Assembly: GCA_023823795.1 (NCBI GenBank)
Contig: CP085710.1
Location: forward strand, 2,568,001-2,632,000
From: Bacillus sp. F19
GTDB taxonomy: Bacteria > Bacillota > Bacilli > Bacillales > Bacillaceae
DNA: 64,000 nt
Reading direction: 5' to 3'
Positions 1 through 64,000 of the stretch are shown here, piece after piece (position 1 is the first letter of the stretch; each line of letters starts with the position of its first letter). The position numbers and the translations under genes were made by a program. The notes below the pieces were generated by a model, which saw nothing but the letters and a program-made list of their open reading frames with translations, was not told the origin of the DNA and did no database searches.

Positions 1-1720
1 TTCTTAGATCCTTCACATCATCCTTAAGCTGATTCTGGACTTCTGTTACATCTATCTTGTGATAGTGCAAGGCATGAAGTGTAGCTGCTGTAGGTGAAGG
101 AACCCACGCGGTGTTTGCTCCTGCTTTTAAATGGCCAGACTTTTGCTTAAGCATCTCTGCCATTAAATCCGGCATCGCCCACATGCCTTTGCCAATTTGG
201 GCACGGCCCTGAAAGCCGCTTTCAAGGCCTGCATAAACATTTGATTTTTCATAGCCCTGAAGCCATGCTGAAGATTTCATATCATTTTTAGGAATCATTG
301 GGCCAGCTTCCATAGAAGTATGAATTTCATCGCCGGTGCGGTCCAAGAATCCTGTATTAATGAATGCGATTCGGTCTTTAACTTCACGTATTGCTGCTTT
401 CAAGTTTAGAGACGTCCGTCTTTCTTCATCCATAACCCCGATTTTAATGGTATTGCGTTCAAGCCCGAGCAAATCCTCGACTTTATTAAAAAGAGTGTTG
501 GCAAAAGCAACTTCTTTTGATCCATGCATCTTCGGTTTAACAATGTAGACAGATCCTTTTGAAGAGTTTTGATATTGTCCGGTTCCGAGTAATGAGTGTT
601 TTGCAAGCATTGCAGTCATCACGCAATCGAGGATGCCTTCTTGTATTTCATCACCGTTTTCATCAAGAATGGCATTGTTCGTCATAAGATGACCTACATT
701 TCTTACAAACATGAGCGATCTCCCTGAAAGAGTAAACTCTTCGCCATTTACTGAGGTATACGACCGGTCAGGGTTCAAGGTCCGGATCATTGTTTGGTTG
801 CCTTTATTGAAAGTTGCTGCTAAATTTCCTGTCATTAATCCTAGCCAATTTCGATAGACGATAACTTTATCATCAGCATCAACAGCTGTAACGGAATCTT
901 CACAATCCATTATAGTGGTCAGCGCTGCTTCAAGCAGAATATCTTTTACGCCGGCTAGATCTGTTTTGCCGATTGGATGCCTGCGGTCAATTTGTATTTC
1001 AAAATGCAGCCCGTTGTTTTTTAATAGGATTGCAGCTGGAGAATTTGCTTCCCCCTGGTAGCCAGCCAATTTTTCTTTCTCTTTAAGAACTGTTTTTTGA
1101 CCGTTGCTTAACGTGACTGATAATATTCCATCCATAATCACGTATTCTGCAGCATCTTTATGGGATGCATCTTTTAAAGGCACTGTTTCATCAAGGAAAT
1201 TGTGCGCAAATTCAATGACTTTTTCTCCGCGCACTGGGTTATATTGTCCTTTGCTGTGTGCACCGTCCTCTTCACTGATGGCATCTGTACCGTAAAGGGC
1301 GTCATATAGGCTGCCCCAGCGTGCATTTGCTGCATTGATGGCATAGCGCGCATTATTGACCGGCACGACTAATTGAGGTCCAGCCTGAACAGCAATCTCA
1401 TCATCAACATTTTGTGTTGTAATCTTAAACTCTTCTGCCTCAGGCTCCAAATATCCAATTTCATACAAGAATGCTTTATACGATTCAACATCAAATGTTT
1501 TATTGTTTTCCCTGTGCCATGAATGAATTTTGTTCTGAATCTCATCGCGGATTTTCAATAGTTCTTTGTTTTGGGGAGTCAGCTCCTTAACAATGGCCTC
1601 AAAACCTGACCAGAATGCATCCTGATCTAAACCTGTCTGCGGGAGTGCTTCTGAATTAATAAATTTATAGAGAGTGTCTGCTACCTGGAGATTGCCTTTT
1701 TGAATATAGCCTTTCATCAT
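1..1720 (-). CDS. glcB: Malate synthase G, partial (C-terminus beyond window)
   Basis: Condenses glyoxylate with acetyl-CoA to malate in the cytoplasm, the step that follows glycolate oxidation. The translation from 1720 begins [13 protein letters not shown] and reads without interruption for 573 codons to the window edge. It contains malate synthase G blocks such as TTIMDCEDS, the [10 protein letters not shown] stretch, [10 protein letters not shown] and [13 protein letters not shown]. The family is about 725 residues, so roughly 150 residues are missing at the edge. An AGGAGG lies 5 nt before the first of two adjacent ATG codons. Its own promoter and a candidate operator lie at 1735-1805, and the glycolate oxidase genes are directly upstream, which supports a glycolate-to-malate pathway. 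The frame is not closed by a stop inside the window. Confidence 0.93.
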
Positions 1721-1734
1721 TCGTTCCTCCTTGT

Positions 1735-1751
1735 GTTTGTTATTACGAAAC
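1735..1751 (-). promoter_or_regulatory. Candidate operator of the glycolate regulon (copy upstream of glcB)
   Basis: The 17-mer GTTTCGTAATAACAAAC (minus strand) occurs here, between the predicted glcB transcription start and its ribosome binding site. It occurs again identically at 5981-5997 upstream of glcE. A position downstream of the promoter suits repression. The likely binder is the GntR-type protein encoded at 6025-6717; this link is inferred from location. Confidence 0.6.
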
Positions 1752-1775
1752 GTTGTTTTTCTTTTTGTTAAAAAA

Positions 1776-1805
1776 ATAATAGCATGAAAATCAAAGCGGT
1801 TTCAA
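1776..1805 (-). promoter_or_regulatory. Sigma-A type promoter of glcB
   Basis: On the minus strand the -35 box TTGAAA (1800-1805) and the -10 box TATTAT (1776-1781) are separated by 18 bases. Transcription would start near 1769, just upstream of the candidate operator and the glcB ribosome binding site. The match to consensus is seen directly; activity is inferred. Confidence 0.6.
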
Positions 1806-1834
1806 TCATTTTCAGAACATTTTACCAATTTATT

Positions 1835-3289
1835 TTACAGCGCTGCAGCTTTCATTTCTTTTTTCACTTCAGCACAGCGTCCCGGACTTGGAAATAATTT
1901 ACCTGCATTCAATAGATTATCAGGGTTAAAGACTTCCCGGACTTTTGTTTGGGCTAAAATCTCTTCATCCGTAAAGACAAACCGCATTTCTTCTCTCTTT
2001 TCAATACCCACCCCATGCTCGCCTGTAATGGTTCCGCCAACTTCAGCACAAACCTTTAGACATTCACTGCCTGCTTTTAAGGCTGCTTCTGTTTGACCGG
2101 GAATCCTTGAATCGAACAAGACAAGCGGATGTAGATTGCCGTCTCCGGCATGAAAGATATTGGCGATCCGAAGACCCGATTCTTTGCTGATCTGATTGAT
2201 TTTTTCAAGGACTTCTGGAAGTCTGCTTCGCGGAATGACTCCATCCTGTACAAGATAATCCGGTGAAATAGCCCCCATTGCTCCAAAGCCTGTTTTTCGG
2301 TTTGCCCACCATCTTGCACGCTCTGCTTCACTTTCAGCAGCCTTTACTTCACGGACATTCCATTTTGTGCACACCTCAAGAATCTGCGCGATCTGTTCAT
2401 CGATACCGGCGGAAATGCCGTCTACTTCTATTAATAAAACAGCTTCAATGTCTCTTGGATGGCCCACTGGAAAGGCAGCAGCTTCAACTCCTTCAATTGC
2501 AGCCTTATCCATCATTTCAAGTGCTGCTGGAACAATTCCTGCTGAAATAATATCTGAAACAGCTCCGCTGCCGTCTGAAACACTATCAAAGTAAGCAAGA
2601 ACCGTTTGCTTTGACTCTGGATTTTTTAAGATTCTAACAGTGATCTTTGTGACGATCCCGAGCGTTCCTTCTGATCCAGTTATTAATCCAAGCAGGTCAT
2701 AGCCCGGCGAATCAGGGATTCCGTTTTTTCCAATTTCAATAATCTCTCCGTTCGGCAGTACAACCTCCAGTCCAAGGATATGATTTGTCGTTACACCATA
2801 TTTAAGGCAATGGGCTCCGCCTGCATTTTCAGCAACGTTGCCTCCGATTGTGCAGCAATATTGACTGGACGGGTCCGGTGCGTAGTAATAACCTTTATCT
2901 GCAATAGAATTTGTTAATTTTAGATTAATAAATCCGGGTTCAACCACCGCACGTCTATTTTCAAGATCTACACTGATCAGCTTTTTCATCTTTACCAGAC
3001 TGATTATGACTTCACCGTTAATTGGAATGGCGCCGCCGCTTAAACCTGTTCCGGCACCTCTCGCAAGGAATGGCAGCTGATTTTCTGAACAGTATTTGAC
3101 AATTGACGCAACTTCCTCTGTATTTTTCGGAAAGACAACCGCTTTTGGCAAATGTTTGTGAATGGTAAAACCATCGCAATCATAGGCAATTAAATCTTCC
3201 TTATGATAGAGAATGTTTGATGGACCCCCAGTCAGCTTTGCAAGGCTATGAATATGTTTATCTTTCGTTTTAAGTCTTTTAATAGCCAT
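1835..3289 (-). CDS. glcD: Glycolate oxidase, FAD-linked catalytic subunit GlcD
   Basis: Oxidises glycolate (or a related 2-hydroxy acid) to glyoxylate as the flavin subunit of the GlcDEF complex at the membrane. The protein of 484 aa has an N-terminal PCMH-type FAD-binding domain (LARGAGTGLSGGA, then GGNVAENAGGAHCLKYG and GSEGTLGIVT) and a C-terminal FAD-oxidase domain with HAGDGNLHPL and TGEHGVGIEKR. I chose the ATG at 3289, which overlaps the glcF stop as TAATG and follows an AGGAAG-type ribosome binding site. A longer reading from 3331 would overlap glcF by 43 nt. It is last in the glcE-glcF-glcD operon. D-lactate dehydrogenase of the same family is the main alternative, but the E and F subunits and glcB favour glycolate. 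Confidence 0.92.
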   Translation of the reverse strand: MAIKRLKTKDKHIHSLAKLTGGPSNILYHKEDLIAYDCDGFTIHKHLPKAVVFPKNTEEVASIVKYCSENQLPFLARGAGTGLSGGAIPINGEVIISLVKMKKLISVDLENRRAVVEPGFINLKLTNSIADKGYYYAPDPSSQYCCTIGGNVAENAGGAHCLKYGVTTNHILGLEVVLPNGEIIEIGKNGIPDSPGYDLLGLITGSEGTLGIVTKITVRILKNPESKQTVLAYFDSVSDGSGAVSDIISAGIVPAALEMMDKAAIEGVEAAAFPVGHPRDIEAVLLIEVDGISAGIDEQIAQILEVCTKWNVREVKAAESEAERARWWANRKTGFGAMGAISPDYLVQDGVIPRSRLPEVLEKINQISKESGLRIANIFHAGDGNLHPLVLFDSRIPGQTEAALKAGSECLKVCAEVGGTITGEHGVGIEKREEMRFVFTDEEILAQTKVREVFNPDNLLNAGKLFPSPGRCAEVKKEMKAAAL

Positions 3290-4653
3290 TACAGTTCTTC
3301 CTTTCCTTTTTTCTCCATTTGATAGGCCCAATCCAGCAGCTGGACAGTATGAACAACCTTTTGATTTCTTCCGAATTTTTGAACACCCATAGCCATTTGC
3401 AGCATGCAGCCCGGGTTGCCCATTGAAATCATTTCAACATCATCAGGGACATTTTCCATTTTGCTTTCAAGCACAGCCCCTGCCATTTCCGGATTTGTTA
3501 TATTGTAGATGCCTGCACTTCCGCAGCATCTGTCAGCGTTTGGCATATGAACCATTTCCACGCCCGGAATATCGAGTAAGATATCGCGGGGCTCTTGGCG
3601 CACTCCCTGTCCATGTGCCAAGTGGCATGCATCGTGATACGTGATTCTAGTGTTTAATTCAGCTTTAGGCTTTTCATAGCCGGTGCCATGGAGGTATTTC
3701 GAAACATCCACTACTTTTGCCGCAAATTCTTCTGCTTTCTCATGCCATTCTGTCTCTACTTCTCTGAATAATTCCCCGTACTCCTTAAGCATGCATCCGC
3801 AGCCTGCTGCATTCACAATGACTTTATCCGAATCTTTAAAAGCCTCAATGTTTTGCTTTGCAAGTTTGCGGCCTGTATCTCTGTCGCCCGCATGAACGTG
3901 AAGGGCTCCGCAGCATGTCTGATTTTGCGGAATGGTGACTTCATTTCCGTTCTTTGTTAACACATTTATTGTAGATTCATTAATATCACTGAACATAACG
4001 TCCATTACACAGCCTGTCAGGAAGGATACTTCAGTCTTTGTCTCCCCCTGTGCCGAAATGACCGTATGATTTTTGTACTTTTTGCGGACCGGCTGCTTGA
4101 TTTCCGGCATAATGGCTTCCATTTCAGCAAGATGTTTTGGCATGACCTTCAGCATCCCCGTTTTGCGCACAGCTTTTTGCATTCCGCTTTTTTGATAAAA
4201 TTTAAGCAGACTGCCCACAGTGTTCAAACGGTTTTGATGAGGGAACAGCCCATTTAAAAAAAATTTGCTTACGGTTCCTTTTACACCCGTTAATGGCATA
4301 GCCTGACGGATTTGGCCCCTTGCTTCTTCAATGAGACCCCCGACATCCACATCTGCCGGACATGCCGTCGTACAGGCTCTGCAATCCAGACAGGCGAAGA
4401 CAGGATCCATGAATTGTTCGTTTACTTGAAGCTTCCCATCTGCTACTGATTTGATCAGATGCACCCTGCCTCGCGGAGAGTGCTGCTCCTGACCGGTGAT
4501 CTCATAGGTTGGACAGGACTCCAGACACATGCCGCAATGGACGCAATCTGCCCACTTGCTCTCGTCCGGATGATCCTTCCACAAATAATTGCTGAGACTT
4601 GTGTCCTTGCATGCCGGGGCAGCTTGCTTTAAGTCGCTTTCTCTTATGCTCAA
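3289..4653 (-). CDS. glcF: Glycolate oxidase iron-sulfur subunit GlcF
   Basis: Carries electrons from the flavin subunits to the respiratory chain. The 454-aa protein has two ferredoxin-type [4Fe-4S] motifs near the N-terminus, CVHCGMCLESCP (about residues 37-48) and CLDCRACTTACP (about 88-99). Two cysteine-rich CCG domains follow, with TCCGALHVHAGD and DRCCGSAGIY. Translation starts at a TTG directly after the glcE stop (TAG-TTG), 7 nt behind GGGAGG. Its stop overlaps the glcD start, so the three genes are translationally coupled. Confidence 0.92.
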   Translation of the reverse strand: MSIRESDLKQAAPACKDTSLSNYLWKDHPDESKWADCVHCGMCLESCPTYEITGQEQHSPRGRVHLIKSVADGKLQVNEQFMDPVFACLDCRACTTACPADVDVGGLIEEARGQIRQAMPLTGVKGTVSKFFLNGLFPHQNRLNTVGSLLKFYQKSGMQKAVRKTGMLKVMPKHLAEMEAIMPEIKQPVRKKYKNHTVISAQGETKTEVSFLTGCVMDVMFSDINESTINVLTKNGNEVTIPQNQTCCGALHVHAGDRDTGRKLAKQNIEAFKDSDKVIVNAAGCGCMLKEYGELFREVETEWHEKAEEFAAKVVDVSKYLHGTGYEKPKAELNTRITYHDACHLAHGQGVRQEPRDILLDIPGVEMVHMPNADRCCGSAGIYNITNPEMAGAVLESKMENVPDDVEMISMGNPGCMLQMAMGVQKFGRNQKVVHTVQLLDWAYQMEKKGKEEL

Positions 4654-5964
4654 CTAGATCCCTCCCAAGTAACGTTTGTAATTCAGGACTGAATGTGGAT
4701 CAATTGCGGTTTTAATTCCTTGAATCAGAAAGAAGCAGGATGGCTTTTCTCCCCATACTTCCGTTTTGTGGCGCAATGCGTAAGGCAGATGCTTAATGAT
4801 TGTATAGCCTCCCAATTGAGATGCAGCTTGCTGTATACGCTCAATTGCATTCATGACGTCATTGCTGCTTCCCTTCAGGATGACTTGGCATAATCCGTGT
4901 CCTAATCCGCCATGAGCTTCAATAGACGACGCCGTCTTGTGCAATTCGGCACATTCCTTCACGATTTGGAAAATATCCATGTTTTTTACGCCTATTTTTA
5001 AGCAAGCTTCCGTAATAGAACCAGGCTTTGAGGTAACACCATTAGGCGCTGTCTTGTAAAACGCATCCCAAAACAATTCTGCTTCCGCTTGGGGCAGGAG
5101 AGAGAACAGTGAACCCGCAGGCACAATGCTTTTAATAAATTCTTCCTGATAGCGGACTGATGGCTCGAAATCCTCAAAACTAATTGCAAGCGTATACATA
5201 TCGTGATTTGTTAAACGTTTAGATATGGCAGGGCTCAGCAGTTCTAAAGCAATGGGCTCCATCATGGAATCCAGCAGTTTAATCACAAACAGCCTCATTT
5301 CTTCCTGAAGTTCAATTGGAAAAGATAAAAGAATAAGACTTTCGTATTTTGGGATCGGCCTAAGCTTTAAAGTTATCTCCGTCACAACTCCAAGCGTGCC
5401 CATTGATCCTATAAAAAGTTTATTCATATCGTAGCCAGCAACGTTTTTTACCACTTTTCCGCCAGAGCGAATAACGCGTCCATCAGGATAAACGATTCTA
5501 AGACCAATAACTGAATCTCGTGCTGATCCATATCCAAGCCGTTTGGGACCGCTTTCATTCGAAGCGATAATTCCTCCAATAGTTGAATACTCCGGCCAAG
5601 CTGGATCGAGTGAAACTTTCTGCTGATGCTTTGCTAAATAATCCTGCAATTCTTTAAATGTTGTCCCTGCTTTTACGGTTACTGTCATATCACCGGGAGT
5701 ATGCTCTGTAATACCGCTGTAATGAGTCATGGATAATTGGATATCTGCATATTCTGATAATCCTCCAAATCCGCGCTTTGTCCCGCCGCCGATTATGGAA
5801 ACTTTTTTGTCATTCTGATCAGCAAATTTAAGGACTTGTATGATTTCCTCTTCTGTAGTTGGAAAAACAGTCATTTCTCCATTATTGCCAAGCAAGTGAT
5901 TTGCCTGTCCCTCCGTCTTTACTTTTTCTTCAGGTAAAAGAGAAATTAATTCTGTCAATATCAA
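4654..5964 (-). CDS. glcE: Glycolate oxidase, FAD-binding subunit GlcE
   Basis: Second flavoprotein subunit of glycolate oxidase. Of 436 aa, the N-terminal half is a PCMH-type FAD-binding domain with SIIGGGTKRGFGG, GGIIASNESGPKRLGYG, GGKVVKNVAGYDM and GSMGTLGVVTEIT. The C-terminal half is the weakly conserved GlcE tail. The open frame extends to 6018, but I place the start at the TTG at 5964, 7 nt after an AGGAGG (5972-5977). The extra upstream codons would otherwise cover the candidate operator at 5981-5997. First gene of the glcEFD operon; its control region separates it from the GntR regulator gene. Confidence 0.88.
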   Translation of the reverse strand: MILTELISLLPEEKVKTEGQANHLLGNNGEMTVFPTTEEEIIQVLKFADQNDKKVSIIGGGTKRGFGGLSEYADIQLSMTHYSGITEHTPGDMTVTVKAGTTFKELQDYLAKHQQKVSLDPAWPEYSTIGGIIASNESGPKRLGYGSARDSVIGLRIVYPDGRVIRSGGKVVKNVAGYDMNKLFIGSMGTLGVVTEITLKLRPIPKYESLILLSFPIELQEEMRLFVIKLLDSMMEPIALELLSPAISKRLTNHDMYTLAISFEDFEPSVRYQEEFIKSIVPAGSLFSLLPQAEAELFWDAFYKTAPNGVTSKPGSITEACLKIGVKNMDIFQIVKECAELHKTASSIEAHGGLGHGLCQVILKGSSNDVMNAIERIQQAASQLGGYTIIKHLPYALRHKTEVWGEKPSCFFLIQGIKTAIDPHSVLNYKRYLGGI

Positions 5965-5980
5965 AACCAAACCTCCTATT

Positions 5981-6008
5981 GTTTCGTAATAACAAACAAC
6001 GTTTCGTT
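5981..6008 (-). promoter_or_regulatory. Candidate operator/promoter region of glcEFD
   Basis: The 17-mer GTTTCGTAATAACAAAC at 5981-5997 is identical to the motif upstream of glcB (there on the minus strand, here on the plus strand, so in opposite orientation relative to the downstream gene). A second GTTTCG follows at 6002-6007, giving two direct GTTTCG copies 21 bp apart, about two helical turns. A weak promoter (TTGAAA with a TGTTAT-like -10) overlaps it on the minus strand. This is the probable site of control by the adjacent GntR protein. Confidence 0.55.
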
Positions 6009-6024
6009 TTATTTTCAAAAAAAT

Positions 6025-6717
6025 TCAGCTTCTCTGCTGAAGACTCTTGTGAAGGATGGATTCTACGAATGTTAAATGCTGCAGCATGTAATCATTTGAT
6101 AGATTTGGAGTTCCGGATGAAATGCTTTCGAAGATGCGTTCATGGTGTTCTGCAATGGTTTCTATCGCCTCAGAATCACTTTTGATAAATTGGTGAAAAT
6201 CAATCATTGCATTTTTAATCGTGGTGGAAATAACTTGTACAAACTGAATCAGCAGCGAGTTTCCGGTTGCTTTTGCAATCGATAAGTGAAACTGATAATC
6301 ATCATCCCAGGGGGCATCTGTCTGAGTTGTTAAGATCATTTTCATTAGCGTAAGATCTTTTTCAGAGCGATTACATGCAGCCATTTCAGCCATGCCAGTT
6401 TCGACGATTTTTCTTACTTGAAAAAGCTCAGTAATATCATTCGCATTTGGAAGCATAACAGCTTTGTTGAAAATCTTTGAGGAGTCAAACTTGCTGACGT
6501 ACGTGCCCTCGCCCTGTTTCACTTTTACAAAGCCTTTTCCTTTTAAAACAGTTATGGCATCACGTACGGCTGATCGTCCTACTCCAAACCTCTCGCAAAG
6601 CTCTCTTACTGATGGAAGCTTTTCGCCTGCAGGTATCGAGCCGTCTAAAATTATTTTCTCGATTTGCTCGCTGACGGTATCTGAAACTTTCTTTGTTGAA
6701 ATTTTTTCAATTAGCAC
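6025..6717 (-). CDS. GntR-family (FadR subfamily) regulator of glycolate genes
   Basis: DNA-binding protein of 230 aa. The N-terminal winged helix (about residues 8-75) has LPSVRELCERFGVGRSAVRDAI and KVKQGEGTYVS. A C-terminal all-helical FCD effector domain follows, with the expected metal/ligand residues in the FHLSIAKATGN and EHHERIFESI segments. Translation starts at GTG behind AAAGG. The gene sits directly upstream of glcEFD in the same direction. By family and position it should sense glycolate, glyoxylate or a related acid, like LldR, GlcC and PdhR. The exact ligand is unknown. Confidence 0.85.
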   Translation of the reverse strand: MLIEKISTKKVSDTVSEQIEKIILDGSIPAGEKLPSVRELCERFGVGRSAVRDAITVLKGKGFVKVKQGEGTYVSKFDSSKIFNKAVMLPNANDITELFQVRKIVETGMAEMAACNRSEKDLTLMKMILTTQTDAPWDDDYQFHLSIAKATGNSLLIQFVQVISTTIKNAMIDFHQFIKSDSEAIETIAEHHERIFESISSGTPNLSNDYMLQHLTFVESILHKSLQQRS

Positions 6718-6751
6718 CTATTCACAGCCTTTCTTTTCAGACATCACATAT

Positions 6752-6766
6752 CTGACAAGTGATCAG
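6752..6766. promoter_or_regulatory. Dyad upstream of the GntR regulator gene
   Basis: CTGA and TCAG form inverted arms around a 7-base centre (CTGACAAGTGATCAG), 35 nt before the regulator start. It does not resemble the 17-mer shared by glcE and glcB. It could be an autoregulatory site or chance in an AT-rich region. Confidence 0.25.
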
Positions 6767-6841
6767 TTATAATTACATTTAAACATTATGAATTACATTT
6801 TTCAATTAATTATTAGAATTTACTGAATAAATATAAAAATC

Positions 6842-6868
6842 AGCATAAAAAAGCAGCCTGCTGTTATG
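6842..6868 (-). terminator. Possible terminator after the phosphotransferase gene
   Basis: On the minus strand, starting about 20 nt after the stop at 6890, AGCAGGCTGCT can fold into a short stem followed by TTTTTTA. Outer arms GCATAA and TTATGC are also complementary. The stem is short, so the call is weak. Confidence 0.4.
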
Positions 6869-6889
6869 CAGACCGCCAGAAATAGTTTT

Positions 6890-7777
6890 TTATAAACCCA
6901 ATGCCTGTTTGGCCATAATATAATGCTCATCTGCCCCAGTGGTTAAAGCAAACTCAGCAATATCGATGCCATAGGCAGCCTTAAATTCCATAATATGCTC
7001 TCTCATTTTTGGCCATACTATTCCGCCGGATTTTTCATACTCTCCCAATAAATAGCCGAGTTCTTTTTCTCCAAAGATAGTAGCAAACAAGACAAAATCC
7101 TTACCAGGATCTGTCACTTTTGCTTCTGTCCAGTCGAGAATTCCGCAGACCCTCTCCTCTTTATCTATTAATATGTGAGGCGGATGCAGGTCTCCATGGA
7201 TAAATGAAGAATGTCCCGGCCAAAACGAATCATCTGATAGCCATTGCTGCCATCGTTTCCACAGTTCATCAGCTGTCCCTATTTCTTTTTTCACTTTATC
7301 CATTCGTTCACTGAGTGATTGACGTACTTGGTCAGGGCTTAATACTTCAACTCCGCATTTGGCTGCTTCAAAATGGTCTATGTTATGCAAGGCAGACATC
7401 ACTCCTGCCAATGATTGAACAAATGATCTTGAAAGGTTTTCGGTGTTTATATTAAAGACATAGTTACGAATGTTCATATCAATCGAACCTGTCTGGATTC
7501 CCGGAACCGTCGGATAGGCAATTAATTCAGGGGTATTTAATTTCCACTCTGGCACACTCACAGGGAGGTGTTTTTGAACTAAATTCAAAACTTTCCCTTC
7601 ATTACCGCCTCTTTGAATAACATCAGGACGTCTCGGCTTTCTGAGAACCCACGAAACGCCGCTCTCATCTTCTGCAATTAAGACCTGAAAATCCATTCCT
7701 GACTCATTCAATACGGCCGTTTCTTCAATCAGGTTTAAACCATTCTTACGTGCAAGCTTTAATATATCAACAGTCAT
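6890..7777 (-). CDS. Macrolide 2'-phosphotransferase-like protein (MPH/APH family)
   Basis: Predicted cytoplasmic kinase that phosphorylates the desosamine 2'-OH of macrolides, using GTP or ATP. The 295-aa protein has the APH fold. The nucleotide-binding lobe includes VLRKPRRPDV, the catalytic loop is HGDLHPPHILID (about residue 195) and the metal-binding motif is GILDWTEAKVTDPGKDF. These wordings match the MPH branch, and the length suits the chromosomal mph(K)/YcbJ group of Bacillus. The ATG at 7777 follows an AGAGGAGAG site. The leader at 7789-7870 has competing stems around that site, which would fit drug-dependent translational control. Substrate range cannot be judged from sequence. Confidence 0.82.
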   Translation of the reverse strand: MTVDILKLARKNGLNLIEETAVLNESGMDFQVLIAEDESGVSWVLRKPRRPDVIQRGGNEGKVLNLVQKHLPVSVPEWKLNTPELIAYPTVPGIQTGSIDMNIRNYVFNINTENLSRSFVQSLAGVMSALHNIDHFEAAKCGVEVLSPDQVRQSLSERMDKVKKEIGTADELWKRWQQWLSDDSFWPGHSSFIHGDLHPPHILIDKEERVCGILDWTEAKVTDPGKDFVLFATIFGEKELGYLLGEYEKSGGIVWPKMREHIMEFKAAYGIDIAEFALTTGADEHYIMAKQALGL

Positions 7778-7788
7778 TCGTTATCTCT

Positions 7789-7870
7789 CCTCTTTAAGAT
7801 CGGAAGAGGACCCGCCTTTGGCTGAAACTTTTTTTGCAAAGCAAAAAGAGGCAGAAAGCTCTCCCTCTTC
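7789..7870 (-). promoter_or_regulatory. Attenuator-like leader of the phosphotransferase gene
   Basis: On the minus strand the leader holds four complementary segments. They are GAAGAGG (7864-7870), CCTCTT (7846-7851), CCTCTTC (7803-7809) and AAGAGG (7789-7794), the last overlapping the ribosome binding site of the gene at 6890-7777. The third can pair with either the first or the fourth, so the ribosome binding site can be hidden or free. A 16-codon frame (TTG 7842-7844 to TAA 7794-7796, MLCKKSFSQRRVLFRS) crosses the region and could be a leader peptide, but it has no well-spaced Shine-Dalgarno. The layout resembles macrolide resistance attenuators; function is inferred. Confidence 0.35.
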
Positions 7871-8044
7871 TTTAAAATACTATTAGAATTTCTATAAAAG
7901 GCAGACCTATCCGATTTATTTGTCACTATTCAATTAGCAGAACAATGTACGCAGTCGGATACGCATGAATGCCATTAGAAATCCCTCCGTTCAATAAGGT
8001 TACACCCAGTGTAGCATTTAACAGCTTAGTTAATCCAGCTTTTT

Positions 8045-9070
8045 TCACATAGTAAAATGCTCGAGAACAATTTTGCCGATTGTTTTTCCAGACTCAAGAG
8101 ATTGATGTGCTTTCTTTATATTTTCAGCATTTATTGGGGATAAGGTTTGATTTATAGTTGTTTTTAGAATTCCCTGATCAATCAATTCGCTGATTTTGTT
8201 CAGCAGGATCTGCTGCTCTTGCATATCTGCCGTTTGATACATCGCTCTGGTGAACATAAATTCCCAGACAAAGGTAACACTCTTGCTTTTTAACAAATTC
8301 AAATCAAGAGGCTCTCTGTTTTCTACGATTGAACAAATCTTTCCTTGTGGCTTAATGATTTCGCTCATGCCACTCCAATGCTGATCCGTGTTATTCAGAC
8401 AAAAGATATATTCTACTTCTGAAATTTGGATGGTTTTAAGTTCAGCTTTTAAAGATTTATGATGATTTATGATATGATCTGCACCGTACCGCTCTGCCCA
8501 TTCTTTTGTTTCAGGGCGTGAAGCTGTTGCAATGACTGACAGTCCGGCCCATTTAGCAAGCTGAATGGTTATAGAGCCCACTCCCCCTGCACCGCCAATA
8601 ATCAGAATACGTTTCCTGCTGTTTCGTTCTTTGTCAGCGGGATCAATTTCCAGGCGATCGAACAGCCCTTCATAAGCTGTAATCGCAGTCAGCGGAAGAG
8701 CAGCTGCTTCTGCATGGGTAAGAGCAGCAGGCTTCTTTCCGACAATTCTTTCATCAACAAGATGGAATTCGCTGTACGTTCCCTGTCTCGTAATACTTCC
8801 TGCATAAAACACGTCATCGCCAGGTTTAAAATCTGTACAATCCTCACCGGTTTCGACAACTGTGCCGCTTGCATCCCAGCCGAGTATTTTAGGCTCTTCC
8901 TCTACTTTTTCTTTTGGTGAACGTACTTTTGTATCAACAGGATTGATGGAAATGGCTTTAACCTGGACCAGCAGATCTTTTCCTGAAGGGATTGGTTTTT
9001 CAATTTCAATGTCGAGCAAGCTTTCTTCATGTTCGATTGGCAAATATTTATGCAGTCCAATTGCTTTCAT
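8045..9070 (-). CDS. Zinc-independent MDR oxidoreductase (quinone oxidoreductase-like)
   Basis: NAD(P)H-dependent enzyme of the medium-chain dehydrogenase/reductase superfamily, 341 aa. The N-terminal GroES-like domain carries ISINPVDTKVR and LGWDASGTVVETG. The Rossmann domain carries IIGGAGGVGSITIQLAKWAG (about 155-175) followed by an RPETKEW cofactor-specificity loop. The catalytic and structural zinc cysteines are absent, as in the zinc-binding-like ADH/YogA/quinone oxidoreductase group. The ATG at 9070 follows GGAGG. The gene appears monocistronic, and the physiological substrate is unknown. Confidence 0.85.
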   Translation of the reverse strand: MKAIGLHKYLPIEHEESLLDIEIEKPIPSGKDLLVQVKAISINPVDTKVRSPKEKVEEEPKILGWDASGTVVETGEDCTDFKPGDDVFYAGSITRQGTYSEFHLVDERIVGKKPAALTHAEAAALPLTAITAYEGLFDRLEIDPADKERNSRKRILIIGGAGGVGSITIQLAKWAGLSVIATASRPETKEWAERYGADHIINHHKSLKAELKTIQISEVEYIFCLNNTDQHWSGMSEIIKPQGKICSIVENREPLDLNLLKSKSVTFVWEFMFTRAMYQTADMQEQQILLNKISELIDQGILKTTINQTLSPINAENIKKAHQSLESGKTIGKIVLEHFTM

Positions 9071-9158
9071 AAAATAATTCCTCCACTCCTTTTTATATTA
9101 TTTAGTATGAGGAGAATATTGTTATAAATCAATTAATTCAACTCGTTTAACATAACAA

Positions 9159-9184
9159 AAAACGCCTAAATTCATAGGCGTTTT
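9159..9184 (-). terminator. Rho-independent terminator of the sugar operon
   Basis: A perfect 10-bp stem (AAAACGCCTA with TAGGCGTTTT) has a 6-base loop and a T-run on the minus strand. It starts 15 nt past the stop at 9200. The flanking A/T runs also allow bidirectional use. Confidence 0.85.
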
Positions 9185-9199
9185 GGTAAACTGACATAC

Positions 9200-10285
9200 T
9201 TAAACAAATACCGGAACCTTAATATCTACTTCTTTACCTAGAGCAGAGGAACGGAGCACTCCGTCAATAATCGCCTGATTGATTAAGATTTGTTCTGCAG
9301 GAATTGGGGCTGGACGATTTTCTTTTATCGCTGACACAAAATCTCTTACTTTTTCATGGAAAATATCTATTTTATGATCAATTACAGGAACCAGCGTTTC
9401 GGAATGCTGTCCGACAATATCATGGAAGAGTGAGATACTTCCAATACCGCCGTCCCAGACTCCGCTCCAAGGCCCTTGCCCTGCAGGTGTCAGTTTAAGT
9501 CCGGCGTTTGTACCGAGAAAAATGGTAGGGCCTAATGAATCCATGTGCATCGCCCATGAAATTTTAAAATTGAGCACCTTCCCTCCCTCTAAACGAACCA
9601 TAGCTACACCAAAGTCTTCTACCTCAAATCTGCCTGCTTCATGATGATACAATGGATTTTTGCCAAAATGACTCGATGTATAGGCTGAAACTGTTAAAGG
9701 TTTAGGATAATTCAATGCATTTAAAGCTAAATCCAGGGAATAACAGCCGATATCCGCCATTGCGCCAGCTCCTGCCAGCTCCTTATTAATGAAGGTTCCC
9801 CCCGGCATCCCCCTTCTTCTTCCTCCGCCTGTTTGAATATAATAGACATCGCCAAGCTGACCTGATTGAACAATTTCTTTAATGGTTTTCATATTTGGAT
9901 CGTATCTTGGCTGAAATCCTACTGTCAGCATTTTCCCAGTACGGCGTGAGGTCTCAACCATTTCAATGGCTTGTTCTAAGGTGACGGCCAGCGGTTTTTC
10001 AACTAAAACATGTTTATCCGCAAGCAGTGAATCAATGCTGGTTCTGTGATGTGTAACATTTGGCGTGCAGACACTTACACCATCTAAATCAAGTTCAAGC
10101 AATTCAAGATGACTGTCGAATGCCTGGGCATCGTGAATTCCAAGCTGTTCAATAAACTCCTTTGCTTTTCCGGGAATGACGTCTGCAACTGCAGCAATCG
10201 TTACATCGGTCATTTGCAAGTAAGCTTTGGCATGTACTGCAGCAATTCCTCCGCTTCCAATAATCCCAATTTTAATGTTTGACAT
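9200..10285 (-). CDS. Gfo/Idh/MocA-family oxidoreductase
   Basis: NAD(P)-dependent sugar or polyol dehydrogenase of 361 aa. The Rossmann motif IGIIGSGGIAAVHAKAY is at the N-terminus and the family motif VLVEKPLAVT at about residue 95. A C-terminal alpha/beta domain includes GAGAMADIGCYSLDLAL. I chose the ATG at 10285, 8 nt behind AGGGGG. It overlaps the end of the preceding isomerase gene by 14 nt. An open reading frame runs on to 10432, but that extension has no ribosome site. Last gene of the sugar operon. Substrate unknown; with the TIM-barrel neighbour it probably acts on an inositol-like or keto-sugar intermediate. Confidence 0.85.
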   Translation of the reverse strand: MSNIKIGIIGSGGIAAVHAKAYLQMTDVTIAAVADVIPGKAKEFIEQLGIHDAQAFDSHLELLELDLDGVSVCTPNVTHHRTSIDSLLADKHVLVEKPLAVTLEQAIEMVETSRRTGKMLTVGFQPRYDPNMKTIKEIVQSGQLGDVYYIQTGGGRRRGMPGGTFINKELAGAGAMADIGCYSLDLALNALNYPKPLTVSAYTSSHFGKNPLYHHEAGRFEVEDFGVAMVRLEGGKVLNFKISWAMHMDSLGPTIFLGTNAGLKLTPAGQGPWSGVWDGGIGSISLFHDIVGQHSETLVPVIDHKIDIFHEKVRDFVSAIKENRPAPIPAEQILINQAIIDGVLRSSALGKEVDIKVPVFV

Positions 10286-11186
10286 CTGCCATTCCCCCTG
10301 TGTTCTTTTTATGAAAAACGTACTGAAGAAAATCTTTAGCACGCTTAATGCCTTCTTGTTCAGAAGCAAGAGTACCCCAATAATGATGATCCTCAAGCTC
10401 GATGCTGATTGGACCTTTATACCCGAGAGCATCTAATCTGACAGCGACCTTCCTCCAATCAACCTCCCCATGACCAGGAATCGTATAGCGCCAGGCTCCT
10501 TCAGAAAAGTCATACTTAGAATCGAATACGCCAGGCAAATTGCCTAAATCATATTGTTCCTCATTGAGCAGCGCTGTATCTTTTCCATGACAGTAAAGAA
10601 CTTTTTCCCCAAACTCATCAAGAAAGCGAAGATAATCAATCCCAAGTCTCACCAAATGAGATGGATCATAGTTTACTCCGAAATGCTTGGACGGCACCTC
10701 GTTGAACATATATCTGAGCACTTCTGGCGTCGCTCCAAGCGTTGGATATGCCGGTGCAGGACCAGGCCAGCCTTCAAGTGCTAGATAAAGATTGTTTTTC
10801 TCGGCTAGCCCGACTACCTCTGGAAACGTTTCTTTCCATATTTCTAAGCTTCTTTTTTTGGGGATCAGGCTGTTTTCCGGCACAAGACACATGAAAATTA
10901 CCTTTCCTCCCAATGCTGATACTTGTTCAAACTGTTCCTTTAAAGAGAGGACTGCATTCCAGCGTTTCCCTTCATCCTCGCTTAAAAGATCTGTGTTCCC
11001 AACACTCCCTTTTCCGTCGATTGAGCCAATATCTAATTGATAGTTTGATACTATTTTTTTAACTGACTCATCAAGGTTTGGAAGGTCAAGTACCTCAATC
11101 CCATTTTCATTCGCCCATCTTGCTGTGAATTCAATCCCTTCTTTCCCGAAATACGGGGGTATCCTCATGCCGATTTTATTGTTCAT
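10272..11186 (-). CDS. Sugar phosphate isomerase/epimerase (xylose isomerase-like TIM barrel)
   Basis: Predicted metal-dependent isomerase, epimerase or dehydratase acting on a sugar or inositol derivative. The 304-aa protein fits the AP-endonuclease-2 TIM-barrel family. It has the barrel segments NLYLALEGWPGPAP (glutamate metal ligand), GVNYDPSHLVRLG (Asp and His), VLYCHGKDT (His) and PISIELEDHHYW (terminal Glu). The order of these ligands matches the family. The gene lies between two Gfo/Idh/MocA genes, with a 14-nt overlap on the 3' side. Confidence 0.83.
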   Translation of the reverse strand: MNNKIGMRIPPYFGKEGIEFTARWANENGIEVLDLPNLDESVKKIVSNYQLDIGSIDGKGSVGNTDLLSEDEGKRWNAVLSLKEQFEQVSALGGKVIFMCLVPENSLIPKKRSLEIWKETFPEVVGLAEKNNLYLALEGWPGPAPAYPTLGATPEVLRYMFNEVPSKHFGVNYDPSHLVRLGIDYLRFLDEFGEKVLYCHGKDTALLNEEQYDLGNLPGVFDSKYDFSEGAWRYTIPGHGEVDWRKVAVRLDALGYKGPISIELEDHHYWGTLASEQEGIKRAKDFLQYVFHKKNTGGMADVKH

Positions 11187-11195
11187 TTTTATCCC

Positions 11196-12179
11196 TCACA
11201 CTCTCTTAGATTGATAGTCAATTTGAGATTTTTCAGTACCAGCTTCATAGATTGCTTTTGTAAACTTCAAAACCTGAACGGCAAATTCGCCGGGAACTTG
11301 GACCTCTTCATCCCCAGTAATGGCGCTGATGAAGCTTTTATCAGTGTTTGTACTCGCAGCTTCAATGCTTTGTATTTCAGGCGCTTCCCCGTTTCGAACG
11401 AGTGATACCTTTCCATTCTCGTAGAAGATGGCTCCTTTATCTCCTAAAAATGAATACGTTTCATGCCAGCAAGGCGACATGCCTGCAATCGTGATCGTTC
11501 CCATTACATTTTGTGTGTATTTGACTGTTGTAAATGAATCAATATCTACTTCTGTTCCGCGCTGATGAATAAATGATTTTGTTTCAACCGGTGTAAGTCC
11601 AGTAATCCATAGAATAGAATCTAAAATATGACTGCCTGAATCAAACAGCATGCCGCCGCCTGATAAAGCTGGGTTCTGTCTCCATGTACCGGCTGACAAG
11701 TAAATCCAATCCTGATAAAGAGATGCATTTACACTAGTAAGTGTGCCGATTTGATTTTCTTCGATCAGCTTTTTTATATGAAGAAATTCAGGCTGATAAT
11801 GACGCTGGTACGAGATTTGCAGCACGCATTTTCTCTCTTTGGATAGGTCAATCAATTCTTCCGCTTCGAAGGCAGAACATACCATTGGCTTCTCAAGCAA
11901 TACGTGACAGCCTTTTAAAAGAGCAGCTTTGGCATGATTGTAATGAAGCGTATGAGGAGAGCAAATAATCACTCCTTCTACTTCAGATTGATTCAGCATT
12001 TCTTCAAAATCATCAAATTCCAAAGCTTCAATTTCATGAGTTTGCAGGAAACTGCGCCTGCTATCAGGATTCGGGTCGGCAATTGCTGTGATAAGGACAT
12101 TCTCTAATTCTTTTAAATGTGAGGCATGGTAATGGGCAATTCCTCCAGAGCCTATAAAACCAATTCTGATCTTTTCCAC
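11196..12179 (-). CDS. Gfo/Idh/MocA-family oxidoreductase
   Basis: A second NAD(P)-dependent dehydrogenase of the same operon, 327 aa. It has IGFIGSGGIAHYHASHL at the N-terminus, the HVLLEKPMVCS motif at about residue 95 and the GGGMLFDSGSHILDSILW block in the substrate domain. It is clearly a different paralogue from those at 9200 and 16814. Paired oxidoreductases of this type with a TIM-barrel isomerase are typical of catabolic loci where one sugar is oxidised and another product reduced. The actual sugar is not evident. Confidence 0.85.
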   Translation of the reverse strand: MEKIRIGFIGSGGIAHYHASHLKELENVLITAIADPNPDSRRSFLQTHEIEALEFDDFEEMLNQSEVEGVIICSPHTLHYNHAKAALLKGCHVLLEKPMVCSAFEAEELIDLSKERKCVLQISYQRHYQPEFLHIKKLIEENQIGTLTSVNASLYQDWIYLSAGTWRQNPALSGGGMLFDSGSHILDSILWITGLTPVETKSFIHQRGTEVDIDSFTTVKYTQNVMGTITIAGMSPCWHETYSFLGDKGAIFYENGKVSLVRNGEAPEIQSIEAASTNTDKSFISAITGDEEVQVPGEFAVQVLKFTKAIYEAGTEKSQIDYQSKRV

Positions 12180-12195
12180 GCGGATTCATCTCCTG

Positions 12196-13023
12196 TCATC
12201 CTTTTATACCGCTGAACGTAATGCCTTTAATAAACGTTTTTTGCAGGAAAAAGAATAAGATAATGATAGGAAGCGTCATTAATGTTGAGACTGCCATCAT
12301 CAATCCCCATTCTGTTCCTCTTTGGCTCTGAAATTGCTGCAGGCCTAAGGAAAGGGTGTAAGATGTTTCGTCAGTCAGATAAAGCAGCGGTCCTAAAAAG
12401 TCGGTCCAGCTTCCCATAAATTGAAACAGACCTACTGCAAGCACTGCTGGTTTTGCAAGCGGAAGCATAATCTGCCAGTAAATGCGAAATTCTCCTGCAC
12501 CATCAATTCTCGCTGCATCCATTAACGTATCAGGCAATCCGAGAAAGAATTGCCGCAGTAAAAAGATGTAGAAAGGAACACCGAAAAAAACAGGTACAAT
12601 CAGCGGGAGAGGGCTGCCAACCCAGCCAAGTTTTTCAAATAGGATGAACAGGGGAATCATTGTAACTTGTCCAGGGATCATCATGACGGCAATGGTCACT
12701 ATGAATAAAGCATTGCTGCCTTTAAATTTTAATTTCGCAAAACCGTAAGCTACCAAAGGGCACGTGATAACAGCACCGATTGTGCTGAAAATGGTAATCA
12801 CAACTGTATTTTTCAAATAGCTGAAAAAAGGAATATATTCTACAGCCTCCTGATAATTGCTCCATTTAAAAGGGGTTGGAATCCATTCAGGAGGAAACGA
12901 AAAAATTTGCGTTTGATCTTTTAACGAAGTAGACAGCATCCAGAAAAACGGAACTAAAAAGAGAATCGAAATCAGAATCAGAAATGCATGTGCAAAAATA
13001 CGGTTTGAAGTTTTTGTTTTCAT
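12196..13023 (-). CDS. Carbohydrate ABC transporter permease (MalG type)
   Basis: Inner-membrane permease of 275 aa with six predicted membrane spans and the EAA cytoplasmic loop (DAARIDGAGEFRIYWQIMLPLAKPA). That loop contacts the ATPase. The ATG at 13023 lies 7 nt behind AAGGAGGG. A longer frame from 13059 would overlap the upstream permease. It works with the permease at 13035 and the binding protein at 14042. No ATPase gene is nearby, so a multitask ATPase such as MsmX is inferred. Confidence 0.9.
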   Translation of the reverse strand: MKTKTSNRIFAHAFLILISILFLVPFFWMLSTSLKDQTQIFSFPPEWIPTPFKWSNYQEAVEYIPFFSYLKNTVVITIFSTIGAVITCPLVAYGFAKLKFKGSNALFIVTIAVMMIPGQVTMIPLFILFEKLGWVGSPLPLIVPVFFGVPFYIFLLRQFFLGLPDTLMDAARIDGAGEFRIYWQIMLPLAKPAVLAVGLFQFMGSWTDFLGPLLYLTDETSYTLSLGLQQFQSQRGTEWGLMMAVSTLMTLPIIILFFFLQKTFIKGITFSGIKG

Positions 13024-13034
13024 CGTATCCCTCC

Positions 13035-13979
13035 TTATTTTCCTTGATAATGAACCCACCTTTTAGATGTAGAAAAGATAACGGCTGTTAAGATCATAAT
13101 GATGGCAAAAAGGATCCAAGCCATTGCTGAGGCATAGCCCATTTTGAAGAATTTAAATCCATTGTCATATAAATACATGACATAAAACGTTAAGGAATTT
13201 GCGGGAGTACCCTGTCCGCCTGTAAGCGCGTATGGCAAGGCAAACTGCTGAAATGCGCCAATGACACCCATTACGAGGTTAAAAAAGATCACAGGAGTTA
13301 ACAATGGCAAGGTAATATGTAACGTTTTCTGAAGCCAATTTGCCCCATCCACTTCAGCAGCATCATAGTAATCTTCAGATATATCCGTAAGACCTGCCAA
13401 ATAGATAACAACTGCCTGTCCGATGCCCCAAAGCGACATCATAACGATAGATGGCTTAGACCAGGTTTCACTGCCTAACCATGCGGGACCTTGAATTCCC
13501 AGAAGATCCAGCATTCCATTGACTAACCCAAACTGCGGGTTTAAGAGCCACATCCAAAGTACGGCAAGTGCAACCTGAGGCACTAGTGTTGGCAAGAAGA
13601 AAATCGTGCGGTAAACTGTCATCCCTTTTACCTTTAAGTTCAAAATCATCGCCAGACATACACCAAATATGATGCTTAGCGGAACATAAAAGACTGCGAA
13701 ATAGATGGTATTTGAAACAGACTTCCAAAAAAGATCATCACTCATCAGCTCTTTATAATTCTGCATTCCCACAAACTCTCCGGGCTGAAGGATGCTATAT
13801 GTTGTGAAACTGAAATAGATGGATGAAATTAATGGAAAGGCATAAAAGATTATAAGTCCTAAAATCCAGGGTGTTACAAAAAGCAACCCGTATAAGGATG
13901 ATTTGTTTCTCCATACTTTCTTTTTTATGACCGGAACCTCTTTTACAGTGGCTGAGTTTTTTATAACTGGCTGCTGCAT
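13035..13979 (-). CDS. Carbohydrate ABC transporter permease (MalF type)
   Basis: Membrane permease of 314 aa. A short cytoplasmic N-terminus (to about residue 28) precedes six hydrophobic spans, and the EAA loop reads YDAAEVDGANWLQKTLHITLPLLTPV. Translation starts at ATG 13979 behind AAGGAGG. It is the heterodimer partner of the MalG-type permease that follows 11 nt downstream. Confidence 0.9.
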   Translation of the reverse strand: MQQPVIKNSATVKEVPVIKKKVWRNKSSLYGLLFVTPWILGLIIFYAFPLISSIYFSFTTYSILQPGEFVGMQNYKELMSDDLFWKSVSNTIYFAVFYVPLSIIFGVCLAMILNLKVKGMTVYRTIFFLPTLVPQVALAVLWMWLLNPQFGLVNGMLDLLGIQGPAWLGSETWSKPSIVMMSLWGIGQAVVIYLAGLTDISEDYYDAAEVDGANWLQKTLHITLPLLTPVIFFNLVMGVIGAFQQFALPYALTGGQGTPANSLTFYVMYLYDNGFKFFKMGYASAMAWILFAIIMILTAVIFSTSKRWVHYQGK

Positions 13980-14008
13980 GAAAACATACCTCCTTTAGTT
14001 TTGTTTCA

Positions 14009-14032
14009 GGGATTCCCCAAATGGAGAATCCC
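14009..14032 (-). other. Intercistronic hairpin after the binding-protein gene
   Basis: GGGATTC (14009-14015) and GAATCCC (14026-14032) form a stem, extended by an inner CC/GG, between the binding protein and the first permease gene. No T-run follows. Such hairpins usually stabilise the upstream mRNA so that the binding protein is made in excess over the permeases. Confidence 0.55.
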
Positions 14033-14041
14033 CTTGCAGCC

Positions 14042-15325
14042 TTATTTTAATGATTTCGTGACTTTATCATTTACTTTTTTCAATAATTCCTCAGGCGTGC
14101 CATTGCCTCTGGTGGCATTTTCAACTGCACTTGCAAGTTCGTTCCAATACAAGCTTCCTTGTGTCATTACAGGTCTGTGCTTGCTTGAAGGCAAAATCTC
14201 AACAAATTCTTTAAGTATTGGATCATCTTTGTACCCTAATTCTTCATTTACAGAATCAATAATTGAAAAGTCTTTTGCAATTCCGCTGAATATTTTTTGT
14301 CCTTCTTCTCCACTGAAGAACTTAAGAAATTCCCAGGCAGCTTCTTTTTCTTTCGCACCTTTTGGAATGACAACTGACCAGCCCCCAGACCAGGTTGAGT
14401 AGTTATCACCTGTTGGAGTAGGGATAGGGAATACACCATACTCTAAATCGGGCTTGAATTTATTGATTGCAGATACTGTCCATGGACCGCTTACTTTCAT
14501 GCTTATTTGCCCAGTTAAGAATGGATCCATCGCACCAGTGCCTTGTGAATTTGTGAAAGCTGTAATGTCCTCAATATTGTATTTTTTAGAATAATCTGTG
14601 ATCCACTTAAGTGCTTCAACATTTTTCGGATCATCAGCTGTTACTTCCTTTGTTTCAGGATTATAAAATTCTCCTCCAAAAGCCCATCCCCAGCCGTAGA
14701 ACCAGCCTTGGTCAAGCCATGGAATAAATCCGATCTGAGAGAATCTTTTTCCTTTTTTTATCGTTAATTTTTCTGCAGCTTCTTCAAGTTCTGCAATTGT
14801 CTTAGGAGGGTTTTCTGGATCGAGTCCAGCTTTTTCGAAATGTTTTTTGTTGTAGTAAACTAAGCGGGAATCTGTCGTTGTAGGTAATCCGTAAAGTTTA
14901 TTTTCAAAGGTAGCTTCCTCCCATGCAAATGGGTAGAAATTTTCTTTGGAAATATTATCTTTCTTGGCGAGATCACTCAAATCTTCAAGCGAGCCTTGTG
15001 CGGCCCAGGAAGCTATCTCAAATCTGTCGAAGTAGGCGACATCTGGAGGATTTCCTCCGGCAATGGAAGAAAGCAGTTTTTCATTAGAGCCTTCGCCTTG
15101 GTTTGCAATATAAACTGATTTCACTTTAATATCAGGATTTTCTTTTTCAAAAGCTTTTACAACCTCTTTAACCGCATCACCAGTAATATCTGTCATTGGA
15201 TGCCAAAATGTAATCGTCGTTTTGCCATCAGCACTTTCCTTGCTTGATGCTGAGTCAGAACTGCATCCTGACAAAAGGAGTAAAAATGAAACAGCTACTA
15301 AAAAAATACTTTTCAAATGCCTCAT
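14042..15325 (-). CDS. Sugar-binding lipoprotein of the ABC transporter (family 1 SBP)
   Basis: Extracellular substrate-binding protein of 427 aa. It has a lipoprotein signal: positively charged MRHLK, a hydrophobic stretch, then LLLLSGC with the lipidated cysteine at residue 21. The mature part has SBP family 1 features such as TITFWHPMTD, YNKKHFEKAGLDPENPPKT and the SGGWSVVIPKGAKEKEAAWEFLKF block. First gene of the transport and oxidation operon; a cre-like site lies 70-80 nt upstream of its start. Confidence 0.92.
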   Translation of the reverse strand: MRHLKSIFLVAVSFLLLLSGCSSDSASSKESADGKTTITFWHPMTDITGDAVKEVVKAFEKENPDIKVKSVYIANQGEGSNEKLLSSIAGGNPPDVAYFDRFEIASWAAQGSLEDLSDLAKKDNISKENFYPFAWEEATFENKLYGLPTTTDSRLVYYNKKHFEKAGLDPENPPKTIAELEEAAEKLTIKKGKRFSQIGFIPWLDQGWFYGWGWAFGGEFYNPETKEVTADDPKNVEALKWITDYSKKYNIEDITAFTNSQGTGAMDPFLTGQISMKVSGPWTVSAINKFKPDLEYGVFPIPTPTGDNYSTWSGGWSVVIPKGAKEKEAAWEFLKFFSGEEGQKIFSGIAKDFSIIDSVNEELGYKDDPILKEFVEILPSSKHRPVMTQGSLYWNELASAVENATRGNGTPEELLKKVNDKVTKSLK

Positions 15326-15393
15326 GAAAAATCCCCCTTTATTCTTTTAATGGAATAACGATTGTTAGTAAAAATCCCCCTTTCCGACATAAA

Positions 15394-15407
15394 ATAAAGC
15401 GCTTACA
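15394..15407 (-). promoter_or_regulatory. cre box (catabolite repression) in the sugar operon promoter
   Basis: TGTAAGCGCTTTAT on the minus strand matches the CcpA cre consensus TGWAARCGYTWNCW at all but one position. It lies just downstream of a TATATT -10-like element (near 15410). This fits glucose repression of the transporter operon. A half-site GTTGTTATG at 15429-15437 resembles the arm of the regulator's own palindrome at 16688-16710. Confidence 0.65.
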
Positions 15408-15515
15408 CATAATATAATGACATGTCATGTTGTTATGTTTTATAGTTACTATATTAATAGCTTGGGAAATTGTAAGTCAATATATTTTTTCAGAATTTTT
15501 AAAAATAAATAAAAA

Positions 15516-15535
15516 AGGCCTGATTATTCAGACCT
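15516..15535 (-). terminator. Rho-independent terminator of the GntR/LacI regulator gene
   Basis: AGGTCTGA and TCAGGCCT (minus strand) pair around a 4-base loop and are followed by TTTTTTATTTATTTTT. The hairpin begins at the stop codon of the regulator gene. Confidence 0.75.
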
Positions 15536-16670
15536 ATTTCATAGAAAAAGCTTTCGCTGTTTCTCCTTCAATAATCGTGTGAGGAATAAATATCTGCTGC
15601 ACAGCAAAGTCTGAATCCAGCATTTTTTCTTTCAGAAGATTTACCGCTTTAATAGCAATACTCTGTTCATCCTGTTTGATATGAGTAAATTGAATTCTCG
15701 AATTCTCCGGCGAATCAAAACAAACTACAGACACCTCATCCGGCATTCGCCTTCCAAGTCTCGATAATCCTGCTGCTACTTGTTCTCCAATAGAATGTTC
15801 GCAGGCTACAATGGCTGTTATACTCCGATGCTTTTTCAGGAAATTGTCTAAAATTATGCTGTCCTCTTTAAAAACGTCTGAATCTGTTAATTCGTGTATT
15901 GGCATATTGTTTTTAATTTCAGTCAAGATATAGTCTCTATTCAGCTTCACGCCTTGTTCTGAATGGGCAATATGAAAACCCATCACTCTCTCCTCAATAG
16001 CTGTCGTTCCCTCTGAAGGAGAAGAAATGAACCCGATTTCTCTGTGTCCCATCTTAATTAAATGATTCGTTAACTCTACCGTTGCTTTTCTGTGATCAGT
16101 ACATACAAACGATGCAGGAATCCCTTTTATGAATCGATCAATCAAAACGACGGGAAAATTCTTTGAAACCAGCTCAAGAAGTTTATTATTTACATGCTCT
16201 CCATGAACCGGAAAGACAATCAAACCTTCAGCCCCCATATTCAGGAAATCATTCACTGCCTGTTCCTCAATTTCCTTCCTTCCATAGCTGAGTTTCAAAA
16301 GAATCGTAAAACCAAGTTCACTGCATCTCTTTTCAATCCCCTTTACAAGTTCTATTCCATAGCTCTCATCAAAACCCGGCAGAATAAATCCGATTAAATG
16401 GCGTTTTGAATTATCCTGCTTTGCAGAATAAGAAGCATCACTAGTAGTGTCAGGATGAATAACAAATGAACCCTTTCCTTGAATTCTTTCTATATAGTTT
16501 TCTTCTGAGAGAAGATCCAATGCTTTTTTGGAGGTAATACGGCTTACTTCAAATTGATCTGCAAGCTCTTTTTCAGAAGGAACCTTATCTCCCTGCTTTA
16601 ATTTTCCGCTCTTAATCTGGTTTAACAGTAAATTATACACTTTTAGGTAAAGAGGATTAAAAGTTGTCAT
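15534..16670 (-). CDS. GntR/LacI-hybrid transcriptional regulator (AraR-like architecture)
   Basis: Regulator of the adjacent sugar genes. In 378 aa it joins an N-terminal GntR winged helix (about 1-72, KVPSEKELADQFEVSRITSKKAL and RIQGKGSFV) to a LacI-type periplasmic-binding-protein domain (HLIGFILPGFDESYGIELVKG, MGHREIGFISSP, and a C-terminal VVCFDSPE). Sugars or sugar phosphates bind such domains and release DNA. The ATG at 16670 follows AAAGGTGA; a TTG at 16685 is a less likely start. A near-perfect palindrome 18 nt upstream is a probable autoregulatory operator. Confidence 0.86.
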   Translation of the reverse strand: MTTFNPLYLKVYNLLLNQIKSGKLKQGDKVPSEKELADQFEVSRITSKKALDLLSEENYIERIQGKGSFVIHPDTTSDASYSAKQDNSKRHLIGFILPGFDESYGIELVKGIEKRCSELGFTILLKLSYGRKEIEEQAVNDFLNMGAEGLIVFPVHGEHVNNKLLELVSKNFPVVLIDRFIKGIPASFVCTDHRKATVELTNHLIKMGHREIGFISSPSEGTTAIEERVMGFHIAHSEQGVKLNRDYILTEIKNNMPIHELTDSDVFKEDSIILDNFLKKHRSITAIVACEHSIGEQVAAGLSRLGRRMPDEVSVVCFDSPENSRIQFTHIKQDEQSIAIKAVNLLKEKMLDSDFAVQQIFIPHTIIEGETAKAFSMK

Positions 16671-16687
16671 AGCGTCACCTTTCAACG

Positions 16688-16710
16688 GTTGATATATTCA
16701 ATATAACAAC
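16688..16710. promoter_or_regulatory. Palindromic operator upstream of the GntR/LacI regulator
   Basis: A 23-bp inverted repeat runs from GTTGATATATT through AATATAACAAC. Only the centre and one arm position deviate from perfect symmetry. Half-sites of the same kind (GTTGTTATA at 17986-17994, GTTGTTATG at 15429-15437) lie upstream of the other two transcription units. The regulator encoded downstream is the likely binder. Confidence 0.55.
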
Positions 16711-16794
16711 TATTTCTTCTACAGAAAAGTGTTTTGTATGGTAAATAAGAATATTCATACATTATTTTAAAAAAACCTCAATAAAACATAAAAA

Positions 16795-16814
16795 AAGCAG
16801 GATTCCTCCCGCTT
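16795..16814 (-). terminator. Rho-independent terminator after the third oxidoreductase gene
   Basis: AAGCGGGA and TCCTGCTT (minus strand) pair around GGAA and are followed by TTTTTTT. The hairpin touches the stop codon at 16814-16816. Confidence 0.75.
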
Positions 16815-17962
16815 TAGCTCAATTGTTCAATTTTCTTTGGAATGGAAATCCATTTCTTTTCTTTAGATGAACGCTCAATAGCATCAAGAATGAGCTGATT
16901 CTGCAAGCCATCATAAAAATTAGGCTGTTTATGTTCATTTTTCGAAATCGCTTTCATCAATTCAGATATTAAGTTCACAAATGTATGCTCATAGCCTATA
17001 ATATGACCTGCGGGCCAGTATGCATGGGCATAAGGGTGCTCTTCTTCCGTACAGTTAATGACCCTAAAGCCCTGCAGGCCTTTGTCATCTTCACTTAAGT
17101 ACACATGCAAATTGTTCATGTTCTCAAGGTCCCATTTGATGGATCCAAACTCAGCATTGATCTCAAAACAATTACGATTTCTATTTCCTGCTGCAAAACG
17201 AGTTGCTTCAAATACTCCCATTGCTCCATTTTCAAATTTTGCGATGAAAGAAGCAGCATCGTCTACATCAACCTTCCCTTTTTTCCCTGCTTCCCCTTCA
17301 ATCGGCCGCTCTTTTATGAATGTCTCCATTGCACCAACTACCTCTGAAATCTCACCAACTAGAAATCTTGACAGATCAATGATATGTGCCCCGATATCAC
17401 CCAAAGCTCCAGAGCCAGTGACCTCTTTTTTTAATCTCCATGCAATCGGGAAATCAGGATCCATAATCCAGTCCTGAAGATATGTTGCACGAACATGATA
17501 GATACGCCCAAGCCTGCCCTGCTGAATCAGCTTCTTCGCATATTGAACAGCTGGGGCAAACCGGTAATTATGCGAGATCATATGAATGACCTTATTTCGG
17601 GTCACTGCTTCAAGCATCCTTTTTGCCTGATCAACATTTAATGCTAAAGGCTTTTCACATATTATATGTTTTCCGGCTTCGGCAGCTGCAATTGCTATTT
17701 CTGCATGAGAATTATTTGGAGTGACAATATCAATTAAATCAATATCGTCTCTATCTATCAATTTCCGCCAATCTGTTTCATAGCTTTCAAAGCCAAGCTC
17801 ATCAGCTGCCTTCTTAACACCCTCTTCCCTGCGACCGGCAATTGCCTTGAGTACAGGCCTTGCTGCTCCCGGAAAAAAGAATGGAACATTCCGATAAGCG
17901 AGACTGTGAGCTTTTCCCATAAACTTATACCCAATCATACCAACTCGAATCTCTTTCATCAC
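16814..17962 (-). CDS. Gfo/Idh/MocA-family oxidoreductase
   Basis: NAD(P)-dependent dehydrogenase of 382 aa. The Rossmann start is VGMIGYKFMGKAHSLAYRNV, the cofactor/substrate motif HIICEKPLALNVDQAKRML lies at about residue 93, and GSGALGDIGAHIIDLSRFL is in the C-terminal domain. Its wording is close to sugar dehydrogenases of the AFR/inositol group. It is transcribed from its own promoter region upstream of the GntR/LacI regulator. A GTTGTTATA half-site 24 nt upstream of the start suggests it belongs to the same regulon. Substrate unknown. Confidence 0.85.
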   Translation of the reverse strand: MMKEIRVGMIGYKFMGKAHSLAYRNVPFFFPGAARPVLKAIAGRREEGVKKAADELGFESYETDWRKLIDRDDIDLIDIVTPNNSHAEIAIAAAEAGKHIICEKPLALNVDQAKRMLEAVTRNKVIHMISHNYRFAPAVQYAKKLIQQGRLGRIYHVRATYLQDWIMDPDFPIAWRLKKEVTGSGALGDIGAHIIDLSRFLVGEISEVVGAMETFIKERPIEGEAGKKGKVDVDDAASFIAKFENGAMGVFEATRFAAGNRNRNCFEINAEFGSIKWDLENMNNLHVYLSEDDKGLQGFRVINCTEEEHPYAHAYWPAGHIIGYEHTFVNLISELMKAISKNEHKQPNFYDGLQNQLILDAIERSSKEKKWISIPKKIEQLS

Positions 17963-18093
17963 AGATCACCAGCTTTCATATATTAGTTGTTATAAAAATG
18001 CTGTCATTATAATCACTAATTAGTCTTAAAAAGGAAAAGTCCTCTTTTTCTCGTCACAATTTTTTGATTTGGACCAATAAGACTAGATTTTTT

Positions 18094-18121
18094 TAAAAAA
18101 GCCTTGCTTTGAAAGCAAGAC
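18094..18121 (-). terminator. Rho-independent terminator after the decayed reductase gene
   Basis: CTTGCTTT (18103-18110) and AAAGCAAG (18112-18119) form a stem that ends in a T-run on the minus strand (GGCTTTTTT). It lies just past the stop at 18129. It is intact although the gene it served is broken. Confidence 0.7.
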
Positions 18122-18128
18122 TTTTCCT

Positions 18129-18995
18129 TTATTTATCGGCCAATATATCTTCAATTCTATCAAGCTCAGCCGCAGTAAACTCAAGATGATTCAGAACAGC
18201 AACATTCTCTTTGATCTGGCTTACTCTGCTTGCCCCAATAAGTGCTGAGGTCACGCGTCCTTCTCTTAAAACCCATGACAATGCCATTTGGGCAAGGTTC
18301 TGGCCGCGGTCTGCTGCGATCTCATTAAATTGTTTGATTTTATGTACCATTTCTTCAGTCACACGTTCTTCATTAAGGGCGCCAGTTGATCTGGCAGCTC
18401 TTGAATCAGCAGGAACTCCAGATAAATATTTGCTTGTTAATAAGCCCTGTTTTAGAGGACAAAAGGCAATTGATCCTATCCGATTTTCCTGAAGAACATC
18501 CTGCAGGCCATTTTCAATCTACCGGTTCAGCATCGAATAACTTGGCTGATGGATGAGCAGCGGTGTGCCGAGACTGTTAAAATTTTTGCTGCTTCTTCCG
18601 TTTGCTCAGCTGTGCAGCTTGAAATTCCAACGTATAAAGCTTTTCCCTGACGCACGATTTGATCTAACACCCCCATTGTTTCTTTAAGAGGTAGGTGTAT
18701 TTGGATCAGGACGGTGGGAATAGAAAATATCTACATAGTCCAGACCCATTCGTTTTAAGCTTTGATCTATGCTTGAAATCAAATATTTTTTTGAACCCCA
18801 TTCACCATATGGGCCTTCCCACATGTGATAGCCTGCTTTTGAGGAAATGATTAATTCATCCCGGTATGATGCAAAATCCGTTTTCAGAACTTGTCCAAAC
18901 ATTTCTTCTGCAGATCCAGGCGGAGGTCCGTAATTGGTTTGCGAGATCAAAATGAGTAATCCCGAGATCAATTTTCCAATATTTAAAAAATGAAA
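18129..18995 (-). pseudogene. Aldo/keto reductase (YghZ type), broken by several lesions
   Basis: The pieces match one reductase when read across three frames. N-terminal ...DLGITHFDLAN is followed after one extra base by NYGPPPGSAEEMFG...YVDIFYSHRPDPNTP. A 4-base duplication of ACCT near 18693 shifts the frame before LKETMGVLDQIVRQGKALYVGISSC. A missing base near 18585 shifts it again before SLGTPLLIHQPSYSMLNR. A TAG at 18519-18521 then replaces the Trp expected in NRWIENGLQDVL. The C-terminal part from 18362 (ALSWVLREGRVTSALIGASR) is intact. About the first 45 residues are missing next to cwlJ. The lesions are independent, so a single sequencing error cannot explain them. Confidence 0.85.
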
Positions 18996-19062
18996 TTGAA
19001 ACGTCACTCGGCGAGCCTTATAGAATAAGATAAGAATATGCCACGACAATGGAGGCGGAATC

Positions 19063-19491
19063 ATGGCAGTTGTGAAAGCGACAAACTCAGATATTGATTT
19101 AATGGCCAGATTGCTTCGAGCCGAAGCTGAAGGCGAAGGAGTCAGAGGCATGCAACTGGTAGGAAATGTAGGGATTAATCGGGTTAGAGGAAATTGTTCG
19201 GACTTTAAAAACATACGTACCATACCTCAAATGGTGTATCAAGAACACGCCTTTGAAGCTGTACAGCACGGTTATTTTTACCAAAGAGCAAGAGAAAAGG
19301 AAAGGAGGCTGGCGAGGCAGAGTATAGCGGGAGAAAGGTATTGGCCTGCAAAATTCAGCTTATGGTATTTCAGGCCGCCTGGAGACTGCCCTCCTACATG
19401 GTATAATCAGCCGTTCGTCGCACGCTACAAGCTGCATTGTTTTTATCAACCCAGAGCTGGTGAATGCGATAATATTTATAACACGTTTTAG
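19063..19491 (+). CDS. cwlJ: Spore cortex-lytic cell wall hydrolase CwlJ
   Basis: Enzyme of the spore coat/cortex boundary that degrades cortex peptidoglycan during germination. The 142 aa (the same length as the Bacillus protein) contain MARLLRAEAEGEGVRGMQLVGNVGINRV with the catalytic Glu, HAFEAVQHGYFYQRAR, WPAKFSLWYFRPPGDCPPTWYNQP and the ending ENIYNTF-like CDNIYNTF. No signal peptide is present, as expected for CwlJ, which is made in the mother cell. ATG follows GGAGG by 7 nt. It is divergent from the broken reductase gene and followed by a terminator. No gerQ neighbour is seen here. Confidence 0.93.
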   Translation: MAVVKATNSDIDLMARLLRAEAEGEGVRGMQLVGNVGINRVRGNCSDFKNIRTIPQMVYQEHAFEAVQHGYFYQRAREKERRLARQSIAGERYWPAKFSLWYFRPPGDCPPTWYNQPFVARYKLHCFYQPRAGECDNIYNTF

Positions 19492-19495
19492 AACG

Positions 19496-19527
19496 AAAAA
19501 ATCCTCGTCATTAAATGAGGATTTTTT
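19496..19527 (+). terminator. Rho-independent terminator of cwlJ
   Basis: AAAAAATCCTC and GAGGATTTTTT form an 11-bp stem with a 10-base loop, starting 5 nt after the cwlJ stop. The ending T-run is part of the stem. Confidence 0.8.
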
Positions 19528-19532
19528 GTTCA

Positions 19533-19712
19533 TTATAATGGCAGTAAGCAAGCTTTTTCTTTTGTCTCCAAATTTCCGATCATTTCTGCCCATGCACCCA
19601 CAATCTCTCCATTGTTAACGGCAACAAAAAAATGCGAATACCCGGATCTTCAAGCCTTTCCAAAGATCAAATTCAAGTACTTCCTCAGTAAGGGAGACTT
19701 TTTGCAATCATT
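19533..19712 (-). pseudogene. Remnant of a coding region, possibly acetyltransferase-like
   Basis: On the minus strand one frame reads KVSLTEEVLEFDLWKGL and, after a shift near 19645, another reads GYSHFFVAVNNGEIVGAWAEMIGNLETKEKACLLPL and stops at 19533. The FVAVNNGEIVGAWA wording recalls GNAT acetyltransferases, but the fragment is too short to assign. Nothing else is visible between the cwlJ terminator and the gene ending at 19774. Confidence 0.35.
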
Positions 19713-19773
19713 CATGCATGGATTTGAACAAAAGAGTCAGCAATGCTATTTATTTTTTTATATTCCATACTTT

Positions 19774-20439
19774 TTATTTTTTATAAGGATTTCTCCACTC
19801 CATTAACGTGCCATAATTGCACGATTCCTCGTCCTCTAAATAATTGGGTACAACTTGGACAGGCGTTCTTCCGCAGCGCAGCAAGAATGAGATAACTGGA
19901 TCTTTTAAATTTCCCTCTACCACACAATCAATATATTGCTCTGGCGTCCATTTATCTGAATGCTGCTTATAACCAGGCATTCTTCCCCCGCCAAGCAGCC
20001 TATCCAATCCCTTGTGTACAACCACATCATACATGGAAAACATCAGCCATTTTCCAAGTCCTGCCTTTCTGTAGGCGGGACGAACACCAATATCAACTAC
20101 ATAAAGAGTATTTCCGTTTGGATCATGAGTACGAATATACCCATTGTCTGTGATCTCCTCCCATGTTTGCACAGGGTGATTTGGATCAAACTGTACAAGC
20201 AGTCCTGTCATGGAACCCGAGACTTCTCCATTTATTTCAATACAAAGTGCGCCCTCTGGAAAGAGCGTGATATGATTTGTCAGCTGTTCATCATTCCACC
20301 ACAGTTCAGACGGAAATGGAGGAGGAAAGCTCTCCTGCTGAATGCGTATTAATGCATCAAAATCCTTTTCCGTATAGTTTCGAACGACTGCTTTAACAGG
20401 CTTGTCACCATCAAAAACAAAAAATTCTTTTACATACAA
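19774..20439 (-). CDS. GNAT-family N-acetyltransferase
   Basis: Acyl-CoA-dependent acetyltransferase of 221 aa. The GNAT fold is visible as EKDFDALIRIQQESFP (helix 1), ALCIEINGEVSGSMTGLL (central strands) and LYVVDIGVRPAYRKAGLGKWLMFSMYDVV (motif A, with the Q/RxxGxG/A-type pyrophosphate loop as RKAGLG). Translation starts at TTG 20439, 7 nt after GGAGG. It follows the C-N hydrolase gene by 12 nt and is co-transcribed with it. Fusions of a GNAT domain with this hydrolase family (YhcX type) are known, so the two products probably act together. Acceptor unknown. Confidence 0.83.
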   Translation of the reverse strand: MYVKEFFVFDGDKPVKAVVRNYTEKDFDALIRIQQESFPPPFPSELWWNDEQLTNHITLFPEGALCIEINGEVSGSMTGLLVQFDPNHPVQTWEEITDNGYIRTHDPNGNTLYVVDIGVRPAYRKAGLGKWLMFSMYDVVVHKGLDRLLGGGRMPGYKQHSDKWTPEQYIDCVVEGNLKDPVISFLLRCGRTPVQVVPNYLEDEESCNYGTLMEWRNPYKK

Positions 20440-20451
20440 GAGAACTCCTCC

Positions 20452-21336
20452 TTATAGCAGAGTCCGATCCCCCTGCTTTGCTTCCCAATCAGGGTATAAA
20501 TCTGTACGGCGATCACGCCATGTTGTAACTGAACCGCTCGCACGGACTTTATAAAGAAGCTCAAGATCAAGATCTGCCGTTACAATCATAGGCTGATTGA
20601 TTTCACCTTCAGCCGCTATCCCTTTCGGAGGAAAAGGTACATCATTTGGTGTAATAACAGCTGCTTGACCAAAGTTCCCTCTCATAAAGTCAACAGTTGG
20701 AAGGGATCCTACAGTACCAGTAGTTACTACATACACTTGATTTTCGATTGCCCGGGCATGACTGGTATAACGAACTCTGTGGAAACCGTGACGATCATCG
20801 GTACAGGATGGACAAAAAATAACATCTGCACCTTTTGCTTTTGCAATACGGACTACTTCGGGGAACTCGATGTCATAACACGTCAGCATGGCGATTGTTC
20901 CTTTTTCTGTTTCAAATACTTCAAGATTGTCTCCAGGCGTCATATTCCACTCATGTACCTCTGTCGGTGTAATGTGAAGCTTTGCCTGTTCAGCCACTCT
21001 TCCATCCGGATAAAATAAGTGAGCTACATTATAAAGGCGATTTTCTCTTTTAGTAACATGCGTCCCTCCGATAATATGCATACCAGTTTTTTGCGCAAGG
21101 TTTATAAATAATTCCCGATATTGATCTGTAAAATCAGGCAATTCGTTTATGGTTAAAGCATTTCCATCTGCATCACCTATGGACATAAGCTGAGTTGTAA
21201 AAAACTCCGGAAATAAAACGAAATCAGAACCGAATTCCTCTGCTGTTTTCATATAATGCTCCACCTGATCTGCAAATTCTTTAAAGGAACGGATGCTGTG
21301 AAGATCATATTGTACTGCGGATACTCTAAGTTGCAT
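20452..21336 (-). CDS. Carbon-nitrogen hydrolase (nitrilase superfamily)
   Basis: Predicted amidase or nitrilase of 294 aa. The Glu-Lys-Cys catalytic set is visible: Glu in LFPEFFTTQ (about residue 42), Lys in EQAKLHITPTE and Cys in MLTCYDIEFPE followed by GADVIFCPSCTDD. The ATG at 21336 follows AGAGGGG; an upstream in-frame codon at 21360 has no ribosome site. First gene of a two-gene unit with the GNAT protein. The sequence is of the YhcX group, whose substrate is unclear. Confidence 0.85.
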   Translation of the reverse strand: MQLRVSAVQYDLHSIRSFKEFADQVEHYMKTAEEFGSDFVLFPEFFTTQLMSIGDADGNALTINELPDFTDQYRELFINLAQKTGMHIIGGTHVTKRENRLYNVAHLFYPDGRVAEQAKLHITPTEVHEWNMTPGDNLEVFETEKGTIAMLTCYDIEFPEVVRIAKAKGADVIFCPSCTDDRHGFHRVRYTSHARAIENQVYVVTTGTVGSLPTVDFMRGNFGQAAVITPNDVPFPPKGIAAEGEINQPMIVTADLDLELLYKVRASGSVTTWRDRRTDLYPDWEAKQGDRTLL

Positions 21337-21494
21337 AAAACCCCTCTCTTTCTCTTTCACTTAATAAAAACATTATTAGATAAATAAGCAAATTTAACAA
21401 GTACGCACTTTTGTGTTAGTTAGTCAAAAAAGTATACTGTATGAGATTTTTTTGAAAGGAGAAAATAATAGAAATCCATTATAACGAGGGAACT

Positions 21495-22007
21495 ATGCTG
21501 GCAAAACATGAATTTAATAAAAAAAAACTGTATATATACCTTGCTCTAAACGTATTCATGATCACCCTGCTTTTGATAGAAACATTTTTAACACTAAATA
21601 TACCTCATTACATACTTTTAATAGCTTTATTATTTATGCTCCTCATTTGTTTGTTTTTTCTTTTTGAATTTATTATCACTATCCCCAAAACGGAGGAAAG
21701 CCTTCAAAGCATCTTTACAGGCTCTGGCTTTCTTCTCTCATTAATTATTACAACTTATGCAAATCTTTTTATGCAAATATACCGGATTAAAGGAGAAAAA
21801 TCCTTTAAGTTCTCGGGAAAAGAGCTTTCAGGTGATGACTTTTTGTACTACAGCATTACGACGTTTACAACAACTGGATATGGAGATATTACTTCGATTG
21901 GTGTAGTCTCTAATATGATTGCTGCTTCTGAAATGCTGATTGGATTTATTATCAGTACTTTATTTATGGCGATTATCACTTCAAAATTAATAAAGAATTT
22001 AAAATAG
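21495..22007 (+). CDS. Two-helix potassium channel-like protein
   Basis: Membrane protein of 170 aa. Three N-terminal hydrophobic segments (about residues 12-34, 38-62, 72-92) precede a pore loop with the K+ selectivity filter TTFTTTGYGDITSIG (about 127-141) and a last membrane helix. There is no RCK or other regulatory domain. The length and filter match small Ion_trans_2 family channels of Bacillus. ATG follows CGAGGG. It faces the histidine kinase gene convergently. Confidence 0.85.
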   Translation: MLAKHEFNKKKLYIYLALNVFMITLLLIETFLTLNIPHYILLIALLFMLLICLFFLFEFIITIPKTEESLQSIFTGSGFLLSLIITTYANLFMQIYRIKGEKSFKFSGKELSGDDFLYYSITTFTTTGYGDITSIGVVSNMIAASEMLIGFIISTLFMAIITSKLIKNLK

Positions 22008-22033
22008 ACCTGGATTCTATTCCAGGTCCTCTT

Positions 22034-23140
22034 TTATGCGGTAATATGCGGAAGTGATAAGGAGAACCGGGTCGATTGCTCATCAGAAGAACATTGAATC
22101 GTCCCTTGATGACTTTCAATTATTTTTCTGCAGATGTAAAGGCCGATTCCCGTTCCTAATTCTTTTGTAGTGAAAAACGGTTCAAAAATCGATTGAATTT
22201 GCTTTGGCGGAATCATTGGACCATTGTTTCCAATATATACATATGTCATGTTATCAATCATTTCAAATTCAATCGTAATCGTACGGTCAGACTCTATTTT
22301 CTGAAGCGCATCAATGGAATTAAGCAAAAGATTTAAAAATACTTGCCTTAATTCATCTTTGCTCGCCATAACCGTGGTTTCTCTTTTGGAGATTTCCTGC
22401 ACTTTGACGCTACCGTCAAGAAGACTGGGATACATAAATGATAGAACCTCATCTAATAATTCACTGAGGTCAAGCAGTTCACGTTTACTCTCTATCGTCT
22501 CTTTTTTGGATGCATGGAGAAATTGTGACACCCTAAAATTCAGCTGATCAACCTCATGACTGATGATGTCCAAATACTTCAAATCAGGATGATCATTTTG
22601 CATCAGTTTTATGAAACCTTTTACTGCTGTCAGCGGATTCCTGAATTCATGGACAAAGCTTGATGACATTTGACCCAATATGGTCAGCCTCTCTTTATGG
22701 CTTTGATCAATGAATGAAATTTTTTCCTGCAGTATTTCTTCTTTAACCTCAGTGTATTTCTTCACAGCAAAATAAGAAAACTGATCAAAAAGAGCATTGA
22801 TTTCTTCAATATAAGGCTGCAGGTCATTTCGCGGAATTCCAGAACTGACAATATACCCGATCACTGCACGTCTTCCAAGATTCACATTATTTATGAAATC
22901 ACCCATGTTTACATTTGCTTCTACTCTTTCTAGAGCTACTTTACTAGCCAGAATATCAATTTCATATGAGCTTAACGGCTTCTGAATGGTTTTTTTTACC
23001 AATCCGTACATCCTCATCCCGTTTTTCTCTACTTCTTCCTGATGAAGATCGTCTTCTGAAATCGTAATATTTTGCCTCCATGCAGTGATAAAACTAGAAA
23101 TATTATCATCTAAAAACCGAATTAACTCTGAAGCTGTCAT
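22034..23140 (-). CDS. Sensor histidine kinase, soluble sporulation-kinase type
   Basis: Two-component kinase of 368 aa without membrane segments. An N-terminal helical sensor region (about 1-150) is of the kind seen in sporulation-associated kinases. It is followed by HisKA with the phospho-acceptor His in SSFVHEFRNPLTAVKGF (about residue 175) and a HATPase domain with N box LNLLLNSIDAL, G1 and G2 boxes GNNGPMIPP and GTGIGLYICRKII. The ATG at 23140 gives the MTASELIRFL start; 12 more codons upstream are open but lack a better ribosome site. No response regulator is adjacent, so it is an orphan kinase that may feed the Spo0F phosphorelay. Confidence 0.83.
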   Translation of the reverse strand: MTASELIRFLDDNISSFITAWRQNITISEDDLHQEEVEKNGMRMYGLVKKTIQKPLSSYEIDILASKVALERVEANVNMGDFINNVNLGRRAVIGYIVSSGIPRNDLQPYIEEINALFDQFSYFAVKKYTEVKEEILQEKISFIDQSHKERLTILGQMSSSFVHEFRNPLTAVKGFIKLMQNDHPDLKYLDIISHEVDQLNFRVSQFLHASKKETIESKRELLDLSELLDEVLSFMYPSLLDGSVKVQEISKRETTVMASKDELRQVFLNLLLNSIDALQKIESDRTITIEFEMIDNMTYVYIGNNGPMIPPKQIQSIFEPFFTTKELGTGIGLYICRKIIESHQGTIQCSSDEQSTRFSLSLPHITA

Positions 23141-23305
23141 AAGTAAAAGCACCCCTAATTCTTGCAAAAGAATCATATGTATTTCTATTCTTGTTTAGAA
23201 GAGGAATAATAAATAGGGCTAAAGTTTGGAATATTCCTGCTAAACTATACAATTTACATTCTATCATAATATGTATTATTACGGTATTTCCCTTTTTACT
23301 TTTGG

Positions 23306-23311
23306 TATAAT
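23306..23311 (+). promoter_or_regulatory. Extended -10 promoter element of the permease gene
   Basis: TATAAT preceded by TGG (TTTGGTATAAT) forms an extended -10 box without a clear -35. Transcription would start near 23318, so the ATG at 23315 cannot be the translation start. Confidence 0.45.
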
Positions 23312-23341
23312 AAAATGTGCGGAAGGATGTGTCTGCCATAT

Positions 23342-24238
23342 ATGTTAAATATTAGAATGAAACAATTCGTTACCCTATTATTTAAAATAATCCTAATCAT
23401 TCTTGGCAGCTGCAGTATTGCAGCTTTACCCTCTTTAGTCTTCTTAGAAAAAGATGGTTTTCCTGTTGAATTTGGATTTTTCCCAGTATCCTATCTAAAT
23501 GCCATTGGGCAAATAACTGCTGAGATTCTTACTCCTTTTGATTTAACGTTTGAAAGCCATGGAGATAAGCTTGAATTAGTTCCTTTTATTTTTAATGCCT
23601 ATTTTTATTCCATCAGCATATTATTCCTTTCATTTTTGATTTCACTGGCTTCAGCATTTTTACTATCAATCATGTATATCCTTGCTTCATCCCATGTGCG
23701 GAAAATCGCTCGCGGCATCCTGATGATCTTAGAATCAATACCAGATGTTATATTGATTTTGGCCCTTCAATACGGAGTTATCTCATTTTTCAAAAGCACG
23801 GGAATAAAGATGCTTCAGATTTATGGTTTAGAAGATAAGGTTTACCTATTTCCGATTCTGTGCCTAAGTTTTGTTCCAATCGCCCTGATGGTTCGCTCAC
23901 TTATCAATATTTTAGAAGAGGAGCATGAAAAACTATACGTCCAGTTTGCAAAAGCCAAAGGAGTATCCAATTTGCATATTCTCATTAAACATGTTCTGCG
24001 AAATGTTTTTATTTCTTTGCACCATCACATTTCCTCTATTTACTGGTTTATGCTTTCCAGCTTAGTGGCGGTTGAATTTCTTTTTCAAATGAATGGCATC
24101 ACGGGATTTTTATTTGGATATAAGGAACAGGAAGTAATCGCAATTGGCATTCTGCTTATCCTGATTCCATTCGGGTTACTGCAGTTGATTTCTAAAAAAT
24201 GGTATTCTTTGTTATTGAGAGGTACTCAGTATGAATAA
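23342..24238 (+). CDS. ABC transporter permease, peptide/nickel (DppB/AppB) type
   Basis: Membrane permease of about 298 aa with an N-terminal span, a long extracytoplasmic loop and a BPD_transp_1 domain. The coupling loop reads LYVQFAKAKGVSNLHILIKHVLRNVFISL, typical of the DppB type. The start is uncertain: ATG 23342 or 23357 are both downstream of the promoter, and the ribosome site (GGAAGGA) is distant. It overlaps the next permease gene by 8 nt. No binding protein or ATPase gene is nearby. Since its partner is interrupted, the transporter may be inactive. Confidence 0.75.
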   Translation: MLNIRMKQFVTLLFKIILIILGSCSIAALPSLVFLEKDGFPVEFGFFPVSYLNAIGQITAEILTPFDLTFESHGDKLELVPFIFNAYFYSISILFLSFLISLASAFLLSIMYILASSHVRKIARGILMILESIPDVILILALQYGVISFFKSTGIKMLQIYGLEDKVYLFPILCLSFVPIALMVRSLINILEEEHEKLYVQFAKAKGVSNLHILIKHVLRNVFISLHHHISSIYWFMLSSLVAVEFLFQMNGITGFLFGYKEQEVIAIGILLILIPFGLLQLISKKWYSLLLRGTQYE

Positions 24239-25133
24239 AAAGAAGCTATTATTTGTCTTTTTTCCCTGCGTGCTTATTGGGCTGCTTCTCCTTATGAGTT
24301 TTATTTATGAGTTTGGATTTAAAAGCCAGACAACTTCTGTGATGATAAAATACGATGAAAATGGCGATATTGCGGGCAGAGCTCCTTTTCCTCCATCTCT
24401 TAAGCAGCCATTTGGGACAGACAGAAATGGAAATGATTGAGGACTCAGATTATTGGAAGGAGCAAAATACACTATTACTTTCGCTCTTGGCGTTTCGATT
24501 CTAAGAACACTGGCTGCTGTGGCTGCGGGATCTGTTTTTGCCTTTTTGCCCAGGTCCATCCAATCATTCGCAAAGTGCTTTTTGATTCCTTATCAGTACA
24601 TACCTGCGTTTATTTTGGTGTTTGTCTTGATCTGGCCTGTGAATTTTATTAGAGATGAAATTGGGTATACATCTTTGGTTGCCTTTCAGTTTTCAGTTAT
24701 TGTCATCGTTGGAATTGCACCGGTCATGCTGCTGGTTTCCGGCGAAATTAAACAAACCCTTAAAGAACCGTATATTGAAGTTTCCTATCATTTAGGGGCC
24801 AGCAATAGACATGTTATTTTTAAACACATATTACCCGTACTGAATAAACGAATTCTGATTATCTTTTTCCAGCAGATGATTCAAACCCTTTTGTTGCTCA
24901 TTTATTTAGGGATATTTGAAATTTTTATTGGCGGAGATAAACCTGGCGGGGTTTTTGGAGATGACGAACGCTCTCTTTCTCAGTCAGGTGAATGGGCAGG
25001 CATGATCGGCCAAAGCAAATTTGATTTGATAACGGCGCCCTGGATTGCATTAGGCCCAGGAATTGCATTTATCATTTTGATTTTACTTTTAAATATCGTA
25101 TTAAACTATTTGCTCTATCCTGAGAAAAAGTAA
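24231..25133 (+). pseudogene. ABC transporter permease (DppC/AppC type) with in-frame TGA
   Basis: One reading frame from 24231 to 25133 encodes a DppC-type permease. It starts MNKKKLLFVFFPCVLIG and contains the family motif PFGTDRNGND. A TGA at 24438-24440 follows, and then the same frame continues GLRLLEGAKYTITFALGVSILRTLAAVAAGS. The EAA loop IEVSYHLGASNRHVIFKHILPVL is intact. A Leu codon is expected at the stop, and TTA or TTG to TGA is a single change. It could be a true nonsense mutation, a polymorphism or a sequencing error. Downstream reinitiation at the TTG at 24453 would lack the first membrane span. Confidence 0.75.
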
Positions 25134-25134
25134 A

Positions 25135-25160
25135 ATGCAGAGGCTGCCCTCTGCATTTTT
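25135..25160. terminator. Strong hairpin terminator after the permease pair
   Basis: ATGCAGAGG (25135-25143) and CCTCTGCAT (25148-25156) form a perfect 9-bp stem with a CTGC loop and a T-run on the plus strand. It lies directly after the stop at 25133. Confidence 0.88.
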
Positions 25161-25396
25161 CACACTGAAGCATCTTCTTCATTTGTACCTGTTCTTTTAT
25201 AAGTTCCTGTGTAATCTGTATTGTATCCTGCTGCAATTTTGCAAGTCTCACTTTCGACAATAGCCAGATTGATTAATCCTTTACGCGGAGGAATAACCTG
25301 AACTGTACCAGGTATTTTCTGATTAAAGCATTCCCACCTTAAGTCAGCAAACGCACTTTCTTCTGTTAGCAAAACAATCTTTAGTTCCAATCGCAA
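25160..25396 (-). CDS. Uncertain small open frame (possible gene remnant)
   Basis: An open frame of 78 codons ends at the permease terminator. The translation (…IPPRKGLINLAIVESETCKIAAGYNTDYTGTYKRTGTNEEDASV) is plausible protein but matches nothing I recognise, and no good ribosome site precedes it. On the plus strand the adjacent 25388-25463 reads VPIATQAEAVMIDGIDKEDI…, so the whole stretch 25160-25465 may be decayed coding DNA. Treat as hypothetical. Confidence 0.3.
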   Translation of the reverse strand: MRLELKIVLLTEESAFADLRWECFNQKIPGTVQVIPPRKGLINLAIVESETCKIAAGYNTDYTGTYKRTGTNEEDASV

Positions 25397-25509
25397 CTCA
25401 AGCAGAAGCAGTAATGATTGATGGAATTGATAAAGAGGACATTGAATCGCCCCTATTTAGATAAAAGATAATTTCAAGCTTCACTTTTTTTCATTCTTTC
25501 CCTTCTCAC

Positions 25510-26190
25510 CTATCTATAAATATCCCCTGCAAGTTTTCGCAGTTCACTCTCATTCATTACTTCATAAGCATTCTCACTTTTTCGGATTGTTCCTTTTTTA
25601 CAAAGCAAATCAAGTGTCCTCAGCAGATGGCGATAGCTGGTGCCAAGCATTTCAGAGAGGTACGTCAGGTTTTCTTTAAACAGGATGCTTTCCTTTTTAC
25701 CACCAGTAGCTAAAATATAGCTTGAAAGTCTATGTTCAAGCGGATAATACAGATTGATGGAGCTATTTTTTGAAAGCCTGTTCAGCTTGTCGGATAGAGA
25801 ATATCCCATAAAGGTTAAAAAAACAGGATCCCGCAGCAATTTTTCTCTTACTTGCGGCAAATAAATGCCAATACAATATGTATCGTCAATAGCCTGAACA
25901 CTTGATGCTGCTCCCCGCACCTGGAATAGTTCTACATCTCCCAGCACTTTAAATCCTTCATAAAATGAGAGCAGCAGGGATTTCCCGTTGCTTAATGTCG
26001 TGAAAACCTTCGCACGTCCATCTACAAAAAAATAGAGATAATCCATTTCTGCTCCTTCCCGGCATAAATATTCATTTTTTGAAAAGACGTACAGTTCCAT
26101 CCATTCTTTCATATCCTCGGAAAAATACCCGGCAATTTTGTTCACCGCAATGTACTCTTCAAACAATTTCTGATTTTGTAATTTTTTCAT
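25510..26190 (-). CDS. Crp/Fnr-family transcriptional regulator (YeiL-like)
   Basis: Regulator of 226 aa. The cyclic-nucleotide-binding fold covers about 20-135 (CREGAEMDYLYFFVDGRAKVFTTLSNGKSLLLSFYEG), and a C-terminal winged helix has the recognition helix in YLSEMLGTSYRHLLRTLDLL. No Fe-S cysteine set of the Fnr type is visible at the N-terminus. It is transcribed divergently from the DMT transporter pair. A 12-bp palindrome between them is a candidate operator, suggesting it controls these genes. Confidence 0.82.
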   Translation of the reverse strand: MKKLQNQKLFEEYIAVNKIAGYFSEDMKEWMELYVFSKNEYLCREGAEMDYLYFFVDGRAKVFTTLSNGKSLLLSFYEGFKVLGDVELFQVRGAASSVQAIDDTYCIGIYLPQVREKLLRDPVFLTFMGYSLSDKLNRLSKNSSINLYYPLEHRLSSYILATGGKKESILFKENLTYLSEMLGTSYRHLLRTLDLLCKKGTIRKSENAYEVMNESELRKLAGDIYR

Positions 26191-26209
26191 AAAAAAACCT
26201 CTGGCAATG

Positions 26210-26221
26210 TGACATATGTCA
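26210..26221. promoter_or_regulatory. Palindromic Crp-type site in the divergent promoter region
   Basis: TGACATATGTCA is a perfect 12-bp palindrome within ATGTGACATATGTCATCAT. The spacing resembles Crp/Fnr half-sites (TGTGA and TCA). It lies 20 nt before the regulator start and 62 nt before the transporter start. Confidence 0.45.
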
Positions 26222-26283
26222 TCATTATATCTCTTTTATATATGGATAATGAAACAAGACATCTATAGAAGGAGTGAATATTT

Positions 26284-26706
26284 TTGTACAACCTGATCTC
26301 TGCTGCAGTTGGCGCTTTTATTGCCATCATGATTGTATTAAACGGAGAACTCTCAAATGGCATAGGAAATTACACCTCTAGTGTTGCTATTCATCTCGTC
26401 GGGCTTCTTGCCATTTCCGCCGTTTTCTTATTTATAAAAAAACCGATTCATTTTCAAAAAGGACTGCCGCTTTATTTGTATAGCGCTGGCGCCATTGGAG
26501 TGCTTACCGTCCTTTTTTCAAACATTAGCGTCATGTCGCTCGGAGTTTCTGTTACGATTGCCCTTGGATTGTTAGGGCAGTCACTGGCTGCCATTATCAT
26601 CGATCACTACGGGCTGCTTGGCATGAAAACAGTAAAATACCACAAATCAAAATGCATTGGTCTGGCATTTATTCTGCTGGGCAGTGCTGTTATGACGTTT
26701 TATTAA
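26284..26706 (+). CDS. DMT-superfamily transporter subunit (YdcZ type), first of a pair
   Basis: Small membrane protein of 140 aa with four hydrophobic segments. It is a half-size member of the DMT superfamily (DUF606/YdcZ group), starting LISAAVGAFIAIMIVLNGELSNGIGNYTSSVAIHLVGL. Translation starts at TTG 26284 behind AAGGAG. It is followed 13 nt later by a second gene of the same family, so the two probably form a heterodimer. Substrate unknown. Confidence 0.83.
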   Translation: MYNLISAAVGAFIAIMIVLNGELSNGIGNYTSSVAIHLVGLLAISAVFLFIKKPIHFQKGLPLYLYSAGAIGVLTVLFSNISVMSLGVSVTIALGLLGQSLAAIIIDHYGLLGMKTVKYHKSKCIGLAFILLGSAVMTFY

Positions 26707-26719
26707 GGAGGTATTTACA

Positions 26720-27169
26720 ATGGTCTATTTAATTATTTCTATTTTAGCGGGTGTTTCAATTGTTATCGCAAGAATTATCAATTCCAACCTTGCAGACAAA
26801 ATCGGGTTACTAGAAGGAACACTCATCAATTTTGCAACAGGTCTGATGTTATCCTTGGTTTTTCTTTTCTTCAGCAGCGAGGCTGTTTCCTTTTCGTCTT
26901 TAACCTTGTCTGAAGTTCCAAGCTGGGCATATTTAGGCGGTGCAGCAGGAGTCATAGTCATCTTTCTCTCAAGCTACCTCACGCCGAAAGTATCTGCTTT
27001 TTATTTAACTCTCTTTATTTTCATTGGACAATTATTTACGGGGATCGTGATTGACTACTTTACACTTGGTGAATTGTCTCAAGGGAAAATACTTGGAGGA
27101 TTGCTTGTATTATTTGGTCTTGTGTTTAATTTAAGAATTGACAGGAAAGAAGAAGTGGGATCTGCATAA
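26720..27169 (+). CDS. DMT-superfamily transporter subunit (YdcZ type), second of a pair
   Basis: Membrane protein of 149 aa, also of the DUF606/YdcZ group, with LIISILAGVSIVIARIINSNLADKIGLLEGTLINFATGL and four to five hydrophobic segments. ATG follows TAAGGAGG, and the upstream stop is part of that ribosome site, so translation is coupled. Partner of the gene at 26284. Confidence 0.83.
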   Translation: MVYLIISILAGVSIVIARIINSNLADKIGLLEGTLINFATGLMLSLVFLFFSSEAVSFSSLTLSEVPSWAYLGGAAGVIVIFLSSYLTPKVSAFYLTLFIFIGQLFTGIVIDYFTLGELSQGKILGGLLVLFGLVFNLRIDRKEEVGSA

Positions 27170-27183
27170 GATCCCATTTCTAA

Positions 27184-27666
27184 TTAATCTTCCTGATATG
27201 TATATGAATTTTTACCTGCATTTCTCACTAAAGCAACAAGTCCTCTTATGGTTAAAAGTGTAAAGCTGATACTTGCAAATGTATGAAAGACAGACCACTT
27301 CTTCCATTTAAATAAACGGGTTGTTTTTTCCATATACCACTGGGCAATGGACATCGGCACGCTCCAGGTTAAGCTTTTCAACAGAACCCCAGGTAATTTA
27401 TCTTTGTATGATTGACGGACCCAAATCACACTTAATAACGGAAAAAACAACATATCAAACAGAATATTTGTTTTGAAAATTTTTGAAAAGGGCCTTACAG
27501 GGTACTCGACTCTTTTAGTGTTGACAACATTAGCATCAATAATGGTAGACAATATACCCTTGGCAAAAAAGACAATCAGCATTTCCTTTACATTTGGCTT
27601 CCGTATTACAAAAGGAAACAATACCGCACAAAGTGCAAACAGCCCTTTGATCATCGTTTTTTCCAT
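27184..27666 (-). CDS. CBO0543-family membrane protein
   Basis: Membrane protein of 160 aa with four hydrophobic segments and the DMLFFPLLSVIWVRQSYKDK and WYMEKTTRLFKWKKWS blocks characteristic of a Bacillus/Clostridium family of unknown function. I place the start at ATG 27666, 8 nt after AAGGA. Fifteen further upstream codons are open but have no ribosome site. It ends 14 nt from the convergent transporter gene, and no terminator hairpin is obvious between them. Confidence 0.7.
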   Translation of the reverse strand: MEKTMIKGLFALCAVLFPFVIRKPNVKEMLIVFFAKGILSTIIDANVVNTKRVEYPVRPFSKIFKTNILFDMLFFPLLSVIWVRQSYKDKLPGVLLKSLTWSVPMSIAQWYMEKTTRLFKWKKWSVFHTFASISFTLLTIRGLVALVRNAGKNSYTYQED

Positions 27667-27791
27667 CTTCAACATCCTTATCATTTTTTTGATAGTATTT
27701 GCTTTTATCAAAAAAAATAATACGGATTATACAGGAACTTATCCGTTTATCCTGAATATGCTAATGATGATCATCTTGAGGAGGTTTTACA

Positions 27792-28034
27792 TTGTATCAT
27801 TACATGCCATATCCATACGCACGATATCCTAAGCCAGTCATGCAAAAACTAAAATCATCAACATTAAGTGCTGTTCAGCCATTTGTACAGCATGGTTTAA
27901 AAGAAGCACATTTCACTTCGTACCAGCATGCTCTAATGGAGGTAGCCGCCATGTCCTATCTGCTCGGAAAAGGATATGATTACAATGCTGCCTATCAATT
28001 AGTAGAAGCCTGGGAAGTAAATGAATCTTTTTAA
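27792..28034 (+). CDS. Hypothetical small protein, aromatic N-terminus
   Basis: 80-aa protein beginning MYHYMPYPYARYPKPVMQKLK and ending in a helical part (HALMEVAAMSYLLGKGYDYNAAYQLVEAWEVNESF). Translation starts at TTG 27792, 7 nt behind GAGGAGG, a strong ribosome site. The Tyr/Pro-rich start recalls small spore or coat-associated Bacillus proteins, but I do not recognise the family. It overlaps the end of the convergent DinB gene by 4 nt. Confidence 0.6.
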   Translation: MYHYMPYPYARYPKPVMQKLKSSTLSAVQPFVQHGLKEAHFTSYQHALMEVAAMSYLLGKGYDYNAAYQLVEAWEVNESF

Positions 28035-28522
28035 AAGGCTGGATATCTAGCCTTTTTTTCTGGAATGAACCCTCTGCCAATAAAATTTGCTCCAACAGGC
28101 TCCCTCCCAATGTCCCTTGCCCAGACAGACAGCTGTCCCGCGTGATGAATTTCATGGGCTATGACATGGCGGATGATTTCCCCTTTTTTATAGGTGCCGT
28201 CCATCCAAGGCGGAGATACATTTTCATTTTCCCATGCGATGTTCCAATTCTTTAGATACGTGATCATTTCTGGCTGCAGCTCTCTGGATAATCGGATAAT
28301 CTTTTCAAGTGAGTCGTATTCCCTGATTGTAAAATCGATGACCGCATCACTCTTAAGTACATTGATCCAGCTGTATTCTACATCAATGATATGAAGCAGT
28401 GTTTCGATAATACTACCTGCCCCTCCTGACCGTTTTTCCTGCAATTCTTCGCCATTCAGGTCTTTGCACCATTCAAACCACTCTTCTCTGACGCGCCAAT
28501 TGTATTTAAAAAATAGCTGCAT
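28031..28522 (-). CDS. DinB-family protein
   Basis: Predicted metal-binding four-helix protein of 163 aa. The DinB fold places three histidines as ligands; here they appear in ETLLHIIDVEYSW and in VIAHEIHHAGQLSVWARDIG. Family members include thiol transferases using bacillithiol, but many are uncharacterised. It follows the peptidase E gene with a 1-nt overlap, so the two are co-transcribed. Confidence 0.82.
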   Translation of the reverse strand: MQLFFKYNWRVREEWFEWCKDLNGEELQEKRSGGAGSIIETLLHIIDVEYSWINVLKSDAVIDFTIREYDSLEKIIRLSRELQPEMITYLKNWNIAWENENVSPPWMDGTYKKGEIIRHVIAHEIHHAGQLSVWARDIGREPVGANFIGRGFIPEKKARYPAF

Positions 28523-29232
28523 TACTGATTACCCAGATATAAGGGGATTTTTTCTTCTTCGTATATCGAATCTTCTGATTTATTGACAAAAAATGCTTTA
28601 GCATCCTGTCTGGAGCTGACGATTTTATAAATTTTTTCATCTGTAAAGTGAATCGCAGCACCATCATCAAGGCCGTATCCTGCTTTCATTTTTCCGGATA
28701 AAATATGTACCTGATAAGCAGGTCTGCGTTTTTCCTCCCCATCATAATGAGGGCAGCAGCTGCCATGCAGGAAGCCAAGTCCGTTTAATTTATACAGCGG
28801 AGCGTTCATGGGATCTGTCAGCCCCTCTTCAAACCAGCAAATAGCCTCCGCACTCAAGCCTGCAAGAATGGTCCCGTTCTCATAAGCCTTTTTAATAATC
28901 GAATCCAAACCCCACTCTTTCCATAAAACAAGCAAGTTTCTCGTACTGCCGCCTCCAACATAAAGAATATCCTGCGACATGACAAAATCCTCCAGATCAT
29001 GAAAATGGGGATCAAACAATGCTAGATGATCAGGAATACATGAATAGGAATGAAAGGCATCATAAAACCTTTCTATATATTGATTCTGATCTCCGCTCGC
29101 AGTCGGCACAAAACAAACTTTCGGAAGATCCTTCATGCTTTGCTTTACTATGTATTGATCAAGCAGCGGATTTTCAGGCTCCATCGAAAACCCTCCGCCC
29201 CCCATCGCAATAATCTGCCTCACTGACAACAT
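28522..29232 (-). CDS. Peptidase E-like serine peptidase (family S51)
   Basis: Predicted intracellular peptidase of 236 aa related to Asp-specific dipeptidase and cyanophycinase. IIAMGGGGF lies at the N-terminus, ILYVGGGSTRNLLVLWKEWGLD at about residue 90 and the nucleophile elbow GLSAEAICWFEEG at about 125. The family usually has SAG at the elbow; here a GAG codon gives SAE. The Ser and the later HYDGEEKRRPAY region are present. ATG 29232 is only 2 nt after AGGAGG, so the TTG at 29229 may be used instead. Co-transcribed with DinB. Confidence 0.8.
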   Translation of the reverse strand: MLSVRQIIAMGGGGFSMEPENPLLDQYIVKQSMKDLPKVCFVPTASGDQNQYIERFYDAFHSYSCIPDHLALFDPHFHDLEDFVMSQDILYVGGGSTRNLLVLWKEWGLDSIIKKAYENGTILAGLSAEAICWFEEGLTDPMNAPLYKLNGLGFLHGSCCPHYDGEEKRRPAYQVHILSGKMKAGYGLDDGAAIHFTDEKIYKIVSSRQDAKAFFVNKSEDSIYEEEKIPLYLGNQ

Positions 29233-29241
29233 CTCCTCCTG

Positions 29242-30099
29242 TTAAATTAAAACTTCCCTCAGCAGCAAGCCAAAGAAAATGCCAAGAAACATGGATGTTA
29301 ATGTCCCAAGAAGAAAATACTCAGCCCAATTCCGGTCGTCCATCTGCTTAAATCGCGCGATCGACTTAGCCGTTACAATAAATGCAATCGCAGGATAAGC
29401 ACTATAAAAAGTTAAAATTATGACAAGCAGCCTCTCGATGTACCCAATCAGCTTTCCCCGCGATAGATCATGTTTATTAAAAGTATAATAATTGTACTCC
29501 TCTACAAGTCCGCCGGCTGAATTCATCTGCTCCTCTTTCCGCTCATTCTTAAAAGCATACCTGCCCTCAAACGAAAGCAGCTGAGCCGGCAGCGTTCCGA
29601 GCAAGATCCGTATTATATGCCCGCTCACACTTGTCACCAAAATCACAATGATGATTATAAAAAGAACGGAATTCAGTATACTTAAAGAAGAATTCTCTGT
29701 TAAGAGCTCAATTCCTTTTTCCTGCAGTTCAGAAAAAGTCACCTTAAAAAACAAATGACAAGCAATGATAATCATTGCCAGATGGATGATCTGATCTGCA
29801 ATAAAATAGAAAAGCTTTTTCATGTTTTGCTGGCCGGCTGTTTTGTCCAGCAGCTTTATTTTTAGAAAATCGATCAGAAAATGAGTGCCTAATAAAAATA
29901 AAATCGGCAAAACTACATATTTCAGAGGCTTTGCAAAATCAAAGGACAACGCCCAGAACACAAGCGATACCGGTAAAAGGACTATAAAATGATGCAGCAT
30001 ATGCTTTTTCAAATTCTTCAGCTTTTCTCTCACCATCTCATCCGATTGGAGAAAAAAATCAGCAATTAAATGAGCCAGAATGAGACTTAATAAAATCAT
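29242..30099 (-). CDS. DUF3307 membrane protein (SatE-like partner of SatD)
   Basis: Membrane protein of 285 aa. The N-terminal DUF3307 region (LILAHLIADFFLQSDEMVREK, HHFIVLL, HFLIDFLKIKLLD) and further spans give about seven hydrophobic segments. I place the start at ATG 30099, behind AAAGGGG and overlapping the SatD stop as ATGA. A longer frame from 30132 overlaps the upstream gene more. Pairs of SatD and DUF3307 proteins occur in many Firmicutes. In streptococci the sat locus was linked to acid tolerance, but the biochemical role is unknown. Confidence 0.8.
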   Translation of the reverse strand: MILLSLILAHLIADFFLQSDEMVREKLKNLKKHMLHHFIVLLPVSLVFWALSFDFAKPLKYVVLPILFLLGTHFLIDFLKIKLLDKTAGQQNMKKLFYFIADQIIHLAMIIIACHLFFKVTFSELQEKGIELLTENSSLSILNSVLFIIIIVILVTSVSGHIIRILLGTLPAQLLSFEGRYAFKNERKEEQMNSAGGLVEEYNYYTFNKHDLSRGKLIGYIERLLVIILTFYSAYPAIAFIVTAKSIARFKQMDDRNWAEYFLLGTLTSMFLGIFFGLLLREVLI

Positions 30100-30860
30100 G
30101 TGTTCCCCTTTCCTTCCTCTTTTGAATACCATTCGCTGATGTGCATCTGTAAATGGGTGCGGATGGACTGCTGCAATTTTGGCAGAGCTGGATGTGAATC
30201 AGGGAATTCTTTTTGCTGAAGCAAGTTCATAACAATGATCAAATTATTGAAAATCATTCTCAAATCATCCCCGCTGCCTTTCTTAAAGTGACTTGATATT
30301 GTGGATGGGGATTTATCTAAGATGCTTGCTGCTTTTCTCTGCTGATTAAAAATCTCCAATAAGGAAAACACAAGCTTCTGCAGATCTGTTTGTTCATTCA
30401 CCAGCTTTTGATGCATCATCAGCAGGGAATTCATCAAAAGTTGAACCTCAGCCCTGTTTTCTTTTATATAAAACTTGAACTGAGATCTGTTATCTCCCTC
30501 TTTTTTCAGAGATTCATTGGCTTCCCTCGCAAGCTTGATCATAGGATGAATCCACGTTTCAATCTCGATCTCTTTCAGTTCTCTATTGATGTCTCCAAAG
30601 GAAACTCCGAAATATGGAGGATTGTCTGGCAGGTTCCATATGATGCTGATGAAATGGGCAATTTCATATGCTGTTGAATACCCATTTGCAATCAAGATGA
30701 TTTCATCTCCCCTGCGATGTTTCACAATCACATCTTCATTTGTCCAAGTCTTAATCCATTTTACCATTTTTTCTAAATAGGCTGATAATTCTTCACCCAT
30801 TCCCTCTGCAGAGGAATTTTGGATGTCCATGATGAAAATTGAGGCTGGGTGTTGGGGCAT
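30096..30860 (-). CDS. SatD-family protein
   Basis: 254-aa protein. SatD-type N-terminal part: ASIFIMDIQNSS, VIVKHRRGDEIILIANGYSTAYEIA and PPYFGVSFGDINRE. A helix-turn-helix-like segment (about 190-210, RKAASILDKSPSTISSHFKKG) suggests DNA binding. The N-terminal part resembles nucleotide cyclase-like folds, without assigned activity. It has a strong promoter at 30897-30926 with a direct repeat that it could bind. ATG follows AGGAGG by 9 nt. First gene of a pair with the DUF3307 protein. Confidence 0.78.
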   Translation of the reverse strand: MPQHPASIFIMDIQNSSAEGMGEELSAYLEKMVKWIKTWTNEDVIVKHRRGDEIILIANGYSTAYEIAHFISIIWNLPDNPPYFGVSFGDINRELKEIEIETWIHPMIKLAREANESLKKEGDNRSQFKFYIKENRAEVQLLMNSLLMMHQKLVNEQTDLQKLVFSLLEIFNQQRKAASILDKSPSTISSHFKKGSGDDLRMIFNNLIIVMNLLQQKEFPDSHPALPKLQQSIRTHLQMHISEWYSKEEGKGNT

Positions 30861-30878
30861 TTAATGAAACCTCCTAGA

Positions 30879-30927
30879 AATTCGATTATATAAGCAAATA
30901 TATCAATAATTCGATTATATAGTCAAA
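30879..30927 (-). promoter_or_regulatory. satD promoter with paired direct repeats (candidate operator)
   Basis: On the minus strand TTGACT (30921-30926) and TATATT (30897-30902), 18 bases apart, form a good sigma-A promoter. Two copies of a 14-mer (AATTCGATTATATA on the plus strand, at 30879-30892 and 30908-30921) flank the -10 box, 29 bp apart. Each is followed by a CAAA. The repeats cover the -35 and the start region, so binding would repress. The HTH-bearing SatD protein is a candidate binder. Confidence 0.55.
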
Positions 30928-31045
30928 CTTTTATAATGTGCTACTATTTAGACGAATAATCATTAATTCTTTAAAAATGTGAAAATAGTACTGTTTGTCG
31001 AAAAATAAAACTACCATCGGACGTTAATAAGAACTATAATTTATT

Positions 31046-31117
31046 TTATAAAGAACAAAAGTCTTCTATGCTATTCTGAAAAAAATAACTACAAGCATTT
31101 TGTTCTTTATAAAGAAT
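31046..31117 (+). promoter_or_regulatory. SinR-like boxes and inverted repeat before the second RiPP cluster
   Basis: TTATAAAGAACAAAA (31046-31060) and its exact reverse complement at 31098-31112 form 15-bp arms. They contain AAAGAAC (31050-31056) and GTTCTTT (31102-31108), the SinR operator half-site GTTCTYT. The second copy is itself part of a palindrome, GTTCTTTATAAAGAAT (31102-31117), one base from the perfect palindrome at 43956-43971. The element ends 24 nt before the precursor start. Control by SinR or a paralogue is inferred. Confidence 0.6.
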
Positions 31118-31140
31118 TATATTAAGAAATGAGGACTACT

Positions 31141-31350
31141 ATGAAGAATGAACGTGAAGGAAATGTATCACGTCCAATGGTTTTAAGTCACCAGCCGGTT
31201 CGGTTTGAGACAGCTCAAAGCTGGAATAAAGGCCATGGAAATGTGGATCACCCTGGAAATGGAAATGGCGGGATTCATTATCCTAATCCACCATATACCG
31301 GTCCCCGCCATGATAATGGGGGAGGAAAGGGAAAGGGAAAGGGAAATTAA
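31141..31350 (+). CDS. Putative RiPP precursor peptide, unknown class
   Basis: Small peptide of 69 aa. An N-terminal leader-like part (about 1-27) has NVSRPMVLSHQPVRFET, where RPMVL resembles the xxPxL element bound by PqqD/B1-type recognition domains. The C-terminal half (about 28-69) is rich in Gly, Asn, His, Pro and Lys: SWNKGHGNVDHPGNGNGG, then IHYPNPPYTGPRHDNGGG and a KGKGKGN end. There is no Cys and one Ser in the core-like part. ATG 31141 follows GAGG by 6 nt; the ATG at 31129 lies upstream of that site. It is first in an operon with a kinase, PqqD-like protein, protease, exporter and nucleotidyltransferase. The role as precursor is inferred from context. Confidence 0.65.
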   Translation: MKNEREGNVSRPMVLSHQPVRFETAQSWNKGHGNVDHPGNGNGGIHYPNPPYTGPRHDNGGGKGKGKGN

Positions 31351-31358
31351 AATCCACA

Positions 31359-31394
31359 ATAAAGAAGGTCCATATGTCTTATGGCCTTCTTTAT
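31359..31394 (+). other. Hairpin between the precursor and kinase genes
   Basis: ATAAAGAAGG plus CCAT pairs with ATGG plus CCTTCTTTAT with one bulged T and a 7-base loop, just after the precursor stop. The end TTTAT gives weak terminator character. A partial terminator here would yield more precursor than enzyme mRNA. The lasso cluster has a hairpin at the same relative place (40487-40517). Confidence 0.7.
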
Positions 31395-31415
31395 ATGATG
31401 ATTGAGGAGAACTAT

Positions 31416-32195
31416 ATGACCTTTATAAATACTAAAATTGGTGAGTATAACATTAGACTGCATTGTGAAAATAAGAAACTAGTTAAATTTTTAACTCACC
31501 AATTCCTATTAATAGATAATGGCAGAAATATAGATTTATCGGTATTTATTGCTGAAGGCTACGGTCAGCCCTTTAAAAATTATGATGTAGAGATTTCTGA
31601 AACCCGAAATTCCATCACTTTTAAAAGAGCAGATTACAAAATTACAGTTGACCCAAATTACACGCAAGCGGAACTACATGTTCACAACGAACTAGCACTA
31701 AAACACGCTTTAATGAGCCTTTACAGTTCATTTATTGTTCACAAAAACTGGGGGATTCTTCTTCATTCTTCTTGTGTCCTTGAGACAAATGGTGCACACA
31801 TTTTCACAGGACATTCTGGAGCAGGAAAATCCACAGCAGCAAAACTGTCTTCTCCCCGCCCGCTTTTGTCTGACGAAGCAACAATCATAAAAATCGAAAA
31901 AGACGGAGTTAGGGCCTATGACTCACCATTCAGAAGTGAATTGCATGGACATGCACCAGTTTCTAATACAAAACTGCTGAGCATTGACCTTCTCCATCAA
32001 TCTCTTTCAATTGAAAGAAACCGGGTCGATAAATCATCAGCCCTTTTAGCATTATTAGATAAGGTATTCTATTGGCCCAGCAATAAAGAAGAAACGAAAA
32101 AAATTCTTACCATGCTGCGATTTCTCGTAGAGCATGTTGACATTTATGATCTTTATTTTCAAAAAAACAATCGATTTTGGGAGATGATTTCATGA
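31416..32195 (+). CDS. HPr-kinase-like peptide kinase of the second RiPP cluster
   Basis: Predicted kinase of 259 aa related to the HprK/P C-terminal domain. The P-loop reads FTGHSGAGKSTAAKL (about residues 128-142), followed by LLSDEATIIK (acidic metal/base motif) and the RSELHGHAPV segment. The same family (PadeK/ThcoK type) phosphorylates a Ser in some lasso peptides, so a kinase role on the precursor or product is plausible. ATG 31416 follows GAGGAG. The stop overlaps the next gene as ATGA. Sequence similarity to the kinase at 39484 is limited to the core motifs, so the two loci are not a recent duplication. Confidence 0.75.
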   Translation: MTFINTKIGEYNIRLHCENKKLVKFLTHQFLLIDNGRNIDLSVFIAEGYGQPFKNYDVEISETRNSITFKRADYKITVDPNYTQAELHVHNELALKHALMSLYSSFIVHKNWGILLHSSCVLETNGAHIFTGHSGAGKSTAAKLSSPRPLLSDEATIIKIEKDGVRAYDSPFRSELHGHAPVSNTKLLSIDLLHQSLSIERNRVDKSSALLALLDKVFYWPSNKEETKKILTMLRFLVEHVDIYDLYFQKNNRFWEMIS

Positions 32196-32461
32196 CAACT
32201 TATTATAAACAAGCACCAGATTGCGAAACAGTAGAAATCGATGGAGAATGGATGATTCTTCACTCCGTGCATTTCACCATTACAAAGTTAAATGAAACGG
32301 GCGGATTCTGCTGGTCATTGCTAAAAGATGCACACACTGTAGACGAACTGGTTCTGACTTATCAAACTCAGTTTAACAACAACAAACAGAAAACAAAAAA
32401 TGAGCTTCAGTGCTTTCTAAAAGAACTAGAACATTACGGATTGATTGAGCATGCGGTTTGA
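32192..32461 (+). CDS. PqqD/B1-like precursor recognition protein
   Basis: 89-aa protein of the PqqD family (RiPP recognition element). It has a beta-strand-rich first half (DCETVEIDGEWMILHSVHFTITKLNETGGFCWSLLKDAHTVDELV) and a helical end (TKNELQCFLKELEHYGLIEHA). Such proteins bind the leader peptide and present it to the modifying enzyme or protease. ATG 32192 is 8 nt after GGGAG and overlaps the kinase stop. It is the counterpart of the B1 protein at 39200. Confidence 0.8.
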   Translation: MTTYYKQAPDCETVEIDGEWMILHSVHFTITKLNETGGFCWSLLKDAHTVDELVLTYQTQFNNNKQKTKNELQCFLKELEHYGLIEHAV

Positions 32462-32894
32462 TCAGAATACAATCAATCTATTGAAAGCGACCATTGAAAA
32501 ACACGGATGGATTGACTTGCCTGCTGAAGGCTTCAGCATGTATCCCTTTATTCAAAAAGGTGAAATTTGCCGATTTATAAAATTCGATAATAGTAACCTT
32601 AAAAAAGGGCAGATCCTTCTCTTTTATTCAAAATCAGGGAAGTTGATTGCCCACAGATTATACCGCTATGAAAAGGGGCATTACATCCTAAAAGGCGATA
32701 CAAACGAATGCCTGGATGAGCCAGTATCACCTGCTCAAGTGATTGGCTGCCTGGAATCTGTTCAAAAACAGAAAGGCATGATCAGTATGTATAAGCCTTT
32801 TGCATTTCTATACAGTCAAGCAGTCGTTACATCTCCCTTCTCAGCACGGCTGTTCCGCTTCTATTTAAAAAGAAGACTCGGTAAAGCGCTATGA
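32451..32894 (+). CDS. S24/S26-type signal peptidase-like protein (Ser/His)
   Basis: 147-aa protein with the S26 nucleophile box EGFSMYPFIQKGE (Ser29) and, in place of the usual catalytic Lys box, KLIAHRLYR (His68). A Ser/His pair is typical of SipW/ER-type signal peptidases. KGDTNECLDEPV matches the next conserved box (GDxN). Only a weak hydrophobic C-terminal segment (FAFLYSQAVV) is present. In this operon it takes the place of the lasso B2 protease and may remove the leader peptide. ATG 32451 overlaps the PqqD-like gene; a TTG at 32445 is also possible. Confidence 0.78.
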   Translation: MRFDQNTINLLKATIEKHGWIDLPAEGFSMYPFIQKGEICRFIKFDNSNLKKGQILLFYSKSGKLIAHRLYRYEKGHYILKGDTNECLDEPVSPAQVIGCLESVQKQKGMISMYKPFAFLYSQAVVTSPFSARLFRFYLKRRLGKAL

Positions 32895-34693
32895 TCAAAA
32901 AGAAATGGACCACATTCAAAAACATGTTTTTAATAGAAGATATCCGCAGGACATTCACTTTGCTTGGTCCCTATCTATTAAAGTACAAAAGTTTCTACAT
33001 ATCTCTTTTTTTGATTATGCTCTCACAAATTTTATTAACGATCGGTTTTGCTTGGTTCTTTGGAACAATCACAGATGCTGCCGTTCAAAATGAAACGGAT
33101 AAACTAAAATGGCTGCTGCCACTGGGTCTTGGCTTACTAAGTATAAGTTTGGCAACGACGTACTCTTACACTTATTTAGAGTCCATAACAATCAATAAAG
33201 TAAAACTTGAACTCAAAAAACAAGTATTAAAGCATCTTCTACTTTTGCCCGTGAAAAAAACAGCAAACATGCGAACTGGAGATTTAATGACCCATTTTAC
33301 AAACGATGTCAATTGCATCGAAGGAGTCATCGGCAGCAACCTGCTTTATCTCATTCAGCTCCCTTTAACATTTGCTGCTGTTTCTGTTTACATATTTATC
33401 ATCAATTGGCAGATGGCTTTAATAGGTTTTACTGTGATCCCTCTTGCCATTATTATTGGGGCTGTTTTTGGCATCCTGCTCAGAAACAACAGCAGAAAAA
33501 TGTTTACTCAAATCAGTGATATTAACAGTACACTTAATGAAATTTTCCAGGGTTTATCCGTTATTCGATCTTTTCTTTTAGAGAAAAAAATGTCTCAAAA
33601 GCAAAACAGTCAAAACCAGGAACTCTTTACATTAGAAATGAAAAATACAAAGCTCCGCGGCTTTTTTTATATTGGCGGAGAAGCCATTACTTCCATCACA
33701 TATATAACTGGACTTTGCTTGGGAGCTTATTTTGTTTCTAAATCAATGATTACAGTTGGTTCGCTGCTCACCTTCGTTACTCTGATGCAGCACCTGATCT
33801 CCCCGCTTACCGGTTTAGCAGGAATTTGGGGCAGCTTCCAAAGTTCAGCATCAGCAGTTGAAAGACTATCAAACGTATTAAATGAAGAAGTTGAACTAAA
33901 CCATTTTCCTGAATACGTTCCATCAAAAATTAAAGGCTCTATTCAACTGAAGAACATTACCTTCAGTTATGATCAGCAAAAAAATTCGATAGATAACATG
34001 ACATTAGACATACCAGCCGGCCAAACAGTTGCGATTGTCGGTCCAAGCGGTGCAGGAAAATCAACACTCTTTCACCTTATCCAAGGCTTCTATCAGCCAG
34101 ACAGCGGAACGATCATGCTGGATCACAATCCAGAAGAACACCTTCCGCCCTCTGTGGTAAGAAGTTCTTTCGCATATGTTGCGCAAGAGACCTTTCTTTT
34201 CTCTGGAACAATCAAAGATAACCTCTTGCTCGCACGGCCAAATATCTCAAATTCAGAGCTGATCACTGCAGCAAAACAAGCAAACATTCATGATTTTATC
34301 ATGTCATTGCCAAATCAATATGACACACAAGTTGGAGAAAGAGGCGTCCGTCTTTCAGGAGGGCAAAAACAAAGGCTTTCTATTGCAAGAGCCATCCTAA
34401 AAAATGCACCTATTCTGTTACTAGATGAAGCAACATCCGCACTCGACAGTGAAAGTGAGCTATTAGTTAAAAATGCGCTGGAAGCTATTAAAAGTAAAAC
34501 AACTTTAATTATCGCCCATCGCTTATCAACTATACAGCATGCTGATTTTATTGTAGTTATGGATGAGGGGAAAATTGTTCAGATGGGGAGACATGAGGAG
34601 CTGATTACTCAAGAAGGTCTATATAGAAAATTATCAAACCTGCAATTTAAAACAAAAGAAAAACTGCCTTCATTACAAGCAATCTCACAATAA
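32891..34693 (+). CDS. ABC transporter, fused membrane and ATPase domains (exporter)
   Basis: Half-size exporter of 600 aa. Six membrane helices span about 30-310, followed by an ATPase domain with Walker A VGPSGAGKST, Q-loop VAQETFLF, signature LSGGQKQRLS, Walker B ILLLDEATSALDS and the H-loop IAHRLST. No N-terminal C39 peptidase domain is present, so leader removal must be done by another protein. It overlaps the protease gene as ATGA. It probably exports the mature peptide and gives self-protection. Same family as the transporter at 35719 but clearly divergent. Confidence 0.88.
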   Translation: MIKKKWTTFKNMFLIEDIRRTFTLLGPYLLKYKSFYISLFLIMLSQILLTIGFAWFFGTITDAAVQNETDKLKWLLPLGLGLLSISLATTYSYTYLESITINKVKLELKKQVLKHLLLLPVKKTANMRTGDLMTHFTNDVNCIEGVIGSNLLYLIQLPLTFAAVSVYIFIINWQMALIGFTVIPLAIIIGAVFGILLRNNSRKMFTQISDINSTLNEIFQGLSVIRSFLLEKKMSQKQNSQNQELFTLEMKNTKLRGFFYIGGEAITSITYITGLCLGAYFVSKSMITVGSLLTFVTLMQHLISPLTGLAGIWGSFQSSASAVERLSNVLNEEVELNHFPEYVPSKIKGSIQLKNITFSYDQQKNSIDNMTLDIPAGQTVAIVGPSGAGKSTLFHLIQGFYQPDSGTIMLDHNPEEHLPPSVVRSSFAYVAQETFLFSGTIKDNLLLARPNISNSELITAAKQANIHDFIMSLPNQYDTQVGERGVRLSGGQKQRLSIARAILKNAPILLLDEATSALDSESELLVKNALEAIKSKTTLIIAHRLSTIQHADFIVVMDEGKIVQMGRHEELITQEGLYRKLSNLQFKTKEKLPSLQAISQ

Positions 34694-34707
34694 GGGATGG
34701 ATGAAAG

Positions 34708-35658
34708 ATGATCATACACTTTTTACAATCATTATATAATCAAACAAAATTACCAGAAATAGAAAGCGATTATCAATATTTAATAGAAGACATCCATCAC
34801 TTTTCAATTGAACCTCAAGTTTATTACCTATTAAAACAACATGACCGTCTTAATGAAACACCTGCTTTTTTCACTGACTACTTAAGGAAAGTAACAGATC
34901 AAATCTTGCTTCAAAACCTTTTTATTAAAGTACAAATGGAAAAGATATTAAAATTATTTGAAACTCAAAAAATAGACACCATCCCTTTAAAAGGTGTCTA
35001 TTTTGCGGAAAAATACTTTGGCCATATCGCTGCAAGATCTACTTCTGATATTGACTTACTGATACATCAAAAGGACAGACAAACGGTTGATGAATTACTA
35101 AGAAATCGAGGATTCATCTATGAAGATGAGGGTCCTAAAGATCACTTTCACTGCAGCTACAGATTGTATTTGCCTGGTTCTTCCATTCCATTAAGAGTCG
35201 AAATACATTGGAACCTATTAAAAGAAAATACCTCAGATCTGGACATTATTGAGTTTTGGAATGATGCGGTTCCTATAACGGCTTATCAACATATTAAAGA
35301 ACTCTCCAACCAGCATGCTTTTTATATGATTGTGCTTCATGCATGGCGTCATAATTTAGATTCATTGAGGCATTTTATTGATGTTGTACAAATGGTGAAT
35401 ATTTTGGATGAAAAGATTTGCTTTGAATCTCTTTTTAACCAGGCAAAGAAAGATAAAACTTTGAAAAGAGTTCAGAGAACGTTAAAAATCGTTTATAGGG
35501 TGTTTGGAGAAATAAAATATCCTGAACAACTATCTGTACAAAAGAATTACGGTAAGTGGTGGGAATATGAAAAGATTAGGGATCGGGAGTATCGGAGTTT
35601 GAGGGTTTATTTGGATTTCGTGGATTACTTATTGTTTAGTGTTGATAAAATAATATAA
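34708..35658 (+). CDS. Nucleotidyltransferase-family protein (NTP_transf_5 type)
   Basis: 316-aa protein of the uncharacterised nucleotidyltransferase family often found in lasso and related RiPP clusters. The core reads IDTIPLKGVYFAEKYFGH then RSTSDIDLLIHQKDR (Asp-x-Asp metal motif, about 110-120), with VEIHWNLL as third acidic strand. ATG follows GGGATGGATGAAAG. Last gene of the operon, before a bidirectional terminator. A homologue occurs in the neighbouring lasso cluster (37515). A nucleotidyl or other transfer to the peptide or to its phosphate is possible but unproven. Confidence 0.78.
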   Translation: MIIHFLQSLYNQTKLPEIESDYQYLIEDIHHFSIEPQVYYLLKQHDRLNETPAFFTDYLRKVTDQILLQNLFIKVQMEKILKLFETQKIDTIPLKGVYFAEKYFGHIAARSTSDIDLLIHQKDRQTVDELLRNRGFIYEDEGPKDHFHCSYRLYLPGSSIPLRVEIHWNLLKENTSDLDIIEFWNDAVPITAYQHIKELSNQHAFYMIVLHAWRHNLDSLRHFIDVVQMVNILDEKICFESLFNQAKKDKTLKRVQRTLKIVYRVFGEIKYPEQLSVQKNYGKWWEYEKIRDREYRSLRVYLDFVDYLLFSVDKII

Positions 35659-35660
35659 AT

Positions 35661-35693
35661 AAAAGCCACTATGAAAGATTAATAGTGGCTTTT
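35661..35693. terminator. Bidirectional terminator between the two convergent RiPP operons
   Basis: AAAAGCCACTAT and ATAGTGGCTTTT form a perfect 12-bp stem with a 9-base loop. A-runs and T-runs on both sides let it work for both operons. Confidence 0.88.
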
Positions 35694-35718
35694 AACGTTA
35701 TCATTCAACTATTAGACG

Positions 35719-37518
35719 TTAAAGGCTTGCATCTTTTTGATTATTTAATAATTTCCCAAAAAGATTTTTCTTATCTTTCGCCAGCTGACCAAACTCACCT
35801 TTTTGGATGACATTCCCTTGATCTAAGACAATAACCTGATCCGCGTTTCTTATTGTTGACAGTCGATGAGCTATGACAATGATTGTCATACTTCCTTTGA
35901 GCCTTTCTAATGCTCTTTGAATATTTGCCTCGTTTTCGGTATCTAAAGCACTTGTAGCTTCATCTAAAACAAGTATAGAAGGCTTCCTTAATATTGCTCT
36001 TGCAAGGACAATTCGTTGTCTCTCCCCACCTGATAGACGTATACCCCTATCTCCAACTAATGTATCTAATCCATTTGGCAGTTTTTTAACAAATTCAGCA
36101 GCTGATGAAAATTCTAATGCTCTCCATATTTCTTCATCTGCAGCTTCAGATTCAACCATTAGAAGGTTTTCTTTAATACTCGCATTGAATAAAAATGGAT
36201 CTTGCGGCACGTAACTAACTGCTTTACGCATTGAAAGAAGGTTTTCACTTGTCAGAGGTGTGCCGTCAATTAAAACTTGACCTTTTTCTGGAAGATTTAA
36301 ACCCATTAAAATATCAATTAATGTACTTTTTCCTGCGCCAGATCTGCCGACAAATGCAGTCATTTTATTTGCAGGAATAACAACATTTATATCTTCTAAA
36401 GCATATGAGTCAGAAGGGTTCTGAGAATAGCGAAAATATACACTTTTACATTCAATCTCTTTCTTGATTCGAATAGGAATAATTGTAAGGTTCTCATAGT
36501 CTTTGAATTCAACAGCTTTTCTGGATTCATTTTGTAGATTCTTTACAGCATGAAATGAGGGAAGCATAGTAGCAATCTGCTCTAAAGAACTTTGAATTCC
36601 TGCCACTCTTGGCCATAACCTTGAAAAGATCACAACAATCAGCATTAATTCCCCCGCCTGTGCATGAAACATGTTTACTGCAATGAAAATAAACACAGCT
36701 ATAAGTATAGAAGAAGCCACTTTGTAATATAGTTGGGACATGGTCCTTAATGTGGTGTATTCAATCTGTTCATCTTGCATTCCTTCAGTTACGTTTAGAA
36801 ACCAATTCATTTTGGATTTTTCAAGAGTATTACTTTTAATATCCTTAATACCATTAATTTGATCGGTAATCCCAGCAAGGTATTCTTTCCCCAGAGAATA
36901 ATTTTTTTTCCCTAAAGCCAGTGACATCCTTAAAAATTTCCTGTTTAGAAAGACAATAAGAGCCCCGCAAAGCAATAAGAAAAACGTAATACTGGGAGAA
37001 AGAAAGAAGGCTAGACCGATTTGAATAACGGTAAAAATAAGAGATGCCAAAAATTGCAGCAGCGAATGAGTTCCGGCGCTAGAACGGGCAACTTCAGTTG
37101 TTAATAAATTGATTAAGTCTGATTTTCTATTTTTTATAAAAAAAGCCCAGTTTGCGTGGAGCAAAGAATGGTAAGTGTTTACTCGCAAGTGGCGAAAAAA
37201 ACCATGCTGGATTTTTATGTTCTGAATCGTTATGTGACGATGTAAAAAATTTTGTAAGATCACGATAAGAACAAAATTTAATAGAATAAATGGCAGACCG
37301 AAACTGCTTGGAATACGGTCAAAAAAAGAGAAAATCTCGTTAAAAGGGGTATTCCCCACATTAAAATCGATAATGCCAGTAATGCTTATCATGGGAATAA
37401 GCAATAAAATACCTACACCATCTAATAAACTTATAAACACAGTAGCTAATAAGTTAATATATAGTCTTTTCCCAGCATAAGATTGTATTTGCTTCAGAAA
37501 ATACAAGATTAGATTCAA
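35719..37518 (-). CDS. Lasso peptide ABC exporter (D protein)
   Basis: Half-size ABC exporter of 599 aa. Six membrane helices are followed by an ATPase domain with VGRSGAGKST, VPQDPFLFNAS, LSGGERQRIV, ILVLDEATSALDTE and IAHRLST. No peptidase domain is present. Last gene of the lasso operon, with a 4-nt overlap (ATGA) with the nucleotidyltransferase gene upstream. In lasso clusters the D protein exports the mature lasso and gives immunity. Confidence 0.88.
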   Translation of the reverse strand: MNLILYFLKQIQSYAGKRLYINLLATVFISLLDGVGILLLIPMISITGIIDFNVGNTPFNEIFSFFDRIPSSFGLPFILLNFVLIVILQNFLHRHITIQNIKIQHGFFRHLRVNTYHSLLHANWAFFIKNRKSDLINLLTTEVARSSAGTHSLLQFLASLIFTVIQIGLAFFLSPSITFFLLLCGALIVFLNRKFLRMSLALGKKNYSLGKEYLAGITDQINGIKDIKSNTLEKSKMNWFLNVTEGMQDEQIEYTTLRTMSQLYYKVASSILIAVFIFIAVNMFHAQAGELMLIVVIFSRLWPRVAGIQSSLEQIATMLPSFHAVKNLQNESRKAVEFKDYENLTIIPIRIKKEIECKSVYFRYSQNPSDSYALEDINVVIPANKMTAFVGRSGAGKSTLIDILMGLNLPEKGQVLIDGTPLTSENLLSMRKAVSYVPQDPFLFNASIKENLLMVESEAADEEIWRALEFSSAAEFVKKLPNGLDTLVGDRGIRLSGGERQRIVLARAILRKPSILVLDEATSALDTENEANIQRALERLKGSMTIIVIAHRLSTIRNADQVIVLDQGNVIQKGEFGQLAKDKKNLFGKLLNNQKDASL

Positions 37519-38708
37519 GATTTTTGCCCCCTAAGGTATCTTGTTTCTCTTTTCGTTTTCCTCCATGCCCATAAAAAGGGGCGTAAAAGGAAATACAAAA
37601 AATGAAGCCGATTTGGCAACGGGAGTGTTTCGGCGTCTTCTGGCAAAGGATGAATGCAACTAAGTAGAAAGAGTAATTTTTGTTTTGGCGACATTAAACT
37701 AAATAAATGTTTTGCATGATATTTACAGATATCATCAGGCACAGGATCTGTATGTAAGTTAACCATTCTTTCAAAATAAAAAATTGCCTCCTGAGCGAGT
37801 CCTCTTGATTTTTTATTTTCCACCATATGTGTCATATCGGTATTAACTTCTGCATTTAACAATTCCGATGCTAAAACCAAAGCCTGTGAACCTTGATTAA
37901 TGAAATGGTACTTTTTTAGCAATACCTGTATTCTATTCCAGTCTATATCCTGCCCCATCATATGCTGAATATCTGACAGCCACCTTAATCTTGACCATCC
38001 ATGTCTTGCTCCGTGCGACACCAGAAACAAAAATAAGTCTTCTTTTCCTAAAAAGTAGATTGGTGAAAATGTCAGGTTACTTTTACGTCTTTCCTTCCAT
38101 AGATCATCAAAATGAGGTTCAGGGCCAGGTCCTGGATTCAATCGCCAATGAACCTCAGCTTTAATTTTTTTGACTGGATGAAAATAAGTAAAATGATGAT
38201 GTCTCCACTTCCAATCGCCTAGCACAGAATGTATATATTCATCTTTTTTATAACCAAGGCTTTCCAAAAGTTCTTCTGTGATTTCAAGTTTTTCAAAAGG
38301 TACAAGAAAGTCCAGATCACTAGAAGTCCGGAGAGAAATATCTCCGTATAAATCATGGGCAATTACTGGCCCTTTTAAAAAAAGAACACGTATCTGTTCT
38401 TCTGTTAATTTCATGCTCAGCTGCTCCATTTCTGCACTTAAGAAAAGCATTTTGAATGTATTATTCTTGTATTTGTCGGCCAGATATTGAATAACGTTTG
38501 ATGGGATCATGTCTTCAGGAAGCTGTTTTAAGCGGGGATAAATCATTGTATAAACACGATGATGTGTACATAATTTTAAAAATAAAGTCCAATCAATCTT
38601 AGTAAACAAATACCTGCCTTTTTCGACTAAGTTTTCAACACTTTCGTCCTTTAAAAGTTCGAAAATGATCTTTAATTCTCTAGGCACCTTTGCTAAATTA
38701 AGTCTCAT
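37515..38708 (-). CDS. Nucleotidyltransferase-family protein of the lasso cluster
   Basis: 397-aa protein of the NTP_transf_5-type family. Core motifs are VLFLKGPVIAHDLYGDISLRTSSDLDFLVPFEK (DxD pair) and KAEVHWRLNPGPGPEP. I place the start at ATG 38708, 8 nt behind GGAGG, overlapping the end of the B2 gene by 11 nt. A longer frame from 38810 would run back through most of the end of B2. Its role is unknown; homologues accompany many Bacillales lasso clusters. Confidence 0.8.
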   Translation of the reverse strand: MRLNLAKVPRELKIIFELLKDESVENLVEKGRYLFTKIDWTLFLKLCTHHRVYTMIYPRLKQLPEDMIPSNVIQYLADKYKNNTFKMLFLSAEMEQLSMKLTEEQIRVLFLKGPVIAHDLYGDISLRTSSDLDFLVPFEKLEITEELLESLGYKKDEYIHSVLGDWKWRHHHFTYFHPVKKIKAEVHWRLNPGPGPEPHFDDLWKERRKSNLTFSPIYFLGKEDLFLFLVSHGARHGWSRLRWLSDIQHMMGQDIDWNRIQVLLKKYHFINQGSQALVLASELLNAEVNTDMTHMVENKKSRGLAQEAIFYFERMVNLHTDPVPDDICKYHAKHLFSLMSPKQKLLFLLSCIHPLPEDAETLPLPNRLHFLYFLLRPFLWAWRKTKRETRYLRGQKS

Positions 38709-39159
38709 TCTCAAATCCTCCAATTTTCTTAGCAAATTTGCCAACAACCGTATAATTCTCCTTACCCTCTGAACCCGTGACAAAATATGGTCCACTGCGC
38801 AGCCAAGCATGAGCTACAAGCTTCCCTGACTCATCTCTTGCTGTTCCCAAATATAAAGTGCTTTCAATGTTTCGCTTCTCCAGCATTTTCATTGCTGCAA
38901 TAGCTTTTACAAGACATTGGCTTTCCCAAAATGTATATTTGCTCATTATCTTAATAGCTTGAGAGACACTGGCTATCGTTTTTTTGTTAAAATTAATAGT
39001 TTCATAAGCTGTCTCTTCCATATGCTGCCCCAACGAAGGAGCTACTTTTGAAAAAGGTATACTTTTAAGATACCGACCAAGTCCTAAGTAAAAAAAAGAT
39101 TCTGCCAAAAGTAATTTAGTCTTCATATCCATTGAATGAAGCAGTAATAATTTATTCAA
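38698..39159 (-). CDS. Lasso peptide leader protease B2
   Basis: Transglutaminase-like cysteine protease of 153 aa that removes the leader before ring closure. The catalytic Cys is in FWESQCLVKAIAAMKML (about residue 82) and the His in GKLVAHAWLRSGPYFV (about 117). These match the B2 pattern of an early WxxxxCLxxA and a later HAW. It works with the separate B1 protein at 39200. Between it and B1 lie about 40 nt without an evident hairpin. Confidence 0.87.
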   Translation of the reverse strand: MNKLLLLHSMDMKTKLLLAESFFYLGLGRYLKSIPFSKVAPSLGQHMEETAYETINFNKKTIASVSQAIKIMSKYTFWESQCLVKAIAAMKMLEKRNIESTLYLGTARDESGKLVAHAWLRSGPYFVTGSEGKENYTVVGKFAKKIGGFENET

Positions 39160-39199
39160 GATCTCACTATCCCTTACTTAAAATAGATCGCACAATAAA

Positions 39200-39499
39200 C
39201 TAAATATCTTTTTCTAATTTAATTAATTTTTCTTTATTTAAGGACTCTAAAAAAGAAAGTACCTGTTTCTGGCATTCTTCTCTTTCAACTTGATATTGTG
39301 AAAGCAAACTTTCGATTAATTGATTAAAGTTTATAGGGCTTTCTATAAGATCCCAAATTACACCGCCCATTTCACCTAGATTATAGTATTTTCCATTACT
39401 TATACTGAGCATCACTTTTTCCCCGTTCATATCACTTACGATGTTTCCTTCTCCTTGGCGTACAATAAAATTTGTCGAAGACATTAGTGCGTTAACCAT
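39200..39499 (-). CDS. Lasso peptide leader-binding protein B1 (PqqD-like RRE)
   Basis: 99-aa protein of the PqqD/RRE family. The strands EKVMLSISNGKYYNLGEMGGVIWDLIESPI are followed by helices (FNQLIESLLSQYQVEREECQKQVLSFLESL). It binds the leader (Trp4-x-x-Pro7-x-Leu9 in the precursor) and hands it to B2 and the cyclase. ATG 39499 lies 10 nt behind AGGAGG. A second ATG at 39484, overlapping the kinase stop as TAATG, could also be used. Confidence 0.85.
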   Translation of the reverse strand: MVNALMSSTNFIVRQGEGNIVSDMNGEKVMLSISNGKYYNLGEMGGVIWDLIESPINFNQLIESLLSQYQVEREECQKQVLSFLESLNKEKLIKLEKDI

Positions 39500-40434
39500 A
39501 CAAATTTTTCCTCCTCTTTGATAGCATTTATTATTTCTTCAGCCAGTTCATGTGAAGTGAAACGGTTAGCTGGCCTGCTAAGCTGGTATAAATTGATTTT
39601 CTCAGCCATTGCTACAGTTATATTAAAATGCCATTCCATCAAACCCATTTGAGCGATAAAGAAATTACGATATGTATGTTTGAACAAAGTTTGAAGACTG
39701 TTTAGTTTATGGATTGGGTTTAATATTATCTCTGCAGTGTCCGATTTAACTAACTCAAAAACCCCCGAAAGCTGAAGCTTCTGAGAAACAAATTGATTTT
39801 TCACTGGAACTGCGTATTTAGTTTCTCTATTAAAAATCTGTTTATAACCATTTGCATCCATTCCAAACTCATTAAGACTTTCTAACCAAAGTTTTTGCTG
39901 AGGATAAGCCGGAGTTATTAAGGGAAGTTTTTCTTCATTTAGAGTTACGGGAATAACATCATCACTGATAAGCTGATACCCCTTATTTAATAAAGAAGAA
40001 GCCAAAGTTGATTTGCCTGCTCCTGAGTCACCTATAATGGCGTATGCTTTACCGTCGATTGCTATAGCACTGCCGTGCAGGGGCAAAACTCTTCTTTGCA
40101 TTAATATTGCACCCATACATGTTCCAAGCAGGTAAAGACGAATTAGATCATCATCAGCATCAGCCAAAGGAGAATAGAGAATTTCTCTTCCTTTTTGCAC
40201 CAAAAAAATACCAACTGCTTGAATTTTGAACATGATAAATTCTTTTTTTATAACAAAAGATTTATTTTTATCTGATAGTTCTTTCCAGATCGAGGTCAAA
40301 TCTGATATTTCTATTATTATTTGAGGTTCATTCTCTTCTATTATAATTAGAGGCAGTTCAAGCAAATCTATGTCTGACTGTATATTAAATCCAAAAGCAT
40401 GGTACAGCTGTGTCTTCAAACGAACTTTATTCAA
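39484..40434 (-). CDS. Lasso peptide kinase (HPr-kinase-like, PadeK/ThcoK type)
   Basis: 316-aa protein with the HprK-type P-loop YAIIGDSGAGKSTLASSLL (about residues 130-148) and LISDDVIPVTLNE as following acidic motif. Paeninodin-type clusters encode this kinase, which phosphorylates the side chain of the C-terminal Ser of the precursor. The precursor here does end in Ser, which supports the assignment. Translation starts at TTG 40434 behind CGGGGG. It is separated from the precursor gene by a strong hairpin. Confidence 0.87.
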   Translation of the reverse strand: MNKVRLKTQLYHAFGFNIQSDIDLLELPLIIIEENEPQIIIEISDLTSIWKELSDKNKSFVIKKEFIMFKIQAVGIFLVQKGREILYSPLADADDDLIRLYLLGTCMGAILMQRRVLPLHGSAIAIDGKAYAIIGDSGAGKSTLASSLLNKGYQLISDDVIPVTLNEEKLPLITPAYPQQKLWLESLNEFGMDANGYKQIFNRETKYAVPVKNQFVSQKLQLSGVFELVKSDTAEIILNPIHKLNSLQTLFKHTYRNFFIAQMGLMEWHFNITVAMAEKINLYQLSRPANRFTSHELAEEIINAIKEEEKFVWLTH

Positions 40435-40486
40435 GAAAACATCCCCCGAATTTTTATTAAAATCATGTAGATAAGATTATCAGTAA

Positions 40487-40517
40487 GTACCCCTATACTA
40501 TAAAAGTATAAGGGTAC
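40487..40517 (-). other. Hairpin between the lasso precursor and the kinase gene
   Basis: GTACCCCTATACT (40487-40499) and AGTATAAGGGTAC (40505-40517) form a 13-bp stem with one G-T pair and a 5-base loop. There is no T-run, so it may stabilise the precursor mRNA or slow read-through. It accounts for a likely excess of precursor over enzymes. Confidence 0.75.
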
Positions 40518-40538
40518 GATTTAAATTTATTAAAATAA

Positions 40539-40661
40539 TTAACTATAATGGACTACCTCATCTTCATCAGGCTGAACTGCGTCTGGTGTTTTAATTCCTG
40601 GTCCAGCCATTGTCAAACTTACATCCAATACTTCTAGTTCTGGTGTTTGCCAAGATTTCAT
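40539..40661 (-). CDS. Lasso peptide precursor, paeninodin family
   Basis: Precursor of 40 aa. The leader is MKSWQTPELEVLDVSLTM, with the recognition motif WxxPxLxxL and Thr at position -2 relative to the core. The core of 22 residues starts AGPGIKTPD and continues AVQPDEDEVV then HYS. It is close to paeninodin (AGPGTSTPD...VHYDS). The ring would join the amino group of Ala1 to the side chain of Asp9; the C-terminal Ser is the expected kinase target. ATG follows GGGAGGTGATTAC. It lies 4 nt after the cyclase stop and before the kinase gene. Confidence 0.93.
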   Translation of the reverse strand: MKSWQTPELEVLDVSLTMAGPGIKTPDAVQPDEDEVVHYS

Positions 40662-40665
40662 GTAA

Positions 40666-42609
40666 TCACCTCCCTTCAATTTTATTTAAAAATCTATATA
40701 ATATTAAACTTCGCATTAAAATTCTAAATTCATATTCAAAGATAAGCCTAGGTGTGTAGTCCATTTCAATTCTCTTAATGTATTTCGCCAATAGTTCGTT
40801 ATTTACAAAAGATGAAACTTTAGGATCTTTAAGTAGTTTGTAGAGTTCATCTATAAATGCTTTCCATGAGCTTATCATTCTATGAACTCCATCAGCCCCT
40901 TGTACTCCACGGGATCTCTGATTAAGTCTTATATCTTCTGGCAATAGTCCGTTAGTAGCTCTGCGGACAAGTGCCCGATCAAGTCCACTCTGGACGAATT
41001 GTTCATCTGGAACAGATAGACAAAATTGAACTACCCTTATATCGTTTGTAGGATCGCGCTCCCATAATGAATGTCTTAATGATAATTTGGTGCCGATAGT
41101 CCCATTTAAACCCCAAAAATGTAATTGTTTAAACTGATTATTTTTTATGTGATAAGCATCAGTCGTATTAGTTCCGCTTATATCGATTTCCTGCTCTTCC
41201 AGTTTTTCAAAAACTTTAGTTCGAGATGCAAATTCAGGATTTATCCAAATAGGAAAACTTTCTTGATTTTTCGAGTTAGAAAGCCTTGCAATTTCAGGAA
41301 ACGCTTTTCTACTTACAAATTTCATAATTCTTGATTTTTTCACACCTATATTTTTACTATATAGGTTCACTTCTTTATATAAGCTCGATAATTTGAATTG
41401 CCTTAACAAGCGGGCATAGTAATCTAAAGCTGGTCCAAAAGAAATTGTCCAATTGCCTCTTTGACCATTTAGAAGTAATCCAACTCCCTGACTACTTGCT
41501 TGCTCATAAATTCCTTTTAGCCAAAAAGAGTTTTCAAAAAATTTATAAGGCATCTCCAAAGTTTGCAGCCAATCATCGATTTCAGAATATGGATTAGTAT
41601 CCGAAAAGCTTAAATACTTATCATTAATGTTACCTACAAAGTTAACCGTCGATTCAATTAACGGTCTCTCATTAGCCACTCTATATCTATGTGTCCAATC
41701 AACAAAGTCATCCACTGGAACGTAACTAAATGTATGTAATCTTTTCTTTTTCTCTTTCAAAGCTTTAGCTGCAAAGCTAACAACGGAGCCAGAATCTAAC
41801 CCTCCGCTAAGGTGAGCACCGACACTTCGATGAGTCCGAAGTCTATCAATAACTGCTGTATTAAATACTTCTTTAAAAGCTTCTTCATATTCTCCATTAG
41901 ATTTCAATTTCAATTTAACCGAATAATCAAATTTAGAATATTGTCTCAGGTATAAACGTCCATTTTCGAGTTTAATAGTATGTGAAGGCGGCAATTGCTT
42001 AATATTGTCATAAACAGTCGTGTCGGTGGAAATGGAATCCGTTGTAACAGGTATTGCAATAAATTCAGCAAGCCACTGGTCATTCAGTTTTTTACTAATA
42101 TTAGAGATGGAGAAAAGAGGTTCAATAATTGTACTAAACGCAAATTTTGAACCGTCATTATAAAAATAAAGGGTTCTAGTACCAGAAAAGTCTCTTGCCC
42201 CGAAGAGCAATTGACGCTTTTCATCCCAGATCATAAAGGCAAAATCACCAACTAAATACTTGGGGGCTTCTTCTCCCCATTTTTCATATGCAAGCAATAT
42301 TAACTTGCTGTCGGTAATATCTTTTCTCAAAAATTTACCCACTGCTAATCTATCAAATAGTTCCATACGATTATCAATAATGGCATCTGCAGTAATTGCC
42401 ATTTTTAACTCATAATCATAGTAAGGCAGTACTTCGCCCACTGATTCAGGTGTGATCCATTGCGCGTGGCAGCCAAGAAACAAATTCTGAATAGTCCATG
42501 TCTGAACATCATCTGCGGGAAACTTTTGCAAAGTTTTCATTACATTCTTACATTCTTCAATTCTTATTGGTTCACCGTCAAAATGATAAACTCCAACTAT
42601 TGCACTCAT
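40666..42609 (-). CDS. Lasso peptide macrolactam synthetase C (asparagine synthetase-like)
   Basis: 647-aa enzyme that adenylates the Asp9 side chain of the core and closes the ring on the N-terminal amine. The N-terminal glutaminase-like domain starts MSAIVGVYHF and lacks the catalytic Cys2 of true asparagine synthetases. The C-terminal domain has the PP-loop HLSGGLDSGSVVSFAAK (about residue 260) and later LRHSLWERDPTNDIRVVQFCLSVP. This is typical of lasso C proteins. First gene of the lasso operon, with SinR-like boxes 40-85 nt upstream. Confidence 0.9.
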   Translation of the reverse strand: MSAIVGVYHFDGEPIRIEECKNVMKTLQKFPADDVQTWTIQNLFLGCHAQWITPESVGEVLPYYDYELKMAITADAIIDNRMELFDRLAVGKFLRKDITDSKLILLAYEKWGEEAPKYLVGDFAFMIWDEKRQLLFGARDFSGTRTLYFYNDGSKFAFSTIIEPLFSISNISKKLNDQWLAEFIAIPVTTDSISTDTTVYDNIKQLPPSHTIKLENGRLYLRQYSKFDYSVKLKLKSNGEYEEAFKEVFNTAVIDRLRTHRSVGAHLSGGLDSGSVVSFAAKALKEKKKRLHTFSYVPVDDFVDWTHRYRVANERPLIESTVNFVGNINDKYLSFSDTNPYSEIDDWLQTLEMPYKFFENSFWLKGIYEQASSQGVGLLLNGQRGNWTISFGPALDYYARLLRQFKLSSLYKEVNLYSKNIGVKKSRIMKFVSRKAFPEIARLSNSKNQESFPIWINPEFASRTKVFEKLEEQEIDISGTNTTDAYHIKNNQFKQLHFWGLNGTIGTKLSLRHSLWERDPTNDIRVVQFCLSVPDEQFVQSGLDRALVRRATNGLLPEDIRLNQRSRGVQGADGVHRMISSWKAFIDELYKLLKDPKVSSFVNNELLAKYIKRIEMDYTPRLIFEYEFRILMRSLILYRFLNKIEGR

Positions 42610-42647
42610 ATTTCCCTCTCCTACAGATCATTTCATTAGTTAAATAA

Positions 42648-42694
42648 CTTCTCATTAAAGAACGAATAAACTAATTGTATTCTATATTAAGAAC
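42648..42694 (-). promoter_or_regulatory. Two SinR-like inverted repeats upstream of the lasso operon
   Basis: CTTCTCATTAAAGAAC (42648-42663) contains a perfect AAAGAAC half-site and a 5/7 opposite half. ATTCTATATTAAGAAC (42679-42694) matches the palindrome GTTCTTTATAAAGAAC at 13 of 16 positions. They are 31 bp apart, about three helical turns. Both fit the SinR/SlrR half-site GTTCTYT in inverted arrangement. Regulation by SinR is inferred. Confidence 0.5.
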
Positions 42695-42780
42695 ATTACA
42701 TTACTTTTTTACTAAAAGCAATAACTTTATAGCTATTTATCTGGAATAAATTTCACCTTTTTATTACAGTAATATATAAA

Positions 42781-43845
42781 CTAATTAACAGAAACGGGCA
42801 TCGATTTTAAAACAACTATCTGTTTTTTGTTTTCTACCTCATATCCATTCGGATTATTGAGTTGCCAACGCCAAGAGTCAGAACACATTTCTTCAATTCC
42901 TTTTTTTGCAACCCAATCTAACTCCTTTTGTGCTTTTGTAGGATCCGCATAACTAATTCCGATATCTCCTGGTCTCCGGTCAATTATTTTGTATGGTATA
43001 TTCTTACCTATTACTTTTTCAAATGCGTGGATCATTTCCAACACACTATACCCTTTACCAGTCCCAAGATTATAGGCACTGACACCTACAGAGGATATTA
43101 CCTTTTCAAGTGCTTTTATATGACCAGCTGCAAGATCAACAACATGTATAAAATCTCTTATTCCTGTTCCATCATGGGTAGAATAATCATTGCCAAAAAC
43201 GTTCAGCTCTGTCCTCTTTCCTATCGCCACTTGTGTAATATAAGGAACTAAATTATTTGGAATACCATTTGGATCTTCCCCAATTAGACCACTAGGATGA
43301 GCCCCAACAGGATTAAAGTACCGCAGGAGTGTTATGCTCCATTTATTGTTTGACACATATATATCTCTTAATATCTCCTCAATCATCAATTTGGTTCTGC
43401 CATATGGATTGGTTGCTTCAAGTGGTAATTCCTCAATAAGCGGAACATGTTCTTGCGTACCGTAAACGGTTGCTGATGAACTGAATACAAGATTTCTTAC
43501 TCCGAATTTTTCCATCAATTCAAATAGAATAACAGAACCTGTTATATTGTTGTGATAATAATGCAGCGGCATTTCTACTGATTCTCCTACAGCTTTAAGC
43601 CCTGCGAAATGAATTACAGCTTCAATTTGATTTTCAATAAAAACAGATTGTAATGCAGCTCTGTCTAATAAATCTAAGTAATAAAATTTAAAATCTTTTC
43701 CAGTAATTTCTTTGATCCTGTTTAGTGAACTTTTATTTGAATTAGATAAATTATCAATAATAATAATGTCATATCCTGCGTTCAACAATTCAACACATGT
43801 ATGTGAGCCTATGTATCCTGCACCGCCTGTAACTAAGATTGCCAT
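42781..43845 (-). CDS. galE: UDP-glucose 4-epimerase
   Basis: Interconverts UDP-glucose and UDP-galactose (possibly also the N-acetyl forms), supplying precursors for the exopolysaccharide. The 354-aa protein has the NAD-binding start [21 protein letters not shown], the catalytic SSSATVYG and YGRTKLMIE (Ser/Tyr-x3-Lys), [18 protein letters not shown] and [13 protein letters not shown] place the start at ATG 43845 behind TTGGAG; an upstream in-frame extension to 43899 would cover the -10 box and part of the operator. It has a SinR-like control region, as matrix genes do. Confidence 0.93.
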
Positions 43846-43872
43846 TTCTACCAACTCCAAACTAATTAGTTT

Positions 43873-43897
43873 ATTATAAGAATTCTTAATAAAGAAC
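43873..43897 (-). promoter_or_regulatory. galE promoter -10 box with SinR-like operator
   Basis: TATAAT (43873-43878, minus strand) lies 27 nt upstream of the galE start. Directly upstream is ATTCTTAATAAAGAAC (43882-43897), which matches the palindrome GTTCTTTATAAAGAAC at 14 of 16 positions and contains a full AAAGAAC half-site. It would occupy the -10/-35 spacer, so binding would block the promoter. No good -35 box is visible. Confidence 0.55.
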
Positions 43898-43947
43898 ATT
43901 TTATGTTTAATTTTTATTAAATGAAAATAGGTCAGAAATACTATAAG

Positions 43948-43979
43948 TAAATTAAGTTCTTTATAAAGAACTTAATTTA
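43948..43979. promoter_or_regulatory. 32-bp perfect palindrome with consensus SinR operator core
   Basis: The centre, GTTCTTTATAAAGAAC (43956-43971), is two GTTCTYT half-sites in perfect inverted order. The symmetry extends to 32 bp without mismatch. It lies 103 nt upstream of the galE start and about 60 bp from the second SinR-like site. A SinR tetramer could bridge the two. It also could form a cruciform or RNA hairpin, but there is no gene end here that would need a terminator. Confidence 0.65.
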
Positions 43980-44440
43980 AATTATACGTTGTAACTTTTC
44001 TATATTCAACTTTATTAAATGAAAATTCTAAAAAATATATCTCTGTCTCAACCTAAAAGAAATTCCCTATTTGTAGGTCTATTTTTTTGTATTCTACTTT
44101 TCCTTAAATTTCATCAGGAGACTTAGCCTAGTAGCTAGAAATGCAAAATGTTTTAGCTATTATTAAGTTCTTGAAACCTTTTTATGTAAACTGTTAAACT
44201 CGGTACACACACTTTTCATTTAACGACCTCTAGTATTCTCCTCTTGTAACGGTAACTTCTGTCTTCCATAAAATGTGCCTAAGTGGTGAAAGGTATCTGT
44301 AACACCTTTCTACTCTTAATGTAGATCCTTGTTTTCGTAATATGAATTTAATAATTCTAAACATAGTTGTTTTGCTTAATCAAACCTTTTTATAGTACAT
44401 AATATATAGTATTTAATAGAAAGTTGTGTGATATTAGAAA
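43980..44440 (+). promoter_or_regulatory. Non-coding stretch upstream of the beta-helix gene
   Basis: No gene is visible. A sigma-A-like promoter, TTGTTT (44367-44372) and TATAGT (44391-44396) with an 18-base spacer, lies about 45 nt before the gene at 44441. A 7-bp inverted repeat (GAAAGGT 44288-44294, ACCTTTC 44304-44310) and CTAC/GTAG arms just after it could give a structured 5' region if transcription starts earlier. ACCTA...TAGGT followed by TATTTTTTT near 44050-44090 looks weakly like a terminator. Confidence 0.4.
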
Positions 44441-46978
44441 ATGAATATTGAAGATTTGGATAATGTTGATTTAACAACCGAGCCGTTATTTAATAATAGC
44501 GTTTTAAGTTACGACAGTAGTACTGCAAAATGGGTTTCAAAAAATGTAAGTAATTTTAGTTATCTGATTGAATTAGAAAGATGGGGAATAAAAAATGATG
44601 GTACTGAAGCTGTAAATACAACTAAAGGAATCAATGACGCTTTGAATTGGGCAGCAACAAATAGTTATGGAGAAGTAATGTTTCCTAAAGGGACCTATCT
44701 AATTGATGAAACTAACCCAATCTTAATCAAAAGCTTCATGACTTTGAACCTAAATGGATCAATGCTGAAAATACAAGACAATAGCTTAGAAAAATACGAT
44801 GTTGTTATTTTTGATAATGTAATATTCTCTCGTATCACTAATGGTGAAATTAAAGGGGACAGAGACACACATATATATTTAAAAGATGGTGTAGATTCCG
44901 ATACTCACGAAGGTGGGATAGGAATTAAAATATATAGAGATTGTAGATTTATTTCTGTAGATAATATAAATATATATAATTTCACGGGAGATGCAATTGT
45001 ATCTGGAGGGACATTCCCTTCACTTCCCTATTACCTTAGGCAATCAAGTGCTGAACTGGGTGCATATAGCATAAGTGATGGCTCTCCTATAACTGATTCA
45101 AAAAAAATAAGATTTACAACAAAAATTTTAATGAACGATCCAAATATTGTTAAGGCTGGCCATTGGGGCATATATGGTGGTGGTTACGGTAATTTAGGTA
45201 TCGATGTAAGTGCAGAATTTTATGATGTTATTTTTTATAAATCAGATGATACTTTTCATTCTGCTATTGAAAAAGTTCAATTTTTTGATGAAGTTCCTAA
45301 ACCAGATGGTGTTAGTTATGCTAGAGTAGTACTTTATCAAAATACCATTCCTTCCGATAGTAATAATAGTTTATGGGTAAGAGTTAACAGTCATCCTGAA
45401 AACATATTTTTGGAAAAATTAGATATACATCATTGTCGAAGACAAGGTATGAGTCTTGGTGGAAAGCATATTTATGTTAGAGACAATAAAATTCATCACA
45501 TTGGTGGAGATACTTTCAATATTGGAACTGACCCACAAGGTGGAATTGATATTGAAGATGGATATGATCTTAACCAACATTACTATATAGAACAGAATCA
45601 CTTTTATAATAATTGGGGTTATGACTTAGTCATTACAAATGGCAAGTATATGTATATCAATGGAAATCGTTTTAATAAAGTAGCTAAATATGTCTCTGTA
45701 GCAATAAATGCACCAACAGATAAGTCATTTTTCATCAACAATATTCTTCATCTATGTAAAGTAGTTATAGCTGGAGAAGTCATCGTTTCAGAAAATCATT
45801 TCTATGGAACAGCTTGTTCTTTTGGAAGCAACGATTCTATAAAAAGGTATGGAAGAAGTATAGAAATTAAAGACTCTGTTTTCCATAACTCTGTTTTAAC
45901 TATAGATCAAATAATTCCTTACACTATTAGAGTTGAAGGCTGTAAGTTTCTAAATGATTCTTCAAAAATAAGTACTTTTGGTTCACTTAATTCCACTCTA
46001 ATACTAAAATCGGAACCACAAATAATAATGAATTGTTCATTTGATGGGGATGATGTTAACTATACCATTTATAATTTAAACTCCCCTAAAGGAGGATGGA
46101 TCTTTGATACTTTAACTTTTAAAAATATTAATAAGCAATTCAGTTTCCCTCCGTCTTCAATTCGCAATTGCAAGTTTATGGATATTTCAACAATTGGAAT
46201 AAATACTTCAATTTTAAACAATGATTTTGATGTTGAATTTATTGATTGTTGGATAAAAAGTAAAGATCAAAATAATCCTTTATTCACACTTAATAATATG
46301 AAGACATTTAAGATGGTGAACTGTTATATTGAAAAGAAAGATAGCCCATTATTTATTTTTCAAAATATTAAAGACCAAGTAATAATTAGAAATAATACAT
46401 TTAAATATCCTTCATCTGTATTTAGCAACAGAGTCGTATTCAATATTAATTCTACTTTCTTAGGTAACGTTATATTAATTGAAAATAATATTATCAACTC
46501 ATCTTTAGATAAACCACTTCTTTTAAATGAAACTACAAATGATCCTAAAATCTTAATAGCAGGTAATATTTTGAATGGAATTAATTTAAAGCGTGGAAAG
46601 GAAAAATTAATAAATAATATAATAAATGGTGTACTTGATCCTTATTACCACATGGATTCAGAACCCACATCAGGATATTATGTTAAAGGAGATATAATTT
46701 ATAACACTAACCCAACCCCGGGTGGATATATCGGATGGATATGTACAACTTCTGGGTACGTTACAAAAAAAACATGGATACCCTCAACTAACTTTACAAA
46801 GGGAACATTAATTTACTTTAATGATCATATTTACCAAGCACAAAACGACGGCATTTCAGGTTCAACTCCTCCTTTTTTTTCGACTACCCCAGAACAACCA
46901 ATTATTGATAATAATTTAATATGGAAAGTAGCAGGAAACGAGTCAATATTTAAGAAATTTGGCTATATTGAAAACTAA
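44441..46978 (+). CDS. Right-handed beta-helix protein, tailspike/polysaccharide-lyase type
   Basis: 845-aa protein. The N-terminus has the pectate-lyase-3 pattern: WGIKNDGTEAVNTTKGINDALNWAATNSYGEVMFPKGTYLI (about 50-90). A long parallel beta-helix follows, with repeated I-x-x-N-x-F/I turns and Asn ladders (YIEQNHFYNNWGYDLVITNGKYMYINGNRF). A C-terminal part (about 745-840) carries two aromatic repeats, GYYVKGDIIYNTNP...GWICTTSG and FTKGTLIYFNDHIYQAQNDG. No signal peptide or anchor is visible. The fold is that of phage tailspikes and polysaccharide depolymerases. Between galE and the eps operon it may cut or modify exopolysaccharide. The ribosome site is weak. Confidence 0.7.
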   Translation: MNIEDLDNVDLTTEPLFNNSVLSYDSSTAKWVSKNVSNFSYLIELERWGIKNDGTEAVNTTKGINDALNWAATNSYGEVMFPKGTYLIDETNPILIKSFMTLNLNGSMLKIQDNSLEKYDVVIFDNVIFSRITNGEIKGDRDTHIYLKDGVDSDTHEGGIGIKIYRDCRFISVDNINIYNFTGDAIVSGGTFPSLPYYLRQSSAELGAYSISDGSPITDSKKIRFTTKILMNDPNIVKAGHWGIYGGGYGNLGIDVSAEFYDVIFYKSDDTFHSAIEKVQFFDEVPKPDGVSYARVVLYQNTIPSDSNNSLWVRVNSHPENIFLEKLDIHHCRRQGMSLGGKHIYVRDNKIHHIGGDTFNIGTDPQGGIDIEDGYDLNQHYYIEQNHFYNNWGYDLVITNGKYMYINGNRFNKVAKYVSVAINAPTDKSFFINNILHLCKVVIAGEVIVSENHFYGTACSFGSNDSIKRYGRSIEIKDSVFHNSVLTIDQIIPYTIRVEGCKFLNDSSKISTFGSLNSTLILKSEPQIIMNCSFDGDDVNYTIYNLNSPKGGWIFDTLTFKNINKQFSFPPSSIRNCKFMDISTIGINTSILNNDFDVEFIDCWIKSKDQNNPLFTLNNMKTFKMVNCYIEKKDSPLFIFQNIKDQVIIRNNTFKYPSSVFSNRVVFNINSTFLGNVILIENNIINSSLDKPLLLNETTNDPKILIAGNILNGINLKRGKEKLINNIINGVLDPYYHMDSEPTSGYYVKGDIIYNTNPTPGGYIGWICTTSGYVTKKTWIPSTNFTKGTLIYFNDHIYQAQNDGISGSTPPFFSTTPEQPIIDNNLIWKVAGNESIFKKFGYIEN

Positions 46979-47129
46979 CTTTACACCTCTAATTCTAATT
47001 CTAAAACAGAAATATATGCCGCCTTTCTCTTTGCAATGTTGCTGCTATATATTAATTTCATCCAAAAGATCATTATTATAGTCAAATGAAAATGTTCTAG
47101 TTTAACGGTACTCAAGCAGACGATTTGTT

Positions 47130-47173
47130 AAAAAACCTCTTGTAGAGATAATTTCCTCTACAAGAGGTTTTTT
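47130..47173. terminator. Strong bidirectional terminator at the end of the eps operon
   Basis: AAAAAACCTCTTGTAGAG and CTCTACAAGAGGTTTTTT form an uninterrupted 18-bp stem with an 8-base loop. It serves the beta-helix gene (stop 46978) on the plus strand and the aminotransferase gene (stop 47222) on the minus strand. Confidence 0.93.
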
Positions 47174-47221
47174 ATAAACTATTTATGGTAATATTGTAAA
47201 TAAATCCAAGAAACTAGAAGT

Positions 47222-48394
47222 TTAATTATATACCTCATTCTTCATAATTTTTCCTGAAGCTAGTAATTTAATTAAATCTATTATACGTTCTTGATCTTCA
47301 GCTGACATGCTAGAGCCAGAAGGAAGACATATTCCGCTATTAAACAGCTGTTCTGACACATTGTGCACACTACAGTGTGGATAATATCTTGTTTCTTTAA
47401 ATAAAGGCTGTAAATGAAGTGGTTTCCAAACATGTCTAGCTTCAATATTTTCTTTATCCAAAAACCGAATTACTTTTGTTGTATTCAAACCACTTAATCT
47501 CTCATCAATCGTTAGAGCTGTTAGCCAACGATTTGACATTGAATTTTCTAATTCAGGCATGAATTTTATTCCAGGAAGATTTGATAATTCACGAAAATAT
47601 TTATTATATATCTTTCTTCTACTACTTACTCGATCTTCTAGTACTTCAAGTTGAGCTCTTCCTATTCCGGCTAAAACGTTACTCATTCGATAGTTATAAC
47701 CAACTTCAGTATGTTGATAATACGGAGCCACATCTCTTGCTTGAGCAGCTAAAAATTTTGCTCTAATTAATGCATCCTCATCATCAGAAACAAGCATTCC
47801 TCCTCCTGAAGTGGTAATAATTTTGTTGCCGTTAAAAGAATATATACCAAATTTTCCAATAGTCCCACTCATTCTATTATTATAAGTAGAGCCGAGAGAC
47901 TCTGCAGCATCCTCAATTATTGGAACATCATACTCTTCGCACAATTTTTGAATTTCAAACATTTTAGCACTTTGACCATATAAATTTACCACTATTACTG
48001 CTTTTGGACGTCTGCCCTCATGTAATTCTTTTTTAAATGCTTTTTCTAAAGCTTGAGGAGACATGTTCCATGTATCAGGTTCAGAATCGATAAAAACAGG
48101 TATAGCACCTTGGTAGAGAATTGGATTAGCAGAAGCTATGAATGTCAGTGATGAACAGAATACAGTATCACCTTTTTTAACATCTAAAAGAATTAATGCT
48201 AAATGAATTGCAGCCGTACCAGAACTAACTGCAAGCGCTTTATTTACACCTAAAAATGAAGCTATCTCTTTTTCAAACATGTCAACATTTGGTCCAAGTG
48301 GAGCTATCCAATTTGAATTGAAAGCATCATTTATGTATTTTTCTTCTCTCCCTGACATATGAGGAGGAGATAAGAAAATTTTTTTGTTTTTCAT
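47222..48394 (-). CDS. DegT/DnrJ/EryC1-type sugar aminotransferase (EpsN/PglE-like)
   Basis: PLP-dependent aminotransferase of 390 aa that aminates a nucleotide-linked 4-keto sugar. ALAVSSGTAAIHLAL (cofactor phosphate site), VPIIEDAAESLGSTYNN (Asp binding the pyridine N) and FSFNGNKIIT-type YSFNGNKIITTSGGGML (the PLP lysine) are visible. With the EpsC dehydratase (63678) it should make a UDP-4-amino-4,6-dideoxy sugar for the EpsL-type transferase. ATG 48394 follows AAGGATG by 8 nt. Last gene of the eps operon. Confidence 0.87.
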   Translation of the reverse strand: MKNKKIFLSPPHMSGREEKYINDAFNSNWIAPLGPNVDMFEKEIASFLGVNKALAVSSGTAAIHLALILLDVKKGDTVFCSSLTFIASANPILYQGAIPVFIDSEPDTWNMSPQALEKAFKKELHEGRRPKAVIVVNLYGQSAKMFEIQKLCEEYDVPIIEDAAESLGSTYNNRMSGTIGKFGIYSFNGNKIITTSGGGMLVSDDEDALIRAKFLAAQARDVAPYYQHTEVGYNYRMSNVLAGIGRAQLEVLEDRVSSRRKIYNKYFRELSNLPGIKFMPELENSMSNRWLTALTIDERLSGLNTTKVIRFLDKENIEARHVWKPLHLQPLFKETRYYPHCSVHNVSEQLFNSGICLPSGSSMSAEDQERIIDLIKLLASGKIMKNEVYN

Positions 48395-48397
48395 CAA

Positions 48398-49102
48398 TTA
48401 CATCCTTTCAGCTTTTTTTAAAAAGAGATGTCTTAATATCGGCAGGTCTTCTAATTCTCTTAAACTTGTAACTTTATAATGAGCTGAATAATCTTCATTT
48501 AGATCCAACTTGAAATAAATCCCTTTTTCCCTCTCGACATGAACCGTGGTCCATCCTAATTTCTTTGCAGTTATAAAATCTTTTTTTTCATTATCTCCTA
48601 TATAAATACATTCGTTATGTGCAACTTGCAATTCATTGCATGCAACTTCATATGGAACCTTACTTGGTTTCCATTGCTCTCTACCTAAAGTATCAGTTAA
48701 GATTATTGTTTCAATAATCTGATTTAAGCCTAAAGCTGCCACTTTCTTACTTTGAGCTTCATAATAACCATCAGATATTAACCCTAGTTTTACTTTATTA
48801 TTCAATTTATCGAATAACCATTTGGTATCTTCACATAATTTAATAATAGGTGTATGTGATCTATATAGCTTAATCATTTGTTGAATAAATTTATCATCAT
48901 ACGTTACTTTTAAATAATCTAATGTTTTGTTAAAAACTAATTTATTTTCCCCTGATTCAAACAGATTAATAGCTATTTTGCTAAAACCCTCCACTTGAAA
49001 TTCATATTTTAACCAATTGTCAATGTGATTAAAACCGCTAAATACATAATCTTTTTCAAGATATAATGTATCATCCATATCAAAAACAATGGCTTTAATC
49101 AT
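48398..49102 (-). CDS. HAD-superfamily hydrolase
   Basis: Predicted phosphatase of 234 aa. HAD motif I is KAIVFDMDDTLYLEK, motif II VKLGLISDGY, and motifs III/IV are KPSKVPYEVACNEL and CIYIGDNEKKDFITAKKLGW. The cap type and length suit a small-molecule phosphatase. It overlaps the ATP-grasp gene by 8 nt and precedes the aminotransferase by 3 nt, so these act as a unit. Substrate unknown, perhaps a phosphorylated sugar or amino acid in polymer decoration. Confidence 0.83.
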   Translation of the reverse strand: MIKAIVFDMDDTLYLEKDYVFSGFNHIDNWLKYEFQVEGFSKIAINLFESGENKLVFNKTLDYLKVTYDDKFIQQMIKLYRSHTPIIKLCEDTKWLFDKLNNKVKLGLISDGYYEAQSKKVAALGLNQIIETIILTDTLGREQWKPSKVPYEVACNELQVAHNECIYIGDNEKKDFITAKKLGWTTVHVEREKGIYFKLDLNEDYSAHYKVTSLRELEDLPILRHLFLKKAERM

Positions 49103-50078
49103 ACTCTAAAGTCTCAGTAAAAACAGCTTCGTCAAATCTAAGCATAGTAAAATTTTCTTTCCAATCAGTGTACATACTTGTAAAACCTTCACCCAATAGT
49201 AGCTGAATCGTCCATAGTGGAAAATTCGCACCAGCTGCAATAGATAAAGGGAGTCCTCCTCCAAATCTTGGATTAATTTCAATGAATGTAATATCTCCAT
49301 TTTTTTGTTCAAAGCATTGCAATGTAATACATCCAAATGGTTCAGGAAGTACTTTTATTACTTCTTTTGTAGCACTGATAATTTTTTCATTCTTTTTTGT
49401 AATTCCTTTACTTACTTCTCCTGCCCTCGTTTCAATCCTCATTCTGGGAACTATTGTTTTAATATTGCCTTTTAAATCAACCATTACGTCAACGGTATAC
49501 TCTTTCCCCTCAATATATTCTTGAACCAATGCATTTGGGATATAATCCTTAAAAAAGATTAATTCTTCTTTTGAATTTACTATAGTAACACCCTTACTCC
49601 CACTACCGTTATAAGGCTTGATCAACAAAGGATATAATAAATTATGTTCCATGAGTTCAAGACTGTTATATACTTTTGGCGTTTTAATACCATGTCCGAT
49701 AAAAAATTCATATGTTTTATTTTTATCATTTGATATTTCATTTAACATTAAACCGGAAACCAAAATAGTAACATCTATTTCTTTAAAGAGACTTCGATTT
49801 TTTGATAATAAAGATAACTCTGTATCTATTAAGGGTATAATTAAATTTATTGATTCTTCTATACAAATATCCATTAATTTCGATATATACTCAGGCTCAG
49901 ACACTTTTGGAACTATGTAATGATTATCTGAAAAATATTTAGTTGGAGCTGAGGATTGCAAATCAGCTGTAATAATTTTCCCATCAATATTCTGATCAAT
50001 AAATGTTTTTTTAAAACTCTTAATCAAACTGACTCTTCTACCTGAACTTGTAAATAATATATTAATTTTCTCTCTCAT
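49095..50078 (-). CDS. ATP-grasp enzyme (CarB/PylC-like ligase)
   Basis: 327-aa ATP-grasp protein. The N-terminal pre-ATP-grasp Rossmann-like domain starts INILFTSSGRRVSLIKSFKK. The central part has PLLIKPYNGSGSKGVTIV and VQEYIEGKEYTVDVMVD (ATP-binding), and the metal motif is TFIEINPRFGGGLPLSIAAG. Such enzymes form amide bonds by acyl-phosphate activation. It overlaps both neighbours (17 and 8 nt). In an eps operon it may attach an amino acid or a carboxylate to an amino sugar. That role is inferred only from neighbours. Confidence 0.82.
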   Translation of the reverse strand: MREKINILFTSSGRRVSLIKSFKKTFIDQNIDGKIITADLQSSAPTKYFSDNHYIVPKVSEPEYISKLMDICIEESINLIIPLIDTELSLLSKNRSLFKEIDVTILVSGLMLNEISNDKNKTYEFFIGHGIKTPKVYNSLELMEHNLLYPLLIKPYNGSGSKGVTIVNSKEELIFFKDYIPNALVQEYIEGKEYTVDVMVDLKGNIKTIVPRMRIETRAGEVSKGITKKNEKIISATKEVIKVLPEPFGCITLQCFEQKNGDITFIEINPRFGGGLPLSIAAGANFPLWTIQLLLGEGFTSMYTDWKENFTMLRFDEAVFTETLEYD

Positions 50079-50670
50079 TATTTATACTCCCCTTAAACAC
50101 TGGCATTGTAGCATGATTTTCATGTTTTATTCCTTCTGTTTTTAAAACTTTAATAATAGTTATAAATAAAATTTTCACATCCAATAATAATGATTGATTT
50201 TCTACATACCAAATATCTAAATTGAATTTTTCTTCCCATGATAAATTGTTTCGACCGTTAATTTGTGCCCATCCAGTAACTCCGGGTCTCACCAAATGTC
50301 TTCTAGCCTGCGATTCCGTATATAAAGGTAAATACTCCATTAACAATGGTCTTGGACCAACTAAACTAATATCTCCCTTTATTACATTAATAAGCTGTGG
50401 AATTTCATCTAGACTATATTTTCTAAGCAGTGCACCAAATGGCGTTAATCGTGCATCATCAGGTAATAAAAAACCATTTTCATCTTTTTGATCAGTCATC
50501 GTACGAAATTTAAAAAGATAAAAAGGTTTAAATTTCAATCCTGGTCTTTTCTGTACAAATAAAATAGGAGAGCCTAACTTTATTCTTACAAAAATAGCAA
50601 TGATTAGTATGAATATTGAAAAAATTAATAGTAGAATTGTTGCTACAATAATGTCAAATACTCTTTTCAT
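50062..50670 (-). CDS. Initiating sugar-1-phosphate transferase (EpsL-like)
   Basis: Membrane-bound polyprenyl-phosphate sugar phosphotransferase of 202 aa. One N-terminal span (IIVATILLLIFSIFILIIAIFV), FVQKRPGLKFKPFYLFKFRTM, the conserved LRKYSLDEIPQLINVIKGDISLVGPRPL and HLVRPGVTGWAQINGRN are all typical. The size matches EpsL/PglC monotopic enzymes that load a bacillosamine-type sugar on undecaprenyl phosphate. Confidence 0.9.
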   Translation of the reverse strand: MKRVFDIIVATILLLIFSIFILIIAIFVRIKLGSPILFVQKRPGLKFKPFYLFKFRTMTDQKDENGFLLPDDARLTPFGALLRKYSLDEIPQLINVIKGDISLVGPRPLLMEYLPLYTESQARRHLVRPGVTGWAQINGRNNLSWEEKFNLDIWYVENQSLLLDVKILFITIIKVLKTEGIKHENHATMPVFKGSINNEREN

Positions 50671-50682
50671 GCTTTCATTCTC

Positions 50683-52224
50683 CTAATCATTATTTATAAA
50701 TATATTCTTTTTATCGATTGAGGTACCAAATTTATAAGACTTGGCCAAATTAAATATGTAATTGAATTCTTTCGATTTTCTACAGAATATAAAGAAAATC
50801 ACATTTACAACGATAATACATATTACCAAATTCAGTATTAGTGACTCGCTTTTTGTAAGATTAATTATACTATCTGTGATAAAAGATGTACTAAAGACTA
50901 GTGATCCATAATAGGTGTATTTGATGAAATACTTTAATGAATTTTCTTTAAAAACGATTTTATATATTAAGAATGGGTCGTACCAAAAAAATGTAAATGC
51001 TCGACTAATAATCGTGCCTAAAAATACGCCAGCTATACCAATAACCTTGACAAGTAGAATGGAGGTTATCAAATTGATAATCGCTGCTAAAACTGGTCTA
51101 TATTTACCTTTCACAAATAATCCGGTAGTGTCTCTAAAAATCGTTGATGCATTTTGCATGCCGGTTGTATAAAAATTCAATAAAATCACAAAAACAACAA
51201 AACTATTAAATAAATAATTACCATTTAACCAATATTTGATAAATGGATTTATTAAGTTCCATAGACAAACCGTTGAGAAACCATAAATCCAAAAACTCAT
51301 AAAAAAAATAACACGAAAAATAAGATATTTTTTTTCTTTTTCCTCTTCTACGTTTAAGTTCCCTACACTGGCAGTTATGGAGTAAAATATATAACTTAAG
51401 AAAGTACTAATTGTTGAGAGAATTAAAAGATAATTGGAATAAATACCTACTGCAGATATACCAATATAAGTAGATATAATAATATTATCTGTGCCATTAA
51501 TTACTATTCCACTAATTTTATATAAAAACATGGAATACAAATTTTTAAAAAACACCTTTTTTTCTTCAATAGATAACCTTGCATTATTTTTCTGCATTAA
51601 AAAAGGATAGAATTTATTAGCTCTATTGGAAATAAAAGCATTTTCTGCGATTCTAAATGATACTTGAACAATTAGGACTAAGATATAATTCCCAGTAAGC
51701 AATAGAAATATTATTTGTATTAAGTTTGAAAGGATTATAAAAATACTGTGTATTTTGGAAATAATAAAGTTTTTTTGATCAGCAATTATTAAGGATTGTT
51801 TATAAACAAAATAATAGGACAAAACGGAATTTGATAAAAATATCAAGTATATAAGATTGATATTATTAATTGATGTCTCACCATTTATTAAAAAAGGTAA
51901 AAAAGGAAGTAATGTCAATCCTATTACTAATACAACTAGGCCAATTAGTTGATATGCATTTTTATATAAATTCATCAATGCCTGAATCTTTTCGATATCT
52001 TTTTCTGCAATTGGTTTATATAAGCTATAAATCATGGAGGTGTCGAATCCTAAATTAGCAATTGAAAGCATTAATAATATGCTTGTAAACAATCCGTCTA
52101 TTCCCAAGTATTCAACACCTAAAGTATATATAAAAATGGTTCGAACCAGAAATCCCATAGCTGAACTAATAATTTGTCCAGACATGCCAAAAAACATATT
52201 TTGTAATGAATTTTTTATTCTCAT
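50683..52224 (-). CDS. Oligosaccharide flippase (Wzx/EpsK-like)
   Basis: 513-aa membrane protein of the MATE/polysaccharide exporter superfamily with about 14 hydrophobic segments. It starts MRIKNSLQNMFFGMSGQIISSAMGFLVRTIFIYTLGVEYLGIDGLF. It flips the lipid-linked repeat unit across the membrane for polymerisation by the EpsG-type protein. It sits 12 nt before the sugar transferase gene in the operon. Confidence 0.88.
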   Translation of the reverse strand: MRIKNSLQNMFFGMSGQIISSAMGFLVRTIFIYTLGVEYLGIDGLFTSILLMLSIANLGFDTSMIYSLYKPIAEKDIEKIQALMNLYKNAYQLIGLVVLVIGLTLLPFLPFLINGETSINNINLIYLIFLSNSVLSYYFVYKQSLIIADQKNFIISKIHSIFIILSNLIQIIFLLLTGNYILVLIVQVSFRIAENAFISNRANKFYPFLMQKNNARLSIEEKKVFFKNLYSMFLYKISGIVINGTDNIIISTYIGISAVGIYSNYLLILSTISTFLSYIFYSITASVGNLNVEEEKEKKYLIFRVIFFMSFWIYGFSTVCLWNLINPFIKYWLNGNYLFNSFVVFVILLNFYTTGMQNASTIFRDTTGLFVKGKYRPVLAAIINLITSILLVKVIGIAGVFLGTIISRAFTFFWYDPFLIYKIVFKENSLKYFIKYTYYGSLVFSTSFITDSIINLTKSESLILNLVICIIVVNVIFFIFCRKSKEFNYIFNLAKSYKFGTSIDKKNIFINND

Positions 52225-52238
52225 TTTTTACCTTCAAT

Positions 52239-53504
52239 TTATGACTTTTGAATGATTAATCTATCAAATTTATAAGTTATTTTCCTGATAATTATAGGAA
52301 AAAAATTAATAATTCTGTACTTTAATAGTTCTTTTTTTCGTTGAGAATTGAAATTATAGTCTAAAAACCAATCTAGCAGATCTTTATATACTATATTCTT
52401 CTCGTTTTCCTTCATTCTTTGTTGGATTATTGTCCAATAGATATAAATAAATATATCTGTAAAAAATTTGACTTCATTATTCAAATGATGTTTAACATGA
52501 TCTGAAAGAGTTCCATCAAAATAAAAACCAAAATTATTTGGATCCTCACCTTCGGCTACGATACCCAACATTGTCCTTAAACATTTTTCACACTTACAGC
52601 AATTCTCTTCTCGCTTAAAGCAAACTCTGATATTAACTGGGGCATTTGTTTTTGAATAATAGTCCACTACGACCTTTACTTTTTCTTGTCTATTAAGTTC
52701 GTATGCGTCATGGAATACTTCGCCTGAAGAATATTTGATAAGATTATCAACTGTAGGATCTGATGCACATGGTACTTTATAAATTGGAGAATTAGAACTC
52801 GCTATATTTATACATTTTATTTTTAACTTATGAGCAATGGGGATAGCAGCTGTGATTATAGCTAACCCATGATGTAATCCATGCCACCAGGAATCACCTA
52901 GTCTTTTTTGAAAATCGTAGTCTATTTCTTGAGCATTAAGAATTGTTCCATAATTAGATTGAATTAGAATATTATTTAATCCATAACCTTTCGCAAAATT
53001 AATTGCATTTATTTTATCAGCATTCCAAACATCACTATTTTTAATAGTCTTTTCATGCCATCCATATTCTGTTATTAATAGTGGTTTTTTTGCTTTTTTT
53101 CTAATGAATGTAGTAAGTGCATCTAAACCGCCACTAAATAAGCATGCAACTTCATGTACAGGTTGATAAGAATTTTCAATAATGTTATTAATTTTTATTT
53201 CGCCTTTAAAAATAACTCTTGGAAACATTTCCTGATATGCATTTCTGATATTATTTATACTTTCTTTAAAATTTTTATCTAGTTCGTTTATTTCTAAAGT
53301 TGTATCCGTAATCCAAACTAATGGCATCACATTGGCAACAAATGTAATAGTTAGTATGCTAAATGGCACATCAGATAGGTCGTAGTTATATTCAAAAAAC
53401 AAGTGATTTGATTTAAAATACTTTTTCAATTTACCTGTTACATTAAAGTGAAAATCCACTCTATTATTTTCCACAATTATATTATCAAGAGAAATAACAT
53501 CCAT
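52239..53504 (-). CDS. QueC-like PP-loop protein of the eps operon, unknown function
   Basis: 421-aa protein. The middle has a PP-loop-like nucleotide-binding motif, CLFSGGLDALTTFIRKK (about residue 140; SGGxDA rather than SGGxDS). A cysteine cluster lies at about 300-315 (CFKREENCCKCEKCLRTM), spaced like the zinc site of QueC (CxxC followed by R). The N-terminal 120 residues and C-terminal 100 residues are not recognised. It suggests ATP-dependent activation of a carboxylate or an amidation. No family name can be given with certainty. Confidence 0.6.
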   Translation of the reverse strand: MDVISLDNIIVENNRVDFHFNVTGKLKKYFKSNHLFFEYNYDLSDVPFSILTITFVANVMPLVWITDTTLEINELDKNFKESINNIRNAYQEMFPRVIFKGEIKINNIIENSYQPVHEVACLFSGGLDALTTFIRKKAKKPLLITEYGWHEKTIKNSDVWNADKINAINFAKGYGLNNILIQSNYGTILNAQEIDYDFQKRLGDSWWHGLHHGLAIITAAIPIAHKLKIKCINIASSNSPIYKVPCASDPTVDNLIKYSSGEVFHDAYELNRQEKVKVVVDYYSKTNAPVNIRVCFKREENCCKCEKCLRTMLGIVAEGEDPNNFGFYFDGTLSDHVKHHLNNEVKFFTDIFIYIYWTIIQQRMKENEKNIVYKDLLDWFLDYNFNSQRKKELLKYRIINFFPIIIRKITYKFDRLIIQKS

Positions 53505-53519
53505 ATTTTATCTACCTCA

Positions 53520-54488
53520 TTATTTGTCGAATTGGTCAAGCCATTGATTTACTACATCAAAATTAATTTTAACATCTGTAATAATTTCTGAATTTATCAT
53601 TACTTCCAAGTCTTTTAAATTTTCTCTTTCAATTAAATTGAGGTTGTAAGTTGTACTCATTCCACGTGCTCTTTCATCAATAGATATTATTATTGATCTT
53701 TTTTTGTGTCTCATTGCATAAATACCACCATGCAAACGTGTTCCAATATAATCAACACCTAAATTAAGAATTTTTTCGTAATCTTCAATTGTAGGAGGAA
53801 CGATTTGGATATTCTCAATATTTTTGAGTTTATTAAAATATACTAGATCCCCAGCATCTTGAACCCAAAAATACACCTTTTTGTAGTTTCTGTTTAATAC
53901 ATCAATTAACAACTGATCATTTTTCAAATCTTTAGAATGATGGGTTAAAGTAAAAATTACAGAATCAGATTTTACAGTTGGAATTTCCTTGCAAAAATCA
54001 GGAATAAGTGTCCATAGAGAAGCACAACCCGTATTTAATGCTTTAAATCCCATTTCTTCCAAAAAATATTTTGTCCTTTCATCCCTTACACTGTGTATGT
54101 ATTTGTGAGATAGCACTTTTTTATATAAAAATTTTGTATAACCATTAATTTTGTTTCCTTTTCCAGCTCCCACACCAACCATTATGCTGCCCTTAAGAGG
54201 CCCAAAATTAAATAAATTAATATTCCATTGTGGAAAATGTGTTAACATATCCATTGTAAGTAGATTTGAACCACCTACAAATTTGTATTTAGCATTATCA
54301 TATATCTGAACTCTACTTGAGTTTCTAGCTACTTGATACCAATGAAAAGGTGAAACATGAGTTGGTAATGTTAAAACGTAAGTTTTTTTTGTAATATCAG
54401 ACAATTGATATCTTACACATTTCATGATGATATCGTCTCCCTTATTTAGGGAAGCTACTGATGTATCTAATAAAAGAATATTCTCCAA
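53520..54488 (-). CDS. Polysaccharide pyruvyl transferase-family protein
   Basis: 322-aa protein of the CsaB/EpsO/EpsI family, which transfers pyruvate from PEP to a sugar as a ketal. Seen are SVASLNKGDDIIMKCVRYQLSD at the N-terminus, VGVGAGKG, HSVRDERTKYFLEEMGFKALNTGCASLWTL and the C-terminal YIGTRLHGGIYAMRHKKRSIII with its conserved TRLHG. Gives acidic groups to the polymer. Confidence 0.85.
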   Translation of the reverse strand: MENILLLDTSVASLNKGDDIIMKCVRYQLSDITKKTYVLTLPTHVSPFHWYQVARNSSRVQIYDNAKYKFVGGSNLLTMDMLTHFPQWNINLFNFGPLKGSIMVGVGAGKGNKINGYTKFLYKKVLSHKYIHSVRDERTKYFLEEMGFKALNTGCASLWTLIPDFCKEIPTVKSDSVIFTLTHHSKDLKNDQLLIDVLNRNYKKVYFWVQDAGDLVYFNKLKNIENIQIVPPTIEDYEKILNLGVDYIGTRLHGGIYAMRHKKRSIIISIDERARGMSTTYNLNLIERENLKDLEVMINSEIITDVKINFDVVNQWLDQFDK

Positions 54489-54519
54489 AATTAAACCTCC
54501 ATTTAATTACATTCATAAA

Positions 54520-55722
54520 CTAATTCTCTATAAGTTCATAAATCTTACTTAATTCATTAATATTACTATAGTTGTTATTTTTTATATTTTTCGTTAATTT
54601 ATCTTTTAGCATCTGATTTCTGTATAATTCTTCAACTTTTGTTGCGATATCCTTTGGATTTAAATCACATATAATACCTTCTATTCCATCCTCTATTTGA
54701 CTTTTTGCCGTAGGATAATTTGTAATCAATATAGGTTTTCCTAATATTTTAGCTTCCGTAACAGTAACTGCTTTTCCTTCATATCTTGATGGCTGTACAT
54801 ATAGGTCACAAGTTTCCATATATGGATATGGATTTTCTTTTTTTCCTAAGAGTATGAAACTTTCAAGTAAATTATTTTCTTGTATTAAGTTTTTAAGTTC
54901 AGACTCCATCCCGCCATAACCTATTATGAACCACTTTATATTTGTTAATCCTTTGTCGTGTAGTATTCTGAGAGCTTTTATAGCAAGGTCAAAACCTTTT
55001 ACATAAGAGTATCTTCCAACTGATAGAATTTTATAACTGCTTATGTTCATTTCATTATTTGTAATTTCTTCTCTAGCCATTCTTATTATAAAGTTTGGTG
55101 CTGATATATTTTCTATTAAAGCAATTCGATCTTCTAAAGATGGATATTTTGAAAGGAATGATTTTGTACATTCATCAGATATTGATGCAATATAATCGAA
55201 TTTCTTCCATGTCAAAAGATCGATTTTATTATCTATTTCTAACTTGCTATAATCGGTATGAATCCAGGCAATTTTCTTATAAGCAGATACATTGTTTGCC
55301 ACTAGATCGTGCGGCCAGGCATAACTAATCGCTAAATCATATTTTTTATTCAACTTTGGCAAAATATATGAAGAGTACTTGATAGCCAACTGCATCTGAA
55401 TATAGGCAGATCCTTCCTTAAATTTCTTTTTTCTTGCTTTCATGATAGATGCATATTTACTTAAAACTCTAACAATAGACGTAGCAAAATGTCCCTCTTT
55501 TAGACATTGAGCAATAGGCTTTCTAAAAACAGAGTAAGAAGAAAACTCAGGAAGGATATTTACCTGTTTTGGTATAAGCTTCATAAACTCTCCCTTATGT
55601 TCAAAAATCAGAAGATCGACATTGTAGTGTTCATAATCAAAGTTTTCAAGCATATTTATTAAGCTTCGTTCAATCCCACCAATTTCCATATCATATAAGC
55701 AGATGATAATATTCTTTTTCAT
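54520..55722 (-). CDS. Glycosyltransferase family 4 (GT-B)
   Basis: 400-aa transferase with the N-terminal MEIGGIERSLINMLENFDYE and the C-terminal nucleotide-sugar domain ILSVGRYSYVKGFDLAIKAL and YVQPSRYEGKAVTVTEAKILGKPILITN (the E-x7-E motif). I place the start at ATG 55722 behind AGAGGA; a TTG at 55737 lacks a ribosome site. Adds one sugar of the repeat unit; donor unknown. Confidence 0.87.
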   Translation of the reverse strand: MKKNIIICLYDMEIGGIERSLINMLENFDYEHYNVDLLIFEHKGEFMKLIPKQVNILPEFSSYSVFRKPIAQCLKEGHFATSIVRVLSKYASIMKARKKKFKEGSAYIQMQLAIKYSSYILPKLNKKYDLAISYAWPHDLVANNVSAYKKIAWIHTDYSKLEIDNKIDLLTWKKFDYIASISDECTKSFLSKYPSLEDRIALIENISAPNFIIRMAREEITNNEMNISSYKILSVGRYSYVKGFDLAIKALRILHDKGLTNIKWFIIGYGGMESELKNLIQENNLLESFILLGKKENPYPYMETCDLYVQPSRYEGKAVTVTEAKILGKPILITNYPTAKSQIEDGIEGIICDLNPKDIATKVEELYRNQMLKDKLTKNIKNNNYSNINELSKIYELIEN

Positions 55723-55742
55723 GGCATCCTCTTTCAAATAGA

Positions 55743-56366
55743 TTAAGTTGCTATGATTTTTTGTTTAAAGCTCTTTAGTTTATTTGTTCTTTCATTCAAA
55801 AATAATGAATTCTCAGGAACAACTCCCTTAACTACACTGCCAGCAGCAATCACAGAATTGTCTCCAATCCATGTGTCCTTTAAAATAACTGCGTTGGCTC
55901 CTATCCAAACGTTTTTGCCTATGTGAACCTCACCTTTTATCAAGTGTTGGTTACTACTGTTTTTATAATTGTGATCGTGATCGTTTATACAAACATTAGG
56001 AGCAATTTTAGTCTTTTTTCCAATCGTAATCTTATTTACGCAATTGATCGTGCAATTATCGTTGATAAATACTTTGTCATCAATAAAAAGTCTTCCATCG
56101 AAATCAAGTCTAAAGCTTGCATTTTTTCTAACAAAAACAAATTTTCCTATAGAGAAAAGTGCCCGCTTATTAAAGATTTCAATTTTGCTGTTTTGCTGCA
56201 TGGAGAATACAGAGCATTTTACGTTTTTGAAATATAAACATTTATAAAAAATAGCTCTGGTCAATCCCCTTAAGTGGGAAACATTCATGATAAGAGCAAT
56301 CCCTATCCCCCTATTTTTGGATTGAATTATAACTTCTCTTAAGATTTTCTGAGTTATACCAAACAT
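55743..56366 (-). CDS. Hexapeptide-repeat acyltransferase
   Basis: 207-aa left-handed beta-helix acetyltransferase. The repeats are visible as ISIGKFVFVRKNASFRL, LFIDDKVFINDNCTIN and IGKKTKIAPNVCINDHDH with the catalytic His. The ending IGKNVWIGANAVILKDTWIGDNSVIAAGSVV is typical of O- or N-acetyltransferases of the CysE/LacA group. It may replace the EpsM acetyltransferase that accompanies EpsC and EpsN. ATG follows AAGGAG. Confidence 0.85.
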   Translation of the reverse strand: MFGITQKILREVIIQSKNRGIGIALIMNVSHLRGLTRAIFYKCLYFKNVKCSVFSMQQNSKIEIFNKRALFSIGKFVFVRKNASFRLDFDGRLFIDDKVFINDNCTINCVNKITIGKKTKIAPNVCINDHDHNYKNSSNQHLIKGEVHIGKNVWIGANAVILKDTWIGDNSVIAAGSVVKGVVPENSLFLNERTNKLKSFKQKIIAT

Positions 56367-56378
56367 TGAAAGAACTCC

Positions 56379-57116
56379 TTAGGAAAATAATTTTCTTACT
56401 CTAGCAATGTTATTTCCTCCGATTAATCTAGCAACAACATACTTTATAAAGCTCTTCACTTTCACCCTGAAAGGGAGCCAACTTTTATAAAAATAGTGAA
56501 TAGCGTAGGTGTTTTCAGTGATGAATTTTCTGCTGTTAATATAGTCATAAGGTGAAAAATATGTCTGAGGATAAAAAGCCCCTATACCTTTAATTACCTG
56601 GTACTCTCCATTCAGGAGTAGTTTTTTGCTTTCCAATAATCTTGTGACAATAGCAACATTTGTTAGACTGTCAAAAGAACCGTCTTCTTTTAGAAAGCGT
56701 TTATTTTCGTAAGAGTTCAGAAATTTTTTTATAAACTGGTTACCCTTAACCGCTCCAATTGTACTCGTAGCAATAAAATTTTCTTGCTCAAAGCCCCAAA
56801 AGGATTCCTGCATGAGCATGCTTTCATCGAAAGGCTTGAAAATTTCTACATCTGTATCTAAATAGATCCCTCCAAAGTGATAAAGTGCGTATACTCTAAC
56901 ATAGTCACTTACAAAAGCGAATTTACCCGCTTCATACGCTTCCTTTACATATGTAAAGGAATTTATGTCAAAATTCTTTTCATTCCACTCAATGATTTCA
57001 TAGCCAATCAGATACTTTTTCCAGCTTTGAATGCACTTTTTGATGATGGCGGGTTTTTCTTTCTTTCCGAACCAGCAGTAATGTATCTTTTTAGGAATAA
57101 CGGAATCATTCTTCAA
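56379..57116 (-). CDS. Glycosyltransferase family 32-type (DXD) protein
   Basis: 245-aa transferase with IPKKIHYCWFGKKEKPAIIKKCIQSWKKYL at the start and the metal/nucleotide-binding DXD in ALYHFGGIYLDTDVEIFKPF (about residue 92). This pattern is the capsular polysaccharide/mannosyltransferase OCH1-like group. It starts at TTG 57116, 8 nt after GTGGAG. Confidence 0.86.
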   Translation of the reverse strand: MKNDSVIPKKIHYCWFGKKEKPAIIKKCIQSWKKYLIGYEIIEWNEKNFDINSFTYVKEAYEAGKFAFVSDYVRVYALYHFGGIYLDTDVEIFKPFDESMLMQESFWGFEQENFIATSTIGAVKGNQFIKKFLNSYENKRFLKEDGSFDSLTNVAIVTRLLESKKLLLNGEYQVIKGIGAFYPQTYFSPYDYINSRKFITENTYAIHYFYKSWLPFRVKVKSFIKYVVARLIGGNNIARVRKLFS

Positions 57117-57155
57117 TTAAATCTCCACTCAATCATTTAAATTTAATTTTGCTCA

Positions 57156-58268
57156 TTATATTATTTCTTTATGATTGTTTATATCTTGATGAATTCTTGT
57201 TCTATTTTTATAAATATTCCTTATATTTTTACGCATTGGCTCTTCATAGCAGTGGTATAAAAAAACACTTAAAAGTATAGTACCGATAAAACAAAATGAA
57301 ATTAATAAACTGTTATTAATATTGGGTTTCCACAAAAAATAGATATATGACAAAACTAGGTTATGAACCATATAAAATGAAAAACTTATTTCTCCTAGGT
57401 AACTAACTTTTTTAAATGATAATAATGTTGATATTTTTCCTTTTTGGAGACCAAAAATAAATATCAAAAATGTGCATGCAGGAATAAAAATTAACCCATA
57501 CCTCAGATTTTGATTAAAGTAAGGTGAAACAAACACCAATAATATCAAAAGCATTAATGATGATACTTCTAAAGTCGTAGAATAAAATATAGATAATTTT
57601 CTTCCGATTTTTGGTGAATACTTAGTAAAAAATAATCCAGCCACCAAACCGACATAAAATTCAAACAATCTTGTGATAGGAAAATAAAAACTAATCCATA
57701 CAGAATAATAACTCTCAGGTGAGAATTTAGAAAAAATAAACAACAAAGATATCCAAATTAAAAAAACAAAAAACAACATTTTTGAATTCTTCTTTAAGAC
57801 GCCTACTGAAAAAAATAAAAGTATTGGAAACATAATATAAAAAAACAGTTCATCAGATAAGCTCCATGAAACACCATTAAACGAAATATTTCCAAATGGT
57901 ATAAAGCTATGAATTAAAGTAATGTTAGTTATTGCTTGGAAAACGTAGAGGATAGGCTCATGTTTTAAAGGTATAAAAAAATAATAGGGAACTGCCAGGA
58001 AAAAAGTTAATAAATGTAATGGATATATTTTTGATACTCTGGCAACAAAAAAATATTTTAGTTGGCGTGTATTTTGAAAATTTAAGTTTTTATAGTTGTA
58101 TGCAAGTATAAAACCTGAAAGTATAAAAAAGAAACTAACACCTAAGTAACCTAATTGAAAATCTTTAAACAAACCAACATGAAAAACGAATACTAAGCAA
58201 GCTGCAATAAATCTAAATGAAGTTAATGCTTCTAGTTTTTTAGGTGAATGTTGCAAACTTTTTTCCAC
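57156..58268 (-). CDS. Acyltransferase family 3 (OafA/NodX-like) membrane protein
   Basis: 370-aa protein with ten or so membrane spans and the family motifs LTSFRFIAACLVFVFHVG at the N-terminus (conserved Arg and His) and FFFILSGFILAYNYKN. O-acetylates or otherwise O-acylates sugars on the membrane side. It is preceded by the EpsG-type polymerase gene. More AT-rich than the first genes of the operon. Confidence 0.87.
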   Translation of the reverse strand: MEKSLQHSPKKLEALTSFRFIAACLVFVFHVGLFKDFQLGYLGVSFFFILSGFILAYNYKNLNFQNTRQLKYFFVARVSKIYPLHLLTFFLAVPYYFFIPLKHEPILYVFQAITNITLIHSFIPFGNISFNGVSWSLSDELFFYIMFPILLFFSVGVLKKNSKMLFFVFLIWISLLFIFSKFSPESYYSVWISFYFPITRLFEFYVGLVAGLFFTKYSPKIGRKLSIFYSTTLEVSSLMLLILLVFVSPYFNQNLRYGLIFIPACTFLIFIFGLQKGKISTLLSFKKVSYLGEISFSFYMVHNLVLSYIYFLWKPNINNSLLISFCFIGTILLSVFLYHCYEEPMRKNIRNIYKNRTRIHQDINNHKEII

Positions 58269-58287
58269 TTTATACCACCCTGTGTTC

Positions 58288-59355
58288 TTATAAATTTATA
58301 TAGTCACTAATATAATGAAGGTCAAAACTAATTACATGTTCATAATAAAAATAAAGAAAGTAACAAACTAAAATTCCATAATAAACCAATCTTTCATGAT
58401 TTTTATTAAAAAGTTTTACTGACCATGATAGTAGGATTAGATTATATAAACCGAAGTAAATATTGAATCTGGCAAAGATCCAGCTTTGAGTAGCAATTAC
58501 CATGAAGATAACACTAATAATCGACATGTTCACAATATAATCGCTTTTGGGCCAGAACTTTCTTAATTTCTCCCTCCCTAAAAAAGCAATAATTACTGGA
58601 ACTGCAGATACAATGACGCGGATTTTATTTGCTCCTCCCTCTGCAAATTCACTGTAATGCCCATATTGTGTATTGCCAATGGCTGAAAAAAGAAGATTTG
58701 AAAACTCATTAAATCCTATGACTATTAAGACGGCTAAACCAAATAGAGCAAATGAAACCTGTGTCCAGGCTTCTCTCCTGACAATAAAGTAAATCGGCAG
58801 CAATACAAGGGCGCTTTTGTGTATTGTGGAGGCAAAGAGAACGACAAGTAAATACTTTTTGAATTGACCATTTAAGATATATTTTGTGGCTATGAAAACA
58901 ATAGCAGCTGCAAGGTATTGTCTGATACCATTCATTGAAGTGGTATACATACCAGATGTTATATATACATAAATGCTAAGTTCAATCATTCTAGAATATT
59001 TAAATAGGACTGAAACTATTAATACATTTGTAATTAAAGCAGTTGTAATGATAAGGATTTGAGGATCTGATGAGAGATTTTGCAGTAACATTTGATATAT
59101 ATTAAAACCAAAATCTCCTGCATAATCAATCGTTTGCCATGTCAATTCATTTGTTTTAAAGGAGTGCATGTAATACACAGTGTCTCCAATGTTTTTTTGG
59201 AGCCCAGCAACAGTTATTAAAGAAACTGTTGCTAAAAAAACTAATAGTTTATTAGGTTTTACATAATCGATATGAATGGAAGGGCGGATACTGAAATAAC
59301 GTCCGAAAAATGAAAATAAATAAACAATACCCAGATTTAACCACATGACAGTCAT
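58288..59355 (-). CDS. EpsG-family polysaccharide polymerase
   Basis: 355-aa membrane protein of about ten spans with LQKNIGDTVYYMHSFK after the first two spans, FNIYQMLLQNLSSDPQIL and ASTIHKSALVLLPIYFIVRR. The H-KSA and GDT-Y motifs are typical of EpsG/Wzy-type polymerases. It polymerises repeat units outside the membrane. ATG 59355 follows AAAGGA by 8 nt. Confidence 0.87.
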   Translation of the reverse strand: MTVMWLNLGIVYLFSFFGRYFSIRPSIHIDYVKPNKLLVFLATVSLITVAGLQKNIGDTVYYMHSFKTNELTWQTIDYAGDFGFNIYQMLLQNLSSDPQILIITTALITNVLIVSVLFKYSRMIELSIYVYITSGMYTTSMNGIRQYLAAAIVFIATKYILNGQFKKYLLVVLFASTIHKSALVLLPIYFIVRREAWTQVSFALFGLAVLIVIGFNEFSNLLFSAIGNTQYGHYSEFAEGGANKIRVIVSAVPVIIAFLGREKLRKFWPKSDYIVNMSIISVIFMVIATQSWIFARFNIYFGLYNLILLSWSVKLFNKNHERLVYYGILVCYFLYFYYEHVISFDLHYISDYINL

Positions 59356-59368
59356 ACATGATTTCCTT

Positions 59369-60280
59369 TCAATCTTGACTATTTACAATCGGAAATGTTT
59401 TTCTATTCGAATCCTTCATAAATAGAAACAAGGCTAAACCAAATGGAATAGCCGCCAGGGTTGTGAATCTTCTAGGTGATTCATTCAAAAACATTCTATT
59501 TTTCATCATCAAACTGCTCGATACATAATGAACTGATTCCCTGAACCTGTCCTTAAAAGTCGGAGAATATTGCATGCCAATTTTCCGAAAAAAAGCAAAT
59601 CCTTTTGGATTCTTCTTATATTGATTAATCATGTTTAAACTTGAACCATCTGGTAAATATTCTACGTGACATAATATCTCGTTCATCAACAATAATGGAC
59701 GAATCTGATCAATTAGAATGTATTTATAGCTGAGCGGACAGTATTTTTCCCCCTCAAAAATAGGATAAGGCGGAGTTTTACTTGTAATCTCTGTCCGATA
59801 GACAAGCTTTTTGTCCCCCTTCACTTTAAACCTTGAGTATAGTCCGGTTAATGTTGAGTGATGCAGATTTTCAGGCATCCTTGTTCCAATGATTTCACCA
59901 TTTGGCGATGCATCCAAACCCACAATTCCTGCAAATTTTTCACTTCCGTATTTTTTCCAGAATTGAACGATTTTTTCTACAGCATCATCTGCCATGTAAT
60001 CATCAGAATCAATGCACACGTTTAATTCTGTTTCGATTCTTTCGTATGCTGTATTGTGTGCTCCATGCATTCCTTGATTTTCTTGGTAGTGGTAAATGAT
60101 AGGAACTGTATTTTTAGTCTGCCACTTTTTTACTAATTCGCTTGTACCGTCTGAAGATCCATCGTCAATGATGAGCCAAACAAAATCTTTGCTTGTTTGT
60201 CTTATTAGACTTTCATAACATAGATGGAGAGTGTAGGCGCGATTATAAGTAGGTGTAAAGACTGTTAAGGTTGGTTTCAA
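59369..60280 (-). CDS. Glycosyltransferase family 2
   Basis: 303-aa GT-A transferase with LTVFTPTYNRAYTLHLCYESLIRQT, FVWLIIDDGSSDGTSELVKKW and the DXD-type NVCIDSDDYMADDAVEKI. A C-terminal region of about 100 residues ends in a hydrophobic segment (LAAIPFGLALFLFM) that may attach it to the membrane. Adds a sugar to the growing repeat. Confidence 0.87.
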   Translation of the reverse strand: MKPTLTVFTPTYNRAYTLHLCYESLIRQTSKDFVWLIIDDGSSDGTSELVKKWQTKNTVPIIYHYQENQGMHGAHNTAYERIETELNVCIDSDDYMADDAVEKIVQFWKKYGSEKFAGIVGLDASPNGEIIGTRMPENLHHSTLTGLYSRFKVKGDKKLVYRTEITSKTPPYPIFEGEKYCPLSYKYILIDQIRPLLLMNEILCHVEYLPDGSSLNMINQYKKNPKGFAFFRKIGMQYSPTFKDRFRESVHYVSSSLMMKNRMFLNESPRRFTTLAAIPFGLALFLFMKDSNRKTFPIVNSQD

Positions 60281-60283
60281 AGA

Positions 60284-61393
60284 TTATACCTCCACTTCTT
60301 TACTAGATTGGTTGAAGTAGAATTCTGTTAGCCAATGTGACATGGTTGATGTATCATAACCCTTTTCACGCAAGATTTTTAAAGTATTTTTATGTTCATA
60401 TGTGGAAGATAAAATCTTATTTGCCCAACTTTCAGATGGATCTTTAAGACTTAAAAAATCTAGCTGCCCAGTAACGTTTGTTTCTTCTGTAATCGTATTT
60501 GAAACAAACGACTTTAGGCCTGCTGCTTGTGCTTCTACTAAAACAACCGGCAAACCTTCGAATAATGATGGAAAAAGAAATACGTCCATAGCCTGCATCA
60601 GTTTGTGTACATCTTTACGAACTCCAAGGAAATGAACATTTTCTGAAAGACCAAGTCTTTTCACTTTATCTTCTATAGAAGGACGTAAATGACCTTCACC
60701 TGCTAAAAGCAGAAGAGAGTTAGGCATTCTGTTGTAAATAGATTTAAATACTGCGATTAAAAAATCGTGGTTTTTTTGTTTATTGAATCTTCCTATATGA
60801 CCTATTACTAACTGATCTCCAATGTTGAGATCCTTTCGTATTTCAGACCTTACTTCTTGATTAAAACTAAAGTCATTCACATTTACTGCATTGTTGAGAA
60901 CTGTAATATCATTCCGCTCTCCGAAAAGCCATTGACCGGCTTTTTTAGAGCAGGCAAAAAATTGTGTTGGATTATCTTTCATATAATATCGGGCATAAAG
61001 GCGAAATGGCAGTTTCAAATCAATTCCTAAATCACTTAAATGACTGTGAGCAATTCTACATGGTACCCCTGCCTTTTTTGCTGCTCTTAAAACAAAACTG
61101 CTGTTTTCATTGTTGTGAGCATGGACAACTTTATAATCTCTATTCTTTGCAAAAAAATCTTTTAATGAATGAAAGTATTTTCTGTAATTTCCTGGACGTA
61201 TTGAAGGCATTCGATATATATGTCCGCCTAACCTTTCAATTTCATCGTCATAATGGCCTCTTTCCACACGGTGAACCATAAAATCGAATTGAATCTTGCA
61301 CCTGTCCATTTTCCTGTAATAATTCATCAACATCGTCTCAAGACCACCGCGATTCATGATAGTAACTACTTGCAAAACACGCATTGGTTTCAT
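60284..61393 (-). CDS. Glycosyltransferase family 4 (EpsF-like)
   Basis: 369-aa GT-B transferase. MRVLQVVTIMNRGGLETMLMNYYRKMDRCKIQFDFMVHR closely recalls EpsF of the Bacillus eps operon. The C-terminal domain has VIGHIGRFNKQKNHDFLI and VFLFPSLFEGLPVVLVEAQAAGLKSFV. The ATG at 61393 is 5 nt after TTAGGAGGG; an open reading frame to 61501 runs into the upstream gene. It is 3 nt from the next gene. Confidence 0.88.
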   Translation of the reverse strand: MKPMRVLQVVTIMNRGGLETMLMNYYRKMDRCKIQFDFMVHRVERGHYDDEIERLGGHIYRMPSIRPGNYRKYFHSLKDFFAKNRDYKVVHAHNNENSSFVLRAAKKAGVPCRIAHSHLSDLGIDLKLPFRLYARYYMKDNPTQFFACSKKAGQWLFGERNDITVLNNAVNVNDFSFNQEVRSEIRKDLNIGDQLVIGHIGRFNKQKNHDFLIAVFKSIYNRMPNSLLLLAGEGHLRPSIEDKVKRLGLSENVHFLGVRKDVHKLMQAMDVFLFPSLFEGLPVVLVEAQAAGLKSFVSNTITEETNVTGQLDFLSLKDPSESWANKILSSTYEHKNTLKILREKGYDTSTMSHWLTEFYFNQSSKEVEV

Positions 61394-61404
61394 CTTATTC
61401 CCTC

Positions 61405-62472
61405 CTAACGCACCGTTTTTCTTAGAAATTCTATGGATGTTAACATCAAAAATAATCCTACTGCAATGCGGTTTTTTGCAAAGAAAAAAAACGTTTTCCA
61501 AACAATTGGACAGTGATGCATGTCAAATTGGTTTAAAGAACGTTTTATATGCTTACTTTTTAATACTTCATCTAATTCAATTATTTTTTTTACTATCGAG
61601 TTTGAATTTCCTCTGCTGATAGTATTCAACCCTAATCCAAGTGTATTAAAGCTGATTCTGTTCGTTAATGCGGTTTGAAATTCTCCGCTGAGTTCTTTTT
61701 CTTGAAGGAAATCCTCCATTCTAGTATAGAGCGTTCCAAACTGATGTACCAATTTTTGATTATACTTGGATGTAACGGATGTCTCGTTCACCCGCCAGTA
61801 ATGATATAAAGGCTGATTAAGGAATACAAATGATTTTGCATGATAAAAAGCTTGAATATTGAATAATGTGTCTTCATTACTTCCTATTTCTTTTAGATCC
61901 ACAAATTCCAGTTTATTTTGTTTAATCAGTTCCGATTTATAAAGCTTCGACCAAACAGTACCCCAGGCATCTAAATATTCTGGATTAGATACCTCTTTTT
62001 CAATCGGACCAATAAGCCTTCTTAGAATTTTCGTCTTCAATTCCTCATGAACATATTTTCTATTGTCAGCTTCTTCGAAAATCTTCTCTTTTGAATGTGT
62101 TCCAAATTCACGAATGTACGAACACATAACGATGTCAGCTTGTTCTAGTTCCGCAGTTAGATAAAGGATTTCGTACATTCTTTCGTCAATCCAATCATCT
62201 GGATCAACAAATCCTATATATGTTCCCTTTGCCTTTTGCAATCCATCATTCCGTGCTGATGATACTCCATTGTTTTTTTTGTGAATTGCAATAATCTTAT
62301 TATGCTTTTTAGCATATTCATCTAAAATACTTCCGCTTGAATCAGTTGAACCATCATTAATGGCTATAATCTCAAAATCTTTAAATGTTTGTAAAAGGAG
62401 ACTGTCCAAGCATCTGGATAAATATTTTTCTACATTAAATATAGGCACGATTATACTGATCTTTGGTTTCAT
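61405..62472 (-). CDS. Glycosyltransferase family 2 (EpsH/EpsJ-like)
   Basis: 355-aa GT-A transferase with ISIIVPIFNVEKYLSRCLDSLLLQTFKDFEIIAINDGSTDSS, NNGVSSARNDGLQKAKGTYIGFVDPDDWID and the later EDTLFNIQAFYHAKSFVF. The C-terminal part ends hydrophobically (AVGLFLMLTSIEFL). ATG 62472 follows GAGGGATACAG and overlaps the end of the preceding epsD-like gene by 38 nt. Confidence 0.88.
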   Translation of the reverse strand: MKPKISIIVPIFNVEKYLSRCLDSLLLQTFKDFEIIAINDGSTDSSGSILDEYAKKHNKIIAIHKKNNGVSSARNDGLQKAKGTYIGFVDPDDWIDERMYEILYLTAELEQADIVMCSYIREFGTHSKEKIFEEADNRKYVHEELKTKILRRLIGPIEKEVSNPEYLDAWGTVWSKLYKSELIKQNKLEFVDLKEIGSNEDTLFNIQAFYHAKSFVFLNQPLYHYWRVNETSVTSKYNQKLVHQFGTLYTRMEDFLQEKELSGEFQTALTNRISFNTLGLGLNTISRGNSNSIVKKIIELDEVLKSKHIKRSLNQFDMHHCPIVWKTFFFFAKNRIAVGLFLMLTSIEFLRKTVR

Positions 62473-63601
62473 CTGTATCCCTCAACATGTATCTGGAGTA
62501 GATTTCTGAAAGTTCGTAACTGACGCTTGATAATTCATAATTTTTCACTCTTTTAATACTCATTGATCCTAAATTTTCGAGTAATATTTTTGATAGGGCG
62601 ATGTCATTGATTTTTCTTGAAAACAGCTTAACATCCTGATTTTTAATCAAATAGCCATTCACCCCATTCTCCACCAGCTCCCCATGCCCTCGATTCTCCG
62701 TAGCAACAACAGGCAGCCCGCAAGCCATAGCCTCCATAATATTGACTGGAAGTCCCTCACGTAAACTGGATCCTACTGCTAAATCGCACATTGGCAAGAT
62801 GGTATCGATATCTTTTCTGAATCCAAGGAAATGAACCATTTGCTCGATTCTGAGCGTTTTAGCAAGCTGTTTATATTCTTCCATAAGAGTTCCTTCGCCA
62901 GCTAGGAGAAGCTTAGAGTTTGGAAGGTTATCTTTTAATCGTGCCATGGCATTCAGCAAGAGCTGCTGATTCTTATTCTTGTTAAACTCTGCCGCGTAGA
63001 AAAGAACGAAATCATCATATGCAATTCCGAAAGATTTTCTTCTTTTCGTTTTCTCCGCTTCCGTTATAGGCTTGAACTTTTCAGTGTCTATACCCACGCC
63101 ATGAACGTGTTCAACTGTCCCTGCAGCAAATCTGCGTTCTATTGCCAGAAGATAATCTTCCTCATTTATAGTAATCAGACAATCTGTATAGGAAGATAGC
63201 CATTTTTCAATTGGATAATATGTTAGCCAATTTTGAAGCGGCGCTCCTTTACAAAAGTGAAAACCGTGTGCCGTATAGATGACTTTTGTCCCTTTTTTTC
63301 TTGCTTCTCTCGCAGCCAGTCTAGTGAGAACACCTCCAACAGGTGTATGGCAGTGAATGATGCTGTAGTTATTTTCATTAATAATTTCCTTTAATCGACT
63401 GTATGCAACCGAGTTTCTTCTATTAAAAGGTGACCGTTGAATGGGAAGATTGAATTTCTGGTCAACATATGGAAGTTCAATATTTCCAAGTGCAGCCACA
63501 TGAACTTCCCATCCCTGTTCTTTGAACCATTTTAGGATTGGAAGATGAAAGCTTTTAAAGTGGTAATCGACCGTTGCCGTAAAAAGCACTTTGTCAGGCA
63601 T
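62435..63601 (-). CDS. epsD: Glycosyltransferase EpsD (family 4)
   Basis: 388-aa GT-B transferase. VLFTATVDYHFKSFHLPILKWFKEQGWEVHVAALG and IIHCHTPVGGVLTRLAAREARKKGTKVIYTAHGFHFCKGAP are hallmark EpsD segments. The C-terminal domain has VGSSLREGLPVNIMEAMACGLPVVATENRGHGELV. The ATG at 63601 follows CAGGGTG; the longer frame to 63727 runs back through the terminator-like hairpin and the end of epsC and is not credible. Confidence 0.87.
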   Translation of the reverse strand: MPDKVLFTATVDYHFKSFHLPILKWFKEQGWEVHVAALGNIELPYVDQKFNLPIQRSPFNRRNSVAYSRLKEIINENNYSIIHCHTPVGGVLTRLAAREARKKGTKVIYTAHGFHFCKGAPLQNWLTYYPIEKWLSSYTDCLITINEEDYLLAIERRFAAGTVEHVHGVGIDTEKFKPITEAEKTKRRKSFGIAYDDFVLFYAAEFNKNKNQQLLLNAMARLKDNLPNSKLLLAGEGTLMEEYKQLAKTLRIEQMVHFLGFRKDIDTILPMCDLAVGSSLREGLPVNIMEAMACGLPVVATENRGHGELVENGVNGYLIKNQDVKLFSRKINDIALSKILLENLGSMSIKRVKNYELSSVSYELSEIYSRYMLRDTDETKDQYNRAYI

Positions 63602-63626
63602 TTTTTTATCACCCTGTTCAATACGA

Positions 63627-63652
63627 AAAACACTCATGTTCATGAGTGTTTT
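63627..63652. terminator. Terminator-like hairpin between epsC and epsD
   Basis: AAAACACTCATG and CATGAGTGTTTT form a 12-bp palindromic stem. On the minus strand it ends in TTTTTC, on the plus strand TTTTCTTTTTTTT. It stands inside the eps operon, 25 nt after the epsC stop. It would cut most transcripts unless an antitermination system (EAR/LoaP type) acts. Confidence 0.65.
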
Positions 63653-63677
63653 CTTTTTTTTATTTTTTTCAACGCCC

Positions 63678-64000
63678 TTAACTCGGTATCGACAATAGTT
63701 CTTTAATAGGAACACGGTGATTAGCAAGATCTAACAGCTGTTCACGCAATTCGTTTTTCTCCATTTCCGAAAAAGTATCAATGATATGATGTATTTCTTC
63801 TATATAGAGAGTAGTTGTTTTTCCTACGTAGATTTTAGGATACACTTGCTGTTCATGAACTTCATCATCTTTAAGCAATTCTTCAAACAGCTTTTCGCCA
63901 GGCCTCATGCCGGTGACTTCAATATCAATGTCATCAAGTGAATGACCTGACATTTTTATTAGGTTTTTAGCTAGATCAATAATTTTGACAGGTTCGCCCA
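63678..64000 (-). CDS. epsC: UDP-sugar 4,6-dehydratase EpsC, partial (N-terminus beyond window)
   Basis: C-terminal 107 residues of a CapD/EpsC-type nucleotide-sugar dehydratase. GEPVKIIDLAKNLIKMSGHSLDDIDIEVTGMRPGEKLFEELLKDDE is the conserved end of the family, where the TGxRPGEK segment contacts the substrate. It forms a UDP-4-keto-6-deoxy sugar, the first step toward the amino sugar completed by the aminotransferase at 47222. The rest of the gene and the promoter of the operon lie outside the window. Confidence 0.88.
   Translation of the reverse strand, partial: GEPVKIIDLAKNLIKMSGHSLDDIDIEVTGMRPGEKLFEELLKDDEVHEQQVYPKIYVGKTTTLYIEEIHHIIDTFSEMEKNELREQLLDLANHRVPIKELLSIPS

Follow-up and report, generated by a model that had tools for sequence, protein, structure and literature searches.

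An operon of the linear polyphosphorylated peptide class beside a lasso peptide cluster in Bacillus sp. F19, with predicted SinR-type operators

A six-gene operon at the locus

The window considered here is a stretch of 64,000 nucleotides from Bacillus sp. F19 (contig CP085710.1). Its open reading frame list holds all six plus-strand frames of an operon between 31141 and 35658, as a preliminary description of this DNA had observed. Neither a cyclase nor a B2 protease nor a WxxP leader was found in this interval among the frames and Pfam matches, which bears out at the locus the earlier view of a second RiPP operon distinct from the neighbouring lasso cluster. The same description considered the class unrecognised, a point that no longer holds: the gene set is that of the linear polyphosphorylated peptides (LPPs), published in Nat Commun in May 2026 (PMC13381572). 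It had itself named a prior description of the gene set as counting against its proposal, and this turned out to be partly the case. Judged by its sequence, the operon is an lppAKBSDN cluster of the LPP class, with precursor, HprK-like kinase, discrete RRE, SpI-like peptidase, MsbA-like exporter and NTP transferase all present.

The first gene, lppA (31141..31350, plus strand), encodes a 69-aa precursor whose leader is conserved, and a GAGG of Shine-Dalgarno type accompanies the frame. Its 24-aa leader ends in FET and is followed by a 45-aa core starting AQSW, Ser27 being core Ser3; this matches the FET|AQS site published for cleavage and phosphorylation. The leader (RPMVLSHQPVRFETAQS) fits PxVLxHQxIxFETxxS with Val replacing Ile. 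No family in Pfam or NCBIfam matched the precursor and a plasmid search with it returned zero matches. An RNA hairpin is predicted by folding between lppA and lppK (31359..31394, plus strand, z −4.3), and the corresponding prediction falls below a z of −2 in 30 of 45 loci.

The product of lppK (31416..32195, plus strand) is an HprK-like kinase with weak profile matches (HprK_rel_A, 2e-5, far below the cut-off) and a clear P-loop, GHSGAGKST; comparison with solved structures gave one chance match and nothing useful. Its longest frame begins at 31374, but the start is probably 31416, a candidate preceded at six bases by GAGGAG; among the 15 relatives that matched the kinase, the alignment begins only at residue 10 or later in 12, and at residue 1-4 in three close ones. 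Downstream, lppB (32192..32461, plus strand) encodes a discrete RRE of the PqqD family (PF05402, E 2e-10) that among solved chains comes nearest to LppB 9x8z (E 1e-16); TbiB1, a lasso RRE, follows at 8e-4, and for the paeninodin-type RRE 9x90 the E value is no better than 1.1.

A SipW-like leader peptidase is encoded by lppS (32451..32894, plus strand; longest frame from TTG 32445), with an S24/S26 signal peptidase-like match (TIGR02228, 2.7e-11) below its cut-off. Ser29 and His68 coincide with the published catalytic numbers, and together with Asp83 and Asp89 they are present in 45/45 rows; the catalytic Asp would be D83 or D89, its mapping to the published D93 being uncertain. The MsbA-type ABC exporter LppD (32891..34693, plus strand) comprises ABC_membrane and ABC_tran domains and no C39 peptidase domain among its Pfam matches. 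Finally, lppN (34708..35658, plus strand) encodes an NTP_transf_5 family protein (PF14907, 8e-39) in whose RSTSDIDLL motif S113 is kept in 42 of 44 rows and D114, I115 and D116 in all 44.

Conservation of the operon and its precursor

Relatives were located with one peptide pattern, HQx[IV]xFET[AS]Q, which detects only leaders of that form, and confirmed by tblastn. Six genes in the same order were found at 35 of the 36 loci from named genomes, the remaining one (L053) being ended by a contig edge, so the 69-aa frame is indeed conserved beside these genes, a check that the preliminary description had proposed. Sixteen further stretches from relatives yielded 13 with all six genes in order; the others were a match to the second half of the transporter only (L022), a locus ended by a contig edge (L027) and a chance match (L033). 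The six weakest LPP matches and two others were inspected singly. Our 45-locus set joins the 36 loci found by the leader pattern to 9 others, and 8 more loci form an extra set, one of which (L089) is apparently the same record as L050. Gene order is preserved across genera, frames are open and catalytic and site residues are intact; the six-gene operon is real and conserved.

Core Ser3, a residue outside the search pattern, is present in 45/45 precursors and in 7 of the 8 extra loci, the LPP-type precursor of L091 being without it. FET is likewise found in 45/45, although 36 of these rows come from a pattern requiring it; the other 9/9 and all 8/8 extra loci also have FET. The YxxP motif of the leader, on the other hand, contains a consensus Tyr that is important for LppB binding in Paenibacillus alginolyticus (PMC13381572); in the window precursor Val9 takes its place. 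This Tyr is missing in 23/45 precursors (15 of the 36 named rows) whose operons have the rest, and for that reason we do not treat it as defining LPPs. Such Tyr-less leaders, which we did not find described in the available part of PMC13381572, question the generality of the Tyr/Trp rule given there for separating LPP from lasso precursors.

In LppB, N33 is present in 45/45 rows and D70 is Glu in the window; with Val in place of the leader Tyr as well, the details of LppB binding must therefore differ. Across the rows, Asp70 accompanies 19/22 Tyr-type leaders and 11/23 others (Fisher p 0.011), and Val35 accompanies 12/22 and 1/23, respectively (p 0.0002). On the kinase tree the leader Tyr changes 7 times, with only 2 independent pairs on well-supported branches, and the covariation may therefore reflect relatedness. 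Since kinship could account for the association, we rejected it as a result.

SinR-type operators

The SinR operator is a GTTCTYT inverted repeat, bound by SinR with a Kd of 300 nM (PMC3163267). A candidate of this type, GTTCTTTATAAAGAAT (31102..31117; these sites carry no strand), starts 39 bp before the lppA start, and at 31041..31056 there is a second, weaker one, with 3 mismatches and a single complete half-site, AAAGAAC. Two more precede the galE-lasso genes: one at 43882..43897, inside the longest galE frame and before the likely MAILVTGG start, and a perfect palindrome, GTTCTTTATAAAGAAC, returned by the motif scan at 43956..43971. The type also occurs at the eps promoter of the same genome, where 5 of 10 distinct sites (16-mer form, ≤1 mismatch) fall within 36 kb that include lpp, galE-lasso and the eps promoter.

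A search for the motif GTTCTYTNNARAGAAC (14 positions) within 250 bp upstream of lppA returned sites with ≤1 mismatch in 38/45 loci and ≤2 in 43/45, against shuffle means of 0.04 and 0.38; reversed or permuted motifs matched at most 1/45. The 29 loci outside the initial-discovery set gave 24 and 27, and the 13 whose upstream DNA was unseen before the first form of the motif was fixed gave 11 and 13, at the same thresholds. In the two exceptions, L041 and L050, the site has 4 mismatches and does not rise above background, and 4 of the 8 extra loci have 3 or more mismatches. A sinR-like gene lies ≤1.1 kb upstream of lppA in 14/45 loci, and SinI/SinR-domain genes occur in the window's own genome and in 33/33 tested LPP genomes. 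A consensus scan for sigma-70-type promoters before lppA found none on the plus strand (2 found, shuffle mean 2.2), and before galE it found 7 (shuffle mean 2.9, sd 2.1).

These predicted sites make repression of the SinR type the most likely control of lpp transcription: SinR, or a paralogue, would repress lppA at the palindrome 39 bp upstream, along with the galE-lasso and eps genes, and the peptide would consequently be made when cells switch to biofilm. Binding of SinR at the predicted lppA operator we regard as likely. Conceivable, but rather unlikely, is that the palindrome is instead read by a different repressor of the HTH_3 family, either SlrR or some unrelated Cro/CI protein. The genome has four SinI-domain matches, and the HTH_3 protein encoded divergently from the epsA-like gene differs from the sinI-linked one; against this, the palindrome fits the operator measured for SinR itself, and sinR-like genes adjoin lppA at the loci counted above.

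Proposed biosynthesis and alternative explanations

In P. alginolyticus, phosphorylation, cleavage and RRE binding have been shown: mass spectrometry found core Ser3 carrying several phosphates, the SipW-like LppS cut after FET, a crystal structure of the LPP RRE with its leader was solved, and the six lpp genes alone gave a linear product in B. subtilis (PMC13381572). By analogy, we infer that the window operon performs the same chemistry. LppB would bind the leader RPMVLSHQPVRF and present it, LppK would phosphorylate Ser27 (core Ser3 of AQSW), LppS would cut after FET24 to leave a 45-residue linear core rich in G, N, P, H and K, and LppD would export it; LppN may then extend the phosphate with another group, which could be a sugar. 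Taken as a whole, an LPP cluster making a Ser27 phosphopeptide under SinR-type repression is our preferred explanation, with a probability of about 0.9.

The preliminary description had sought the modification in the kinase, the NTP transferase or a neighbouring lasso cyclase acting in trans; the kinase is upheld by the work in P. alginolyticus, and the cyclase is not. The lasso cluster itself is real (paeninodin-type, 35719..42609, minus strand), with a PadeA-type WxxP precursor (40542-40664), B2, B1, kinase, NTase and cyclase, plus an ABC transporter recognised from its frame alone; a galE-like epimerase (42781..43899, minus strand) lies upstream of the cyclase on the same strand. A second lasso or cyclic peptide made in trans from the lppA precursor could draw on the fact that lasso genes are usual in LPP genomes: lasso B2 is found in 31/37 of them against 94/397 overall (order sample), lasso genes in 33/34 named LPP genomes (16 in the locus flanks, 17/18 by genome search) and in 15/16 of the family sample, an association stronger than the available part of PMC13381572 states. 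Yet in 6/37 LPP genomes of the order sample lasso B2 went unmatched. A search of those six with the window cyclase gave nothing beyond weak matches of asparagine-synthetase type (24-36% identity, best E 3e-25), whereas two genomes with lasso clusters reached E near 1e-220. Peptide and enzymes thus co-occur without a lasso-type cyclase, as the preliminary description had proposed to check, and a cyclase in trans is unneeded. Lasso rings close at Asp or Glu of residues 7-9, which 0/45 cores have there, and RREs discriminate between leaders. With linear products formed from the six genes alone, we rejected this reading as very improbable. Just as improbable is a silent or decaying cluster without product: no product was detected in the native host examined, P. 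alginolyticus (PMC13381572), but intact residues, open frames and an order maintained across genera speak against decay.

Compatible with the preferred LPP reading, and not exclusive of it, is a phospho-glycopeptide as end product: LppN, together with galE or eps enzymes, would attach sugar at the Ser phosphate, and phosphorylation would be only an intermediate step; we put this slightly short of an even chance. The conserved NTP_transf_5 motif speaks for it, as does galE, which precedes the lasso genes and has an operator of the same type, and an NTase-family protein reportedly glycosylates the lasso peptide pseudomycoidin. To our knowledge, no sugar-linked LPP product is known. Deletion of lppN left the detectable products unchanged in B. 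subtilis, although LppN may require a partner outside the core cluster (PMC13381572).

A possible link to biofilms

The published work states the role of LPPs as unknown and a biofilm role as tempting but untested; its RT-qPCR data, in which lppB, lasso B1 and an exopolysaccharide gene rise together in stationary phase, are an independent hint of shared regulation (PMC13381572). SinR goes unmentioned in the main text of that paper, and among the matches listed in a search of open-licence papers no title or abstract opening joined SinR with a lasso peptide or RiPP. The operator at lppA, galE-lasso and eps looks like a new point as far as the available part of PMC13381572 goes. The matching predicted boxes at lpp, lasso and eps/slime genes suggest a biofilm role. 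We speculate, at roughly even odds, that LPPs and the paeninodin lasso peptides that accompany them make up a single branch of the Bacillota biofilm programme, controlled by SinR and produced together with exopolysaccharide. The Gly/Asn/Pro/Lys-rich phosphopeptide would then function in the matrix, where LppN might have joined its Ser phosphate to eps sugars. The operator data turn the biofilm guess into a testable prediction, namely that the lpp, lasso and eps genes should all come on together once sinR is lost, and such a loss might also provide conditions for isolating the native products that went undetected (PMC13381572).

Comparison with known systems

The operon falls in an established family, and its proposed connection with SinR and biofilm can be tested. 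It shares with the LPP cluster of P. alginolyticus DSM5050 (PMC13381572) the six genes and their order, the leader core motif, FET|AQS, the 45-aa core, the LppS Ser/His pair and the RRE family, and differs in Val for the YxxP Tyr, in Glu for LppB Asp70 and in the core after AQS. The HprK-like kinase, discrete PqqD-type RRE, NTP_transf_5 protein and ABC exporter recall paeninodin-type lasso clusters, whereas the lpp operon is without an Asn-synthase-like cyclase, B2 and WxxP leader and has a SipW-like peptidase instead. Operator type, a SipW-like peptidase and an adjoining eps-type locus resemble the B. subtilis SinR regulon (epsA-O, yqxM/tapA-sipW-tasA), but here the candidate regulated genes make a modified peptide. 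An HprK-related kinase with a PqqD-like protein also characterises the HPr-rel-A system (TIGR04352); the window kinase scores 23.8 bits against that model's cut-off of 200 bits.

A further member of the LPP family

All six plus-strand reading frames of the preliminary description were recovered at 31141-35658: the 69-aa precursor (lppA, from 31141, by reading frame), an HprK-like kinase (lppK, by frame and domain search) and, by domain search, a PqqD-family RRE (lppB), a homologue of S24/S26-type signal peptidases (lppS), an ABC exporter in which no peptidase domain was matched (lppD) and an NTP_transf_5 protein (lppN, ending at 35658). The kinase probably starts at 31416 and not at 31374, because the ATG there has GAGGAG six bases upstream and because in 12 of 15 relatives the alignment begins no earlier than residue 10. 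An RNA hairpin is predicted between the precursor and kinase genes (z of -4.3 in the window, below -2 in 30/45 loci) and may set precursor expression above that of the enzymes.

The class, which had been called unrecognised, was already published: Popov et al. (Nat Commun, 20 May 2026; PMC13381572) report linear polyphosphorylated peptides (LPPs) with the core order lppA-K-B-S-D-N, as in the window, and the leader motif YxxPxVLxHQxIxFETxxS. According to that paper, LppK attaches multiple phosphates to core Ser3 when the cluster is carried in B. subtilis, the SipW-like LppS (S29, H68, D93) cleaves after FET, aided by LppB, and deletion of lppN in B. subtilis makes no visible difference. In the window, the precursor sequence is RPMVLSHQPVRFET followed by AQSW, and its core, like the published one (PMC13381572), is 45 aa long. 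Compared with solved structures, the window RRE matches LppB (9x8z) at E 1e-16, the lasso RRE TbiB1 at 8e-4 and a paeninodin-type RRE (9x90) at E 1.1. The operon is a new member of the LPP family, with a Tyr-less leader.

Searched with the precursor, 81 genomes of the family yielded 17 matches including the own genome, 16 real and one (genome G034) due to chance. Scanning one genome per species in 84,980 species with a single leader pattern from the precursor alignment, HQx[IV]xFET[AS]Q, returned 54 stretches and 36 confirmed loci, found in Bacillus, Metabacillus, Neobacillus, Mesobacillus, Priestia, Rossellomorea, Peribacillus, Fictibacillus, Paenibacillus and others. The order of all six genes is identical in 35 of these 36, and the remaining locus, L053, ends at a contig end. 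Locus L063 comes from a record titled Chryseobacterium, yet its LPP operon is Mesobacillus-like and its kinase groups with Mesobacillus on the tree; it is probably a mislabelled genome.

Counts over 45 rows refer to the window, eight family-search loci and the 36 scan loci, a sample rich in the window's kin, on which the shares depend. Apparent duplicates of scan records (L020, L021, L023, L025, L027, L030, L032) and the chance match (L033) were left out, and the near relatives L018 and L019 were retained. Core Ser3 and LppS residues S29, H68, D83 and D89 are present in all 45 rows. FET is as well, 36 of the rows having been found by a pattern that demanded it; it also occurs in 9/9 rows outside that set. 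Among extra loci found by profile, FET is present in 8/8 and Ser3 in 7/8. An LPP-type precursor at L091 (genome G420) has a core that starts FET/DDH, lacking the Ser3 acceptor, with a kinase gene present. Another, at L092 (genome G324), is 199 residues long, of which 178 form a core rich in D/P/S/T, and lpp and lasso genes are interleaved there.

Leaders without the YxxP tyrosine

In the window precursor the YxxP Tyr is replaced by Val9. This Tyr is present in 22 of the 45 rows and absent from 23 (21 and 15, respectively, of the 36 scan rows), and none of the 45 has Trp at its position. We do not treat it as LPP-defining because otherwise complete operons are without it, and therefore much of the sampled family must discriminate LPP from lasso leaders by another route. 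RRE residue D70 was reported to bond to the Tyr (PMC13381572). Position 70 is Glu in the window, and Asp in 19/22 Tyr-type rows versus 11/23 others, a pattern that fits co-change of leader Tyr and RRE, with too few independent pairs on the tree to tell this from shared ancestry.

SinR-type operators upstream of lppA

A palindrome, GTTCTTTATAAAGAAT, starts 39 bp before lppA. The B. subtilis biofilm repressor, SinR, recognises GTTCTYT, with the inverted repeat TTTGTTCTCTAAAGAGAACTTA bound best (Kd 300 nM; PMC3163267). The motif GTTCTYTNNARAGAAC was scored against the 250 bp upstream of lppA in the 45 rows, with dinucleotide shuffles as control. Candidate operators were found with at most one mismatch in 38/45 and at most two in 43/45 (shuffle means 0.04 and 0.38), the two loci without one being L041 and L050 (4 mismatches each). 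The 29 loci outside the motif-discovery set gave 24 and 27 (shuffles 0.015 and 0.25); 16 of these had been inspected beforehand, 14 of them matching an earlier form of the motif, and the other 13 gave 11/13 and 13/13. Reversed and permuted control motifs matched in at most 1/45. In 8 further loci, the lppA operator has 3 or more mismatches in 4.

Of 696 further ORF starts within the 45 loci, 13 matched with at most one mismatch. Four belong to lasso cyclases (L024, L041, L042, L064), one to the galE that precedes the lasso genes of the window, one to an L048 protein that looks Wzz-like by eye, and seven to other ORFs. Upstream of 12 lasso cyclases, 10 regions matched with at most two mismatches (shuffles 0.1) and 6 with at most one.

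Predicted operators and sin genes in the own genome

Scanning the own genome with a 16-mer form of the operator (at most one mismatch) gave 10 distinct sites (16 strand-wise matches), versus 3 for the reversed control. Five fall within 36 kb: one before lppA, two paired palindromes before galE and the lasso genes (43882 and 43956, spanning 43882-43971), and, just beyond the window, another such pair, which separates an epsA-like Wzz gene from the SinR-family gene divergent to it (5317-5399 of locus L079). Of the other five, one is roughly 0.7 kb away from sinR; the genes that contain or neighbour the remaining four show no evident connection to biofilm. The exopolysaccharide locus occupies 43 to 64 kb of the window plus its continuation. 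Pfam detects Wzz, AAA_31 (tyrosine-kinase-like) and Polysacc_synt_2 there, and by eye we recognise glycosyltransferases, a flippase, a polymerase-like protein, an acetyltransferase, an aminotransferase and a sugar transferase. An 845-aa protein inside this locus (44441-46978, plus strand) has no Pfam match at E 0.001; judged by eye, it resembles a surface or polysaccharide-active protein of beta-helix type.

SinI/SinR-domain genes are common in Bacilli. They occur in 33/33 LPP genomes tested, presence that by itself proves little, and a sinI-sinR pair lies elsewhere on the own chromosome. More telling is a sinR-like gene within 1.1 kb upstream of lppA on the same strand, found in 14/45 loci; in ten of these (Metabacillus and kin), 252-283 bp separate the end of its frame from lppA. 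The window has no sinR-like gene within that distance.

Judging from the predicted operators, SinR most likely represses the lpp, lasso and eps genes together, and SinI would relieve this repression. The LppB-bound precursor would then be phosphorylated on Ser27 and cut after FET24; both steps were demonstrated for P. alginolyticus and, by analogy, most likely hold for the window peptide. LppD would presumably export the linear 45-residue phosphopeptide, and a reasonable guess for LppN is addition of a sugar to the phosphate. SinR is not mentioned in the main text of PMC13381572, and no paper joining it with LPP or lasso peptides was among the best matches of literature searches. What merits follow-up is the predicted link to SinR through these operators; the LPP class itself has been known since May 2026.

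Company of lasso genes

Lasso genes lie in the examined flanks of 16/36 scan loci, and lasso B2 was found elsewhere in the genome for 17 of 18 tested among the other 20 (a count leaving out L053 and L063), so that 33/34 scan genomes have lasso genes in total. B2 is present in 15/16 LPP genomes of the family sample, the exception (G069) being a draft 89% complete. An order sample of 397 genomes contained 37 LPP precursor matches, 94 lasso B2 matches (93 over the cut-off) and 31 genomes with both (Fisher p 4e-16, uncorrected for kinship). Eight of the LPP matches, the six weakest and two others, were examined and all lie in LPP gene sets, with gene order changed in five. At L086 (genome G245) the order is changed, and the precursor sits beside one of two HprK-like kinases.

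The preliminary description had suggested searching for the gene set apart from lasso cyclases, and it does occur so: genomes G245, G248, G265, G331, G383 and G420 have lpp genes with neither B2 nor a lasso-type cyclase. The window cyclase finds only 24-36% identity there (best E 3e-25), versus 51-52% (E near 1e-220) in the lasso-bearing G160 and G324. G265 retains a lasso-type transporter fragment. The published survey puts lasso genes in over half of the LPP bacteria (PMC13381572); compared with this, the share is higher in our samples, at 31/37 and 33/34.
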